64,000 bases of DNA from assembly GCA_004519485.1 (NCBI GenBank), contig CP038129.1, forward strand, positions 62,001-126,000. The letters run 5' to 3'. This document shows positions 1 to 64,000 of the stretch, piece by piece. The position numbers and the translations under genes were made by a program. The number at the start of each line of letters is the position of its first letter. The stretch's first letter is position 1. The notes under the pieces were generated by a model that saw only the letters and a list, made by a program, of their open reading frames with translations, was not told the DNA's origin and did not search any database. This DNA comes from Nannochloropsis oceanica. Lineage: Eukaryota; Sar; Eustigmatophyceae; Eustigmatales; Monodopsidaceae.

Positions 1-859
1 AGAATCTCGTGGGACAGGGCCTTGGTCACGAGGGAGGTATTGATGTACACCACGTGCAGGGACGGGGCGGGAGGGAGGGAGGGAGGAAGAGAGGGCGGGC
101 CTCTCGAGGCCTTTTCAAGGAAGGCGCTGTAGGCTTGCCGCTCGGCCGCCTCGGCCAGGGAGCAGCCGATCTTGTGCTCCGACAGGCGGTAGACAGGGAT
201 GGGGGGGACTGTCCTCCCTCCCTCCTTCCCGCCATCCTGCTGGTTCATAACGTTGGAGTCCAGAGTGGCCCGCACACTCTCAGACATGAAGTCCACACCC
301 ATGCAGATGATGGCGTCGATCTCCCCCGTAGCGGCCTTGGGGGGGGGGGAAGAGGGAGGAAGGAAAAGAGGAAGAGAGGGACGGCATGGTAAGACAACAG
401 AGAAAGGGAAGAGGGGGGAAGGGGAGAAGGGAGGAGGGAAGGCCTTACCATCTTGGCGGCAGCTTCCCCCATGGCGAGGGAGTCCGCGACAAAGACGTGG
501 GGCCAGGACAAGGAGGCCAGCGTGCCTTGCAGCTCGGGATCCATGTAGTAGTGCGCCACCAGGCCCACGCGCTTCTTCCGTAAGAGCAGGTCCAGCTCCT
601 TGACGAGGTCCTGGGGGGTCGAGGCCGTCAAGGGACAGAGGTGAGTTGTGATCACCATCACTTTCATGTGTTTTTTGGTGAATAAATGAAAGTGTATCGC
701 GTCGTCTTCGCCACAAAGGGAGTCAGACGTAGGGACACGATGGAAGGAAGGGGGGAGCGAGAAAGCCTCTCGTACCTTATCGGGGTTTAAATACGTGGCC
801 TGGGTCTCGGCAAACGAGCCACTGGGTTTGGCAAGTGTGCGACAAGAAGCGGCGGGGGG

Positions 860-915
<56 letters not shown>

Positions 916-1306
916 GAATCAGGTCGAGGTGAGCACATCACTTTCGTCTTCAAGTCGTTCTATGTACTCTCTATCCCTCCTTCCCTCCTTATTTATACCT
1001 GGCCGTGATCTCCGTGGCGGAAATGACGAGCGAAGGGAAGGGGTTGGCTATGTGGGGTGAGGCCGGAGCTGAGGAGAAGGAGCAGGAGCTCCCCTGCCAT
1101 CGTAGGGGCCCGCGTGGCGGCATGGTCAGACATCCGCCTCTTCTACTGCTATTGCTCTTGCTGCTGCTCGTCATCATTCCTCTTTCTCTTACCCCAAGTC
1201 CTAGCAAGATTTGCCTCTCTAGACCAATACTACTGCTGCTGCTACTGCTGCTGCTGCTGCTGCTGCTCCCTATCCGCCCACCCAACCTCCTCCAAGCCAA
1301 CGCCAT
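1..1306 (-). CDS. nadA: Quinolinate synthase (NadA), 5' part; gene runs off the left edge
   Basis: Makes quinolinate from iminoaspartate and dihydroxyacetone phosphate in de novo NAD synthesis; the family is a [4Fe-4S] enzyme. Exons on the minus strand: 999-1306, 776-821, 449-610 and 335 to beyond base 1; all phases close. Motifs match plant NadA closely: VAHYYMDPELQG and DSLAMGEAAAKM in exon 3, then GVDFMSESVRA, YRLSEHKIGCSLAEAA and HVVYINTSLVTKA in exon 4. The cluster-binding C-terminal half lies outside the window. The start ATG at 1306 sits in an ACCATGG context. The first ~100 residues are Ser/Arg-rich, contain a CAG-encoded Ser run, and look like an organelle presequence (inference). 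A CCTCCCTCC tract at about 67-92 is read in frame as [10 protein letters not shown] in exon 4. The first exon is the least certain part; family identity is firm. Confidence 0.85.
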
Positions 1307-2089
1307 GGTAACGGGTTCAGAATGTATGGTCCACGCCTCGTGTTCCTGTAGTTTGAGTTTGTGGTGGAGAGATAGAGAGGTAGAGTCAGTTCGTCGTGGC
1401 TTGGTCTGGCCGTCACATCGAGCCACTGCTACCTCTGCCACGGCATGCTCATACTTGCTTGCCTTGATGCTGCTGCTTGTGAGTCCAAGCCCATACGCAT
1501 CACAAACTCAAGTGGCCGCGGCCGCATATGGTGAGCGACAACACACAACTGACCTTGTGAACGTCGAATTGTCTAATCAGCAATAAAAACCACAGCAAAT
1601 TTTCGATTGGATAATACCATCCAGGCACCTATCGCTATAGGTTGTGAGGCCTTGCGAACCCGTGGGCGAGGGGGTTGGCATGGCGTGTGCGTCGCTCGTG
1701 TGTTGTACGCCCTTTGGGGGCTGTTGGGGGCTTTTTGATTGCTAATTGGCATGCCTACTCAGTATCTACGAGCGGCGCCGGCCATATTTCGCGCTGTATG
1801 GTCAAGCCCTGGCTGTCACTCTTGGAACGCGAGTATTGACATTACAGATGTCCTTGCTCTCAAGTTGGATCATCTGTTGCTTTGGATAAGGCACATTTTA
1901 CCCAGTCTTTTCAGCTTCTCATACCCATCCCGCCATACATACCACCACTACCACCACAGAGGGTTCTTGCTGGTGCCGCCTTGTTGCTCGTGCCATCTTC
2001 CCTGTCGTTGTTGTTGCCAACGAGGTAAACGCTCGAGGGCGACGCGAGGACTGCAACCGACACCCTACAGCACCCGGAGCCAAGCAGCC
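1307..2089. promoter_or_regulatory. Shared upstream region of nadA and bioB
   Basis: The nadA start (minus) and bioB start (plus) face each other across about 780 bp, so this interval probably holds both promoters. No TATA box or other defined element is convincing. An AATAAA at about 1581 on the plus strand has no plausible upstream plus-strand gene. Confidence 0.35.
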
Positions 2090-4228
2090 ATGATGATGCG
2101 TCGTCTTGTCACTGCCACCGGCCGAATCAGAACCAGTAGAGCGGGACGAATTGCAGTCACGCACCGTACCCTGTCCGTTCAGCCTTTGGAAGAGGAGTCT
2201 ACGCCTGTGACAGTCCACCACTCCTCTGCCATCGCTGCTCCTGCGGCTGCTCCTATCCCTACCTCTGCCTTCCAAAGCGAGACCCGCGTTATGGGCAACA
2301 CTCGAGCAGTCCTTCGCAATGTACGTTTGAATAGACTGGCGAGGTTCTCATCTCATATTTTCTTTCTCATAGATTTACAATCGCTTCTTTTCCCCCTTCC
2401 TCCACTCCCTCCCTTAATATCAGGACTGGACTCGCGCGGAGATCCAGGCCCTGTACGACCAGCCATTCATCGAGCTCCTCTATCAAGCCGCAACCATCCA
2501 TCGCATGTACTGGAACCCCCAAGAAGTCCAGCAGTGCACCCTCCTCTCCATCAAGACCGGCGGCTGCACCGAAGACTGCAAATACTGCTCCCAGTCCGTG
2601 CGCTACAAGACACACGTCAAACCCACCCCTCAGGTACACGCCACGCCCTCCCTCCCCCCTCTGTTTCCTTAATTGGCTCTTCGGGTACATGCCCTCCCTT
2701 CCTCCCTCTGTTCGTTTTAATCACCCCTTAGGTGCACGCCCTCTCCCCCTCCCTCTATCTGTCTTTTCCTCTCGTGCCTGCATGGCGTCCAGCTCCTAAA
2801 TCCCGTCAAGTTCAACCCCTCCTGCTTCCTTTCCATCCTTCTCTCCCTCCCTCCTCTCAGATGAAGGTGGCTGAAGTCGTGGAGGCTGCCAAGCGAGCCA
2901 AGGCCGCGGGGAGCACCCGGTTCTGCATGGGGGCAGCATGGCGGGAGCTGGGGAATAAGAAGAATGCCTTTGGGCACATTTTGGATATGGTTCGCGAGGT
3001 AAGGGGATGAAAAGGGACGATGTGAGGAGTCGGATGGTGGGTCCAGGGTGTCTCACTGGCGGACTCGGCGAGGAGCTGGAGGCGGTGGATAGGGAGGAGG
3101 AGAGGGAGGGAGGGAGGGAGGGAGGGAGGGAGGGAGGGAAAGAGGTGGGTACCTAATCGAGAGAGATTGTGTGAATCGTGTGTTCATTGTCTCCTGTGTC
3201 TCGCATGGATTGACAGGTGAACGGCATGGGCCTCGAAGTGTGCGCCACCCTAGGGATGCTGAACCCCGAGCAAGCCCGGCAGCTCAAGGCCGCGGGTCTG
3301 ACGGCCTACAACCACAACCTGGACACTTCGCCTGAGTACTACCCCAAGGTCATCACCACCAGGTGGGGGGGGGAGGGAGGGAGGGGTAGGAAGGAGGGGG
3401 GGGTGGAGGGAGGGGGGGAAGGGAGGGCAATGGAACCGCTGCTGGGACACAATCTGATCTGTCGGGCGCCACGTTGTGAATGACGCATAACCCGAATGTT
3501 CAACCCCGGAGCCATCAAACCATCTTCGGCAGCGAATAACAATAACAATAACGATCTTCTCTCTACATCTTAATCGAATAACAATAACAAAAACGATTCT
3601 TCTCCCTTCCACCCTTATTACCACGCCCTCCAGGTCTTACGAGGACCGCCTCAATACTCTCTCGGCCGTGCGTGACGCCGGTCTCAACGTCTGCTCCGGG
3701 GGCATCCTGGGGCTCGGAGAGGCGGACAGCGACCGCATCGGCCTCTTGCATACCCTCGCCACCCTCCCCGCGCACCCGGAATCGGTGCCCATCAACGCAT
3801 TGGTGGCCGTGGAAGGCACGCCCATGCAGGAGAGCCACGCGCCCTCGATCTGGGACATGGGCCGCATGATTGCTACGGCGCGCATCGTCATGCCCAAGAC
3901 GATGGTGCGTCTCTCGGCCGGACGCTTGTCCTTCAGCAAGGGCGAGCAGGCGCTCATGTTTTTTGCAGGCGCAAACTCGATTTTCAATGGTGACGTGTTA
4001 TTGACGACCCCGAACCCAGAGTTTAGTGCCGATATGGATCTGTTTGAGAAGATCGGATTGGTGGGGAAGAAGGCCCATGTCCCTGCCAAGGAAACGCCCT
4101 ATGAAGTGCAAAGACTTCAGCAGGAGGAAGCCGAAGCTGAGGCGAACACGGAAGTAAAGTGGATGGAGGAGGAGGGTGGGAGGGATGGAGGAGTGGTAGT
4201 CACGAGGAGTCGAGCTCAGATGGCGTAG
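2090..4228 (+). CDS. bioB: Biotin synthase
   Basis: Radical-SAM enzyme that inserts sulfur into dethiobiotin, the last step of biotin synthesis, mitochondrial in plants and fungi. Five exons: 2090-2320, 2424-2633, 2861-2998, 3217-3362, 3634-4228, giving 439 residues with all phases closing. Exon 2 carries the radical-SAM cysteine motif [13 protein letters not shown]. Later exons carry [56 protein letters not shown] and [12 protein letters not shown], all diagnostic of BioB. The start is the first of three consecutive ATGs at 2090; the following Arg/Ser/Thr-rich stretch ([17 protein letters not shown]) looks like a mitochondrial presequence. The last ~35 residues are an extra acidic tail beyond the usual BioB end. 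Intron 4 contains an imperfect direct duplication. Confidence 0.96.
3531..3606 (+). repeat. Imperfect direct duplication in bioB intron 4
   Basis: Two copies of an approximately 40-bp AT-rich unit, each with an AATAACAATAAC core followed by ACGAT and a CTTCTC pyrimidine stretch, lie back to back just upstream of the exon 5 acceptor. They differ by a few bases. The rest of the intron is GGGAGG-rich, so this patch stands out in composition. Confidence 0.6.
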
Positions 4229-5017
4229 AGAGGGCGAGAGGGTTCTATTTGTTGTGAAGGTATGTCTGGTTGGAATGTGTGCTGCGTGTGCGTGTTTAGG
4301 CGCTTGCCGGAATATGAGCCTTAGTCGGTTGGCTCAACGCGAATAAAAAGCATTAGCGAAAGATCTGCTTGTCTGCGTGGGTAAAGGAAGTGTGGTACTA
4401 GTGAAATGGACTCAAAACGAGAAACAGAGTGATGGAGGGAAAATGTAACTGAAAATGCGCCCATAGCCACGTGCGTGTGTGTGCGAGAGTGAGTGAGCGA
4501 GTATGTGTGAGTGAGTGGTGGTAGGGGGTGGAGGGTATAAGGAGACGAGTAACTTTTTTTAAAAAAGAATAGAATAATGGACGGCTAAGAGCAAGAAAAT
4601 GCGCCTCTGGTGGACCTGGTTTTGTTGTTGATACATAAAAGGGGGGATGGGGAGGTTGGGGAATGGGGAGCAAGAGGACAAATGGTCTCTCACCTACCTC
4701 CACTTCTCCCACAGCTTTATAATAATGTCATGGCGAAGGGGATCCAAGGCAACGATGCGGTATGTGTCGTGCACGTTTTCCCTGCTGGTCCGCCTTCTTA
4801 AATTATGGGGACACGCTGCGCGTTGGTCAGGGCTTTGGGCGAGTGTCCAGCGAAGCGTCATCCGCTACTGCTTTGTCGATGCCTGAAAACAACTGTTTTT
4901 CATCCCACCTCACACACTACTCCACACAGGGGGGTTTTTCCCAGCTTCCACGCACCAAGAACGCATACGCCCGTGGGAAGAAGCGACGAAAACAAAAATC
5001 AAGTACTGAAGAGAGAG
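4229..5017 (+). promoter_or_regulatory. bioB 3' region with AATAAA at 4342, then upstream region of the phytyltransferase gene
   Basis: AATAAA at 4342-4347 lies about 115 bp after the bioB stop and is a plausible poly(A) signal. The remainder (about 4360-5017) should hold the upstream region of the next gene. It includes a GTGTG/GTGAG-rich stretch near 4470-4520. I see no other gene. Confidence 0.4.
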
Positions 5018-7158
5018 ATGGCCGCTGCATCCTCTTCGCCTGAACGCAGAGGAGGGGGTCGAGCTGCCCACGGCCGTCGCCACGTCGCTTCCTGCTCACC
5101 CCTCCTCTTCCTTTTTCTCCTTCTATGCGTAGCCTCACCAGCGTCCGAGGCATTTACTTCCCCAGCGTCAGGGGCAGGTATGTTTTTGCTATCGGAGGAT
5201 GCGGAGGAAGACAATCAAGACATAAAACCTTTCTAACCCCCGCTTTCCCTGCATACCCTTAAACCAGGCCGGCGCGGGACACCACCAAGCTCTTCCGGAG
5301 CCATCTCGACAATATTGAAGACTGTAGAGAGGATAGGGATGCGTGCGCGACCTTTATTTCTGCCCCTGTCGTGCTCTTTGCCATCATCGAGACTCCACCC
5401 TCATCATCCCGGAAAAGGCCCGGCCTCCCTCCTCTTGACAAGGTACACGGCTGCTTCTTCATGCTCCTCCACGTCCTTCTCGCCTTCCTCCTCGACAGCC
5501 ATGGCAGTAACCACCGCTGGCACCGCACCTCCCTCCTCCTCTTCTTCCCGCCTCACCCGCCTGCGACATACTCTCCTCGTCCTTTGGAAGTTCACCCGCC
5601 CCCACACCTTCATTGGCACGGCGCTCTGCGTCCCCACCCTCCACCTCTTCGCTGCGCCCGCCGGCCTTACCCTGTCGCAAATCCTAACCCCTCGTCTGCT
5701 TGGCTCTATCCTCTGGGCGCTGCTGCCGGCGGGCCTAATCAACGTCTACATCACAGGCTTAAATCAGGTTCGTCCTGGCCCTCCCTCCCTCCCTCCCTCC
5801 CTTTCTCCCTCCTTCCTTCCATCCTTCCCTCCTTTTATCCACCTTCTCATCCTTCCCATCATCACGCTCTGCTGGATGAGCACGTCCAAGCAACATCACG
5901 TCATTGCATTATTCTGACACACCCACAACCCCCTCCCCTCCCTCCCCAGATCACCGACGTCTCCATCGACAAGATAAACAAGCCGTCCCTCCCCCTTGCG
6001 TCGGGTCAGCTGGCCCCTCTCCTCGCCACCCTGACCGTCGGCCTCTCCCTCCTCCTCGGCCTCGGCCTGGGCCTCCTGCGCGGTAGCCCCTTTTTCAGTC
6101 CCTCCCTCCTCCTCACCCTCTTCCTATCCGCTGCTCTGGGTATGTCCCTCCTGCATTTCCTTCCCCTTCCCTTCCTTCCTCCCCATCACATTCCCCTCTT
6201 CCAGCCCGTCATTTCGACCACACCCATAGATCTTACCTCCCACGTACATTTCCCACTCACCAAACACCCGACCCTCCCCCCGCCCTCCCCTCCTCCCTCA
6301 GGCACGGCCTACTCCCTCCCTCCTCTCCGCCTGAAGCGCTTCCCTCTCCTGGCAGCTCTCTCCATCATCGCCGTCCGTGGCACCATCATTAACCTCGGCT
6401 TCTACACCCACGCCCTCGCCGTTGCATTCCCTCCCTCCCTCCCTTCCCCTCTGCCCTCCACGTCCACCACCACCCTCCCTGTCCTCTCCTCCCTCCGAAC
6501 AATCCTGGGACCTATCCTCCCCTCCCTCCCCCCCTTCCTCTCCTCCCTCCGGGCAGCAATGCAACCCATCCTGTCCGCCCTCTCCTCCCTCCTCCCTTCC
6601 CTCCCTTCCTTCCTCGCCCCCGACCTGAAGATTGGCCTGGCCAGTGCCTTTTTCATGGTCTTCGGGATGGTGATCGCCCTGATGAAGGACGTGCCGGACA
6701 TCGAGGGGGACCGACAGAACCGAATATACTCCTTCTCGGTGCGGCAGGGCGCGACGCGGGTCTTCGGCCTGGCCCTGAGGATCACGCAGATCTTGCTCGT
6801 CTTGACTGGCGGAATCTGCGTCCTGGCGGCGGTGAACGCTGCCCTAGTGGCAGGAGGAGGAGCAGCAGAAGCAGCAGCAGCAGCAGCAGCAGGTGCAGGA
6901 GTAGGGGCAGGAGTAGGAAGGGTGGTGGCGGCGCTGAAGAGTGCTTCGCTGGGAGGACGAGGGGGCAGGGTGGGAGGGCGGGCGGTCGTCGCGGTTCTGG
7001 CCTGGGGGGCTGCGATGGCGGTGGGGAGGAAGGGAGGGAAGGTGAATGTGGAAGGGGGAGGAGGGAAGGGAGGGGAGGGGGGGGAGGTGTACAGGTTCTA
7101 CATGTTTCTGTGGAAGTTATTTTATTTGAGCTATGCTCTCTTGCCATTGGCGAGGTGA
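5018..7158 (+). CDS. VTE2: Homogentisate prenyltransferase, probably phytyltransferase (UbiA family, plastid)
   Basis: Joins homogentisate to phytyl diphosphate, the committed step of tocopherol synthesis, in plastid membranes. Four exons: 5018-5177, 5268-5767, 5950-6139, 6302-7158 (568 residues, phases close). The N-terminus is a signal peptide (SPLLFLFLLLCVASP) followed by ASEAF, the bipartite heterokont plastid signature. UbiA motif 1 spans the exon 2/3 junction (NQITDVSIDKINKPSLPLAS); motif 2 is KDVPDIEGDRQN followed by IYSFSVRQGATRVFG. The SFSV..G...VF sequence favours phytyltransferase over the related solanesyltransferase (inference). About 70 residues of Pro/Ser/Leu-rich sequence encoded by CCTCCC repeats sit between a membrane segment and motif 2. 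Ala/Gly- and Gly/Lys-rich inserts follow. This explains a length well above the usual ~400. Confidence 0.88.
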
Positions 7159-8039
7159 GGGAGGGAGGGAAGGAGGGAGGGAAACGGCTGGGAAAGTCTA
7201 TGGAGAAACCAAAATAGGTGATGGGGGATAAGGGAGGGAGGAAGGGAAGGAATGTGGGAGGGAGGCAGGGTGAAATGAGTGAATGTAGTCTTGGCGGCGC
7301 AGGGAGTATGGTGCTCGCTCTTGTCGGAGGCTCTTCGCGCTAGCTTGACTGCTGAAGGAGGGGATTGAGGAATGGGCGGACGGACGGAGGAATTTAAATT
7401 TTGATTTGTGTTGGTGAAAGGGGGGACGGGAGGGAGTAGATAGAATCTTACAAGAGCAGTGACTGACAGCAGCCGCAGCAGCAGTTCAAGAGGTTGTAAC
7501 GGCAGCAGCAGCGACAGCAGTAGCAGCAGTAGCAGTAATAGCATTAATAATGGTCGCAGCAGCAGCAGTAGCAGCAACAGCAGCGGCGGCGGCGGCAGCG
7601 ACAGCAACAGCGGCGGTGGCGGTGGCGGCAGCGGCAAGTTGGGGAAGTGAAAATGAAAATAGCAGTGGGAAAGACTGATGGCATGGAGAATGAAGAGGAA
7701 GAAAAGAGTAACAAGTTCAAGAAAACGACTAGAGCAACAACAAAAACAACAACACCATGATAGACATACCACCTCCCATACTTCCCTTCCTGCCCATGTT
7801 CTTCTTCCTTCCTTTCGCCCCTCGCGCTCCTCACCCTTTTCTCTTTCCTTCCCTCGGTCCCTACCCGAGAAAACCTCCCTCCCTGTCTTCCTCACTGCGG
7901 TACAAATAAGAGGGGAACAAACAGCAGTGAGGACAACAAGACACTACCACCTGTGCTTTTTGTTTCACGGTCTCCTTACCACCTTCCTCTCCCTCTTCCA
8001 GCCTCTTTGCGCATTCCCCTCCCTCTCGTTACCCTTACT
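7159..8039 (+). repeat. Intergenic stretch with AGC/GGC trinucleotide repeats
   Basis: Lies between the convergent phytyltransferase and Y14 genes. Bases about 7469-7635 are an interrupted AGC/GGC repeat block that translates as Ser or Leu runs in several frames. The rest is purine tracts on the left and pyrimidine tracts on the right. No gene is supported. Confidence 0.6.
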
Positions 8040-8633
8040 TTAACGTCGTCCTCCCCCCCTCCTTCCACCTCCTCTCCCTCCATGGACAAACGCCCAATCC
8101 ACTCTCACCTCCTTCCCATACATCTCTTCCTTATCCATTCCCTCCTTTGCCTTTTCCGCTTCATTTTTCTTCAAAAACTCCACTAGCGCATAACCCTTCA
8201 CAAAGCCCGTGCGTCGATCAAGGTTCATCTGCACATTCCTCACCTCACCAAACTCCCCAAACCGATCCACAACCTCATCCTCTTGTGCCTCTTCGTGCAA
8301 GCCCGTGACGATCAACACCCACCCTTCCACAGAACGCGCAGGGTCGCCTATCTCCCCTTCTCCTTCCTCGTCTTCTCTGCTCTCGTAGTGCCCTCCCCCT
8401 CCCCCTCTTTTATCTTCGCCGCTCTGGTGGCCACGTCCTTTGACTTTAGGCATTCCACTGCTGTTCCTGTTCTCATCCGACTGTTCCTTGCTTGTCCTTG
8501 TCTTTTTGTTTGGTGGGGAAGAAGGGGCAGCGGAGGGAGGGGAAGAGGGAGGGGCAGGAGCTGTTGCAGGCGCAGCTTCATTTTCCTCGTCAAAATCCAA
8601 GTCTTCCTCTTCGTGGCGCGCCGGGGCTGCCAT
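8040..8633 (-). CDS. RBM8A: Exon-junction-complex RNA-binding protein Y14
   Basis: Y14 pairs with Mago in the exon-junction complex deposited on spliced mRNA, affecting export and nonsense-mediated decay. Intronless, 197 residues. The ATG at 8633 gives MAAPARHEEEDLDFDE; an upstream in-frame GTG extension has no ATG. The protein has an acidic/Pro-rich N-terminus, then one RRM at about residues 105-185. Diagnostic stretches are PARSVEGWVLIVTGLHEEA (human: PQRSVEGWILFVTGVHEEA), FGEVRNVQMNLDRRTGFVKG and VRVDWAFVHGG, followed by an Arg/Gly tail. RNP2 (LIVTGL) and RNP1 (KGYALVEF) are present. An intronless gene for a splicing-linked protein in such an intron-rich locus is mildly unusual. Confidence 0.93.
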   Translation of the reverse strand: MAAPARHEEEDLDFDEENEAAPATAPAPPSSPPSAAPSSPPNKKTRTSKEQSDENRNSSGMPKVKGRGHQSGEDKRGGGGGHYESREDEEGEGEIGDPARSVEGWVLIVTGLHEEAQEDEVVDRFGEFGEVRNVQMNLDRRTGFVKGYALVEFLKKNEAEKAKEGMDKEEMYGKEVRVDWAFVHGGRGGGRRGGGRR

Positions 8634-9711
8634 CCTCGCTTCTGGTAGGAGACGGGTTGAGGTGTTCAGTGCCTGCGCTGTCACTGTAGTGTGTTTGAGG
8701 TTTCAGAAACAAGAATCATACATATCATCACTCCCACTCTCGTTTTTCCAGTCGCCATCGCCGTCAGAGTAGAAGTATGCTTGTTGCAACGAGGAGCAAC
8801 CGCAGATAAATATGAATACCCTGGGGCTGTAAAGCTAAACGGAGTCCTACTATGTAGGAACTGGTAGTGCTAAATGTGTAGGCCCGTGTTGTGCTTGACT
8901 GTAGCAAGGTAAAAAAAGAGGAGACCCGATATCCCTCTCGAACTCCCCGCTTTCACCGGCTCCGGTCAGTGGACACGAGGCATAAAATAATGAAGGGACT
9001 ATGAAGGGAGCAAAGTGAAGCTTCGTTGCACATGGTGCGTGACGAGCAGGACTCTCTTGACACATTCCACCATCTCTCTTTTACCATTCCAAAGCTCTCG
9101 GCGGGGAATGGCATGCCCGGAAAGTATGTGTGGTGGCATGCTTGTGCCTTATGGAATGCTTGAGCCCGCGGGGCGTAATGTATCCTCCTCTCCCTCACGC
9201 AATGCAGTGATCGATCGACTGACCCACTTTATCTCATTCCTTCAAATTATTTCTATCAAAATACAATGACTTGGCAGGGCTAGGAAGAGGTCAGCTAGGC
9301 TGCGTGCTGGGCATAAGGGCCAGCAGCAGCAATAGCAGCAGGACCAGAAGGGCGCGAGCGAAGGGGGGCCAGCGGCAGCAGTGGTAGCAGTATTGGGAGG
9401 AGCAGGAACAGCGCGCAACTCCGACATTAACGGCAACATTTAGGTTCGTTAGTCGCGTATTCAAGGAGTTAGACAAGAGCCAAAAGTCATGAAGCTCGGT
9501 TACAAGCGCCACACCCGTTGCCTTTCCCTCCCCCCTTTCCTCACTCCCTCCCTCTCTCCTCCCCCGAAAGAATTGGCTGCATTCTCTCTCGTCCCAAAGC
9601 GCCCAAGTCATTGTCGCGTGAATTGCTAACTTATTCTTCTCCTCTTCTTTTTCCCCCTTCTTCCTCCAACTACTTGAGCAGTAGCAGCAGCAGCAGCAGC
9701 AGCAGCCAAGG
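8634..9711. promoter_or_regulatory. Divergent intergenic region, Y14 / PP2C-kinase
   Basis: About 1.08 kb between two divergently transcribed starts. It is less GC-rich and almost free of GGGAGG tracts until about 9520, where pyrimidine tracts and a CAG repeat precede the ATG at 9712. No specific element could be identified. Confidence 0.35.
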
Positions 9712-12700
9712 ATGGGTTGCATCCACTCAGGTCCCAAGACGCAGGGTGCGCGTCGGCCAAAAGCGCCGAAAGCAACCGATAAAATCATTCTTGATAGGAT
9801 TGAGGCTAGCACAGCGACGGTCGAGACGACGATCGGAAGCACAAAATTGCGGTATGCTTACGTATCGCAACGAGGTAGGTGGAAGGCAGGGAGGGGAATA
9901 TAAATCAGTAAAAGCAACCATGAAGGCCCTGACGTCTTATAAAATCTTGTCTTCCTTCCTTTTTTTTTTCCTTCCTTCCTTCCTGCCTCCCTTCCCCTCT
10001 TCCTGTCCTTCCTGCCGCGCCCAGGCTACTACCCGGACGCCCTGCACAAAGCCAACCAAGACTGCTTCCTCGTCTGCCGCAACTTCATGCGCGACCCCGA
10101 CCGGGCCGTGTTCGCCGTCTTTGACGGCCATGGCCGAGAGGGTGACCTCTGTGCTCAGTTCTGCCGAGATCTGCTGGTGGAGAAGCTGGGAAAGCATTTG
10201 AAGGGGAAAGAGACGGAGAAGGACATCAGGGCGGGGTACGTCATCATTTCTTGCTTGCTTGCTTGCCTTTATGTGAACCCCTCCATCCCACCCGCCTTCC
10301 CTCCCTCCCTCCACCCTTTCCATCACTCCGTGACCGCAGAGGAAGGATGTACGCGTGTGTAGATGAGTCTCACACATGCTCACCTCGATTCGAACAACCC
10401 CTTCCCACACACCCACGCATCAACCCACCCGCACATACCGACTGATGCCCACCTACACACATACCAACTGATGCCCACCCAAAAGGCTCACGCGCGGCTT
10501 CCTGGAGCTGAACGAGCTGCTCCATTCCTGCCCCGGCATCGACGACACCCTCAGCGGCACCACGGCCATCGTCCTCCTCCTCCTGGGCGACCGCATGTTC
10601 GTCTGCAACGTGGGCGACTCCCGTGCCATCCTGGGCCAGCGCGCTTCAGCCGCTAGAGGAGGGAGGGAGGGAGGGAGGGAGGGTGGCAACGGCTCAAACC
10701 CTAGCCCTGCCCCTGGTTCCCAAGGGGGGGGGCTAACCTCCACTGCTGCCGCTGCTGGTCCTCCTGTTGCAGCTGCTCCTTCTCTTGCTGCGGTCAATGG
10801 AGGACAGGGCCCGTCTTCCTCCCCCCCTCCCTCGGCCTCCTCAGTGCTGCCTCAGTTGATCGGTGGTGAGGCGGCAGCAGCCGCAGCGGCGGCCGTGGCG
10901 GGGGAGGAGGAGGTCCGGGTGTACCCCTTGAGCGACGACCAGACCCCGTACCGACGGGATGAGAGGGAGAGGGTGAAGAAGTGTGGTGCCCGCGTCCTGA
11001 GCATGGACCAGCTCGCGGGCTTCGAGCCCCTGCACGAGAAGTGGGGGGCCAGCGTGAAGCTGGGGGAAGCGATCGACGAGGCCGGAGACCCCCCGCGGGT
11101 GTGGAGCAAGTATGGTGCGTAGGGACAACATGGTGCTTCAAGGCTTTCTTCCCTTTGGTTCGCATCTCTCCCTCCCTCCCTCCCTCCCTGGGTGGGGGCG
11201 AGGGGCATGGCTGGGGTAGGGTGTGGGCCAGTGTGACCGACGCGTTTCCCCCTTCTACCCCCTGATCGCTCTCCCGTCCTCCACCTTTTCTTCCTTCCTC
11301 CCTCCCTCTCTCCTCATGGTGTCCGCCTCCCCAGGCCCGTCGTTACAACACCCCATCACCTTGTCTGATGGGCATCCCAAGGAATAACAAACCTGACCCA
11401 CCGCTCCCCTCCCTCCCTTCCCCCCTCAGGCGAGTACCCCGGCACAGCCTTCACCCGCTCCCTCGGTGACAGCATTGCCGAGGAGCTGGGCGTGTACGCG
11501 GTGCCGGAGATCACCGTCAGGAAGGTCAGCGCCAAGGACAAATACGTCATGGTGGCCAGTGACGGTAAGAAAGGAGAGAGGGAAGGAGGGAGGGAGGGAC
11601 GGGTAGGGGACCACGTCTGTCTGTCCTACGAAGCCCATACAGCTCACCGTCGTGCTTCCCTTCCCTCCCTCCCTCCCTCCCTCCCTCCCTCCCTCCCTCC
11701 TTTTCCAGGGGTGTTTGAGTTTTTGACCAACGCGCACTGCATCGACATAGTGAAGGGACATAGTGACCCCTTGGCGGCCTGCCACGCCGTGGTGCGTGAG
11801 GCCTTCAACCTCTGGCTCTCTTATGAGGTGCGCACGGACGACATCACGCTCATCTGCCTCTACATCGACGAGGCAGGGCAGGGGGGGAAGGGCGGTGCGT
11901 TGAGCGTGGGTGTTGAGGAGGGGGAGGAGGAGGACCCGGCATGGGCCATGACCACCACCCGGCCGTTGAGGTCGCCGAGGGGGAGGATGCCGGGAGGGTT
12001 CAACCGAGAGGGGGGAGGGGGGGAGGGAGGGAAGGAGGGGGGGATGGGGAAGGATCTGTGTGTGTATTCCTCTGTGGCGGCTACAGGGACTGTAGCCAGC
12101 CTGACGCCCAAGGGGGGTGGGGGAGGTTTTTTCTCCGCCTCCCCCTCCAAGCGAGTCGTCTCCTTCTCCCCCGCCACCATAGATGAAGAGGTAAGAGCAA
12201 CAACAGCAGCAACAGCAGCAACAGCAACAGCAACACCAGCAGCAACACCAGCAGCAGCAACACCAGCAGCCGGACAGCTTCTAGTCCCGAAGCCAAAAGG
12301 TAGGGCAGGGGCGCCTGAGGATGGGGGAGGGAGAGGCAGGGAGGAAGGGGTGTCGAGGAAGAGGAAGGATTTCGGCGAGCTAAGGGTGACCAAGGAGGAG
12401 GCGGCGGAACGAATTATTCGGGGAGCGCTTTCTAGAAGCTTTTTTTTCCAAAGCCTCTCGGACAGCAAGCGGACGTCTGTGGCGGAGATGATGAAGAGGG
12501 TCGAGGTTGGGAGGGAGGGACTGAAGGAGGGGGGGCGAGGGGGGGCCAAGGCGGGTTTGAGGAGTGGGGAGGGGGGGGGTGGAGGGGAGGAAGGGACGGA
12601 GGCTGGGGAGGGGGGAAGATTTTATGTGGTGGAGAAGGGGGCCGTGGAAGTGCGGATGATAAGGGAGGGGGGGAAGGAAGGAGAGGGCGGGGGGGGGGGG

Positions 12701-15700
12701 GTGGTGCTGGTGGGGACGTATGGAGCAGGAGAGTGCTTCGGAGAGATGGCCTTGATCAAGGCAGGGAAAGAAGGAGGACGAGGAAGGGAGGGAGGAAGGA
12801 CACCAGGTTTAATTTCTGCGAGCAATCCACCGCTCTCCCGAAGCAATTCCGCCTCCTCCGCCTCCTCCCTCCCTTCCTCCTCCTCCTCCTCCTCCTTCTC
12901 TTCCTCGTCCGTCTCTTCCTCCTTTTCCTCCCTCCTCATCACCCCGATTTCCTCCTCCTCCTCTTCTTCCTCTTCTCCCTCCTCCTCCCTCCCTTCACCA
13001 TCGCTCTTCGCCCTTGATAGCACCGCATTTCGCGCCCTTTTCTACGGGAGTCTGGGCCAAGGCTGTCTCCAGACCCTTCGACAGATCCCGCTGTTCCAGC
13101 GCCTCTCCATCTCCGACCTGACCCTCATTGCCATGGCTCTCGGAAAGCACGGGAGCAGCTCCTTCAAGAAGGGCGAGCTCATCGAGCCCATGGGGCAGAT
13201 GGGGTCCGGGGGAGGGAGGGAGGGCGGGCGGGCGGGTACTGCGCAAGTAGGGGGCGGGTTTTTGATGGTGAGGCAAGGAGTGGTGGAGGTGAGGAGGAGG
13301 GAGGATAACAGCAAGGTGGGAAGGAGAATGAAGGTGTTGGACTATGTCTTGGAAGGGTGCTTGGCGAGGGGAGGGGGAGAGAGGCAGGGAGGGAGGGGGG
13401 GGGGGGAGGGGGGCAATTGTTGCCGGGTCGACGCCCTGTGTGGTGCTGCGGGTCCGAGTGTCGGGAGGAGGAGAAGGGGGAGGGAGGGAAGGGGGAGGAG
13501 GGGATGGGCAAGGAGCAGTGGTTGCTGAAATAGAAAGGGTGTTAGGGAAGAGTGTGCACAGGGCTCTGGAGGAATTGGGGGATGGGGAAGAAGGGAGGGA
13601 GGGAGGGGCGGTGTGGGGGATGATTAGGAATTCGTCGGCTTCGAGGAGTATCAATATAGGAGGAGGAAATACGGTGGCTTCTGCTGTATTTGCAGCTGCC
13701 GCAGCAGCAGCAACGACAACAATAACAACAGCAGAAGGGCGGGTAACGACTGCTGCCGCTGAAAGGGGAGGGAGGGAGGGAGAGAGGAATTCGGGGGTGG
13801 TTGCTGCACTGGTGGCGGCGGCCGCAATGGGGGAAAGGACTGTCGAGGTGCCGGAGATGAGGGAGGGGAGGGGGGAGGGAGGGAGGGCGGGCGTGGTAGA
13901 GAGACTGGCATTGGTTCACGAGGATGACTTGGGAGCTGTCTTTCTAGCCCGGTATCCCACTGCTGCGGCTGCTACTGCTGCTGCCGCTACAGCACCGCCG
14001 GCTTCTTCCTCCAAGCCAGCCTTCACAAGGAGCAACAGCAGCGGGAGCAAGGGCCCGTCTTCCTTCTTCCTCAAGACCTCTCTTACGCCCGCCGTCAAGA
14101 AAGATGAGGTGAACCCGAGCCCTTCCTCCGTCCCTTCCTACACCTACTGCCTCCTCCGCGCCAGCAACAAGGCGTCTCTCGTCGCCTCCCACGCGGAAGC
14201 AGCTGCTCTTAAGGTACGTCATATTCCTTGCTTCCCTCCCTTCCCTCCTCCCTCCCTCCTTGAGACCACCATCTGAGCCCTTCCACTCCTGTACTCCACA
14301 CCCTTTCCCTCCCGCCCCTCCTCCATCTCTCCCTCCCTCCCTTCCTTCCTCCCTCCCTCCTCATCACAGCGTGCGGCCCTGAGCAGCCTCTTGTCCTCCC
14401 GCCTCGCGCCTCGAGGAGGGGCCTCCCCCTTCCTCCCTCCCCTTATCGCCTCCTTCTCCAGCAGCAACACGCACCCCCACACCTTCCTGCAGCTCCTCGC
14501 AGGCCAGCCGGTTGCCTCCTTCCGGCGTCTCTTGCAGGAGGGATGGGGGGAGGGAGGGGTCGAAGGAGGGAGGGAGGGACGTTTTCTCCATTCTTCTTCT
14601 CCTTCATTCTTCTCGTGGGGAGGGGGCGGTAACCCCTCGTCGTCGGCTACCCCCTCGCCCTCTTCCTCTCCTGCCAAGCCGAATCAGCCACATCAGCTGC
14701 CTCAGGATCACGCGACCGGCGTGCTCCCTCCTTCCTTCCCTTCCTCCCTCCAGGCCTCGACCTTGCCCACACGGGAAAGGGTCTTTGACGAGAGAAGTGT
14801 GAAGTATGTGGCCGCCGCCCTCCTCTCCCTCCTCGGAGACCTGCACGAGAGCCAGCTTCTCTTCCGGGGCCTGCAGCCGGAGTTGCTGTACGTGGATGCA
14901 CTGGGGAGGCTGCTGGCGACCGATTTCAGACACGCCAAAGTCGGATTGGAGAAGGTCCGTCGCTTTCTCCATGGGAGTCAGGCTCTTCCTGTTCTTCTTT
15001 TTTCTTCCATTTTCTTCCCTCTTCTTCTTTTTTTCCCTTTGTCTTCTATTGTCAAATCTGATTCTCGCTCCTTCCATTCGCCCACCCCTCCCTCTCTTCC
15101 TCCCCTCCTCTTTCCCTCCAGACCTACACCCTGTGTGGCCACGCCGCCTACGCAGCCCCCGAGATGGTTTCCCGCCGAGGCCACCAGCACGCTGTCGACT
15201 ACTGGCAGCTCGGCATCTTGCTCTTCGAGCTCCTCACCGGCGGCGACACCCCCTTTGCCCTGGCTGCTGCTGCCACTCATGCCGCCCAAAATGAAAAAGG
15301 AGCAACGGCAGGAGGAGGAGGAGGCGGGGTCGAGGCGAGGGGGGAGGACGAAAAGGCACCACTGCCAACTGAAGATGAGATTTACCGCTCCATCTCCTCC
15401 TACACCTCTTCCTCCTTCTTGCCCTGGCCCTCCACCCTCCCTCTCTCTCCCGACTGCAAGTCCTTTATTTCCTCCCTCCTGGCTCCCAACCCCTCCTCGC
15501 GCCTGGGGTCCCGCCAAGGGACTGTAGAAGGAAAGACCCACAGGTGGCTCAAGGGAATGAAGTTCGATGAACTCTTCTGTGCTTCCTTTGGCGGAGGAGG
15601 GGGAGGTAGGGAGGGAAGGAGAGAGATGTTATCTCCGCTGTACCCAGTGACGCAAGCATGGTTGAGGAAGAAGCTGGTAGGGGTGGATGGGGAGGGAGGA

Positions 15701-15784
15701 TGGGAGGAGGTGGCGGAGGCTTGGAGGAGGGTGAATGAGGGCAGGTATGAAGGGAAGCAGGAGTTGTATGAATTTGGGTTTTAA
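9712..15784 (+). CDS. PP2C phosphatase - cyclic-nucleotide-binding - degenerate AGC kinase fusion (plant PKG-like)
   Basis: Exons: 9712-9874, 10025-10235, 10486-11114, 11430-11564, 11709-14213, 14370-14954, 15122-15784. It begins MGCIHS, a likely N-myristoylation and palmitoylation site. The PP2C domain (exons 2-5) has KANQD, VFDGHG, SGTTA, NVGDSRA, FTRSLGD, VASDGVFEF and TDDIT, so the metal-binding set looks complete. Exon 5 then has CNB-like pieces (FYVVEKGAVEVR, GECFGEMALI, SLFALDSTAFRAL, FLMVRQGVVEVR). The C-terminal kinase domain reads LLFRGLQPELLYVD, then TDFRHAK, TYTLCGHAAYAAPEM and DYWQLGILLFELL. HRD is FRG and DFG is DFR, so the catalytic Asp is missing; from memory the Arabidopsis homologue (At2g20050) shares FRG and DFR here. 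A reading-frame change occurs inside exon 5, near a 12-G run at 13395-13406. Long Gly-, Ala- and Ser-rich inserts split the CNB domains. Domain order and kinase motifs make orthology to plant PKG-type proteins likely. Confidence 0.85.
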
Positions 15785-16884
15785 GAACGGAAAAATGGAA
15801 AGGGGGAAGGGGGAAGGGGGTGTGCAGGGTGCGCTTGGCGGCGTGTGCGGAAAGATTGAATGGGGCCGAGAGAAATAGGAAACAGCAATGACTGAATTAA
15901 ATGATGAGGAGAAAAGCCATAGAGAATAATAGAGGGAGAGTGGGAAAGAAAGGCAAGGGAAACGCATCCTTCGAGTGGTACCTGTTGCCAGTTTCCCTCG
16001 TGAACAAAGACAGATGAGTAATCGAGAAAATTGTTTCTACCTTTCAAAAAGCAGCCTTTGTATGTGTGCAATAGCAAAGCCTGGTAAAGCCTCGCGCAAT
16101 TAAATGGGTCGTTTTACATTGTTCATGTTTGTCTGCGTGTGTGGCTGAGCGCATGTGTTCGCGTGTGTGTGTGATTGAATTGTCCTTCAGCAGGAGGGCT
16201 ACATGAGCGGGAAGGAATAATGAGAAGCAAAAACGGTAATGAGTGGATTAATCATTCAAAACAATAGATAGAAAGAAAGAAAGAAAAAGAAATGGCACCA
16301 TAACAAAATGGGGGCACGGGCGAAAGAGTAAGGGAGAATGTGATGTCCACAGTCAAATGAATAATCTCTCCCTCCAAAAGATTCAATCATTTACGTGCAA
16401 GCAGGCGTTTTACCACTGGACAAGGGTGCATACACCCATACACTCACTTCCGAGCAACTGGATAAGAGAATCACGGGGAGGTTGCTATGGGGCGAATCAG
16501 GCCTCTCTCTCCGCCTTTTTGCGCCCATCGACATGGTTAGGAGGTCCCCAAAAAAAGCCCCCTTTACACATCGATCTGGTTCAGCCTTCTATCGCGTGCT
16601 GTCTGGTCATCACGAGCAAATTACGGGGTAAAAAAAGGAGCCTTGAAGACATGGGCCAGAATGAGGTGGAATACTATGTGCAGTGATCCGTGCGGGCAAG
16701 TTGTGAAACATAAAACGAAAGATCGCAATCAGTTCCTGGAACCCGCTGAAAGGAAGTAATATGCATGCATCAAGAAATCATACGAGAGACTGCGAGCAAA
16801 TGATTTTTACCAAAGGGGGGGAACAAAAAAGTTCCCGAGCCATACAGGGGTTAGGTCAGAATGGTGGCAGGAAACAGAGTTCCT

Positions 16885-16968
16885 ACCAGGCTTTCTTCGA
16901 ACCTGTGATCTTTCGGTTCGAAGCCGAACGCCTTATCCGCAGATTGAACCTGTAAACTAGGCCAATGG
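16885..16968 (-). tRNA. tRNA-Arg(TCG)-like sequence, probable relic
   Basis: On the minus strand, GGATAAGGCG is followed by a perfect 5-bp anticodon arm (TTCGG / CCGAA) enclosing CTTCGAA, so the anticodon would be TCG (Arg). Next come AAAGATCAC and GGTTCGAA, a B-box. This order matches eukaryotic tRNA-Arg. However, the D-arm carries an insertion of about 19 nt between TGGCCTA and GGATAAGG. The T-arm is disturbed (AAGAAAGCC instead of a clean stem), and I find no acceptor stem. A relic or tRNA-derived SINE head is more likely than a working gene. Confidence 0.4.
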
Positions 16969-19094
16969 CCCTGGGAGAGCGCCACAAGGGGGTTCCTATA
17001 TGTATATATACTGGATAGCTGAATTCTGTAGGCATACCAAAACCAAGCACTTTAATTCATGCCAATTCTTTTTATTTCATTCTGTAACTCGCCTCATTTT
17101 GTGCTCGATTTACTTTCGTAAGTATTCGAAATGCCTACGGATGTCCTTCATGAGCCCATGGGGTCTCATCAAATGAGAAACTTGACTTCATGCTGCATTG
17201 CGTGGTAAGGCCTTTAGGGGGTTAGGTGTCAGCTCTTTTGTTCAAATATCTCGATGCCAACCAAAAATTGCCACTGATACTCGTGTCACCATCTATTTAT
17301 ACATAGTGGATCTTAATTGTGCCCTGGCACCATCCCACCATGGCGTCTTCATGGTCAAAATCACCACCCCTCCAACAGACCCCCCCAACCCCCAACCACC
17401 AGCGAGGAAAAAGGACCAAATGGCGCTGATATGGGCTACAGCTACGCGCATTATGAATTCACAGTGGACAAGTGACCTCATCTGCAAGACATGCAAACCT
17501 GAATCTCGTGTGTTGTGGCAGCAGATATAGATCCATCGCCGGAGATGCAGCAGCAATTGGACAAGGGCAACCTCGGAGCACGCATCAATGACAACTACAT
17601 TCATGGACTCTTTGTAAGGGCTGCCCAAATTAGGAGAAAAGGGGGCTTACATCATTACCTGAAGCCGGTGAAAAAGTCAGACCACCACCGACAGCAGCAG
17701 CAGCTGCTGCAACAGCAGCGTGGCGGTGGAGGGGGCGATGATGGTGAGAGGGAGGAGGAGGAGAAGGAAGAGGAGCAACAACAACAGCAGCAGCAGCCAT
17801 CACCTGCAGCAACTATGCAGAGGCATTTGGCGAAGCTACCCCTTGCATAGGGTATAGACCCCGACAGCTTGGGGGCTCCAAAACCTATCTCCTAGACGTT
17901 CCACTCTCTTATTTCTACCCCAAAACCTCCAAAATTGTTCAAAATGGAGGTATTAGGATATAAATAACTGAGAGGAAAGTCTAGAAAAAAGGTTTGAGAT
18001 CTCCGCGCACGGAGTTTCCGCCCAAAAAGGCATGGATCTTCGAAAGGTTGACATGCGGTAGTGGGCAGAAAGGAGAAGACCAGCGAGGTTTCCTTGGCTT
18101 AGAAGGATGATCAGCAATTTGGATTGCTGACCCGAATGGCAGCAATTCCAACAAAGGCGACGACCGAGATCTTCCTTTCACCCATCTCAAGGCGAAGAAG
18201 GCCATCAGAAGAAGCATGCCGGTCTTGCCAACCTGGTGGTCCTCAATGCTGAGAGGAAGGTCGGTTCCTTGGTGCGGACAGTGGGGTTGCATGAGCGTTT
18301 GCGGGTGTAGCTGACGCAGCAGAGTTGGCCGGGGATGCAGGCTGCTTTTGTGCGGGCAAGCAAGCGAAATGTTGGTGCTGAGTAGATGTTGCGGATGATT
18401 GCGGGCTGCGTTAATCGCACCTACAAGCCTAAGGAGCAGAGAGGAAATGGATATGGCCACTCTGCTCTTTCGCATTACGGGACCCAATGGGCTTTATGCT
18501 CTCATGCAAATGCTTTATTTACCCCGCGAAAGCTACCTTTACGAGCGGTCAGTCATTGCCGCCTTCGACCCCGTGATTCTCAAGCCTTTGTGGAGCTACG
18601 TGCAAGGTTTGGTTAATGCTTCCATAGTCAACTTCCTTGCTTTTTTTTTTGAGCCTGTCTTGAGGGGGGAGATGACGTAGGTGGAGGCCTACGAGAGGGG
18701 TTAGATGCTGATGATGGATGAGGTGGCTGATATTTATATATTGTGAGAGGTTGCGCTACTTTCCCAATGCAGACTGTATTTTAAGTACCTTCGCTTTTCA
18801 TCGTCCGCTGCCTCTTGGCAGTCCTCAGCAGCATGACGAAGACAGGGCAGTCGTTCAATATACACGGAATGAAGAGGTGGGGAGCAGGATAATTGCAGTT
18901 AAAGGCGACAAGCCTGTCGAGATCAAGCTATCGGCTTCCCTGTAGCAAATATCCCTGTGGTGTGCCCGATGGACGGCCGCTCGAACGTGGTGTAGAGAGA
19001 CGAAGTGGTGCCTCACATCTTACCACATCTCTGTTGATGGGCGAAGGAATCAACAGTGGCGTCGGCGTGGGTTGCATTGGTGGTGAAGGTTTCT

Positions 19095-19265
19095 GATCAT
19101 ATTTCTGGGAGGAAGGACGAGACAGAGTACACGATGAAAGCAGACTAAAGCCAGCGTGAGAGAGAGACAGGATCAGATCCGTTCAGCTCTGTTCCGTCTC
19201 TCACGCGGGCTTCTGCTCTGATTTCGTCTTATCTGTCTCATCTCCTTCGCGTCAGAAATAACACC
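19095..19265. repeat. Imperfect foldback (inverted repeat) of about 170 bp
   Basis: Left arm 19095-19172 and right arm 19190-19265 are reverse complements at roughly three bases in four. GAGACAG...GCGTGAGAGA on the left faces TCTCTCACGC...CTGTCTC on the right, and ATTTCTG faces CAGAAAT further out. The loop is about 17 nt around GATCAGATCC. No target-site duplication or terminal transposon motif was recognised. It could be a MITE-like element or a hairpin RNA source. Confidence 0.5.
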
Positions 19266-20685
19266 ATTCTCTTTGGGGAGATGCAGCAGCTGGTGCCAGG
19301 ATAGCTGGGCATGACCTTTTCATTATCCCTGGAAGAAATAGCGAGAGAGAGTAGCAGTGTCCTTAAAAAGTATAAGACCGCTCTTGGCCCTTCGAAAGGG
19401 AGAAAATACAAAGGAGAAGTAGAAGCGGACGGTGGAAGGAAGGGCGAATGGAGTGGAGGAGGAAGAAGGAGAGGGGAAAGAACCAGAGGATGTTGATGAG
19501 GATGATGAGGGGGAGAGTTGCAAAGGGGACAAGACCAAAGGAAAGGTGATGATAAAAGGATGGATATTTGTGACAGTGACAGCAGTGATGAAGAGGGAAA
19601 TTTCAAGGGACAAGGGGGGGCGGGGGGAAGGAAACAGGTTATAGCAGCAGCAGCAGTGATTCCAACGACAGTGGGGACGATGCACGTCGAAGGAAGTGAG
19701 GAAGAAAGAAAAGGCGAAGGTGACAGATGGGGTAGAAAAAAGAGAGAAAGGCAGAAAATCAGAAAATATTGTTTATGTGTAGACATATATTTCTTCTATA
19801 TCGCTCATAAAGAAGTAGTATGTGAGTGTTGATGGTAATGGTCCCTATTTTGATATGGCCCACCCACAACCCACACCAACTCACCCTCCTAGGGCTGCTT
19901 TTTGGTGTCTCCTTTTTTGCCAAAAAGGGCTTTTTGGCTTCCTCTCACTATTCTGATTGCAACCATTTCAGGCACATGTCTCACATCCTCTCACTTCTTA
20001 CAAAAACACAAAAAATGTAAAATCCTGGGTTTTGCGTTCCTCATTTTCGACGGAGAACTGCGACCCCACCACATTTTCTCGCGCGGCGTGTGCATTGAGC
20101 TCCAAGCATGAACAGAACACTTGCAGCCTAAACTTTGAGCTCAACCTTGGCAGCCATACCTCTTGGCAGGGTCAGGATTGCATTTACATACGTCTTCCTT
20201 GTCCCTGCGGGCGGCATTTAAAACTACCCCCCTCCGTAGGTCATCCTTGACCCTAATCCCTCCTAAATCTCACTCCTGCCTGATCATCATCCATAGCAAG
20301 CCCTACAAAGATAATTTTGAAAGCATTATTGGTCGCTGCTCGTCCTCATACCATGGCTCCACGTGCCACGCAGCTGCGCTTTTTCATTCTCTTTTTGCGT
20401 GGGGGCATGTAAGCTGCCAAATTAATCGGCCAGGAAGAGAGCGAAACTTAGCTCGTCTTGCTTTTATGCGACGTTCAAGCTCGCATTTAAAGCGCATAAT
20501 CGTCGACTTACTTATCTTACGACTATTTCGCCCTGTATTTCATCCTCTCGTCCCCCTTTTCCCTTTCCTCCCCTCCTTCCTCACACACCGCCTAAAAGCA
20601 ATACTACGCGTTAAAATAGACCACCTCGTCCGCGCTTGGATAGATACACGCCCAGTCCAAAACACCTACGACCAGAACAAGCAAG

Positions 20686-21613
20686 ATGAGCGACATCCCA
20701 TACGAAGACCAGTTTAAGCATATCGAGGGCGGGGAATACGAATTCCGTAGGTCTTGTTATTGGCTTCACTTGTTCGCTACTCATACACTCACCCGCTTCC
20801 TGTCCCTTCGTCCCTGGTTTTCTCTCAATGATGTTGGAGAACGTAAATTTTCTGTGTCTGCCATGGGTTTATCAGGCACCCAAGCTTACTCTACTCCTCT
20901 GCTGATGTGTGCTTCTCTCCCTCCCTAACTCTCCCCTTCACTCACTCCTTCTTTTCAGTACCGCAGGATATGGGCCCTGGTAGTGTAGAGCGAGCAGGGA
21001 GCTTCGAAGCTCATACAGGTAGGTGGAGGAGGTAAGGATTGGAGATAGAGACGAGAAAGGGGAGAGAATTGGGAAGACATCGCAAAATGAGAGACAGGCA
21101 TGTAGCCTTTGATATCTCGCATCGGGTCCATGCGTACACCACCCTCCATACTTTGAGCTCTTCTTCTTTTTCATTTTTCTCCACCTCCTCCTCCTTTTTC
21201 TGTCCCTCTCTATTTATGACTCCATGGACATGCACCTGCCGCATCATCCATCAGCACAGCAAGCCCGCGGTGGCAAAGGACAAGGAGGAGAAGGAGAAGG
21301 AGAAGGAGAGGAAGGGTTGGAGGAAGGCGACGAGGAAGAGCCTCCGAAAATGCTTGCATGTGATGAGAAGGGAGAGGTTAAAGCACCTCAGGTCTATCGT
21401 TCAACCAGTGGTGCCAAAGGAAGCTCCATCCTGCCAGGGAAGGAGGGAGGGAGGGAGGGAGGGAAGGAGGGAGCGACGCGACAGGGATTTGCGCGAGGAG
21501 CTGTGGCGGGGGTGTCGACGGTGATGGAGGAAAAAGGAGGAGAAGAGAGGGGAGAAGGGGGGATAAGGATACAGGGGACTTCGTCGGGGGTCGGAGAGCT
21601 CGAGAGGGGTTGA
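20686..21613 (+). CDS. Small acidic protein of unknown function
   Basis: Not recognised. Three exons with good splice sites and closing phases: 20686-20746, 20959-21018, 21255-21613 (159 residues). The start reads MSDIPYEDQFKHIEGGEYEF, continuing LPQDMGPGSVERAGSFEAHTG and then a Gly/Glu-rich stretch (GKGQGGEGEGEGEEG). After that comes EEPPKMLACDEKGEVKAPQ, then a tail that becomes GGGAGG-repeat coding. The true 3' end may lie earlier, with a donor after CCTCAG or near 21430, or splicing may continue to a possible exon around 22165-22211. Donors GTAGGT and acceptors TTTTCAG and CATCAG are strong, so a real gene is likely even though its end is uncertain. Confidence 0.5.
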
Positions 21614-23604
21614 GGGAGGAAGGGAGTAAGGAAGGAGGGGAGGAAGGGAGGGAGGGTGAGAGGAAAGAGGAAAGAGGAAAGAAGGGAGAATACAAAAGAT
21701 TTTTGGGGTATTAGAGAGAGAAAAGAGGTGAAAAAGGAGGGGACGAAAGAATATTTATATATGTACCAAAAACTAGTAAAAGCGAGAAAGAGAGACCGGG
21801 AGGGAGGGAGAAAACGAGATGTGGTGACATGGAGAGAGAGAGACTGGAGACATCCACACACAGAGAGAGACAGAGACAGACAGAGACAGAGACAGAAGGG
21901 GGGAGAGAGAGGGAGAGGGAAAGAGCAAAGAAAGAATTAGAGCAGCCCCATTAACATAAGAAGAAAAGGTACTGATTGAAAAGAGATAGGCAGGAAAGGG
22001 AGCATGAGGAGAAGAAGGGAAGGAGATCGGACAATGGGAGACGACATCAATGCCAGGGTACATTGCCATGGGACATGGGCGTACGTGCAAGTATTGTTAC
22101 TCGTCTTCCCTCTCCTCCCTCCCTCCCTCCCTTCCTTCCTTCCTTCCCCTCTTTGCACCTCCAGGCATGCGGCGAAGAAGAATTCACATCAGACATGTCA
22201 ACAGGTTAAAGCTTAAACAGAAAGAAGCGAAAAAAACAAGTACACTCAGGCTTGCCTGAGTCTATGATCTTTTCCAATGTTATTTATTTATATGATTAAC
22301 TTCCATCCGTTACACATTCCCCGATTCTATGTTCCTCTTGCTCGCGCCAAGTTGCTGCCCCTGCTGACCGTCGATATCCGCCGAGTCAACAACCACTCGT
22401 ACCACCTTCTGGGCTTTCCTCGTTATCTTTCCGCCGGGCATCTTCTCCTAGGCTACGTAGGAGAGGGAGAAAGGGGCAGGAGGGATGGAAGGAGGGAAGG
22501 TGAGAGGGAGGAAGAGAGGATTAGATGCAGATGCAGACCTCGCTCTTGCACTGTACCCGTACGTATGGCTTTTCGCGTACCCTCTTGCCAATCTTCCATT
22601 AGACATTATTTTTTTGCTCGATTGACAGATAAAAGGATGGGCCATGAGGGAGATGGGGCGGGAGGAAGTAAGCGGAGAGGGGGGAAGGGATTCGGAGGAG
22701 GAGATCAGACTCTTCTTGTTTCGATCCTTTGCCCTGATCCTCGAGAGGATGAGGCTCTGGTTATAGTAAAGAATAGACTGTTGGAAATCACTTCTCCTCT
22801 AAATGTCATGTCTCTCTTTGATTCACTGAAACGGGAGAAATTCATACCTGACTTGTGTGGCGAGATGCCGGAGGGATAGGTGGATGATATTCAGCAGCAA
22901 CTGCTCCAGCAGCAGCACTGAGGAACTATCAGGCAGTAGCAGGAGCAGCAGCAGCCCACACAAGGGCGGTGGCACTCGGAGTTGCAACCTTATAGTAGCA
23001 GGAGGGAAGGTTGGAGGCCACCACATTCCTTGGCCATTCCCACCAAGCTCAGGCACCACCAGCGTCACCAGCCCAGCTCGCATCATGAAGGTGAACATGT
23101 AGAGGACCGGCTTCCTACGGCGGAGTGCTGCGTTCTTGGGAAAGCACGGAGGGAGGGTACGGAGGACCAAGATACTCGCTTGTGAACGATGCAGGCCAGG
23201 AAACATATGCGCAGCCGCCGCACCCGTAAACCAATCGCATGTCCTGTATACATGTGTACATATTGTGTTGTTCTTGTGCTTTGAGAATCCGGGCATGACT
23301 GTGCAATGCAAGAAGCACGAAGGGGGTGAATGGAGAGAGAAAGAGAGGAGGAAGTAGGAAGTCGTTGCTGTTGCCCGGCCCATCCGACAGAAAGCGGGCG
23401 TGGTAACATTGCCACCACTACGACACTCTGAGGACTTTTGTAAAACGAAAATTGGACCACCTTTGATCCTGGATGTACAAAATTCGGCGTGCATCCTGAG
23501 TAGAGAAGAATGCGAAAAATGTCGTTTTTTTGGGGGGTAGATAGATCTATACATATTCAATAAAAACATTCAAGATTTTCTCCTTTTGGTCTCGGACGAC
23601 CTTG
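21614..23604. other. Intergenic interval, no supported gene
   Basis: Purine tracts to about 21930 include GAGAGACAGAGACAG repeats near 21865-21900. Mixed-composition sequence follows. A 248-codon minus-strand open frame at 22823-23569 has no recognisable domain and is Leu-rich where it crosses a CAG repeat. AATAAAA occurs at about 23560 on the plus strand. Confidence 0.4.
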
Positions 23605-26178
23605 TCATCGATTTTCCTTTCCATTCCGAGAAAGGAATCTTTTTTCAAGCAAGTATGCATGGTACGGGGCTGAGGTGAACTTTTGCGTCGAAATAGAGAA
23701 ATAGCCGTCCTCATGGTAGATTGGCTCATCACAACGAGTGTGAAGCAAGCTGTCCCGATTCTGAATGTCACTCTTGCCATTCCCCAAAATAAAGCCACCC
23801 ACCAGCTCGGGGCACTTGAAGTCAAGGGCTGGTCCTTGGGGAAGCAGCATGGCGTCGAAACTTTGCTGATGAGAATCAATTTGAAAGCTCGCTAATTCCC
23901 TTGGTATCGCCCCGTCTGCAATGTCGTGTAGTTCTGCGGGTATTTTTTCGTCCACGACCATCCCATGCATGCTGACTGGATACCAACTGAAATACATTTT
24001 CTGATCTCCGGGATAGTTTACAAAATCCCCAAAGGGACCGTTGACAATCGTCATGCTTGGCATTGTGGCCAACGGCTCCATATATTCTGTCTTGATACCA
24101 AATTTCAAGCGAACATTGTTGCCGCTCCAAGCAGGAATACCCATTTGCTGGTCGATTTCGCGGCGTCCCTCCCAAAGACAATTGACAACCTTGTCAAATC
24201 CTCCGTGAACCCCAAGATTTGTGACGATTTGGAACGTCGTATTCCGGTCAAGGGCAGAAAAGTTTCCAACCTCCCTACGTGTTTCAAGGACAATCGTATT
24301 CAAAAGTGTGTGTATTGTGTGCTTCGATCTCAATGCCCGCTTGATGGCAAGCTTTAACTCGGAGTGTGAAATGGCGTATTCCTCTGACTCGAAGGCTGCT
24401 TCGAAGAAGGACTCGTTCACCAAGGTTTTATTTAACGGGATTGGACGGTATAGTCGCTGAGGGCGTTCGCCCAGGTAAGAGAGGGTCGGGTCACCCTTGA
24501 GCATTTCGTAGTAGATGGCTTGCAAGTTGTTGAAGTACAACTCCAACTCCGTTGGGGAAAGAATTGAGTCATAGGGTACCATATAATGAAACTTGGATGA
24601 CTTCCACTTGGCCCAGTCAATAGTTTCTCCTACAAGGTACTCCAAGTAGCCGGAAAACCGTAGAGCGCTCTCCAACATTCGTGCCCCAGTTTTCAGGGTC
24701 TGGTCACCACTGTAAACCAAGCCCAGATGGATCTTCCCTTCTTGGTTGCTACTTGCACGATTCAGTATATCTGTGCTCTTGTCAAAGATTGTCACATCGT
24801 ATCCGTGTTTTTCAAACAAAAGTGCCATTGTGCAGCCTTGAATCCCTCCTCCCAATACGGCGACACGCTTCTTGTTGCTCTTTGCCTCGCTTATTTTGTG
24901 TCGAAAGATGGCCAGAATTTTTTCGGGCTCAGGAGTTGCAGAAATGCCAGCAACCCTTGGTAAAGTTGTCAGTAGATTGTCTGTACATGCTTGATAGAAG
25001 TTTTGGCTGGACGACGTATATAAGTGGGCTACATTGTAGATATTCGCAAAATGGTCGACCCACGCCTGCATCTTATCCTCAGCGGACATGCTATTTATTT
25101 GGAAGCGATGAATCTGGTTGGGTTGAAACAATTTGAAATAGGGGACATCAACGGCAATTAAGTCCCCTGCAACTGCGTGCTGCATAATTTGTGTTATATC
25201 TGCGACGTAGTAGTCGTTATGGGTCGGCTGAAGCAAGAAGTCGCGCATATTGTTGCCGATTGACAGCCCATCTGCCGTCCACCCCGGTAGCTGTTGGTGT
25301 TGGCCGTTTCTCACTAGGCCGCGGAAACTCACTCCTTTATGATGTTTCACGGCTGCATATATGCGGTCTTCCCTTGAACCGCGGATGCTTTTTTGATGTA
25401 TTTCTTGGCAAGAAACCTGATAGGCGGAAGTCGAAGCTGCAGAGGTGGAAGGAAGTTTCGCCCTTCTCTTCTCCTCCTGGCGATCAGAGACACCTTTGCA
25501 CACAACGTAGGGGAAACAGTTGATGGCGGCAGGATTGGCCGTCAAACAGGCCGCCAACTCTTCGTAGTAGTTCGATGGAATAGTATCGTCGTCGGGCAAA
25601 ATGCTCACAAAAGCACCTTGTGCCTGAAGCAGCAAAAAGTTCACGTTTGATATCCACCCCAAATGCGCTTCGTGACTGAACGTCGTGATGTGAATATTTT
25701 GCTGGCCGGTCTCTCGAAGATGTTTCTCCAGTTTTGCGACAAAATCCTTGCATAAGTCCGTGTCAGCACACGGGTCAAAAGATATGAGCAACTCAATATT
25801 GCTGTATGTCTGGTTGGACACGCTTCGCACGGTCTCTTCTAACGTGAGTGATCCCTCAAACACTGGAATGCATACAGTAACTAAAGGAGGCGTCCCGCTC
25901 ACATCTTCTGGCGTCGATATCAAGCCCTGGTTCCGGTTACACCCTTCCTTCACCACGTTGGCCTTGTTGTCATCTGTATCCGAAACCCCGTCGGTGAGAG
26001 GAGCGAGTGTAGAATGGTAGTCCTTGTCCATATGAATACCCCGATCGTCACTTGATGATGTATATGCTCTGCTGCTTCTCAAGCCACCTAGGTGCAACAT
26101 TTGATCATGGGCGATGAACGTAAGTATGACCCAGACAGCTGCTGCCAAGTAGCACAGATACGTCTTGCTGATCCACAT
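23605..26178 (-). CDS. Membrane-anchored GT2 glycosyltransferase fused to an FAD-dependent oxidoreductase
   Basis: Single exon, 857 residues. The ATG at 26178 is preferred over an upstream in-frame TTG. Residues about 6-24 (TYLCYLAAAVWVILTFIA) form one N-terminal membrane segment, so a type II, Golgi-like topology is likely. Residues about 100-330 are a GT-A family 2 domain: VTVCIPVFEGSLTLEETVRS, SNQTYSNIELLISFD and the nucleotide-sugar/metal motif SILPDDDTIPSNYYEEL. From about residue 425 there is a Rossmann FAD-binding start, RVAVLGGGIQGCTMALLFEK, then EGKIHLGLVYSGD, typical of DAO-type oxidoreductases. The second half runs to the end without an obvious partner subunit. Substrates are unknown. 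The pairing suggests making and oxidising (or checking) a sugar in a surface glycan (inference). Lack of introns, lower GC and absence of GGGAGG tracts set it apart from neighbours and fit acquisition by transfer. A sulfotransferase gene lies divergently about 1 kb away. Confidence 0.85.
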   Translation of the reverse strand: MWISKTYLCYLAAAVWVILTFIAHDQMLHLGGLRSSRAYTSSSDDRGIHMDKDYHSTLAPLTDGVSDTDDNKANVVKEGCNRNQGLISTPEDVSGTPPLVTVCIPVFEGSLTLEETVRSVSNQTYSNIELLISFDPCADTDLCKDFVAKLEKHLRETGQQNIHITTFSHEAHLGWISNVNFLLLQAQGAFVSILPDDDTIPSNYYEELAACLTANPAAINCFPYVVCKGVSDRQEEKRRAKLPSTSAASTSAYQVSCQEIHQKSIRGSREDRIYAAVKHHKGVSFRGLVRNGQHQQLPGWTADGLSIGNNMRDFLLQPTHNDYYVADITQIMQHAVAGDLIAVDVPYFKLFQPNQIHRFQINSMSAEDKMQAWVDHFANIYNVAHLYTSSSQNFYQACTDNLLTTLPRVAGISATPEPEKILAIFRHKISEAKSNKKRVAVLGGGIQGCTMALLFEKHGYDVTIFDKSTDILNRASSNQEGKIHLGLVYSGDQTLKTGARMLESALRFSGYLEYLVGETIDWAKWKSSKFHYMVPYDSILSPTELELYFNNLQAIYYEMLKGDPTLSYLGERPQRLYRPIPLNKTLVNESFFEAAFESEEYAISHSELKLAIKRALRSKHTIHTLLNTIVLETRREVGNFSALDRNTTFQIVTNLGVHGGFDKVVNCLWEGRREIDQQMGIPAWSGNNVRLKFGIKTEYMEPLATMPSMTIVNGPFGDFVNYPGDQKMYFSWYPVSMHGMVVDEKIPAELHDIADGAIPRELASFQIDSHQQSFDAMLLPQGPALDFKCPELVGGFILGNGKSDIQNRDSLLHTRCDEPIYHEDGYFSISTQKFTSAPYHAYLLEKRFLSRNGKENR

Positions 26179-27191
26179 GGTCTGGCCTAGGTCCAAGGGG
26201 CAAATAGCTAATTATCCCTGTAGACGTGTATGCGTATATTAGCGGGTCGTCGTGAAGGTAACGATCAAGGTTTCTTTGTAGACACAGTCTAATCTGAATG
26301 AATATAAATGGTCGACGTCTTGTGCGGACGAGATACTCGTAGAAGGGCACACAAGCTTTGGGCTTGGTGTTGTTCACAAGATGAACGACTACCGATATCT
26401 AGTCAATCGTTGATCATCCTGTCCTTCGATCTGGCACGATTTGCCAATTCGTACATATCGAAGTGCTGATGACTGGGTGAGAGAAACGGCAAACTGAAAC
26501 GGCCTTCAACGGCGTTGACGAACAGCAACAAGATGTGAAACAAAGTATTGGAAATTCATGCCAAGGTGCTCACACAGTCCTTACAAAACGCTACCATGTC
26601 ATCAAAACCGGTCGAAGACTTAAGTTTGCATCTTTGCCAGAAGTATTGCAAGGGAAGAGGGCTATCTTGCCAAGAAAAGCCCAAATGCACAACGAAACCG
26701 TTTCACCAATTCTTCTTCTACGTGCTCTACGTCTTTTTCACCAAGCCCATGATGTAGCTTTTGCAGTCACCTACCCACAATTACCTACCTATATAGCGTC
26801 AAGTGCCTGGTCTGATGCGAGCTTTACTCTCTAGTCGTGGAAATCAAATCATGGCTCTCTCTCTGAATTCAAAGACCTTAAATTCCAACACCCTCTCACA
26901 TCAACTCCCCTCTGGATATGAACTTTCCTCACAGACTCACAAACTTGTATCGCTCATATCTCCAACACCGCTGCCTTTGACAAACAAGTAAGCTTTTCTT
27001 TTCGTACATTTGCTGATGAGCAAATTTCCCACCATGAATATTTTTATGCATTACCTCTCTCTCCCCCTCCCCCCCGAAAAGGATGGCACGGAGGATTTGA
27101 TTACATTCCCTCACCTTTCACATATATGAGCCACAACCGACGGTTGGCATATTCTGGGATTAACATCTAGTTCGTAATTCATCGTATTTGA
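26179..27191. promoter_or_regulatory. Divergent region between GT2-FAD and sulfotransferase genes
   Basis: About 1 kb of lower-GC sequence between two divergent starts, so both promoters should lie here and co-regulation is possible. Short open frames within it match nothing known. No defined element was recognised. Confidence 0.4.
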
Positions 27192-28688
27192 ATGATGTTG
27201 CAGATGCCAAACCCTCGCTTGAACCATGGCTTGCAAAGCCACAGGCGTTCCTTCAAAGTTGTCTTCACTGCAGCGGCTTTTGGATTTCTCTTTAGTATTT
27301 GCCCATTAAGCATCTATAGTCTTTTGGAAATCATACCAGCTTCCATTGAAATGGGTGTCCGACGCCTTGGCAACCCATCAGTACCATCACGAGCAAACAG
27401 CATCAAGCCTAAAGCCCGTTGTATCCTCCATATTGGTCCGCACAAGACGTCGACCACTTACATTCAGACTAAATTATGTCAAGAGCGCGACACACTGAAA
27501 GAGATGGGCTACATTGTGCCATTGGGCAAAGCATGCGAAGGAAAATGTAGCCCTACTCGTTTTGCGGGAATGGCAGGCCAATTGCGAGGGAATATGGAAA
27601 TAGCTCGGCGATTTGGATGCTCTCTCGATCCAATCAACGACTTTAAGGAAGCATTGCAATCTTCCGGGGACGCAAATATTATCCTGTCAAGCGAGGGATT
27701 CGATATGCTAAGTGACGATCATGTCCATGAATTAGCAAATCTCTTGGTAAATTACCAGACCACTGTGGTAATCTACTTTCGCCGCAAGCTGGGGCACCTT
27801 GTTAGCTACTACACTCAGGTGAACAAACATTATGGCGCGATTTTCCCTCCTTTGTCATTCAAGGAATTCATATGGAGGTTCCTCAACGACGTAGACCCGG
27901 CAGCAGATCTATTCGATAACCCCATACCGCAACTAAACGGCCTGTGCTACACCAGGATGTTTGAAACTTATGGCCGATATTTTGGAAAGGACAACCTTGC
28001 AGTCATTGACTACAACGAGATGGTCGACGCCGGGAAAGATCCATGGGAAATCATAGTAAGAGATGTGATGGGGTTCGAATCCTACGCTGACAAAACGAAG
28101 ACTACTCATACTGAAGGTGATCATCACCAAGATAAGAGCAAAAAGATAAACGTCTCTCCAGATGCGTTTTCTCTTTCAGTTGCGGGTTCTTTTTACCAAT
28201 GGCGATGGACAAATCTTGGCCTTTCCGCACCAACAGGACCAAATGCTGAAGAAATGACGGATATCAGTAAGCAGTCAGACGTCGTCCACAATCACACATT
28301 GCTTCCTCGCTTGGAATGCATTTTGCCGTTACTAGACCCTCTCAAAGATATGCTACCAAAAACATGCAGCACCCTCGAGAGCGTGTGCAGCTTGTGGGAG
28401 CTACATGAAAAGGAAGCTCTGAGTCGTCTGGCAAAAGAGGGATCACGCCTCCTATACTTTAAGAGGGACGATGACAACTCCAGCGATGGTAAAGGTAAAG
28501 GAAGCATTACCTTAGGAAAAAGGAACGAGACTGTATGCGAGGTGGATACTGTAGCACTGACATTGCATGACGGAAAGCGACATTTGGATGAGGTTTTCCG
28601 ACAAATTTCTACCAAGGTAGAACAAACATGCAGTGGTGATATGATCACTCCTGGAGGAAGAATATCCCCATTTTACATGCAAAAATGA
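27192..28688 (+). CDS. Membrane-anchored carbohydrate sulfotransferase-like protein
   Basis: Single exon, 498 residues. Sulfotransferases move sulfate from PAPS to sugar or protein hydroxyls, in eukaryotes usually in the Golgi. After a short basic N-terminus there is one hydrophobic segment (FTAAAFGFLFSICPLSIYSL, about residues 20-40), a probable signal anchor. Residues ~77-90 read CILHIGPHKTSTTYIQTKL, the 5'-phosphosulfate loop in the form common in bacterial-type sulfotransferases (HIGxHKTGTTxIQ). VVIYFRRKLGHLVSYYTQ at about residue 193 fits the 3'-phosphate region with its conserved Arg. The C-terminal ~150 residues are less conserved and contain NHT and NET sequons. It has no introns or GGGAGG tracts and, with the divergent GT2-FAD gene, looks like a two-gene module for a sulfated glycan (inference). 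Confidence 0.8.
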   Translation: MMLQMPNPRLNHGLQSHRRSFKVVFTAAAFGFLFSICPLSIYSLLEIIPASIEMGVRRLGNPSVPSRANSIKPKARCILHIGPHKTSTTYIQTKLCQERDTLKEMGYIVPLGKACEGKCSPTRFAGMAGQLRGNMEIARRFGCSLDPINDFKEALQSSGDANIILSSEGFDMLSDDHVHELANLLVNYQTTVVIYFRRKLGHLVSYYTQVNKHYGAIFPPLSFKEFIWRFLNDVDPAADLFDNPIPQLNGLCYTRMFETYGRYFGKDNLAVIDYNEMVDAGKDPWEIIVRDVMGFESYADKTKTTHTEGDHHQDKSKKINVSPDAFSLSVAGSFYQWRWTNLGLSAPTGPNAEEMTDISKQSDVVHNHTLLPRLECILPLLDPLKDMLPKTCSTLESVCSLWELHEKEALSRLAKEGSRLLYFKRDDDNSSDGKGKGSITLGKRNETVCEVDTVALTLHDGKRHLDEVFRQISTKVEQTCSGDMITPGGRISPFYMQK

Positions 28689-28777
28689 TACAATGATATT
28701 AAAAAAACCTTAGAGCTCGGATCAATGTTGATGAATAGCAAAAGAGTTTCTCAGGTTATGCATGAAATGATATATTC

Positions 28778-28783
28778 AATAAA
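28778..28783 (+). promoter_or_regulatory. Probable poly(A) signal of the sulfotransferase gene
   Basis: AATAAA lies 90 bp after the stop codon, preceded by an AT-rich stretch. The position fits a polyadenylation signal. Confidence 0.45.
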
Positions 28784-29177
28784 AGACCACAACCCTGTAT
28801 GTTGAATACATCTCTGCCACGGTGGATAGCAGCCAGACATGACTCCCCCTCAGTAAAAAGGCACAAACGAAGACGGCATAAGTAGGGGGAAAAGTAAGAG
28901 GAAGAAAAACATACACAATGGCTGTTCAAGAGTGTTTGTTGCTCGCTGACATGCACACCTGTTGTGATGAAGAACACGGAGTTAATTCTTGAAAAGGTAA
29001 ACGCTGCCGTTGATTCGCTTCCCAACGTCCGTCATTCTTCGCGATGCATTGCTGCTTGCCTTCTAACACACACATGTCCTTCTTTTTCGCACACGCCCCA
29101 AACAAACATACGTAAATTACCAAAAAGCTAACCCTGTCATCAGAGCTCACTGCCATCCATCTATCAGCCTTACAACA

Positions 29178-32100
29178 ATGGCTGCCCGAATGCTGGCCAA
29201 GTGGTCCTCCAAAGCCGAAGGGCAGGCGACAACAGCGAGTCCGACCCCTAAGCAGGAAGTATCCTCACCGGTCCTAAGTAATTTGGAGGGACAAAGCAAT
29301 GCTCTCAGCCCTGGCATCACGAACGCTACTGCCAGCAAAGGGGCAGGGAAGCTGACGATGACGGCCTCTGTATCAGCATACAAAGCACCCGTCCCCTTTC
29401 TCATTGAGAGCTTAGCTTGGCAAGACTTGTCGTACTACTACCGCACCCAAGACGGAGGAAAGGACATAGAGAAGGCTGCGGTCAAGAATGCGACGGGCCT
29501 GGTGAGACGTGGGGATATGGTGGCCGTCATGGGTACGTAGGGAGGGCAAGGAAGGGTAAGAAAATAAAGGAAGGACTACAGATTGGCGTCAAGATTCCTC
29601 TCTCTTTCATCTAAGAATGCTCTCTCTCTACGTATATCTATTTTCTCTTTAGGCCCGAGTGGTGCAGGGAAATCGTCTCTCTTTGACGTGTTGGCTCGAC
29701 GAATTGGGAGCTCAGGACGGTTGGAAGGGCAGGTGAGAAATTAAAGGAGGAAGGCTTAATTAACCATGGGCCGCATTGATCCCACGGTAAATCAACTCAA
29801 CTGAATAGGAAAAGGAAGTGAAGAGGAATAGAGAGGGAAGGAAAGAAGAGCAGATGATGTTCTCGATTAATACGCGACCATATATATTACATCTACCCAC
29901 TCATAACTCCCACGTGTCTCAGATGTACGTAAATGGCTCAGCCCTGGACGACGACACGTTTCAACGTATCTCCGAATACGTGCAGCATGAAGATGTCTTT
30001 GTTCCCACCCAGACACTGGAGAATGCCCTTTTATACCATTGCAACCTCCGCCTGGGTCCCACCGTCCCTCTTGGAGAGAAACGGGCCAAGGTCGAGGGCC
30101 TGGCCCACGAGGCGGGCTTGAGCGACAAAATGCACACTAGGTAATAAGCTTCCAATTTCTCTCGTCGCTCTTTCTTTTCTTTCACTACCGTCGAACACTG
30201 CGATTCGCCCCCTCTCGCTCTCGCTCTCTCTTGTTCTTCCTACTTCCCTCTCTCCTCTTCTTCCTCCTTCCCATACCATCTCGTCCATCCATCCCCGTCT
30301 TTCGACCTCTTTTCCGTCGTGGCTCATGTGACAACCTTGCTGAGCCCGTCTGCAGGACATCCACGCGTCACAGCTTCATCAAAGTTTAATGCTTCCTCCA
30401 TTTAGATTGACCTCCCTCCCTCCCTCTTTGCCCTAAGAATCGGTGGCCTTCTAGCTGGTGGCTTGACGGTCAAGGGACTCAGCAATGGAGAGAAGCGAAG
30501 GGCATCTGTAGTGTGTGCCGCCCTTGCCTCTCCTTCAATCTTGTTTCTAGACGAACCAACCAGGCAAGCTCTCCCATGGTTCCTTCTTCCTTTCTTTCCT
30601 CCTTTCCTTTTTTTGTGCCCCTCACCTCCCTCCCTCCCTCCCTCTTCTCAGTGCGCTTATTTCCTCACTTATCACGCTCCCTTTCTCTACATCATCCTCT
30701 TTCTTGTCCCCCTGCCTTTTTGTCAGCGGTCTGGACTCTTATGCAGCTTTGAAGGTGGGTAAAGAGGAAGTACAAGGGAGGGGAAGAGGGAGGGAAGGAA
30801 GAGGGCCTTTGAAAATGCACATATTTATTTCTGAATGCCCCTCCTTCCCTTCCCCCACCCTTTCTCCCCTCCTTCCCTCACTCCCTCTGCCCGTCAATCC
30901 TTCCTTCCAGGTCATGGAGATGATGTCCAAATTCTGTGCGGAAGGCCGTCTGATAGTCTGCACCATTCACCAAGTACGGCGGAAGGGAGAAAGGGAGGAA
31001 GGGGGGGAGGGAGGAAGAAAATCGAGGAAGGGAAAGCTCAACTTGGTCTGATTGTACTGTCAAGCCTCTTTAAAAATCTCGTTTCACAATCCATTCCTCT
31101 TTCCCTCCCTCCTTCAAAAAGCCGCGCTCGCAAGTGTACGATCTCTTCAACAAGGTTTTAGTCTTGTCTCAAGGGAACACTATTTATTTCGGCGACAGCT
31201 CTACTGCGGGTGTGCTACGCTGGTTTGAGGGTACACTCCAGCGGTCCCTCCCCCTTGGCACCTCCATCCCTGACTTCGTCTTAGACTTGGTCAACATCTC
31301 CTTCCTGGAGGACGAGGACGGGAAAGAGGGAGGGATGGAGCGAGGGGAGGAGGAAGGGAAGAAGCCTAAAAATGGGTTGGCATCGACGGGGGAACAGCAC
31401 GGATTATCGTCTTCGGGTACGTCTGCCTCCTCCGCTTCGAATTCTCTCCCCCCCCCCTCCTCGTCTTCCTTCTCATCCTTCTCCTGTTCCCCCTCTCGGA
31501 TTGAAGAGAAGAGCATCAAAAGAAAGGAAAACAAAAAAGAAAAGAAACAGGAAGGGATGACGCAACACAAGCAGCACAAGCAACAGCAGCAGCAGGGGCC
31601 GTTGCAAATTATAAAGGCTGCAGCGCTCTTTCGTCATTCTCCTTCCTCCATGGCATTGCGCGAGGAGATAAATGAAATCCATGCTCGGGCTTTGTCAATA
31701 GAGAAAGATCATCGTCACAAGCACCATGGAGAAGATGAACGCACTGATAGGCATGTTTTGACGACGAAGGAAAAAATTATAGCAGCTACGCACAGGGGGG
31801 AGAGTAGTTGGGCGTATCGGTTTCAGGTAGGTAGGTTGAGAGTGAGGGAAGGAAGGAGGGAGGGAGGGAGGGAGAGTAGGACGGTGGAAGGGGCCAAGAG
31901 CTTTTTCAAATCCTTCATTTGAGGACTTTGCCTCACTCAAGTCTCTATGCCAACGTCCCACTGTTACTCAGGTGGTGTTCAAGAGGAATCTCCAATTTTA
32001 TCTCGCTAACCCCGGGAACGTCCTCGTCCGTTTGTTCATCTCTTTTACCGTGGGCATCTTCCAAGGCATCGTGTTCTTTAATTCGCCGTCCAAGACCCCC

Positions 32101-33227
32101 GCACTCGTGCAAGCAGTCGCATTACTTATCTGTCTCTTTGTCACGCAGCTACAAGCGCTACTGCTACCATTTGTAAGCATGACTTTGTTCATCGAAGACC
32201 GCAAATTTTTCGTCCGCGAGGCTGCCTCTCGTCTATATTCGACTAGGTGTGTAACTTTATGTATTTTATCTTATATCGCTCCCCTTCCAGGACAATCCTG
32301 CGTGTTTGGATAGATTCTCAGGATCTGTTTATATCTTCTTGACTTGGCAGTGAAGTCTCTTCGCATTCTTCGCTAATCACCATCGTGAGGTTTGTGTCTT
32401 TCTCTGTCTATCGCAGCTCACCTGAGCAACCTCCCCGTGTTCTCCATCTCGTCCTTTATCACGTAATATTACTTTCGACAGCATTTACTTTCTCGCCAAC
32501 GCCTTACTAGAGCTGATCCTCACCACTGCCTGTGCGCTAATCTATGGACTTCTAACCTACTTCTTGTGCTTTTATGCAACAAGTGGAGATTTCGCGTTTA
32601 GTTGGGGTACGTACCGTTTTCCTGCGTGATTAGGGAGAAGTCGAAGGGGAAGACTAAAGGGGGGCTTCATACAAGATAAATACTGACTTATTTACTGACT
32701 TTCAATTGCTTTGTTATTATGACAACACAGCCAGATTATCCGTCTACCTCCTTTTCGTTGTCGCGGGCGCTCACACCGGTTCCATGCAAGCTATTATGTG
32801 CGCCATCCTTTCTCCTTCTCTAGAGCTTGCCTGCACGCTCAATGTCGGTATCACTTGCGTGTTTTGTTTTGGTGGCATCCCCCCTCGACTGCTCTTTCCT
32901 CCTGCCAGGATTATTCAGGTACGTATTTATGCATGTTCGTGATTCTCCCTCATTCCCTCTCTCCTCCCTTCCCCTCACAGATACACAAAATTTACTTATC
33001 TGCTCCTTAAATCCCTGCAATAGTGGATCTCCCCCTTGAAATATAGCTACACTGCCATGGTCGAATCCTATTTCCGCGGCACCTCCGCCAACTTCTACGT
33101 GGAGATGATGGACGTCACACGACCAAGCGGTGTGTGGGTCAACTTTGGTTGCCTCCTTGTCTTCTTTATAGTCTACAATGTAATTTCTTTCTGGGGACTG
33201 CATAATTTGTATCGTACGAAACGCTAG
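29178..33227 (+). CDS. ABCG-subfamily half-transporter
   Basis: ATP-driven exporter with the NBD-TMD order typical of ABCG/White. Eleven exons: 29178-29532, 29653-29732, 29923-30140, 30438-30563, 30727-30754, 30911-30973, 31122-31826, 31972-32246, 32482-32606, 32731-32918, 33024-33227 (788 residues, all phases close). Walker A is GPSGAGKSS across exons 1/2, the signature GLSNGEKRR, Walker B ILFLDEPTS with D-loop GLDS, and the H-loop CTIHQ. The membrane half has FKRNLQFYLANPGNV, REAASRLYSTS, IYFLANALLELIL and ISPLKYSYTAMVESYF. A ~150-residue linker rich in Ser, Lys and Gln joins the halves. The intron after DEPT uses a GC donor (CAG|GCAAGC at 30564), and exon 5, which encodes the D-loop, is only 28 nt. 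It must dimerise to work; the substrate (lipid, sterol, wax precursor) cannot be told from sequence. Confidence 0.92.
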
Positions 33228-34475
33228 ACTGCTTTTGGTATGCGTCATCTGCATAAAACGCACGTGTGACACACAGTGCGCAGAGCAAAGTTAAACAAAA
33301 AAATGTCGGCAGTGATACACGTGGGTAAAAGAAAGCATAATTATGCACACCGAAAAAGCACTTTAGGGGAAAAAAAGGATGGATGAGACTTTTAAGCAAT
33401 AGATATTGTCGTGAAAAGAGTAAAATTTCCGTTCATTGCGTTTTACATCTCTCCTTTTCGCTAATTTGCCTTTCACAGGAGCAGAGAGCTCTGCTCATCT
33501 TATTCTAATAAGACAATCTTTATCCGTCTGGACAAAACGGATTTATGAGAGCCAGCAGCAAAAAAAATATTGTACCAGAGAGCTGTAGGCAGAGAAGAAT
33601 TAGGAAAAGGAGAAGGTGCCACGCACGAGGGGAGGGTACTGGCAGCAAGAGCCAGCAACGCTTGAGCAATGCTCGATAAGATCCAAACGCGTCTATTCAG
33701 CATCGAAGTCGAGTCCCTCACGGCGACTGAGCCGCTGCCGTCTCAGGTTACATTAATCGTCAGCTCCATCAAGGCAATCGATGTAGACCCTGTCCACGTC
33801 GCAGGGCGAACAAGGATAAGTGGAGTGTCAAGGGCTACCTCAACGACCCTAATTGGTGGCCTTATGACTCTTTTGTGGTCCCGTTTTTGCAGTCAATCCA
33901 GACTGCGAAATCTTACTTCGATCGATGGTAACATGTTTTCCACACCGACACTGGATGTTGAGCAGAAATGTTTTGATATCGGTGGGCTTCTTGGAAGAGG
34001 CAACGAAACATTTGCCCCCTTTATGGAGATAAGAAAAAATTATGCCGGCTGCTGCTGGCCACGCGAACACTGTCAATATGCCCATAATAAGCTTACTGGT
34101 CACACAGAAAACGAAGTCATCACGTGAATCCAGCAAAGGACAAGAGAGCAAGAGCATGAGGTTAAAAAGAAGTGCTGAGAAGTGGGGAGACGTCGAGGGA
34201 GACGTTGCCTGCGTTCGCCTGCGTTCGATGCTCTTCGCCCTTTTCTTACACCAAGATGCACGTAGTTATTTACTCACTTTATCTTCGTCCCTCCAACGCC
34301 AACACAGCAACAAGAGAAGTCACAACAATAGGAGCGGCAAGCGGTTAGAAAAGTGAGTGGCGGCTCGACAGAGGTATAACCAAAGCTTGCATGAAAGGTC
34401 GACCGGACCGACACAAGAACACGCACACACACACGCAACAGAGCAGCAAAGCAGCAAAGTAGTCACACACACCAG
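33228..34475. other. Intergenic interval, no supported gene
   Basis: Moderate-GC sequence between the tandem ABCG and kinase genes. A 152-codon plus-strand open frame (33669-34127) has an ATG but no recognisable family and no splice context. From about 34370 the sequence becomes CACACA/AGCAGC-rich just before the kinase ATG. Confidence 0.4.
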
Positions 34476-37400
34476 ATGGTCACCTCCACTCCTAACGATC
34501 CTCCTTTGTCGTCATCACCACCTCCGCCCCCACGACTACCACGGGGAAGAAGCAGAAGCAGCAGCGGGAGCAGCAGGAGTCTAGCTGCAGCAGCAGCAGC
34601 GGCAGCGGGAGCATCAGCAGAAGCGACAGCCAGCATCCCTACTGCTCCTCTTGATCTAGATATTTCTACCAGTACAGCCTCCACCACTGTCCGCAGCATC
34701 AGCAATGGCAGTTCTACAGCCAGCCGCACCAGCAGCAGCCCCTTCACCCAACAGCCTCCCCACCACCTCTCTCTGTCACTCCCCCTCCTCCCTCCAAAGC
34801 CGCAGCAGCAAACACAACAACCAGGACATTACCAATCCCCCATCTCTGCCATCCTACATTATACCTCCCCGTCCTCCCCCTCCTCCCCTTCCCCCCCCCT
34901 CCCCCCCCCCTCCCCCTCTCTCCCGCCCTCCTCAAGCCAGCAAGCTAACAACGCGCTACTCCGGTTTTTCGGGCGTCGGAGGAGACAAGCCCCGGCTCCG
35001 TGTGAATTCGACGAAGGCGAAGGAGGACTTACCCTCCCAGTCACAGCTGTCGATGATGACCGGCAGCCGCAGCCGCGTCCGCAGAAGGACGGAAGAGGTG
35101 TAGGAGGGACGAGGGAGGACGGGAGGGAGGAGCAGGAGGAGGGAGGGGAGAGGGGGAGGTCTCGGTCGGCTTCCTTGTCTTCTCCCTTCTCTCTTCCATC
35201 CCCCTTCTCTCTTCCTCATCTGCAACAGCAGCCGCCACAGCAGCAGCAGGAGGAGGAGGAATTTTTCGACGAGGAAGGGAGAGAGGGAGGAAGGGAAGGA
35301 GGGAGAGAGGGTGGAACAACTACCTTCCCTTCCTTGATCTCCTCGCTGAGCAATGATGCCGTTGAGGCCTCTCATCCCACACTTCCTTCCGAGGGAGGGC
35401 AGGAGACAGGAAGGGGTCGAGGGTACTCCCTTCCTTCCTCTTCCACGACCGCTTTCTTGACAGGAGGAGGGAGCGTGGGAGGAAGAGAGGAAGGGCAGGG
35501 CATGACGAAGGAACGGAGAGTGACCCTAGGCTCGTCTCCATTACCGGAGGAGTTGGAGACGGGGAGGATTGGGGTCTTTCCCTCCTCTTCTGCTGCCGTG
35601 TCTCCCTGCAGCTCCTCCCATGGGCGACCCTTCCCCCCCTCCTCCCCTTCCTCCCGGGTCTCCCTCAGTCCATCTTCCCTCCCTTCCCCTTCCCCCTTCC
35701 CCTCCTCTTCCTCGCCTGGCGAGAAAGAGAGCGGTACCGCCGTAGCTGCAGTAGGAGCGGCCCTTCCCCCTTCCCCTTTCCTCCCCCATGGTGCACCTCT
35801 TCCTCTTCGTCCTGAGGGACCCGAGGGAGAGGGAGAGGGGGATGACGAGGAAGGGAGGGAGGAAGAGGCGCCACAGCCTGTGCGATTGAGTGAGATACCG
35901 CCTGTGCTTTATGGAGAGGGAAGGAATGGGGGATGGGAGGGGGGAGAGACTGCCTCTCTTCTTCCTCAGTACAGACTCCCGGAGGAGGAGGAGGAGGGAG
36001 AGGAGGAGGAAGGGAGGGAGGAAAGAGAGGAGGAAGCGAGTCTTGACTTTCACGACGTGGAAGAGGTGGAAGGAGAAGGAGAAAAGGCTGGCTGGGAGGG
36101 ACGGGAGGAGGGAGGAAGGGAGGGAGGGTGTGGTAATCCGAAATGTGCGGAGGAGAAAGAGCATTTGAGGAATGTAGTGAGGAAGTTGAGGAGGGAAGTC
36201 GAGGCAGGGAAGGAGGAAGGGAGGGAGCGACAGGCGGAGATATTGGACCTAAGACAGCAAGTTGCCATGCTTTCCGGGTTTGGGGGAGGATGGGCGAGAG
36301 GGAGGGAGGGAGGGAGGGAAGGAGGAACCTACGCAGGGGAGTATGATGTGGTGGCGAAGGAGACTGTCGGTGCCGCTGTGGCTGCTGTTGCTGTCGCTGC
36401 TGCTGCTACTGCTGCTGCCAATACTGCTACTGCCTCCTCGAAGAACGGAGGACGTGGAGGAGAAGGGAGGGAGGGAGGACGAGCTAACGGGCACCACCCT
36501 TCGGCCTCCTCCTCCTCCTCTTCCCTCGTGCCCTCCACCTACACCTCCTATCTACGCCCTTCCTCCTCCCGTCCTGCAGCTTTTCCTCCTCCTCCTCTTC
36601 CCCCCCTTCCTCCCCCCCAACAAGGGCTGCGCGTCGATCCTTCCCTCCCCATCATCCAGGAAAACGAGATCACGATCGAAAAGATCGTGGGTGTGGGGTC
36701 CTTCGGGAGGGTATGGAAAGGGACGTACCGGCACCGACCCGTAGCGATCAAATGCTTCTACTACCCATCCGGGGCACGGGGAGGAGGAGGAGGAGGGGGA
36801 GGAGAGATGGATGTGGTCAAGGAGATCAATTTAATGGCACGGGTGAACGGACGGCCTCACGTTTTGGCGTTGGAGGGTGTCTACCTCTCCTCGGGGGGAG
36901 AAGGAGAAGGAGGAGGGCGAGAGGGAGGGCAGGAGGCGCAGGTGGCTTTGGTGATGCCTTACATGTGTAACGGCTCACTGCATGATATTCTGATCAATCC
37001 TAACAGCCCGCACTACCGGGACTCGACCTCCTCAAAGGCGGTGCGTAAGCCCCTCCCTCCCTTTCTCCCTCCTTCCTTTCTCCCCCTCCATTCTTTTTTT
37101 GGAGACACCTACTCTTAGTCAAAAAATTTGAAGCAGTTCATTAAATATACCATCACCGAAAAAGGGTTGTATCTCCGCCCATACGTCCCCCCCTCCCTTT
37201 CCTACCTCCCTCCCTCCCTCCCTCCCTCCCTCCCTCAGGCCTCCCTGAAGATGACCGTGAGCATGAACCTCCTCGTCAAATGGGCCATGCAAACGGCCGA
37301 GGGCATCAAGCACCTGCACAAGGCCGGAGTCATACACAGGTACTGCCCCTCCCTCCTTTCTTTCATCCCCTTCCTCTCGCTTGTCTCTGCCCGCCTCCCG

Positions 37401-40400
37401 TCCTGAAGTCCCTATCCTCCATAGATACTTCCCAACAGTTTTTACTTTCTCCAGACCACGACTACGACGACTAATAGTGATCGCTTGATGGAGATCATGC
37501 ACGACTAGGATCAATCGCGTGACTATCGACGACTATTACAACAGGCAGTCGTTCAGGCCATTTTGGCAGAATAATCGTCCAACGTGTGCTTGGAGGCAGA
37601 ATGACCCACCCTTACCGCCCGCTCTCCCACCCTCCCTCCCTCACTCCCTCCCTCCCTCCCTCAGGGATTTGGCCTGCCGTAATCTCCTGGTGGACAGCGA
37701 GTTGAACGTTTTCGTCTCCGACTTCGGTTTCGCCCGTGCCAAGGGCATCAGCAATACGCGGGAGGGAGGGACGAACGGAGGGGCGCTGCTTCCCCTGCTG
37801 GAAGAGGAAGAACAGGAGCAGGTTTGGAAGGAGGGAGGGAGGGGGGGAGGGAGGGAGGGAAGGAGGGAGATTGCTGGTGGTACTCTTTGTCGGTCGAAAT
37901 GGGAAATAGACGACCTTGCCCGTCCTACCTCCCTTGTCCCCCCCTTCTCTCTTCTCTCCTCTCTCCCCCTTCCCTTTGACGTCTGCCGCAACAGTATCAC
38001 TTGAAATGACCGCTACCCACTCCCCTCCCTCCCTTCCTTCCTCCCTCCCTCCCTCCCTCCCTCCCTCCCTCCCTCCCTTCCAGCACCAGCAGCAGCAGCA
38101 GCATAACTCCACCCTCACGAAAATTGGCCCCTTGAAGTGGGAGGCTCCCGAATCTCTTCAACACAAGGAATACTCCGAAAAGACCGACGCCTATTCCTAC
38201 GCCGTCTGCCTCTACGAGATGCTGGCCCAGGTATGGGTGCATACAACGGCCCTCCCGCCCCTTCTCTCTCCCTTCCTCCTTCCCTCCCTTTCCACGTGCA
38301 CCATTTGGGGTCCAATTTACCAAGCCTGACACATCGAGTCCTGTATCTCTCGCCCTCCCTCCCTCCCATCCTCCCTCCCCAGTCCGAGCCCTGGGCCAAA
38401 GTAACGCACGCTCAGGTCGCATTCAACGTCCTGAGCGGGAAACGGCTGAAAATTCCGATAAACACCGATCCGATCCTTGCCCTGATTATGATGGGCTGTT
38501 GGGAGGGAGATCCGAAGCGACGACCGAACTTCGAGTTCATCCATAGGAGGCTCCGCGAGCGTTTTGTGGTGCTCCAGAATGAGGTGAGGGATAACGCATT
38601 TTGACGTGTGTGTCTTCTTTATGTAGTGGGCTTTATTTTGGTCGTTTGGTTGTCTGTTTGTTTGTCTAGGCATGTGACAAATCTAATCCATGCCTTGATG
38701 GTTTCATCTAATTCATGAATTAATTCCTTCATGGTTTCACATTCATTTATTCATTAAGGAAAATAGGCGACCGCGAAGTCAATCTCCTCTTTTGCAGCGG
38801 TGCTTTATTTCTTTCTCACATGCCTCACACACACCCCACCCATTTAGGAGAGGGAGATCGGGGAGGAGAAGGGCCTGGTAGTCATGATGCGGCAAGGGAC
38901 GACATTTTACAAACTACCCTACCTCAAGGGGAAGCCACACAAGCGCCAATTTAAGGTGAGGAGAAGGAGGAAGAGGGAGGGAGAGAGGGAGGGAGAGTGG
39001 GGGGGAGGGAGGGTGAACCATTGCTGTGGGACAAGTCTGTCAAACCCTAATCAACCCAATCAAAAACCCAATCAAACCCCCCATCAAACGTAATCAAACT
39101 TTACCCAACCAACCAGGTCTCGGAGGACCTTCGTCGACTCAAGTGGTGCTTCCTCCCCACCCGCAACTTCATGCAACGGGCTCGAGACCCCGTCCGTCCA
39201 GCCACGAAGCAAGTCTTCCTCACCGAGGTCCAAGACATTCGTGTGGGGATGCGCACGGCGAACTTTAAACGGCTCGAATCGACTTTTTTCGGCCCGTCCC
39301 TCCTACCCTCCTCCTCATCCTCGTCCTCCCCCTCTTCCTCCTTCTTTCAGCCGAACGAGATGAACAAGGGAGAAGATAAATTTCGGGGGAGGCAGGCGAC
39401 GGCCTTTTCCATCATCACACAAGAGAGGACGATCGACGTCTTGTGCCCTTCCCCTGACGTCATGGACTGCTGGGTCACCGGCCTGAGGTTCCTCGTCGAC
39501 CGCCTTCGCCCCCCTCCTCCCTCCCTCTCTCCCATCGTGGAGAAACGGGCAGTTTTGGCGCGACTGAGACGAGGCGGCTTTCTGTTGAAATTCGGTCAAA
39601 TTGGACGGCCTCACGAACGGTACGTATCTCCTGACTAGGGCTCGTCTTACCTCGTCTTTCTTCCCTTCCACCCTCCCTCCCTTCGTCCTTTCCTTCCTTT
39701 CCTTTCTTCCTCTCTCTTCTTCCTTCACCTCCCTCCCTTTGTCCTTCCTTCCTTCCCTCCTCCCTCCCCCCTCCCTCCCTCAGCTACTTTCGCCTGGCCT
39801 CCAACATGAAGCAGCTCCTGTGGACGGGCGGGGAAATTCCCGGCAAAGGGGTCCACAAAAGTGTCGACCTCACCCAAATCGTCAGCGTGCGTTTGTTTCG
39901 TCACGCCACTCCAGGGGTCGCGGCCGTGACTCCCTCCCTCAATATCCTGTCGAAGGGAGTCGACGACTACCAATTTGGCTTCTCGCTCTTGCTCGCTGGG
40001 GAGGGAGGGGGAGGGAGGGAGGGAGGGCGGGAGGGCGGGGGGGGCTCGGGACGAGGCTTGGGGTTGTCTAACAGCTTGGGCAGTGGCCAGGCAGGGAGGG
40101 AGGGGGGGGGGGAAGGAGGAAATATGAATTTGTTCTTGTCAGGGGCCGGAGGAGGAGGAGGAGGTGGAGGAGGAGGAGAGGGAAATATCAACAGGGGGGA
40201 GAGTAAGCTGAATTTAAATAAGATCATGAATCAGGCGAGTAAGAAGGAGAAGGGGATTGCGGACATTAACCTGGTGGCTCCTAACGCCGGAGCGTACCTA
40301 TTGTGGACCCGGGGGATCGAGATGGTAGTGAGACACTTCCAGGCCGGGGACGAAGAGGGGGAGGAAGATGACGGAGAAGGAGCAGGGGGGCTGGGTGGGC

Positions 40401-40543
40401 AGAAGGAGGGAGGGGGGAAGGGAGGGCAGGAGGGAGGGTGTGTGGATGGGGCGGGGGTGTATGATGGACGGGGAGATTATTTGGCGTTTCGGAGCGGGAA
40501 GGAGGGGGAAGGAAGGGAGAAAGGAAGGGAGGGGGGTAATGCC

Positions 40544-40574
<31 letters not shown>

Positions 40575-40780
40575 AGAAGAAGAAGGAGGAGGAGGAGCAT
40601 GAGCATAAGGCAATAGCTCTCACTCCAGTCTTGCCTCGTCCACCCCCTGCTTCCCATCCTTCCTTGGTGTCTTTTGGCCCCTCATCCTCCCCCCCCTCCT
40701 CCCTCTTATCCTCATCCTCCCTCTCCTCCTCGCACTCCCACCCTTTTCCCTTGACATCCCTCTTGGTATCGCATCAGCAT

Positions 40781-40845
<65 letters not shown>

Positions 40846-41482
40846 CGACAAACATCTCTCTCATCATCATCATCAGCAGCAGCAGCAGCACGGCGATGGC
40901 AGGGTGGTACGGTCTGATGAAAAAGAGGGAGGGAGGGAGAGAAGGAGGGAGGATGAGGAGGAGGGAGGGGCTGTGACCCTCCAGACTGTGGATACCATGA
41001 AACGTTCGTTGGGGATGGATCCGGACGAAAGAGCGATCAAGGACGCGGGGGAGGAGATGGTGGAGAGGGGGGAGAGAAAAGATGGATGGGAGAAGGAGAA
41101 GGAGGGAAGGAATGAGACAGCAGGATTGCCAGGAACACCAGGAGCAACAGTAGGAGGAGATGCACCTGTCTCCGCTTCAGACGTTCTGTCTCATTCATTC
41201 TCTTCTGATGTCCTGAGTGTAACGAAGAAAATAGGAGAGGGAGAGGAGGAAAGGAAGGAGAAGTCGAAACCGTTGCTGCCCCCGGTGAAAGAGATGGAAG
41301 AAAACCGTCCCTTGAATGGGGGGGTAGAGGGGAGGCAGGGACAATGCGAAGAAAGAGAAGGAGGAAGAGGAGGAGGAGGAGGGGGCGGGGACGAAGGAGG
41401 GGAGGGTTGCGAGGGGGTTCTGGATGATGTGTATACGGACGCGTCGTCCTACCTCCAGTTTTTGCATGAGGACAAGAATTAG
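34476..41482 (+). CDS. Tyrosine-kinase-like (TKL) protein kinase with tandem PH domains
   Basis: Eight exons: 34476-37040, 37239-37339, 37665-37821, 38084-38230, 38383-38583, 38848-38955, 39117-39619, 39784-41482 (1826 residues, phases close). The first ~730 residues are low complexity (Pro, Ser, Gly, Glu) with an acidic, possibly coiled stretch. The kinase follows: GVGSFGRVWKG, VAIKCF, VIHRDLACRNLLVD, DFGFARAKG, GPLKWEAPESL, DAYSYAVCLYEML and a CWEGDPKRRPNFEFI ending. Catalytic residues are all present; HRDLACRN and GPLKW resemble tyrosine kinases and TKLs more than Ser/Thr kinases. After it come two PH-like folds: TTFYKLPYLKGKPHKRQFK...SEDLRRLKWCF, then GGFLLKFGQIGRPHERYFRLA...AYLLWTRGIEMVVRHF, suggesting lipid-dependent membrane recruitment. 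The C-terminus has Gln runs coded by CAG (about 40542 and 40780) and His/Gln runs. An alternative is that the kinase ends at 38604 (VRDNAF stop), making the PH part a separate gene; the splice GAG|GTGAGG with a closing phase favours fusion. Confidence 0.8.
40542..40893 (+). repeat. CAG microsatellites coding for polyglutamine
   Basis: Two CAG runs (about 40542-40569 and 40780-40843) and a shorter one near 40876 lie in the last exon of the TKL kinase gene. They give Gln tracts of about 9, 21 and 5 residues, the middle one nearly pure and so likely length-variable. Confidence 0.8.
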
Positions 41483-42240
41483 AGATATAGGGAGGAACTG
41501 ATTTCGATGGACGGTCAGAGAGATAGCTTTCAGTCACGGGTAGAAATAGAGAAATAGGAAGGGTGGCAGGGAAAGAAGGCGTGAAGGTCGCTGCCCTAGA
41601 GACAGAGGGAGAGCGTGCGTGTCTCCTTTGCGGATGCGTAGGTGAAGACCTTCTCTAAGCCCAACGGCTCTTTGACGAAAGATGGATCCGATTAGAATGT
41701 AGGAAACCCTCTTGTAAAAGAGAGAGGGAAATAATCAAAAATAGAAAGAGTAAATCAACTGATGGAGAGGGATAAGAAAGGTGTATTTCTCGCTGAAATG
41801 AAGCAAATAAACTCACAGTAAGGGAAAGGGGACCGACAACTTCTTGTCTTCCAGCCCTCCTCCCACCTCCAAAAAGATTGTATATCAATAAGCGTAAGAG
41901 AAAAGAAGACGAAAGGTAAGGAAATATCACGATCAAATGCACGAAGAGACTAAAATATTTTGATTTTGATGTTGCCGGTATGTGTGGGCGCGTAAATAAG
42001 ATGACTGTGGAGAGGAGACCTTGCTCACGCTACTTGTTCGCCCTTGATTGTCACCTTGCTTGCTTGACAATGGAATTATTCCCAAAATGTAGAGGATCTT
42101 GCTTGTATCGTCCTCTTTCTACAGTTGTAGGGGTTGTTCGTTTTTTCCCGAAGCCGGCCTGGCGTCACTTGCTCCTTGGGCTCTCTTCCTCAAACCCCAC
42201 CATCATTCATGTACGTAGCCATGACTTCTTTTTCTCACAC
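41483..42240. other. Intergenic interval
   Basis: Lower-GC sequence between tandem genes with GAGAG/AAATAG-type stretches. An open frame continues upstream of the next gene's ATG (from 41980), but its content (Cys/Leu-rich) does not look like protein. Nothing else is seen. Confidence 0.4.
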
Positions 42241-43389
42241 ATGGTTAATAAAACAGACAGGAAGTATACGATGCCCTCGGGCATAGAGGCATGTACGGCG
42301 CCCGCGGACATAGAGACGCGACTCCGGGCCTTAATCAAAAAAGCACTTGAGGAAGAAAAGAGCCGTATGGACAACGACGACAACGACGACGCCGATGAGA
42401 AGCAAGACAACACCACCAATCACGAGAAGAGCAGCACCAACGGTAGTAGTAAAGGACAAAGTCTCTCTGTCCGTCGTCTGGCCACGGCCCTTCACAAGGC
42501 CGAAGCTCAGTTGCGGACCGCCATCCTCATGCAGCAGCGTCAGTCCACCACCAGCACCGCCTCTACAACCCACGACGATGACAACTTCGAAGTGGAAGCA
42601 GAAGAAGCCCAAACTCAACTCCTCGCCGCCCTGGACCGCGCCCTCCACCCCTATCAGACATCCCTACGTCACTCTCTCTCCTCAATCTACCACGCCGACT
42701 CCCGCCTCTCCCTCTCCCTCAAGCAAGCCCAGAGCCACCTTGCCTCCTCTTCCCACGCTCAACAACGGCCGATTAATATCCTAGAAGCTCTACGGCTCGC
42801 ACATCGTTTCCGTGTCGTGTCATCAGCACCGCCTGGGTGGGAAGGGGGAGGGCGGGAGGGAGGTATATTTAATTTCTTGCCCCGTCACCCCTACATGCCT
42901 GGAAGCGAGTGCTTGGTAGCCTCGTTGCTCAGGAAAGAACACGTCCGGAACCAGAAGGAGGTTCGAAAGAGGAAAAAGAGAATGCGAGAAGCAGAAAGGA
43001 AAGGGAAGGCGGGAGGGAAGGAGGCGGATGCGATGGACATTGTCAGACAGCTCTCAGAGAGTGGCTCGCTTGGTGCCCCGCCCCCCGGCTGGCAACCTGG
43101 GCAGGAGCTGGCGTTGAACGATGAGGTGCTGCAGAAATTGAGGAAACAGCAGCAGCAGCAGCAGTTGGAGGAAATGGAAAGGGACAAGGTGAAAGAGCCA
43201 GTTTTGGGAAAGTCGGATGGTACTGCGGCTGCAGAAGGGGGAGGAGGAGGAGGAGGAGGAGGAGGAGGAGGAGAGAGAGGAGGAGAAGGGATTGGAGGAA
43301 GGGCTGCGCAGGCGAAGCCGAAGAAGCAGACCTTTATGGATTCGTCATCGGAAGAGGAGGAAGGGGACGAGGATGAGGGAGAGGAGTAG
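42241..43389 (+). CDS. MED4: Probable Mediator complex subunit 4
   Basis: Single exon, 382 residues from the ATG at 42241; MPSGIEAC at 42271 is an alternative start. MED4 belongs to the Mediator middle module that links transcription factors to RNA polymerase II. The first ~180 residues are helical and charged, with heptad-like Leu/Ala spacing (LATALHKAEAQLRTAIL, AQTQLLAALDRALHPYQTSL). Then comes ILEALRLAHRFRVVSSAPPGW, resembling the AHRIS.TxSAPP motif of MED4, and FLPRHPYMPGSECLVASLL. The tail has Gln and Gly runs and ends in an acidic Ser/Glu stretch. Identification rests on one short motif plus overall architecture; it could be another coiled-coil nuclear protein. Confidence 0.5.
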   Translation: MVNKTDRKYTMPSGIEACTAPADIETRLRALIKKALEEEKSRMDNDDNDDADEKQDNTTNHEKSSTNGSSKGQSLSVRRLATALHKAEAQLRTAILMQQRQSTTSTASTTHDDDNFEVEAEEAQTQLLAALDRALHPYQTSLRHSLSSIYHADSRLSLSLKQAQSHLASSSHAQQRPINILEALRLAHRFRVVSSAPPGWEGGGREGGIFNFLPRHPYMPGSECLVASLLRKEHVRNQKEVRKRKKRMREAERKGKAGGKEADAMDIVRQLSESGSLGAPPPGWQPGQELALNDEVLQKLRKQQQQQQLEEMERDKVKEPVLGKSDGTAAAEGGGGGGGGGGGGERGGEGIGGRAAQAKPKKQTFMDSSSEEEEGDEDEGEE

Positions 43390-43863
43390 GAGTAGGGAAT
43401 CATGAGCCATTCTCACCGCAAAGACGTTTACTTTCTCTGAGATTTTCAGAAATTTCGTTACCATTGTGCAGTTACTTTCCGTTGGACTTAACGTATCTTT
43501 CTATTTTGTATATCGAGCCACTTTCAAATCGCGTTAATTGGAATTGATTTGTGGTGCTTTTGCCTGTGTCGCGAACGGCCTCATGCCGGGTGTGTTTATT
43601 CCCACCATCTACTCATATACATTTAGTAAAGCCTCTCTCCCTCCCTCCTTCCCTCCTTCCCTACACTTCATCCCCTTTTCCCAAGCCATCACTCATTCCT
43701 ACAGGTGCTTTCAACCGTTGATTGAAACATACCAACCGCCGCGCGCTTCCTTCCTCCTTCCATCCCTCACCCCCCCACACTCCTCCCTATCTTTCCTTCT
43801 CATTTATTCCACCATCTACCACGACGAGACACAATCACCATCACACCTCTCTCTCCTCACTAC
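43390..43863. other. Convergent 3' intergenic region
   Basis: Lies between the stop codons of the MED4-like gene (plus) and the phytyl-ester-synthase-like gene (minus). It is AT-richer near 43430-43560 and pyrimidine-rich after 43640. No gene is seen. Confidence 0.4.
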
Positions 43864-46800
43864 TCAATGCCCTCCTTCCCTTCTCACCGCCTCCTCATAT
43901 GCCTTCGTCAGCGCCTCGGCACTGAAGGACGGCGCCTTGGTCCTCGTCACACCCTCATAGGCAATGCGGGGGCCAAAAGCCCTAAAGCTGTCTTTATCCC
44001 TCGCCTCGAGCAGGGCCTCAATCCCTCGCTCCACCTCGCGCTTGACCTGAGGAAAAAACGGAGGGAGGGAGGGAGGAAGGGGGGAAGGGAGGGCGGGTGG
44101 GCGAGTTGTGACACTACACGAGGGGCGCAGCAACCGCCAGGAAACCCACCTCCCTCCCTCCCTCCCTCCCTCCCTCCCTCCCTCCCTCCCTCCCTCCCTC
44201 CCTCCCTCCCTCCCTCCCTCCCTCCCTCCCTCCCTCCCTCCCTCTCTCCCTCCCTCCCTCCCTCCCTCTCTCCTTCCATCCGCACCTCCTGATACATCGT
44301 TTCCACCGCCTCTTTATCTCTCCCCCTCCCCGGTAACGTATCCGTTTCCAACGGCGACCCAAACAGAAAATAAAACCGTGCGGGCGGTAACGGCCAAAGG
44401 ACCGGGGCGATGAAGTCTTCCTTCTCTTCCCGTGCTCCCCGAGCGTTGGGAACTGCGTCACTCATTCGCTTCACCCGCGCGCCCAGGGGCCCGGGGAGGG
44501 AGAGCAAGTCCTGAAGGAGGGAGGGAGGGAGGGTGGGAGGAAGGGAGGGAGGGCGGCAGTGAGGGATGTGATGCTGTTGAGAGAGAATCCCAGTCCAACG
44601 CGACCAAATCGAACCCTCCCCTCCTTCCCTCCCCTCCTTCCCTCCCTCCTTCCCTCCCTCCTTCCCTCCCTCCTTCCCTGCCTCTTTCCCTGCCTTCCCT
44701 CCTCAACACCACCCACCATCCCAATCGCTTTCTCCTCTTCCTCCTCCCTCCTCCTCTTCCTCCTCCCTCTCCCCCCCACCTCCCTCCCTCCCCCCCTCTC
44801 TCCCTCACCTGAGAATCTAAGAGCATGGAAAAAGAGTCCGCTGCCCCCACGGCCGAAAAGGGGATGATTGTGGCGCCAAAATGGGCAGCGAGTCGGACGA
44901 ACTCGCTTTTGGTGGGCCAGAAGAGACGGTAATCCTCTCTGAGGGAGGGAGGGAGGGAGGGAGGGATGAGTGCATACGGCGAGGGGCATGTGGAAGGGTG
45001 GAAGGGTGCCTTTGGAGTGACAAGCGAGACGAAACGGGAGGGAGGGAAGGAAAGAAGGAGGGAGGGAGGGAGGGAGGGAGTGAAAAACCGAGCCTTTCAG
45101 GCACTCAAGGCGAAGAGTGAGGAAAAGAGGGAAAACGAATCGAATCCCAAACCCACCCTTTCCGATGATACGTCTCCCTTGCCCCTCCTGGGAAGAGCAG
45201 TACCGCCTCCCCCGCCTCCAACAACGCGTAGAAGTTCGCCGGCGACACCGGCACGGCCCCAAAACTCTCAAAGACGTTGCTCAGAGTGTCAGTGGCGCTC
45301 CTTTCCTCCCTCCCTCCCTCCCTCTTCCCCTCCCTCCCCGTCTCCCTTCCTTCCCCTCCTCCTCCTCCTCCTCCTCCTTCCCAACCATCCCCCCCCATTG
45401 AGACAGACAGGGCACTCGTGAAGAGCGCCGCATCATCGGTGAAGAGAACCTCTTCCTCCCCTCCCTCCCTCCCTCCCCTCCCCCCTCCCTCATTCCCTCC
45501 CTCCTTCCCTCCCTTCCTCCCTTCACGGAAGAGCGCTGGATGGGCCAGGCCCCGGACGAGCACGTTTTTTTCTCGGTACATCTCCTTGATGATGATGCCC
45601 AGGTCTGGAGGGAGGGAGGGAGGGAGGGAGGGAGGGAGGGAGGGAGGGTTGAGGAATCGGAATTAGAAGAGGGAGGGGTAGGTAAGATGATGGGGGTGTT
45701 TATTCGAAGGAGGGGCTTGAGGAGGCGGATAGGTGATGGGGAGGGAAGGAAGGGAGGGAGGGATGCGAGAGAGGGAATGAAGGGAGGGAAGGAAGGAATG
45801 GAGGGAAGAAAGACGGAGGGAGGGCAGGGAGGGAGGGAAGCGAGAGAGGGCAGGGAGGGCAGGGAGGGAAGCGAGGAAGGGTGGGCTTACCTAGACCGAA
45901 GAGCTGGTGGTTGCCGACGAGGAGGACGGGCTTATTGGAAGGCAGGGGGACCCCAGCGAGACCTGGGACGATCTGGAGGAGGGAGGGAGGGAGGGAAGGA
46001 GGGAGGGAGAAGATTGAGAGGGGGAGGAACAAAAGCGATCGAGCGAAGGAGAAAAGAACGAAAGGAAAGAAGGAGGGAGGGAGGGAGGGAGGAAAGGCCT
46101 ACCTTGCCATCAACAGTAGTGGAGAAGAAGGTGGGGGACGTGAAGCGACCGAGGTACTGCTCCACGATGTTGATGTATCTAAAGAGAGGGGGAGGGAGGG
46201 AGGGAGGGAGGGAGAGAGGGAGGGAGGTGTGTGTGTGAGAAGCTGACAGATATCGTCGCTTATTTCTGAAAAGACGTGTCGGCACTCCCTCCCTCCTTCC
46301 CTCCCTCCCTCCCTCCTCCTCTCACCGATCTATGTACTGAGGAGAGGGTTTCACGAAATCTCGGACGTAGTCCTTGCGTTTGTTCTTCTTCGGCTGGAGA
46401 GGAGGGAGGGAGGAAGGAAGGGAGGGAGGGAGGGAGGGAGGGAGGGAGGCGGGATGGGACGCTTGTTTCCATGGACAAAAGTAGAAGTAGATGAGAGATT
46501 TACGGGCAGAAAGGAAAAGAATGAAGTTAGTGTCAGAACGACGGGATCGAGGAGGTGGATGCAAAGGGAAAGAAGGAGGGCGGGAAGGAGGGAAGAAAAG
46601 AAAAAAGCTCGGGGGAGGAGAGCGGGAAGGAGAGGGGAGGGAGGGAAGGGGAAAGAAAAGGAGGGCGGGTTGGAGGGCGGGAAGGGAGGAGGGAAGGAGG
46701 GAGGGAAGGAGGGAGGGAAGGAGGACAGGGATGTTGTCCTACGTGGGTTTCTTCAATCCTCACCTCGGCGAATAGCTTGGGGTGTCGGCAGAGGATATCG

Positions 46801-49078
46801 GTGAGGTTCACACGGGCATCAAGGGAGATGTGACCCGAGCCCTCCAACCGGATGATGGAGGCGTCAGGCAGGTGCCTCTGGAGACGGCGGGCTTCCTGGG
46901 AGGGGAGGGAGGAAGAGGTGTGTGGGTGCTCAGGAGGATATGATCTTGTTAGAAAGTCCGTGGGAGATACGGGTGTTGGAATGACGGGCTGGAGGAGGCG
47001 AAGATGTGATGGGGAGGGAAGGAGGAGGAGGAGGAGGAGGGAGGGAGGGAGAGAGGGAAGGTAGGCCGGACCTGGATTGAGGGCAAGAGGCGGTCTTGGG
47101 CGCCCGCGGCGATGACGGTGGGGGTGGCGATGGAGGCGAGGAGGGAGGAAGGGAGGGAGGAAGCCCCTGGCTGTAGCCATCTGAGAAGGAGCAGGGGTGA
47201 AGGGGGGGAGGAAGGGAGGGAGGGAGGGAGGGAGGTGACGTTCGACCATGACGGAGGGGAAGGAGGGGGGGAGAGAGAGAGAGAGGGAGGGAGGGAGGGA
47301 AGGACGTACCTTGTGACTCGCCACTGGAGGGTTTCGAGGGGGATGGTCTGTGTGAGGAAGGTGACTAAGTCCAGCATCTCTTTTATGGGCCCAGGCGCTG
47401 CCCAGGGAGGGAGGGGAGGGAGGGGAGGGAAGGAGGGGGATTGGGAGAGAGACTCCTTGTCTGGTGTGTGAGGGAGGGAGGGACGGAGGGTCGGTGAGAG
47501 GGAGAGACGGAAGGAGCACAAAGACACGAAGACCCTTACCGTTGCCAAGAGCAGGAGGAAAAGGAGGAGGAGGGGGAGGAGGAGAAGGAGAAAAGATGCG
47601 GCCGAGGACTCGTCGGAATTGAGAGGCGTCAGGTCCGACCCCGAGCAAAACGGGCGTCACGGCCAGGGGGTAGATGGGGGGCGGGAGGGAGCGGAAGAGG
47701 GGGACGAGGAAGGGCCACAAGGTCTTGTCGAAGCTCGTGGCTGGGTTGACGAGGAGGGCGGCCCTGGAGAAAGGGAAGGGAAAGAGGAGGAGGGAGGGTG
47801 AGGAGGTGGGGAGGGCGATCCACGTCGACACGAGGGAGGTACGTACACTGACGCCGCTTCGGGACATTTCTTTCCTTCCTCAATCCCTCCCTCCTTCCCT
47901 CCTTCCCTCTCTCCCTCACTCCTTCCCTCTCTCCCTCCCTCCGTCCTTCCCGTACCGGACATATTGTCGGGCTTTCTCCTTGCCGAGAGCTCGGAGCACC
48001 GTCAGGGCCAATAGACCCCCAAAACTCTCGCCTACCAGCACCGGCACCCGGGGTTCATTGTCCTCGGTGTCGCCGTCGTCTTTATCATTCTTTCTGTCCA
48101 TCGATCTGTCGGTGAGGAGGAAGGGAGAGGGGATGGAGGGAGGGAGAAGAGGAGGGGAGGGAAAATTGTGAGAGGTCGGTGCACAACGCCGTAAGGATGA
48201 AGCGAGAACCTCCCTCCCTCCCTCCCCTTTATCTCTCACCTCTTCTCCAAGTGTCTAATCACCGTCTGCGTCAGAAGCGATAGGGAGGAGCGATCGTCGG
48301 GGGGGATGGACAAAACCCAGACGTCAAATTGGTCGACGAGGTCAGGGATCTAGATGGGAGGGGAAGAGGAAGGGCCCAGGGGGTTTGGCGGCAATAATTG
48401 GACTTCAGTGTGACATGGCTATAATGTATTCTGCCTTTCTCGCATTTTGGTCTTCCCCCGTAGCTTTCCTGTTTTTCCTCCGGCCAAGGCGCACAGGCTG
48501 TCTTTTGTTCCACCTCTCCCTCCCTCCCTCCCTTCCTTCCTCCCTCCTACCTGTGGTCCCAGCGTGCATCCACTTCCATCCAACCCGGGTAAATATAAAA
48601 TCTCGCCTCTTTTTTCCATGCCCGAGGAAGGAGTGGAGGGAGGGGTGGAAGAAGAGGAGGAGGATGGGGTGGAGGGGTTGTGAGTGTAGCGGACAAAGGC
48701 CAAACCGTCGATCCGTTCCACAACGGAGAAGCCCGGCAGGGCCTCCACACGTTTCGGCGTGATTATGGCGTCCATCAAGGAGGACTCTGACGACGATGCA
48801 TGAAGAAGATGGAGGGAGCTGCGTGAAAATGTGGCAAAGGTAGAAGAGGACGATGTGGTTTGGGTCAAAGTCCAGGTGCCAGACGACGAAGACAGGGGGG
48901 GACAGGTGGTTAAAAATGAGCTGGCCGACGAGAGGAGGAGGAAGAAGGCCGAGATGGCGATTCGGGGCCGACGTCTCCTTGACGGTATTGGTTGGCACAT
49001 TACGGGAGGCCTGTTAATGGGTGTAAGGGTGATAATGGTGATGGTTGTGGTAATATTTAGCATGTCGAAGACTTCCAT
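43864..49078 (-). CDS. Phytyl-ester-synthase-like hydrolase/acyltransferase (plastid esterase-lipase family)
   Basis: Family members (Arabidopsis PES1/PES2) esterify phytol and diacylglycerol in plastids. Exons on the minus strand: 48551-49078, 48240-48349, 47956-48105, 47540-47763, 47310-47397, 47072-47180, 46764-46895, 46326-46393, 46103-46178, 45891-45972, about 45527-45604, about 45157-45271 (upstream part uncertain), 44809-44938, 44286-44510, 43864-44046. Phases close everywhere except around 45280-45530. The N-terminus has a hydrophobic segment ending in SSASSF, a plastid-type presequence; Met at 49000 is an alternative start. The alpha/beta hydrolase half shows ILYLPGLDGSG, the nucleophile elbow GESFGG, LVNPATSFDK, AGAQDRLLPS and GSGHISLD. 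The acyltransferase half shows LLVGNHQLFGLD, VLVRGLAHPALF, GAVPVSPANFYALL, LLFPGGARETYHRKG and FWPTKSEFVRLAAHFGATI, in the same order as plant PES. Confidence 0.87.
44150..44275 (+). repeat. Long (CCCT)n tract in the penultimate intron of the phytyl-ester-synthase-like gene
   Basis: About 93 bp of pure CCCT repeat followed by about 30 bp of CTCTCCC variants. In the sense direction of the gene it reads GGGA, a strong G-quadruplex candidate. It is the longest pure tract of this kind in the window. Confidence 0.9.
46921..47026 (-). repeat. Intronic dispersed repeat, copy D (phytyl-ester-synthase-like gene)
   Basis: Lies inside the intron between exons ending at 47072 and starting at 46895. It is about nine bases in ten identical over ~95 bp to copy E in the neighbouring transporter gene. 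In the sense strand it contains CCTCCAGCCCGTCATTCCAA and ends near TTTCTAACAAGAT, which looks like a branch point. Confidence 0.85.
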
Positions 49079-49840
49079 GCTCTGACTCCCACGGCAACAC
49101 GTTTGTTCGCCGTTCGTCACGCAGTAGAGTAAGGGTGAGGGATGTGCTGTCATCACAGGGCATCAAATGAAAGGAGAGTGGGACGCACTCAATGGCAAGT
49201 GATTATGTTTGCCAAGAGACTCTTTTTTGTTTCGGGTAGGACCTCGGTGCGGCTGGCACATGCGCGGAAAGGGGAAAATGATAACAGACGAGCCTGAACC
49301 GTAACCTGAGCAAGAAATGTTAGGGAATGTGTTGAACCACTTTGACGAGACCAGATGAAAATGACACAGAGGGAAAAGGAGGAGAAGGAGGAAAAGAAGG
49401 AGTAGGAGGAGGGAGAGAGAAGATTAAAAATAGTTTTTATACCCTGAAAATGAATGAAAGGGGACAATTAAAAAAAATGAAAAACGTCACCCCCTAAGTC
49501 TGCTCTGCGTAGAGATAGAAATTCTTTTCTCCTCTGCTTCTTGCCTTTTTTCCCCTTCCTCTTCTTCTTCTTCATCTTCCTGAATTTGTACTTCTCTTTT
49601 TTCTCTCTGGTGTTTTCCTTCAATTTCTTCCTCCTCCTCATCCCCTATCCTCCTATTCTTCCTTGCGTATATTGGTATCCGCATTTCAATCCCTACCGAT
49701 GCTTTTTCTTTTTCTTCTTTCCCCTTTGTCTATACTATTTCACTCCTAGATCCCACCAAGAATCCTTCCAAAATTCCACACCACCCGTCCCAAAAGGCAA
49801 GACACCTTCCCTCGGCATCAACACAAGTATGACAATCTCC

Positions 49841-49917
<77 letters not shown>

Positions 49918-50230
49918 GCACGCCATAAAAGCAGGTACACACCGGATGCGCGTGTGCACCTGGTCCTCGCCACACCTCACATAATAACAAGCAGGCACAC
50001 AGGCAGCCACCCAATTGCCTTGCGGGGTCAAATAAAAATCGCACCACCTCCATATCATTGAATTAATTTTGCCGACACCTAAATCCCATCACCCCTCGCT
50101 CCCTTCCTCCCTCCCTCCCTTATTCCCTCCCCGCAATCCGGGTCCTTTTGCTACAACCACTCAGGACATACCAATCCCTCTCACTAACCTTCCCTCCCTC
50201 CCTCTCTCCTTCGCTGTCCCTCCCTCTTGC
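49079..50230. other. Intergenic interval between two minus-strand genes, with CT/CA microsatellite
   Basis: Contains the promoter of the phytyl-ester-synthase-like gene and the 3' region of the transporter. The stretch 49540-49760 is pyrimidine-rich and lower in GC. A (CT)28 run at about 49844-49900 is followed directly by (CA)9 to about 49918. No gene is seen. Confidence 0.6.
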
Positions 50231-52600
50231 TCAATGCTCCGCCTGCGAGATGTGCAACACTTCATCCCGCGCCGCCAGGAGCAGCAAGGCCGAGACAGAG
50301 AGGAAGGCAGCCCCCGATGAAAAGAGGGCGTTTTCACTCACACGTTCCGCGATGATGCCCCCAACGATGGGAAAGACGACGCGGGCCAAGGAGCCCGCAG
50401 ATCCAAACACACCCATGAGGTAGCCCTAGAGAGGGAGAGGGGGAGGGAAGGAAGGAGAGAAAAGGAAGAAGGAGGTGATGAGGTGACGATGTGACGTTCG
50501 GTGTCCATGCGTTCGGCTTCTGCGCACACTTTGTTCCATCCTCCTCACTTTTTCCCTCCCTCCCTCCCTCCCTCCCTCCCGACCTGCGGTCGCTTTCCCA
50601 AGATCTTGGAGAAGAGCCCAATGGCCGCCGTATGCCCCACGGGATAGCCCACTGCGTACATGAGGAAGATGGCCAGGTAGAAGCTGCAGGGAGGGAGGGA
50701 GGGCGGGAGGGGAGGGATGGGTGAGAAGGTGCTCAGGAGGAAATTATTTTGTTAGAAAGTCCGTGGGAGATGCGGGTGTTGGAATGACGGGCTGGAGGAG
50801 GCGAAGATATGATGGGGAGGGAAGGAGGAGGAGGAGGAGGGGGAGGAACACGAAGACAGAAAGAAGGGACATATCAGGGGTACGAAACAAAGACACACCA
50901 CCTACCTCCCTCCCTCCCTCCCTCCCTCCCTCCCTCCCTCCCTCCCTCCCTCCTTACCGCCAGACGGGGAAACTGTCGGGGCCGAGCATGAGCAGCATGG
51001 ACGCCACCATGAAGACCATCCCTCCCAAAATGAGCTAGAGAGAGGGAGGGAGGGAGGGAGAGAGAGAGAGAGAGAGGGAGGGAGGGAGGGAGGGAGAGAG
51101 AGAGAGGGAGGGAGGGAGGGAGGGAGGGAGGGTTGTGAGCACGGTAGAATTTAATCAACGGGCCCCCTCCTCCAGCCCGTCATTCTGACCGACACCCACA
51201 TCCCTCATTTGCTTCTTCACGCCCTCCTTCCCTCCTCATCACACGCCCGGCTCCTTCAGCCCGTCACTGTGAATGACCTTCTAAGTCTTATCTCTGACTA
51301 CTGTATGTGATTCTCACCTTCGTATTTCCCACGAAATTCACCATTCCATAAAACTAGTTCATGAGGGCTCTCCCCTCCCTCCCTCCCTCCCTCCCTCCCT
51401 CCCTCCCTCCCTACCTGCACGTCATTGAAATGCTTGCACAGGACCTTCATGTAGAGCAAGGCAATAACGCCGACCAATCCGAATGACGCAAACAGGAAGC
51501 CTAGGGAAAGGGATGGAGGGAGGGAGGGAGGGAGGGGGAGGGGAGTAAGCGCGGGGGAGGGAGGGAGGGAGGGAGGGAGGGAGGGAGGGGGAGGGGAGTA
51601 AGCGCGAGGGAGGGAGGGAGGGAGGGAGGGAGGGAGGGAGTGCTTACCCGCATCAGGGGCAGTCATGCCAGGAAAGTGGGAGGTCGCGAATTGGATGCCT
51701 GTCGTTGATGACGAAGATCAAAGCTATGTGTGAGTAAAGCCCTCCCTCCCTCCCTCCCCTCCTCCCTCCCCCCCTCCCCCCCCTCCCTCCCTCCCATCCT
51801 CCCTCCCTCTTTCCCTCCCTCCCCACCCAATGTCTCGTATAAGGCGATGGTGCCCTTGGTCGCGACATTCAACAGAATCCCTCCATAAATAACCACGTCC
51901 TAATGAGAGGCCAGAGAGGGGGGAGGGAGGAAGGGAGGGAGGGAGGGGAGGGTGCAGAGACCACATGAATGTTCGGCGGAAGTGTGAGAAAAAAATGCTT
52001 CTCGGGAGAGAAATAAGAAAAGGTGATATTTTGGGGTCGAGTCTAATACGTGGGGATAATCTTAATGATCAAAATTAAATCTAAATACTCCTTAAGTAAT
52101 CTAATTCCAATTACAATTTTGGTTACAGTGTTCTCGTTTCGAATCAAAAGTAGTTATGCAGAGTATTTGGACGGGATGACCCTTCCTCCTCCCTCCCTCC
52201 CTCCTCCCCTCCCTCACCTGCCGCGAGGGCCACCAGTAACTGACGCTTGTTCCATCGATTCGTGTCACGTGGGGAGGAGGATCCTCGCTCGACACCCCCC
52301 CTCCCTCCCTCCCTCCCTCCTCGCGGGCGTCGGCGGCTGCTTGGAGGGTAAGGACAGAATGGCTCCTGAAAGGGAGGGATGGAGAGAGGGAGGGATGAGT
52401 GTGGAGAGAAAGCAGGAGAAGAAGGAAGGACATGTGTAGGTCAATAATTGTTCCAACTCTTTAACCCTCCCTCCCTCCTTTCCTCCCTCCCTCCCTCTCT
52501 CCCTCCTTCGTCCAACATACGGATGAATCGGTGCTGCTGCTGGTGCTGGTGCTGCGACTGCTGCTGCTGCTAGTGCTGCTCTTCCCCCTCCTTCTCCATT

Positions 52601-52644
<44 letters not shown>

Positions 52645-55322
52645 GTTTTTCAACAAAGACAGTGCAGACGAGGACAGCGGCAAGCAGACAGAGACCGCAC
52701 ATTAGGAGAGCCGGGGCTAGGAAGGAAGGGAGGGAGGAAGGAGGGATGGACGGACAGGTAGACGAGGGGATAGGTAAGCAGCCGTCTACATGATAGTCAA
52801 GTCAGAGGGAGGGAGGGAGGGAGGGAGGGAGGGAGGGAGGGAGGGAGGGAGGGAGGGCGAACACACCTGTGTAGCCATCGGCCCGCAAGTCTCCAATGAT
52901 GCGCCAGGTCTTGCCCTGTGAAAGGAAAGGGAGGGAGGGACGGAGGGTGGAAAATAGCATGTCGGTAAGTGGGCACAAGATTAGTACACATCTATTTTTT
53001 ACCTAATCCTCCTCCTTCCCTCCTTCCTTCCCTCCCTCCCTCCCTTCCTCCCTATCGTGTCCCTCTCCCCCAGCCCGTGTTTCTGACTGACACCCATATC
53101 TCTCATCTGCTTCTTAATGCCCTTCTTCCCTCCCCTTCACAAGCCCGGCTCATCAAGCCCGTCATTCTGACATCCACACCTCTCATCTCCCATCCACATC
53201 CCGACACTCTCCCAATCGGCTCTCGCGCCTGCTCGTGCCCTCCCTCCAACCCTCTCTCCTTTCCTCCCTCCCTCACCTGGAAGACATCCGAAAGAACGCC
53301 CCCGGCCATGGGCATGACGGTGAAGCCTGCGTACTGCACGGCCGTTAGATAGGCCAAGAGAATGGTGCTTTGGAGGAAGGGGGGGAGAGGGAGTAGGAGG
53401 AGGGAGGAGGAGAGGAAGTGATAAGTGTGTGTGTATTCATATGTATATAAATTATTAAACATGTCTCCATGCCCACCTCATCACACGCCCGGCTCCTTCA
53501 GAACGTCATTCTGACTGACACCCACATCCCTCATCTGCTTCTTAATGCCCTCCTTCCCTCCTCATCACAAGCCCGGCTCCTCAAGCCCGTCATTCTGACT
53601 GACACCCACATTATCTTATCCTCCATGGATACTCACACTTCTCCACATTATTTCTTCCAAACCATCCCATCTCCACCCTCCCTCCCTTCCTCCCTCCCTC
53701 CCTCCTTACCGCTTGTGTCTCTCCGTCTGCTCCGCCACCCACGCCCTCGTCACTCCCAATGTGCCCGAGCCCAGGCCCATCACGACCTGAGAAGAAAGTG
53801 AGTGAGTGAGAGAGGGAGGGAGGGAGGGGGTGAGTGTGAACGTCACACGGAGGGAGGGAGGAGGGAGGGAAGGAAGGAGGGAGAAAAAGAAGGAGATAGG
53901 GCCAAGAATACAGAGACAAACCCCGAGCACGATTACCCACCACGCCCTCCCTCCCTCCTTCTCTCCCTCCCTCCGTCCCTCCGGACCTGGGCCACGAGGA
54001 CATGATAAATACTGGTGGCTGAGGCGTAGAGCAAGGTACCCAGGGCGAGGAGGAGGGTGGTGGTGAGGAGCACGGGGCGGTAGCCGTAGACTTCGGAAAG
54101 ACGGCCGATGTAGGGGGAGGAAATGAGGCTGGGGGAGGGAGGGAGGAAGGGAGGGAGGGACGGGTGGGTGGGTGGGTGAGTAATGGTGAAAAGGAAGGAG
54201 GGAAGGGTGGACGTTGGTCGGAATGGCAAGCTTGAGGAGGTGAATGTGATGAGGAGGAAAGGAGGGAGGGAGGGAGGGAAGGAGAATACGCACCGGCCCG
54301 CGGAGAAGGCACTGACGACATATCCTTGAACGATCCTGTTGCCGCCCAGGGAGGAGACGAGAGGCCAGAGGGTGGGGAAGAGGGCGCCTGGAGGGGGAGG
54401 GAGGGAGCGAGGGAGCGAGGGAGCGAGGGAGGGAGGGAGGGAACGAAGGAAAAGGAGGGGGGATGGGAAGTAGTGGAAAAAATGATCTTAGAAATCCTCT
54501 TTTTAGGCGTGAGGAGTGCAGCACAACCCTTCCTCCCTCCGTCCCTCCGTCCCTCCGTCCCTCCGTCCCTCCCTCTCTCCCTCCGTACCTCGGGCGCTGT
54601 CGCCATTGAGCACGACCAGAGCCACGATGACGAAGGAGGGCGTGAACCACGACGCGATCCACTTCTTCTTCTTTTTCTCCTTCTTCTCATCCTTTCTTCT
54701 CATCCTCTTCTCCTCTGCGTCTCTTCCTCCGGGTACCGTCTTTCTGGTACCTCTTGCACCAGAACCTTTCTGCCCGCGCATCAAATGCGTCCTATCGTCA
54801 TACCTGTCCTCAGGGTACATGTCTGCGGAAAGGAAGGAAAGGAGGGTGGAAGAAAGGGCGTGACAATTCGATCACGCTAGGCACTTGAGCTCTCCCTCTT
54901 CCCCTCCCTCTCTCTCCCTCCCTCCCTCACCAGCATCGACGGAAGAGGCGAGGCTATCGCTGCTGGCGGCAGAGGAGGGAGGTCCGATACGCACTTCAAG
55001 AGCGTCTTCCTGAAAAAGGGAGGGAGAAAAGGAGGGAGGGAGGGAGCGAGGGAGGGAGGGCAGGAGGATTGAGGGCTATGAATTTCTCTCCTATCACCAT
55101 GTCTTCCTTCCGTCTTTCCCTGCCTTCCTTCCACCCTCCCTCCTTCCCTCCTTTACCTGCAACAATGAGACCAATGTACCATAATGCAGCTTCTGCAGTG
55201 CTTCCCTCTCTCCCTCCATCTCTCCCTCCCCCCCTCCTCTTTCTCTTCTTCCTCCTCCTCCTCCTCCTCCAGATTTGATTATGACAACGGGAGGGGGAAG
55301 GTCGTCAACACCAGTAGGATTC

Positions 55323-55358
<36 letters not shown>

Positions 55359-55468
55359 AGTGCTTGCCCCGTTGCATTACTTCTCCCTCCCCCACCACCA
55401 GCAGCAGCAGCAGCAGCAGCGCTGCTTTTCCCTTCACCTCGGGCCTTGGGGTGCTTGTTCCGAGGCAT
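50231..55468 (-). CDS. MFS transporter, MFSD8/CLN7-like
   Basis: Sixteen exons on the minus strand: 55157-55468, 54931-55009, 54589-54822, 54294-54387, 53987-54128, 53710-53786, 53277-53367, 52867-52915, 52521-52716, 52218-52365, 51827-51899, 51648-51698, 51415-51500, 50958-51034, 50584-50683, 50231-50425. They give 667 residues and every phase closes. The cytosolic N-terminus has Ala, Gln and Gly runs (start MPRNKHPKARGEGKS, ATG 55468). About 12 hydrophobic segments follow. SSPYIGRLSEVYGYRPVLL is the MFS A-like loop; MGLGSGTLGVTRAWVAEQTE, AGFTVMPMAGGVLSDVF and a C-terminal GVFGSAGSLARVVFPIVGG resemble the MFSD8/CLN7 group of endo-lysosomal transporters. A central loop carries an Ala run coded by CTG repeats. 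Substrate is unknown. Five of the fifteen introns carry copies of one dispersed repeat. Confidence 0.8.
50729..50826 (-). repeat. Intronic dispersed repeat, copy E (MFS gene)
   Basis: In the intron 50684-50957. Nearly the same sequence as copy D in the phytyl-ester-synthase-like gene, in the same orientation relative to transcription. Differences cluster at only a few positions. Confidence 0.85.
51165..51275 (+). repeat. Intronic dispersed repeat, copy A, with start of a second 84-bp unit (MFS gene)
   Basis: In the intron 51035-51414, antisense to the gene. CAGCCCGTCATTCTGACC is followed 84 bp later by CAGCCCGTCACTGTGAATG. CATCACACGCCCGGCTCCTT lies between them. Confidence 0.8.
53060..53200 (+). 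repeat. Intronic dispersed repeat, copy B, tandem 84-bp units (MFS gene)
   Basis: In the intron 52916-53276, antisense to the gene. AGCCCGTGTTTCTGACTGAC at 53072 and AGCCCGTCATTCTGACATCC at 53156 are 84 bp apart, separated by TCATCTGCTTCTTAATGCCC and a shared CACAAGCCCGGCTC stretch. Confidence 0.8.
53463..53620 (+). repeat. Intronic dispersed repeat, copy C, two tandem 84-bp units (MFS gene)
   Basis: In the intron 53368-53709, antisense to the gene. The two units begin CATCACACGCCCGGCTCCTT and CATCACAAGCCCGGCTCCTC, exactly 84 bp apart. Both continue GTCATTCTGACTGACACCCA. This is the clearest copy. Confidence 0.88.
54200..54262 (-). repeat. Intronic dispersed repeat, diverged copy G (MFS gene)
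   Basis: In the intron 54129-54293, sense orientation. It keeps CTCATCACATTCACCTCCTC and GCCATTCCGACCAACGTCC, matching the core of the other copies but more diverged. Confidence 0.5.
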
Positions 55469-57113
55469 CCCTAGCCTGCATAAGGGAAGGGGAGGGAGGG
55501 AGGGAGGGAGGGAATGAGGGCACACCACTACCACGATGTCAACTACTCGGAAGAGAAGCCTACTCGCTGTTTCTCTTCTTCTCCTGAGGACGTGTCGATG
55601 GCTCGTCCCACCGATCACCCCGGCAGCCCTGACATCAAAATAAAAGGCCGACACAAATCAGAGCTTGGTTCGACGGTGCCCATCAAGGTGTCCTGCTGCT
55701 GCCACTGCTGCTGCTGCTCTGTCTCTGTCGGAGGGAGAGAAGCCCTGCACCGATGGCTTGCCTCACGCTCTGCCACCAATCTAGACGTCTTATATAATTG
55801 ATCGTTCAATACGCATAACTAAATCAATTCATACGCAAGGGACACAAGGCGCAAGGGAGTCGACTAGCGACGCCGATTAGACGTATGACATGGGTTTGTG
55901 TTTGTGTTGAGTTTGTGTTGAGGAGGTGAGGAGAAATGCAGGTGGCGAGAACGTTGACGTGGGCATGGGCGTGGGGCTCGTGCTGGGGAGGAGATGACTC
56001 CATTCTGGTCGCCCGCACTCTCCGCGACGGAGGATGACAGTTTCAATCGCCGGTACCATTTCCTGACATGTATATCCTTTGTGCGGCGTCCCCTCTGCTC
56101 CAGCAAGACCGTGTTTAAATGGGCTATGGAGAGGCCCGGTGAGGTAACGGGCGAGTAGGAGAGGGATGGAGTCCGTCGAGGCGGGCAGGTCAAGAAGCCC
56201 AGGGCTGAACTGGAGGAGGCTAGCAGAATTGAAGACAATGTCGAACGCCTGTTGTGGCCCTCTTGTCGACAGATATTCCCTTCCTTGTTGGATGGAGCGT
56301 AGGAAGAGGGTGATGCCAAAGACGCCTCCAAAACTGGCTGGGATGTGGCAGCGGCGATTAACTGGCCATGTGCTGATAAATTGTGAAGGCTTTTCTTAAG
56401 ATAGGCGACCCCGCAAAGGTCGTCATCGATGGCGTAGAGATTCCTGGCTGTTTGCTCTTGCCCCGCAAATCATGCCTGCTCTTCCGTGGAGGGTGACGAG
56501 CATGGGGTTAGCCCCACCGGTGACAATTCGCACCTGGAAGAATCTCCCCGCCCGTCTCGACCTCCCCTCGGGAAAGAGAGGGAACATGCCCTCCCTTTTA
56601 AGGTGAAAAGGAGGGCAAGTCTCCCCTGGTATCACACGCAGGGCTTCTGTTATGTTCACGGGTGACATGTATTGTTATTCGAACTGAATCTACCTCATAT
56701 GTGGATTACCAGCGCTTTTCTCTCAGCAACCACCATGTCGGCCCTTCGCTGAACAATGATCGGTCTCCCGATCGGGTGAGATACGCTACGTATTTCAGGT
56801 AACCCCAAAACCTGAATAAAAAGATGGTCAAGAGACATGATTCTTCGATCATGTTTGCTCCTTTTATGCGAATGGCCACGGATTGTTTGTCATCGATATT
56901 TTCATTCATGGCTTCACTGTCATGCCGGTATGACACCGAGAATTATTACAGGGCAGGGGGTTGCGGGGTTATGTTCTCCCAACGTACAGCACCCTCCGTG
57001 TCTGCGCCCTCTCCCTCACAACGCTCTCATAAAGACACGCAAGACCAGCCATTATCACATTATCATCGTGCTTAGGATGTTATTTGTGTTGCCATGACTA
57101 TTTCACGCGCCAA
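55469..57113. promoter_or_regulatory. Divergent intergenic region, MFS transporter / unknown membrane protein
   Basis: About 1.65 kb between divergent starts, mostly free of GGGAGG tracts after 55510. It contains a small hairpin at about 56589-56616 (CCCTCC and TTTT facing AAAA and GGAGGG). Short open frames (for example 56423-56668 minus) match no family. The MFS gene may have a 5' UTR intron ending near 55480 (CTTATGCAG). Confidence 0.35.
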
Positions 57114-60100
57114 ATGACAAGAAGTGAGTGTTGAGGAGAAACAACTTCGAATTGAATTGCGTGCCATAGCTCGCTTCTCGACTCGCTTTGGGTCTCAGTC
57201 AGCCAGTCGTGTCCCCCCCAAAGACAAAATAAAAGTATGCCTCAACGCTCATCATCAAGCAATTTCAGACGTCGCAGACCCAATTACTCCTCTTCCTTTG
57301 CTTTGGGTGTCTCCCTATCGCCCACTGCCCTGCTCCTTCCACAGGTAGCGGCACCATCGTGAGCAAGAAAGCAGCAGCCCATGCACATTTTGGTTGCCAC
57401 GGTCAATTCCATTTCGAATTGAGACAAATGCAGCAGCAGCAACAGCCGCCGCCGCCGCCACCTGCCTCCTCTTATAGCATTAGCAACAACAGCAGCAGCC
57501 ATACTGATGAACTCGTCCAAGAAGACAAAGAAGAGGGCGTGGTTGATGCTCGAGCCCCTCCACCCATGCCACCCCGGCCTTGTTCCCCTCCTCCCCTCCC
57601 TCCTCTCTCGACCGAGTCTGTCTCAGCCACAGTCGTCATCCTCCCCCCTCCCTCCCTCCCTCCCTCCTTTCCTCCATCCTCCTCCTCCTCCTCCTCCTTC
57701 TTTCCTTCCCTGGCAATGGCGGCCTTCACACGGGGGAGAGGCAGAGGAAGAAGGGGAAGAGGGAGTGAAGGAGAGAGGGTAGTGGAAGACTATCAACTTC
57801 CCACAGCTCTTTATGATCCGTGCGTATGGATAAGAAGGGAAGGGAGGGAGGGAGGGAGAGAGGAATGTCCGTGCATGACAAAAGTCGCTTATCCCTCCCC
57901 CTCCCTCCCTCCCTCCCTCCCTTCCTTCCCTCCCTCCCTCCCTCCCTCCCTCCCTCTCCAGCACGGCCTACGCCCCTACGCACGTCACCCTTCTCGACGC
58001 CAATGGGCTTCCCTTCGCCCCCTCCTCCTCCTCCTCCTCCTTCTCCTCCTCCTCCTCATCCTCTTCGGCCCATAATACCACCACTGCTGAAGCTGCTGCC
58101 ACTGCTGCTGCTGCCACTGCTGCTGCTGCCACTGCTGCTGCAGCGGGGACCAGAGGGGATGCGTCTTCCTCCTCCTCCTCCTCGTCATCTGATTCCATTT
58201 CTTCCTCGATGGCTACCTCCAGTGCTCCTTTAGTACCATCTGACCGAGGAGGTGGCGGGGGGGGAGGAAGGGAGGGAAGAACGAGAGGGAGGATATCGCA
58301 AAGTGAGTAGACTGAGAGGGAGAGAGGGAGAAAGGGAGGGAGGGAGAACTTTCTTTCCGACGTCATCTTCCTATTTATTTTCCTCATCTTTTTCAATATC
58401 CCAGAATTAAAATCATCAATCCCTCCCTCCCTCCCTCCCTCCCTCCCTCCCTCCCTTTTTCTTTTTCGTCCTGCCTTTTCTCCCCTTCTCCCTCCCTCCC
58501 TCCCTTCCCATGACTCCTATTGTGTTTGTTTGCTTAAGCCTGTCATTCCGACGCCCATATCCCTTATCTCCCCTACACACTTTCCCACAAAATTTCTCCT
58601 GACCTTTCTTCTTTCCCTCCCTCTCTCCCTCCCCTCCCTCCCTCCCTCCCTCCCTCCCTCCCTCCCTCCCTTCAAGCTTTCTCTCGCCTTCTCTCCTCTT
58701 CTTCTCATCGAGGGCTCATCATGGTCGCCGTCCCTCTCTCCGTTGAGCATCATTATGGGAGGGAGGGAGGGAGGGAGGAAGGGCATGGAGGAGGGAGGCG
58801 ACAGGGAGTCTCTTCGCTGGAGGAGGCAGAGAGGGGGGAAGGGAGGGAGGAAGAGCGTCAACAGCATCATCACCATCATCACCATCACCACCATCATCAT
58901 CGCCCATATGTACATGAAGAGGAGGGGAGGGAGGGGAGAAGGAGAGAAGAGGAGGGGGAGGAGGAGGAAGATCAGCAGCAGCAGTCCACAAGCGAGGACG
59001 GGAATGAGGGAGAGGAGGGGAGAAGAGGAGGAGGAAGAGGAAGGGGAGGAGGAGGAAGAGGCATCCTCCCTTCCGCCCTGCCCTCCGTCCCTCCCTCCCT
59101 CCCTTCCCTACGGCACCAACCGCAAGCAGTCGCGAAGGATTCGGGTGAAGGCGAGGACGAGGAGCAGGGAGGGAGGGAGGGAAGGCAAGGAGGGCAGGGC
59201 ACAAGGGAGGGAGGGAGGGAGGAAGGGAAGGAGGATAGCTTGCTCCCGATTGCCCAGGCGCTGTCTCAATTACCCTCATCTTATTGGGAGTCGTCGTCGG
59301 GGGTGATTGAAAATGCCACGGCAAATGAGGTGAGGGAGGGAGGGAGGGAGGGAGGAAAGAATCTGACGACAGAAAGTGATTGAAAGTAGGTTTACTTCAC
59401 GAGGCTAAGGCCCCTCCCTCCCTCCTGTAGGACCCAGATCACGTCATGGCCTTGTCGTCGGATCAGATTCGCTTGTACCACGTAAGGCTCGAGGAAGGGA
59501 GGGAGGGAGGGAGGGAAGGAGGGAGGGAGGGAGGGAGGGAGGGAAGGAAGGAAGGAAGAAAGGAAGGAAGGAAGGAAGGAAGGAAGGAAAGAAGGAAAGA
59601 TTCCCACCCTACTATCCCCCTCCTCCTCCCACCCACCCCCTTCCCCTCCCTTCCTCCCCCCCCGCCCCACAGGTATGGAAACTGAGCAAACGCCTTCGCT
59701 TCCTTTGCATGGTCTCTTTGGCCCTCGGGCTTTTTTCCACCCTCCAGCTCAAAACGGTCTTCACCCTTCTCCTCGTGCCCTTTTTGGGATGGTACTCCTC
59801 CCGGGTCTACTCCCTCCTCACCGCCGTCGGCTTCTGCCTCTTCCAGTGCCTCCCCATTGCCCTTCGTCTTGATGCCCTCTTTACCGGACGGGTAACAGAA
59901 TCCAGTATCAAGGTACAGCCCACCTTTCCCTCCCTCCCTCCCTTCCCCGGGCCCTCTCCGGCGTCTGGATTCTTCACTACTGCTCCTCCCTCCGCCGCCT
60001 CCTCCTCCTCGTCCTCCTCCTTCTCTCACACTTCCTCCTTCCCTTCCTCCCTCAGGTCCTCTACAGCCTCTGCATCCTTCTTGAATGTTTCCTTGTCCGC

Positions 60101-60405
60101 TTGGCGTTCCTCTTTGTCCTCCAGCTACGGCAGTGTCGCCCTGTCGGTACGTTGCCCTCCTTCCCTCCCTCCCTCTTTCCTTCCCTTAGCGCTCGATATC
60201 TCGCGCGCGTTGTCGATTCCTCTCAATCCTCCCATCCTCCCCTTCCTCCCTCCCTCCCTCCTCCTCCATAATACTTTCGTTCCGCCAAACGTCCCCTTCC
60301 CTCCCTCTCTCCCTCCCTCTTCCAGAGCTGAGCCTCTTACGAACGGTCTACCAAAGTTTTTTCCAGGACGTGGAAAGACAGGCTGAAGGCCGGTGCGCAT
60401 GGTGA
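57114..60405 (+). CDS. Multi-pass membrane protein of unknown function with long low-complexity N-terminus
   Basis: Not recognised. Proposed exons: 57114-57123 (tentative 10-nt first exon), 57345-57819, 57962-58302, 58677-59329, 59431-59481, 59673-59912, 60056-60146, 60326-60405 (646 residues, phases close). An alternative start is ATG at 57237, whose peptide (MPQRSSSSNFRRRRPNYSSS) looks like a presequence but needs a donor at 57345. The N-terminal 450 residues are Gln, Pro, Ser, Ala and Glu runs with a 12-His run (HHHHHHHHHHHH), broken by conserved-looking islands such as VVEDYQLPTALYDP and YAPTHVTLLDANGLPF. The C-terminal 170 residues hold membrane segments: FLCMVSLALGLFSTLQL, VFTLLLVPFLGWY, VYSLLTAVGFCLFQCLPIAL and LYSLCILLECFLVRLAFLFV. 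The end is LLRTVYQSFFQDVERQAEG. Exon structure is well supported from 57962 on; the 5' end is tentative. Confidence 0.6.
58537..58612 (+). repeat. Intronic dispersed repeat, copy F (unknown membrane protein gene)
   Basis: In the intron 58303-58676, sense orientation. AAGCCTGTCATTCCGACGCC followed by CATATCCCTTATCTCCCCTA resembles copies D/E and A-C, placing the family in a third gene. Confidence 0.6.
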
Positions 60406-60929
60406 AGGGATAGGACAAGAAAAAAAAGGAGAGCAACAATAAAAAATACAGGAAAAAGCACTGAATGAATTGGAATTGAAAACGAGGCTAAAAATTATAG
60501 TCGATTTCTCGGATGCATGGACTTCGTTTAATTTACGGATGAATGACTGTGACAGCTTTCGGATGATTGCCTCGTATTTGTTTTTGTTTCCTCCCTCCTC
60601 TTCAACCTCCTCCTCCTCTTCAACCTCCTCCTCCCCTTCTACCCCTCCTTGTCCTTCTTTCACTTCATCCTCCTCCTCTGCTCTGTGCCTCTCTTTGAGT
60701 GTGCCCTGCTTTGAATTTGTCTTGTCATCTGCCTCCTCATCCACCACCACCTCTTCCACGTCATGCTTCCCGTCCCCTTCGTCCTCCCCCTCTGCTCCTT
60801 TATCTCCACCTCCTCCGTCTTCTCCTCCTTTCTCCTCCTTTCTCCATTTCCTTCCCTCTTTCTCCTTTCCCTGTATTGACACCCTCGCGAGGGGGCGCAG
60901 TTTGTGAAATAGACGTGGTAGAGGACATT
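60406..60929. other. Convergent 3' intergenic region, acidic open frame not accepted
   Basis: Lies between the stops of two convergent genes. A minus-strand open frame (60337-60882) codes for a Glu/Lys-rich protein, but this is CTCCTC-repeat sequence and would overlap the end of the plus-strand gene. No independent gene is supported. Confidence 0.35.
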
Positions 60930-61958
60930 CTAGTCTCCTGCCTCACGATCCAGCATCATTACTTCTCCCAGGGGCAAAGGTGCGTGAAAGGGACCGCGCA
61001 ACAGAAAGGGTAACGGCTGCTCCTTCCTGTTCGTGGGATTTTTCAATCCCAAAAAAATGATAAACAGGGAGCGGAAAATGAGATGAGAAACGTGTTAGGA
61101 GAGAGGCATGCCGAAGCACAATTCTCCATGAGAACTGACCCTCCCGCCCCTACCCTCCTCCCCTCCCCTCCTTCTCTCCCTCCTTTCCTACCTCACGTCT
61201 CGCATACCAAAGCTCCCCAAACCTAGGTACAATGCAGGCGCCACCTCTCGCACTTCATCCCTCATTTCCATCCTCCCCAAGTAATGCGTCTCGCCCCGAT
61301 AATCCAATTCTGAGCTCGGTTTTCCGTCCCATACAGAAGGAACGTCCGCCCGTGTTATCATGCGGTACTTGCGCACCAACTGACTTCCTTCCGCCCTGCC
61401 CGCCCTCCCTCTCTCCTCCATGAAGAGGTTGTAGCCCATGCTGCGGCCGTTTTCACCTTTCAGAAAACCCTTGCCGACCCAGAAACCTTTTGGGGAGGAC
61501 AAAGATGGAAAATAGGGAGGAAGGAGTGAAGCGGGAGAATGGATGTAAGGACGAAATCAGTATTTCCCATTTGTGGATATAATAGTAAGAAATCTGACGT
61601 AAAAGGGAAGAAAGCCCCTCAAGAGGCAAACTAGCTCACTCCTTTACTTGCCAGGGAGCACCGGGTTGCCAAAGCCCAACGTGGCCAGCATGTTATTCAT
61701 CCCTGTTCCCGCGTCCAAGAGCTCAGCCAAGTACTCCCCTTCCAATGGAGGATCGGGGGGAGATAAACGAAAAAAAGTCTGCATGACTGTGGAGAAATTG
61801 GCAGTGCGCAAGGCAAATTCACTCGTTTGAAGGGACGTCTCCTCTGTGTCTCGGAGGGCTGGGGGTATCTCGCTTCTGAGTACGGCGAGAGGAGATTGTG
61901 ACGCCATCAGGGGGAGAAAGCTCAGTAAAAGGAGGGGGAGAAAATAATATATATACAT
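60930..61958 (-). CDS. Predicted secreted protein of unknown function, 232 residues
   Basis: Not assigned to a named family. Exons on the minus strand: 61652-61958, 61192-61486, 60930-61026; phases close. The start MYIYYFLPLLLLSFLPLMAS is a clear signal peptide, cleaved near ASQS. The middle exon reads GFWVGKGFLKGENGRSMGYN, then VRKYRMITRADVPSVWDGKP, SSELDYRGETHYLG and MRDEVREVAPALYLGLGSFG. The last exon ends KEQPLPFLLRGPFHAPLP. The GxWxGxG opening and the RDExREVxPxLYLGxG ending recall small bacterial proteins of uncharacterised beta-barrel type (from memory, low certainty). The first intron appears to use a GC donor (CTG|GCAAGT at 61651); GT at 61648 gives the wrong phase. It could be an ER, plastid or extracellular lipid-handling protein. 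Confidence 0.65.
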
Positions 61959-63129
61959 AGGGAAGAGGCGTAGGTGCCGGAAATTGACGTTTTGTGTCCC
62001 CTTGCCCAACGGCTTGTGTCCCTTGAAGCAGCTGACGGGTGCTCACTGTGAATAGTTCGAGGAGGACATTTTGACGAGAGGTCGCGTAAGCCTTAATAAA
62101 TGTATTTAATCGGTTTGGACGATCGAACCCTTGTCTTGTAGGGAAGGTGTACGACACGCTGCAAAGGCAAGCCTGTATTTTTCCGGAACCCTCTCTGATC
62201 TCTAACCTCCTCCCTTGTTCGTTCGCTTTTACAAGCACGGCAGGTGAAGGAGCTTCGAAATCCCCGCGCCGCCTGCGCTCCTGACTGCCCACCTTCAAGG
62301 CTTAATTGTGAATGGTGATTTCAGCCTCAACGCGAGGCTCAATAATTTTTTGCCCTCCCATTTTGGTCTCATATACCCTGTCCACCTATTATCACCATAG
62401 GCAACACACCGCAAGCCTTCAGGCACACTGAGCTTCGGGACGCGCCACCGACAAAGCCAAGAGCCACGACGAGGCATCTTTTCAAGTTCAATCAAAGTTC
62501 TGTGCCTGTTGCAAGCACTTAAAACCCTCTGAGTAGGTGTCCCATTCCCGCGTCCAAATTTGGGGCCGTGCTTCACAGAGGTCACCCGACGGTCATTTTT
62601 TAAACGTTTATCTATAGATATAGGGTTCGGGTTGGCGGTGATATTTATCTGCCACCAGATCCGCTATGCTCCAGGAAAAGGTTTATACAGTTAAAGGAGA
62701 AAGAGCAGAGAAATGTGATTTAAGAATGAAAGCAGGAGGGTTGAAGAGAATCAAGCTCCCACTCAACAAGAACCTGGTATTGGAATGAGGCGGAGGCGGA
62801 GGCAGGAGAAGTAGGAGAGGCGGGAATGAGGTATCAAATTCCTCACTACATGGGCATGGCATCTGCGATGCAGTGATGTGCGTTGACTTTCTCTAAGAAA
62901 AAAAAGACAGGGGTTTGGCAGTGGTGCTCAACCTCGGATTCCTGGCATGCTGGCCCTTATATAGAAGTAAAAAGTCTCAAAGAAAATTATAAAAAGCATG
63001 ATTTTTCGGTCCTTTACGTGCCCGCTTGCCGTCGATCGGTCTTTCAAGAGCGTAAATTTCCTAATTTGATGAGCTTGAAGACTTTTGGTACTTAGTGCCT
63101 CTCCGCCTTTACATTTCTTGGTTTACTTT
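61959..63129. other. Intergenic interval, no supported gene
   Basis: Mixed-composition, moderate-GC sequence upstream of the secreted-protein gene and downstream of the fibrillin-like gene. Short open frames on both strands match nothing. GGGTTCGATCG near 62125 (minus) resembles a tRNA B-box, but no cloverleaf forms around it. Confidence 0.4.
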
Positions 63130-64000
63130 TTATTTATTTATAGCATTTCTTTGGTCCAGGGATAGTTCACTTGCCCGCATCAGGGTGAGTCCACCAGAAC
63201 TGCTCCTTGCACAGGCAATCTGTAGAAACGAGGGAGGGAGGGGAGGAGAGAAGGTGGGCGGGGACAGAGGTATCGATGAGAGGGGCTAGTGGAGGGGGGA
63301 AAAAAAGAAAGGGAAGGAAGGAGGAAGAGAAAAAAAGAGGGTGGGATTACCTTGTCGTCCACCCAAAAGAAGGAGTAGGTCTTGAGCTTCTTCTTCATGG
63401 GCAGGGAAAGTGGACCTAGCTGAAGGAGGGAGGGACGAAGGGAGGGAAAGAGGGAGAGATGAAGGGAGGGAAGGAGAGATGGGACACAGAGACAGCAAGT
63501 GGTGAAAAAATATTGTAGCACAAAATACAAACCTAGCCCTCCCTCTCATTCCCCCCTCTCTCACTCCCTCCCTACCTACCTACCTCGAATGTATCAAATC
63601 CGAATACCATTTTCTCCAGCCCCTCTTCTTGCTGCCACGCGTAGTCTCCCACAACGCTTCCCAACGGTACTTTTCCTCCAACCGCGGACGTATCTATCCG
63701 CATCCGGGAGGAAGGGAGGGACGGCATGTCATTGCGACTGCTGCTGCTGCTGCTGCTGCTGCTGCTACTCCTCCTCCTACTGCTGCTGCTCGAGGAGGAG
63801 GAGGAGGAGGAGGAGGGAGAGGAGGAGGAGGGGAGGGAGGAGAGGGAGACTACTTCACAGACAAAGGAGGGCATGTAACCATTCCTGAGGATGGACGAAA
63901 ACACAATCTCCCACTTCCCACTCTTGCGAAGGAGAGAGGGAAGCACTGAGTGCGGAAGGGTACTCAAGGAGGGGAAGGGAGGAAAGAAGGTGGAGAAAAA
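63130..64000 (-). CDS. Plastid-lipid-associated protein (fibrillin)-like, 3' part; gene runs off the right edge
   Basis: Three 3' exons on the minus strand: about 63584-63930 (its acceptor probably CTTCGCAAG just before SGKWEIVFSS), 63351-63419 and 63130-63219; the last two phases close. GKWEIVFSSILRNGYMPSF fits the GxWxLxYTSS start of the PAP/fibrillin fold. The end, LKTYSFFWVDDK then IACARSSSGGLTLMRASELS, fits its closing strands (TYLDEDLRxxRGxxGxxxVL). A serine-run insert coded by CTCCTC/CAGCAG repeats splits the first visible exon. Fibrillins coat plastoglobules and thylakoids and carry lipids or quinones. The N-terminus with any plastid presequence lies outside the window. Assignment is from weak motifs only. 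Confidence 0.45.

What the first reader, a model, noticed from the sequence alone, without database searches (positions are those of the whole stretch)
23605..28688. Intronless, divergent pair: GT2 glycosyltransferase-FAD oxidoreductase fusion plus sulfotransferase
Two adjacent genes both lack introns and GGGAGG tracts, are lower in GC than flanking genes, and start divergently about 1 kb apart. Both have a single N-terminal membrane anchor. One joins a GT2 domain (PDDD motif) to a DAO-type FAD oxidoreductase (GGGIQG) in one chain; the other has a bacterial-type PAPS loop (HIGPHKTSTT). Together they look like an acquired Golgi module that adds, oxidises and sulfates a glycan. I know of no described GT2-FAD fusion in algae.
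Basis: partly seen in the sequence, partly recalled or inferred. Interest (0 to 1): 0.82.

Follow-up and report, generated by a model that had tools for sequence, protein, structure and literature searches.

The report
Algal glycosyltransferase–flavoenzyme fusion beside sulfotransferase
A microalga carries, as one membrane-anchored protein, two sugar-handling enzymes that in bacteria are usually separate neighbouring genes, next to a sulfotransferase; it probably came from bacteria and may make a modified, sulfated surface sugar.

Summary
The window is from the nuclear genome of Nannochloropsis oceanica. Two open single frames, start codons 1,013 bp apart, point away from each other: a GT2–FAD oxidoreductase fusion (23605–26178, −, 857 aa) and a sulfotransferase-like protein (27192–28688, +, 498 aa), each with one N-terminal hydrophobic segment. 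The FAD half is a full-length member of an uncharacterised bacterial family. Of 80 bacterial loci found with FAD-only patterns, 74 have a GT2 domain within 1.6 kb and 54 an FdtA-type cupin just upstream. The algal FAD domain nests among FdtA-less bacteria; its GT2 domain groups with the partner GT2s, not with the alga's own. So the fusion joins a bacterial gene pair. Oceanicola granulosus has a reversed fusion with a related sulfotransferase right behind. Sulfotransferase-like genes were seen at 7 of 25 FdtA-less and 0 of 55 other loci, with biased seeds. Bacterial origin is likely for GT2–FAD, less sure for the sulfotransferase. No other eukaryote could be searched; enzyme activities are inferred.

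The parts
23605..26178 (-). GT2-FAD oxidoreductase fusion gene, 857 aa from the first ATG (open frame runs to a TTG at 26196)
26107..26163 (-). N-terminal hydrophobic segment, putative signal anchor (residues 12-30 of the 863-aa reading)
   Evidence: hydropathy
25087..25887 (-). GT2 (GT-A) domain, about residues 104-370 (outer bound estimated from the partner alignment); Pfam core 107-248
   Evidence: Pfam PF00535 4.9e-15; groups with bacterial partner GT2s
25585..25596 (-). PDDD motif of the GT2 domain (residues 201-204)
   Evidence: D203 and D204 identical in 67 of 67 partner GT2s aligned
23632..24870 (-). FAD oxidoreductase domain of glycine-oxidase fold (about residues 443-855)
24835..24852 (-). 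GGGIQG dinucleotide-binding motif (G449, G451, G454)
26179..27191 (.). 1,013-bp interval between the two divergent start codons
27192..28688 (+). Sulfotransferase-like gene, 498 aa
27252..27341 (+). N-terminal hydrophobic segment of the sulfotransferase (residues 21-50)
   Evidence: hydropathy
27429..27458 (+). PAPS 5'-phosphosulfate loop HIGPHKTSTT (residues 80-89)
   Evidence: H80 and G82 conserved in 28 of 28, K85 and T86 in 96% of the bacterial relatives aligned
27780..27806 (+). 3'-phosphate-binding stretch, R197...S205
   Evidence: R197 and S205 conserved in 28 of 28 bacterial relatives; role of the residues recalled

Best explanation
The locus encodes two single-pass membrane enzymes for making a minor modified glycan. 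Shown: the long protein fuses a GT2 glycosyltransferase with a glycine-oxidase-fold flavoenzyme, and these two families are adjacent genes in most bacterial loci examined, so the fusion joins an existing pair. Shown: conserved motif residues of all three domains are largely kept. Inferred: the ancestor of the fusion came from bacteria whose loci lack FdtA, and gained an N-terminal anchor that places both domains in the ER/Golgi lumen. Inferred: the GT2 domain transfers a sugar from a nucleotide donor, and the flavoenzyme oxidises a hydroxyl (less likely an amine) on that sugar or on the acceptor end, passing the product between fused active sites. Inferred: the divergent sulfotransferase, probably co-expressed, adds sulfate from PAPS to the same glycan.
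Against: No eukaryotic genome but its own was searchable, so transfer into this lineage versus an older eukaryotic family is untested. The algal branch is long in both trees (1.77 and 2.46). Within the partners, the algal GT2 does not sit with the GT2s of its nearest FAD relatives, so transfer of one exact pair is not shown. Five positions conserved in the FAD family are changed, two in the C-terminal DTGK motif (D836S, G838Q), so redox activity could be altered. The sulfotransferase matches bacteria weakly (best E 6.5e-10 among 292 genomes), no Pfam family, and its own model is poor. Sulfotransferase-like genes adjoining FAD or GT2 in L012, L047 and L054, and the one in L089, were not matched by the algal protein at 1e-4. 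Nine of the 13 seeds came from FdtA-less loci, so its 0 of 55 may miss other families. N. oceanica wall preparations are reported as about 90% glucose (PMC3499364 section 17), though that assay measured neutral sugars.
Confidence: 0.47

Rival explanations
1. The sulfotransferase is an unrelated neighbour. Only the GT2-FAD fusion is a functional unit, and the head-to-head arrangement is chance or reflects a shared promoter without a shared substrate.
For: Sulfotransferase-like genes were seen at only 7 of 80 bacterial FAD loci, 3 of them 4-5 kb away or on the other strand (L033, L071, L089). Such genes also occur in polysaccharide clusters without this FAD gene (L008, L009). The alga has several other sulfotransferase matches. 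Its paralogue on C6 pairs with a gene without a GT2 match.
Against: All 7 are FdtA-less loci, like the alga's own FAD clade. In L012 and L081 the sulfotransferase frame overlaps the FAD or FAD-GT2 frame. The C6 paralogue also faces away from a frame with a hydrophobic stretch and an EDD motif, both by eye.
Confidence: 0.33
2. The FAD domain is not a sugar-alcohol oxidase. It either oxidises an amino sugar or amino-acid substituent, as most solved fold neighbours do, or uses flavin non-oxidatively to rearrange a sugar, as UDP-galactopyranose mutase does (recalled).
For: The best solved fold matches are mostly amine and amino-acid oxidases. The bacterial partner cupin belongs to the FdtA family, whose known members are 3,4-ketoisomerases on the way to amino-deoxy sugars (recalled).
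Against: The same fold lists hold alcohol oxidisers: glycerol-3-phosphate dehydrogenase/oxidase and L-2-hydroxyglutarate dehydrogenase. The five nearest bacterial FAD relatives lack FdtA.
Confidence: 0.35
3. The fusion is an old eukaryotic or stramenopile gene, not a transfer into the Nannochloropsis lineage, and its bacterial look reflects the absence of eukaryotic sequences from the collections used.
For: Only bacterial, archaeal, viral and plasmid collections and the alga's own genome were searched. The algal branches are long.
Against: The alga's own GT2 set is far from this domain. No other relative of the fusion was found in its genome at E 1e-3, although other DAO-family matches exist there. 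The linked pair is a bacterial gene-neighbour feature.
Confidence: 0.25
4. Assembly artefact or bacterial contaminant.
For: Both genes are single frames with bacterial relatives; the assembly was scaffolded with Hi-C (PMC6610115, passages).
Against: Both proteins carry N-terminal hydrophobic extensions absent from the bacterial relatives aligned; a diverged paralogue of the sulfotransferase lies on another contig; no N in the window; the right-hand neighbour has an intron-like gap.
Confidence: 0.03

Closest known systems
Bacterial GT2 + FdtA cupin + DAO-type FAD oxidoreductase gene set (FdtA upstream of FAD in 54 of 80 loci, e.g. Acidovorax, Haliea, Mesorhizobium)
   Same: Same FAD family over its full length; partner GT2s score highest with the algal GT2 domain.
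   Different: Separate genes, with a cupin; no N-terminal anchor in those aligned. The alga has one fused chain and no cupin noticed beside it.
Oceanicola granulosus FAD-GT2-FkbM protein and its adjacent sulfotransferase (L081)
   Same: Single-chain FAD plus GT2 next to a sulfotransferase similar to the algal one (phmmer E 1e-4).
   Different: Opposite domain order, extra FkbM methyltransferase, same-strand overlap of the genes, different FAD subclade.
L012 (bacterium RI_153) sulfotransferase-sulfotransferase-FAD-GT2 gene run
   Same: Same six-row FAD set as the alga; all three functions contiguous.
   Different: Unfused; the sulfotransferases match PF00685 and PF13469, unlike the algal protein.
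Glycine oxidase / glycerol-3-phosphate dehydrogenase fold (DAO superfamily)
   Different: 9-16% identity; own conserved stretches such as NEGKIHLG, SWY and DTGK.
Bacterial sulfotransferases of the order of Oceanicola (Rhodobacterales, order name recalled) and of Rhodobacterales plasmids
   Same: PAPS-loop and 3'-phosphate residues; 65 of 292 genomes have a relative at E 1e-3.
   Different: Listed matches lie within residues 34-331, mostly 60-230; the algal C-terminal part is unmatched; the two bacterial proteins aligned start at the PAPS loop, without an anchor.

Membership tests
GT2 glycosyltransferase (PF00535) | Profile match above the curated cut-off | tested here: met
   56.3 bits against 23.3
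GT2 glycosyltransferase (PF00535) | Acidic metal-site motif conserved | tested here: met
   D203, D204 identical in 67 of 67 partner GT2s; 19 of 26 positions conserved in at least 80% of them are kept
GT2 glycosyltransferase (PF00535) | Sugar transfer activity | not testable with these tools
   needs an enzyme assay
DAO-superfamily FAD oxidoreductase (PF01266) | Profile match above the curated cut-off | tested here: met
   34.7 bits against 27.9, over residues 444-529 only
DAO-superfamily FAD oxidoreductase (PF01266) | Glycine-oxidase-type fold | tested here: met
DAO-superfamily FAD oxidoreductase (PF01266) | FAD binding and redox activity | not testable with these tools
   N-terminal GxGxxG kept; C-terminal D836S and G838Q depart from the bacterial family
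Bacterial GT2-linked FAD family (defined here from 80 loci) | Full-length homology and family signature residues | tested here: met
   47 of 52 positions conserved in 76 bacterial rows are kept; tree
Bacterial GT2-linked FAD family (defined here from 80 loci) | Association with this GT2 subgroup | tested here: met
   Fused in the alga; GT2 groups with partners
Bacterial GT2-linked FAD family (defined here from 80 loci) | FdtA cupin nearby (majority subtype) | tested here: inconclusive
   55 of 80 bacterial loci have one, the five nearest FAD relatives do not; in the alga only the frames listed were looked at by eye, no profile search was made
PAPS-dependent sulfotransferase | 5'-PSB loop and 3'-PB residues | tested here: met
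   17 of 19 positions conserved in at least 75% of 28 bacterial relatives are kept, among them H80, G82, K85, T86, R197, S205; the 28 were chosen as matches of this protein
PAPS-dependent sulfotransferase | Match to a Pfam sulfotransferase family | tested here: not met
   no family at E up to 1; the bacterial relative P0004 also has none at 0.1
PAPS-dependent sulfotransferase | Sulfotransferase fold | tested here: inconclusive

The most novel reading that the evidence does not exclude
A bacterial surface-glycan cassette (GT2, flavoenzyme, sulfotransferase) was taken into the Nannochloropsis lineage, fused, given membrane anchors, and now makes an oxidised, sulfated glycan in the Golgi that neutral-sugar analyses of this alga would have missed. 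The same pair defines an undescribed and widespread bacterial glycan-tailoring system.
Probability: 0.33. Interest if true: 0.75.

Novelty: new variant of a known kind. Interest (0 to 1): 0.57.

Why it matters
A fused protein is good evidence that two enzymes work together. Here it ties an uncharacterised flavoenzyme family, seen in seven named bacterial phylum-level groups, to a glycosyltransferase subgroup, and gives a single testable protein for a function that in bacteria is spread over neighbouring genes. If active in the alga, it predicts a charged or oxidised glycan in an industrial species whose wall preparations are described as mostly glucose. It would also be an example of a eukaryote turning a bacterial gene pair into one membrane-anchored multi-enzyme.

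Tried and rejected
Giant-virus or phage origin: scans of viral contigs with each protein and with the FAD alignment found no confirmed relative (short peptide patterns, so distant relatives could be missed). Phages gave only short GT2-region hits for the fusion and none for the sulfotransferase.

Peptide-pattern search of bacterial genomes with the whole fusion gave 7 stretches, none confirmed; the FAD-domain alignment succeeded.

A fusion in the order of the Saprospiraceae relative: 298 genomes gave one match over most of the FAD domain (L015/L142), whose contig ends at the gene, so its downstream neighbour is unseen; the other listed hits were partial GT2 or short FAD-region matches.

The first GT2 tree used a wrong-frame algal row and some wrong-frame own-genome rows, because those loci were not turned to the match strand. 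It is discarded for the alga; one search repeats it with the algal protein itself. Left out: the cut partner frame of L070, L112 (fetched, not annotated), and four of the 11 other own-genome GT2 matches (one duplicate, three short pieces).

A mixed alignment of GT2 and FAD rows under the whole fusion put GT2 rows onto the FAD domain and was not used.

The sulfotransferase model is poor. Blastn between the C30 and C6 sulfotransferase loci aligned only coding stretches.

That low GC alone marks the genes as foreign was rejected: both flanks are near 50%.

Literature: searches returned no paper. Searches listed 15 of 20, 10 of 10, 12 of 2,466, 12 of 15, 2 of 2, 10 of 80 and 10 of 244 papers; no listed title or abstract start dealt with a GT2–FAD fusion, this bacterial gene set or these genes. 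I read passages of PMC8570151 and PMC6610115 (with its abstract), passages and section 17 of PMC3499364, and the whole of PMC6883114. The rest were seen as listings only.
Full report
What the window is. The genome holding the window has 32 contigs and 29,264,788 bases; its contig C1 is 1,670,642 bp. That equals the maximum pseudochromosome length given for the published Nannochloropsis oceanica assembly of 32 pseudochromosomes (29,303,273 bp in all; PMC6610115, abstract and passages); the totals differ slightly. PMC6883114, read whole, uses N. oceanica LAMB2011 as a 32-chromosome reference; that this is the same assembly is inference. The window is C30:62001–126000.

The observation. The − strand gene has its first ATG at 26178 (857 aa); the + strand gene starts at 27192 (498 aa); 1,013 bp separate the starts. 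Shuffled sequence of the region gave no stop-free run over 290 codons in 200 trials. Each protein has one N-terminal hydrophobic segment. GGGAGG is absent from both, though the reverse motif occurs 3 times in the first. GC is 48.1% and 46.0%, lower than the window (54.5%) but near the 50% of the flanks.

The neighbourhood in bacteria. The search patterns came from the FAD alignment alone. In 74 of 80 loci the nearest GT2 domain is within 1.6 kb of the FAD domain, in 64 on the same strand; one has it at 2.4 kb, five show none at the threshold used. Of those five, L014 and L015 have 0.25 kb or less of sequence after the FAD gene; L026, L064 and L073 have ample flanks. No background rate of GT2 near random genes was measured. 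In 54 of 80 loci an FdtA-type cupin lies within 1.2 kb upstream on the same strand, and 55 have one somewhere; 8 of 8 tested match PF05523. The 25 loci without FdtA include the five nearest relatives of the alga, L012–L016; they do not form one clade. Literature searches for the combination returned nothing.

The trees. FAD, 80 rows (77 of the 80 loci, two plasmid proteins, the alga; L070, L075, L080 left out as cut frames): the alga joins L015 (Saprospiraceae) at 99/95 within six rows at 100/99 with two Nitrospirota, an acidobacterium and L012. Its branch is long (1.77) and no eukaryotic rows were available. GT2, 102 rows (75 partners, 19 other bacterial or phage, 7 own-genome, alga): the alga lies in a 68-row set at 99/95 with 66 partners and one 'other' row, L070_7538, which directly follows the cut partner frame of L070; it is next to 23 partners at 93/84. 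Holding the alga with its own GT2s is rejected (AU p 0.0135). Profile scores agree: 129 bits for 75 partners, 95–117 for ten random subsets of 18 partners, 77 for 18 other bacterial GT2s, 23 for 7 own GT2s. Of those 18 controls, 9 had been fetched as database hits of the algal protein and the rest are neighbours in fetched loci. Against a simple co-transfer: the algal GT2 does not sit with the GT2s of its nearest FAD relatives (L012, L013, L016), and a five-sequence profile of those plus L048 and L068 scores only 70.

Fused precedent. In Oceanicola granulosus (L081) one 1,039-aa frame holds FAD, GT2 and FkbM methyltransferase domains. A sulfotransferase-like frame overlaps its end by 4 bp and is similar to the algal protein (phmmer 1e-4). 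It lies downstream of genes that look like dTDP-rhamnose synthesis (by eye).

The sulfotransferase. It has no Pfam, NCBIfam, PHROGs or PDB sequence match at E up to 1. tblastn finds relatives on plasmids, mainly of Rhodobacterales, two of which were seen among polysaccharide genes. In the order of O. granulosus, 65 of 292 genomes drawn from it have one at E 1e-3, best 6.5e-10. In an alignment with 28 fetched bacterial relatives, 17 of 19 positions conserved in at least 75% of them are identical in the alga, including H80, G82, K85, T86, R197 and S205; these relatives were chosen for their similarity. The structure model is too poor to settle the fold.

Sulfotransferases beside bacterial FAD genes. 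A profile of four sulfotransferases, none from the 80 loci, found three loci: L033, L071, L081. All three lack FdtA (3 of 25 against 0 of 55, Fisher p 0.028). L012, L047 and L054 were then noticed by eye among upstream frames, giving 6 of 25 and 0 of 55, p 6e-4. A wider search with 13 seeds and one profile added L089: 7 of 25 against 0 of 55, p 1.5e-4. The last two tests are biased, because 9 of the 13 seeds come from FdtA-less loci and match themselves; L047 and L054 are close relatives; and L033, L071 and L089 have the gene 4–5 kb away or on the other strand. By Pfam, both L012 genes pass a sulfotransferase cut-off, as does the downstream gene of L054; the L047 downstream gene falls below it, and the upstream genes of L047 and L054, and those of L033, L071 and L081, match none. 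The sulfotransferase-like genes that adjoin FAD or GT2 in L012, L047 and L054, and the one in L089, were not matched by the algal protein itself.

The paralogue. The alga has one other copy of this sulfotransferase type, on C6, split between two frames (40–53% identity), plus a remnant with stops about 7 kb away. Its divergent neighbour is a 512-aa frame with a hydrophobic stretch and an EDD motif (by eye), without Pfam match at E up to 1, related to frames on C17 and C18 (48%). A second head-to-head pair with a possibly glycosyltransferase-like gene is suggestive but is one case.

Mechanism. The most likely reading is a lumenal two-step enzyme: GT2 adds a sugar and the fused flavoenzyme oxidises it or its acceptor, with the divergent sulfotransferase acting on the same glycan. 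The pairing is shown by genomics; location, substrate, oxidation and order of steps are inferred. N. oceanica CCMP1779 wall preparations were reported as about 90% glucose with small amounts of other neutral sugars (PMC3499364 section 17); an assay of neutral sugars does not exclude a charged or oxidised product. The same section counts six GT2 proteins in that strain.

Verdict. The strongest new point is that the fusion captures a bacterial gene pair of unknown function. The weakest are the sulfotransferase's membership of the unit and the lack of any eukaryotic comparison. On rechecking, the bias in the sulfotransferase survey led me to lower the main explanation from 0.50 to 0.47, the novel case from 0.35 to 0.33 and the interest from 0.58 to 0.57, and to raise the first rival from 0.30 to 0.33.

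Noticed in passing
L012-L091: A widespread bacterial gene set (GT2, FdtA-type cupin, DAO-type FAD oxidoreductase) of unknown function; the cupin accompanies about two thirds of 80 FAD loci in several phyla.
   Followed up: partly
L010:8242-9668 and L010:1645-1824 (G000 contig C6): A frame-broken paralogue of the sulfotransferase and a remnant with stops, flanking a divergent 512-aa frame with a hydrophobic stretch and an EDD motif.
   Followed up: partly
G000:C4:837166-843582: Four neighbouring sulfotransferase (PF00685) matches about 1.9 kb apart on one strand, three with equal scores: probably a recent tandem array.
   Followed up: no
G000:C21:704191 and C21:719642: Two GT2-family matches 15 kb apart with identical translated stretches: probably a recent duplication.
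   Followed up: no
window 15000-34000: Stretch of about 50% GC poor in GGGAGG/CCTCCC compared with the rest of the window; 16-20 kb has only 3 such motifs and no frame of 200 aa or more.
   Followed up: no
L081:5962-9081: Three-enzyme single chain in Oceanicola granulosus: FAD oxidoreductase, GT2 and FkbM methyltransferase.
   Followed up: yes
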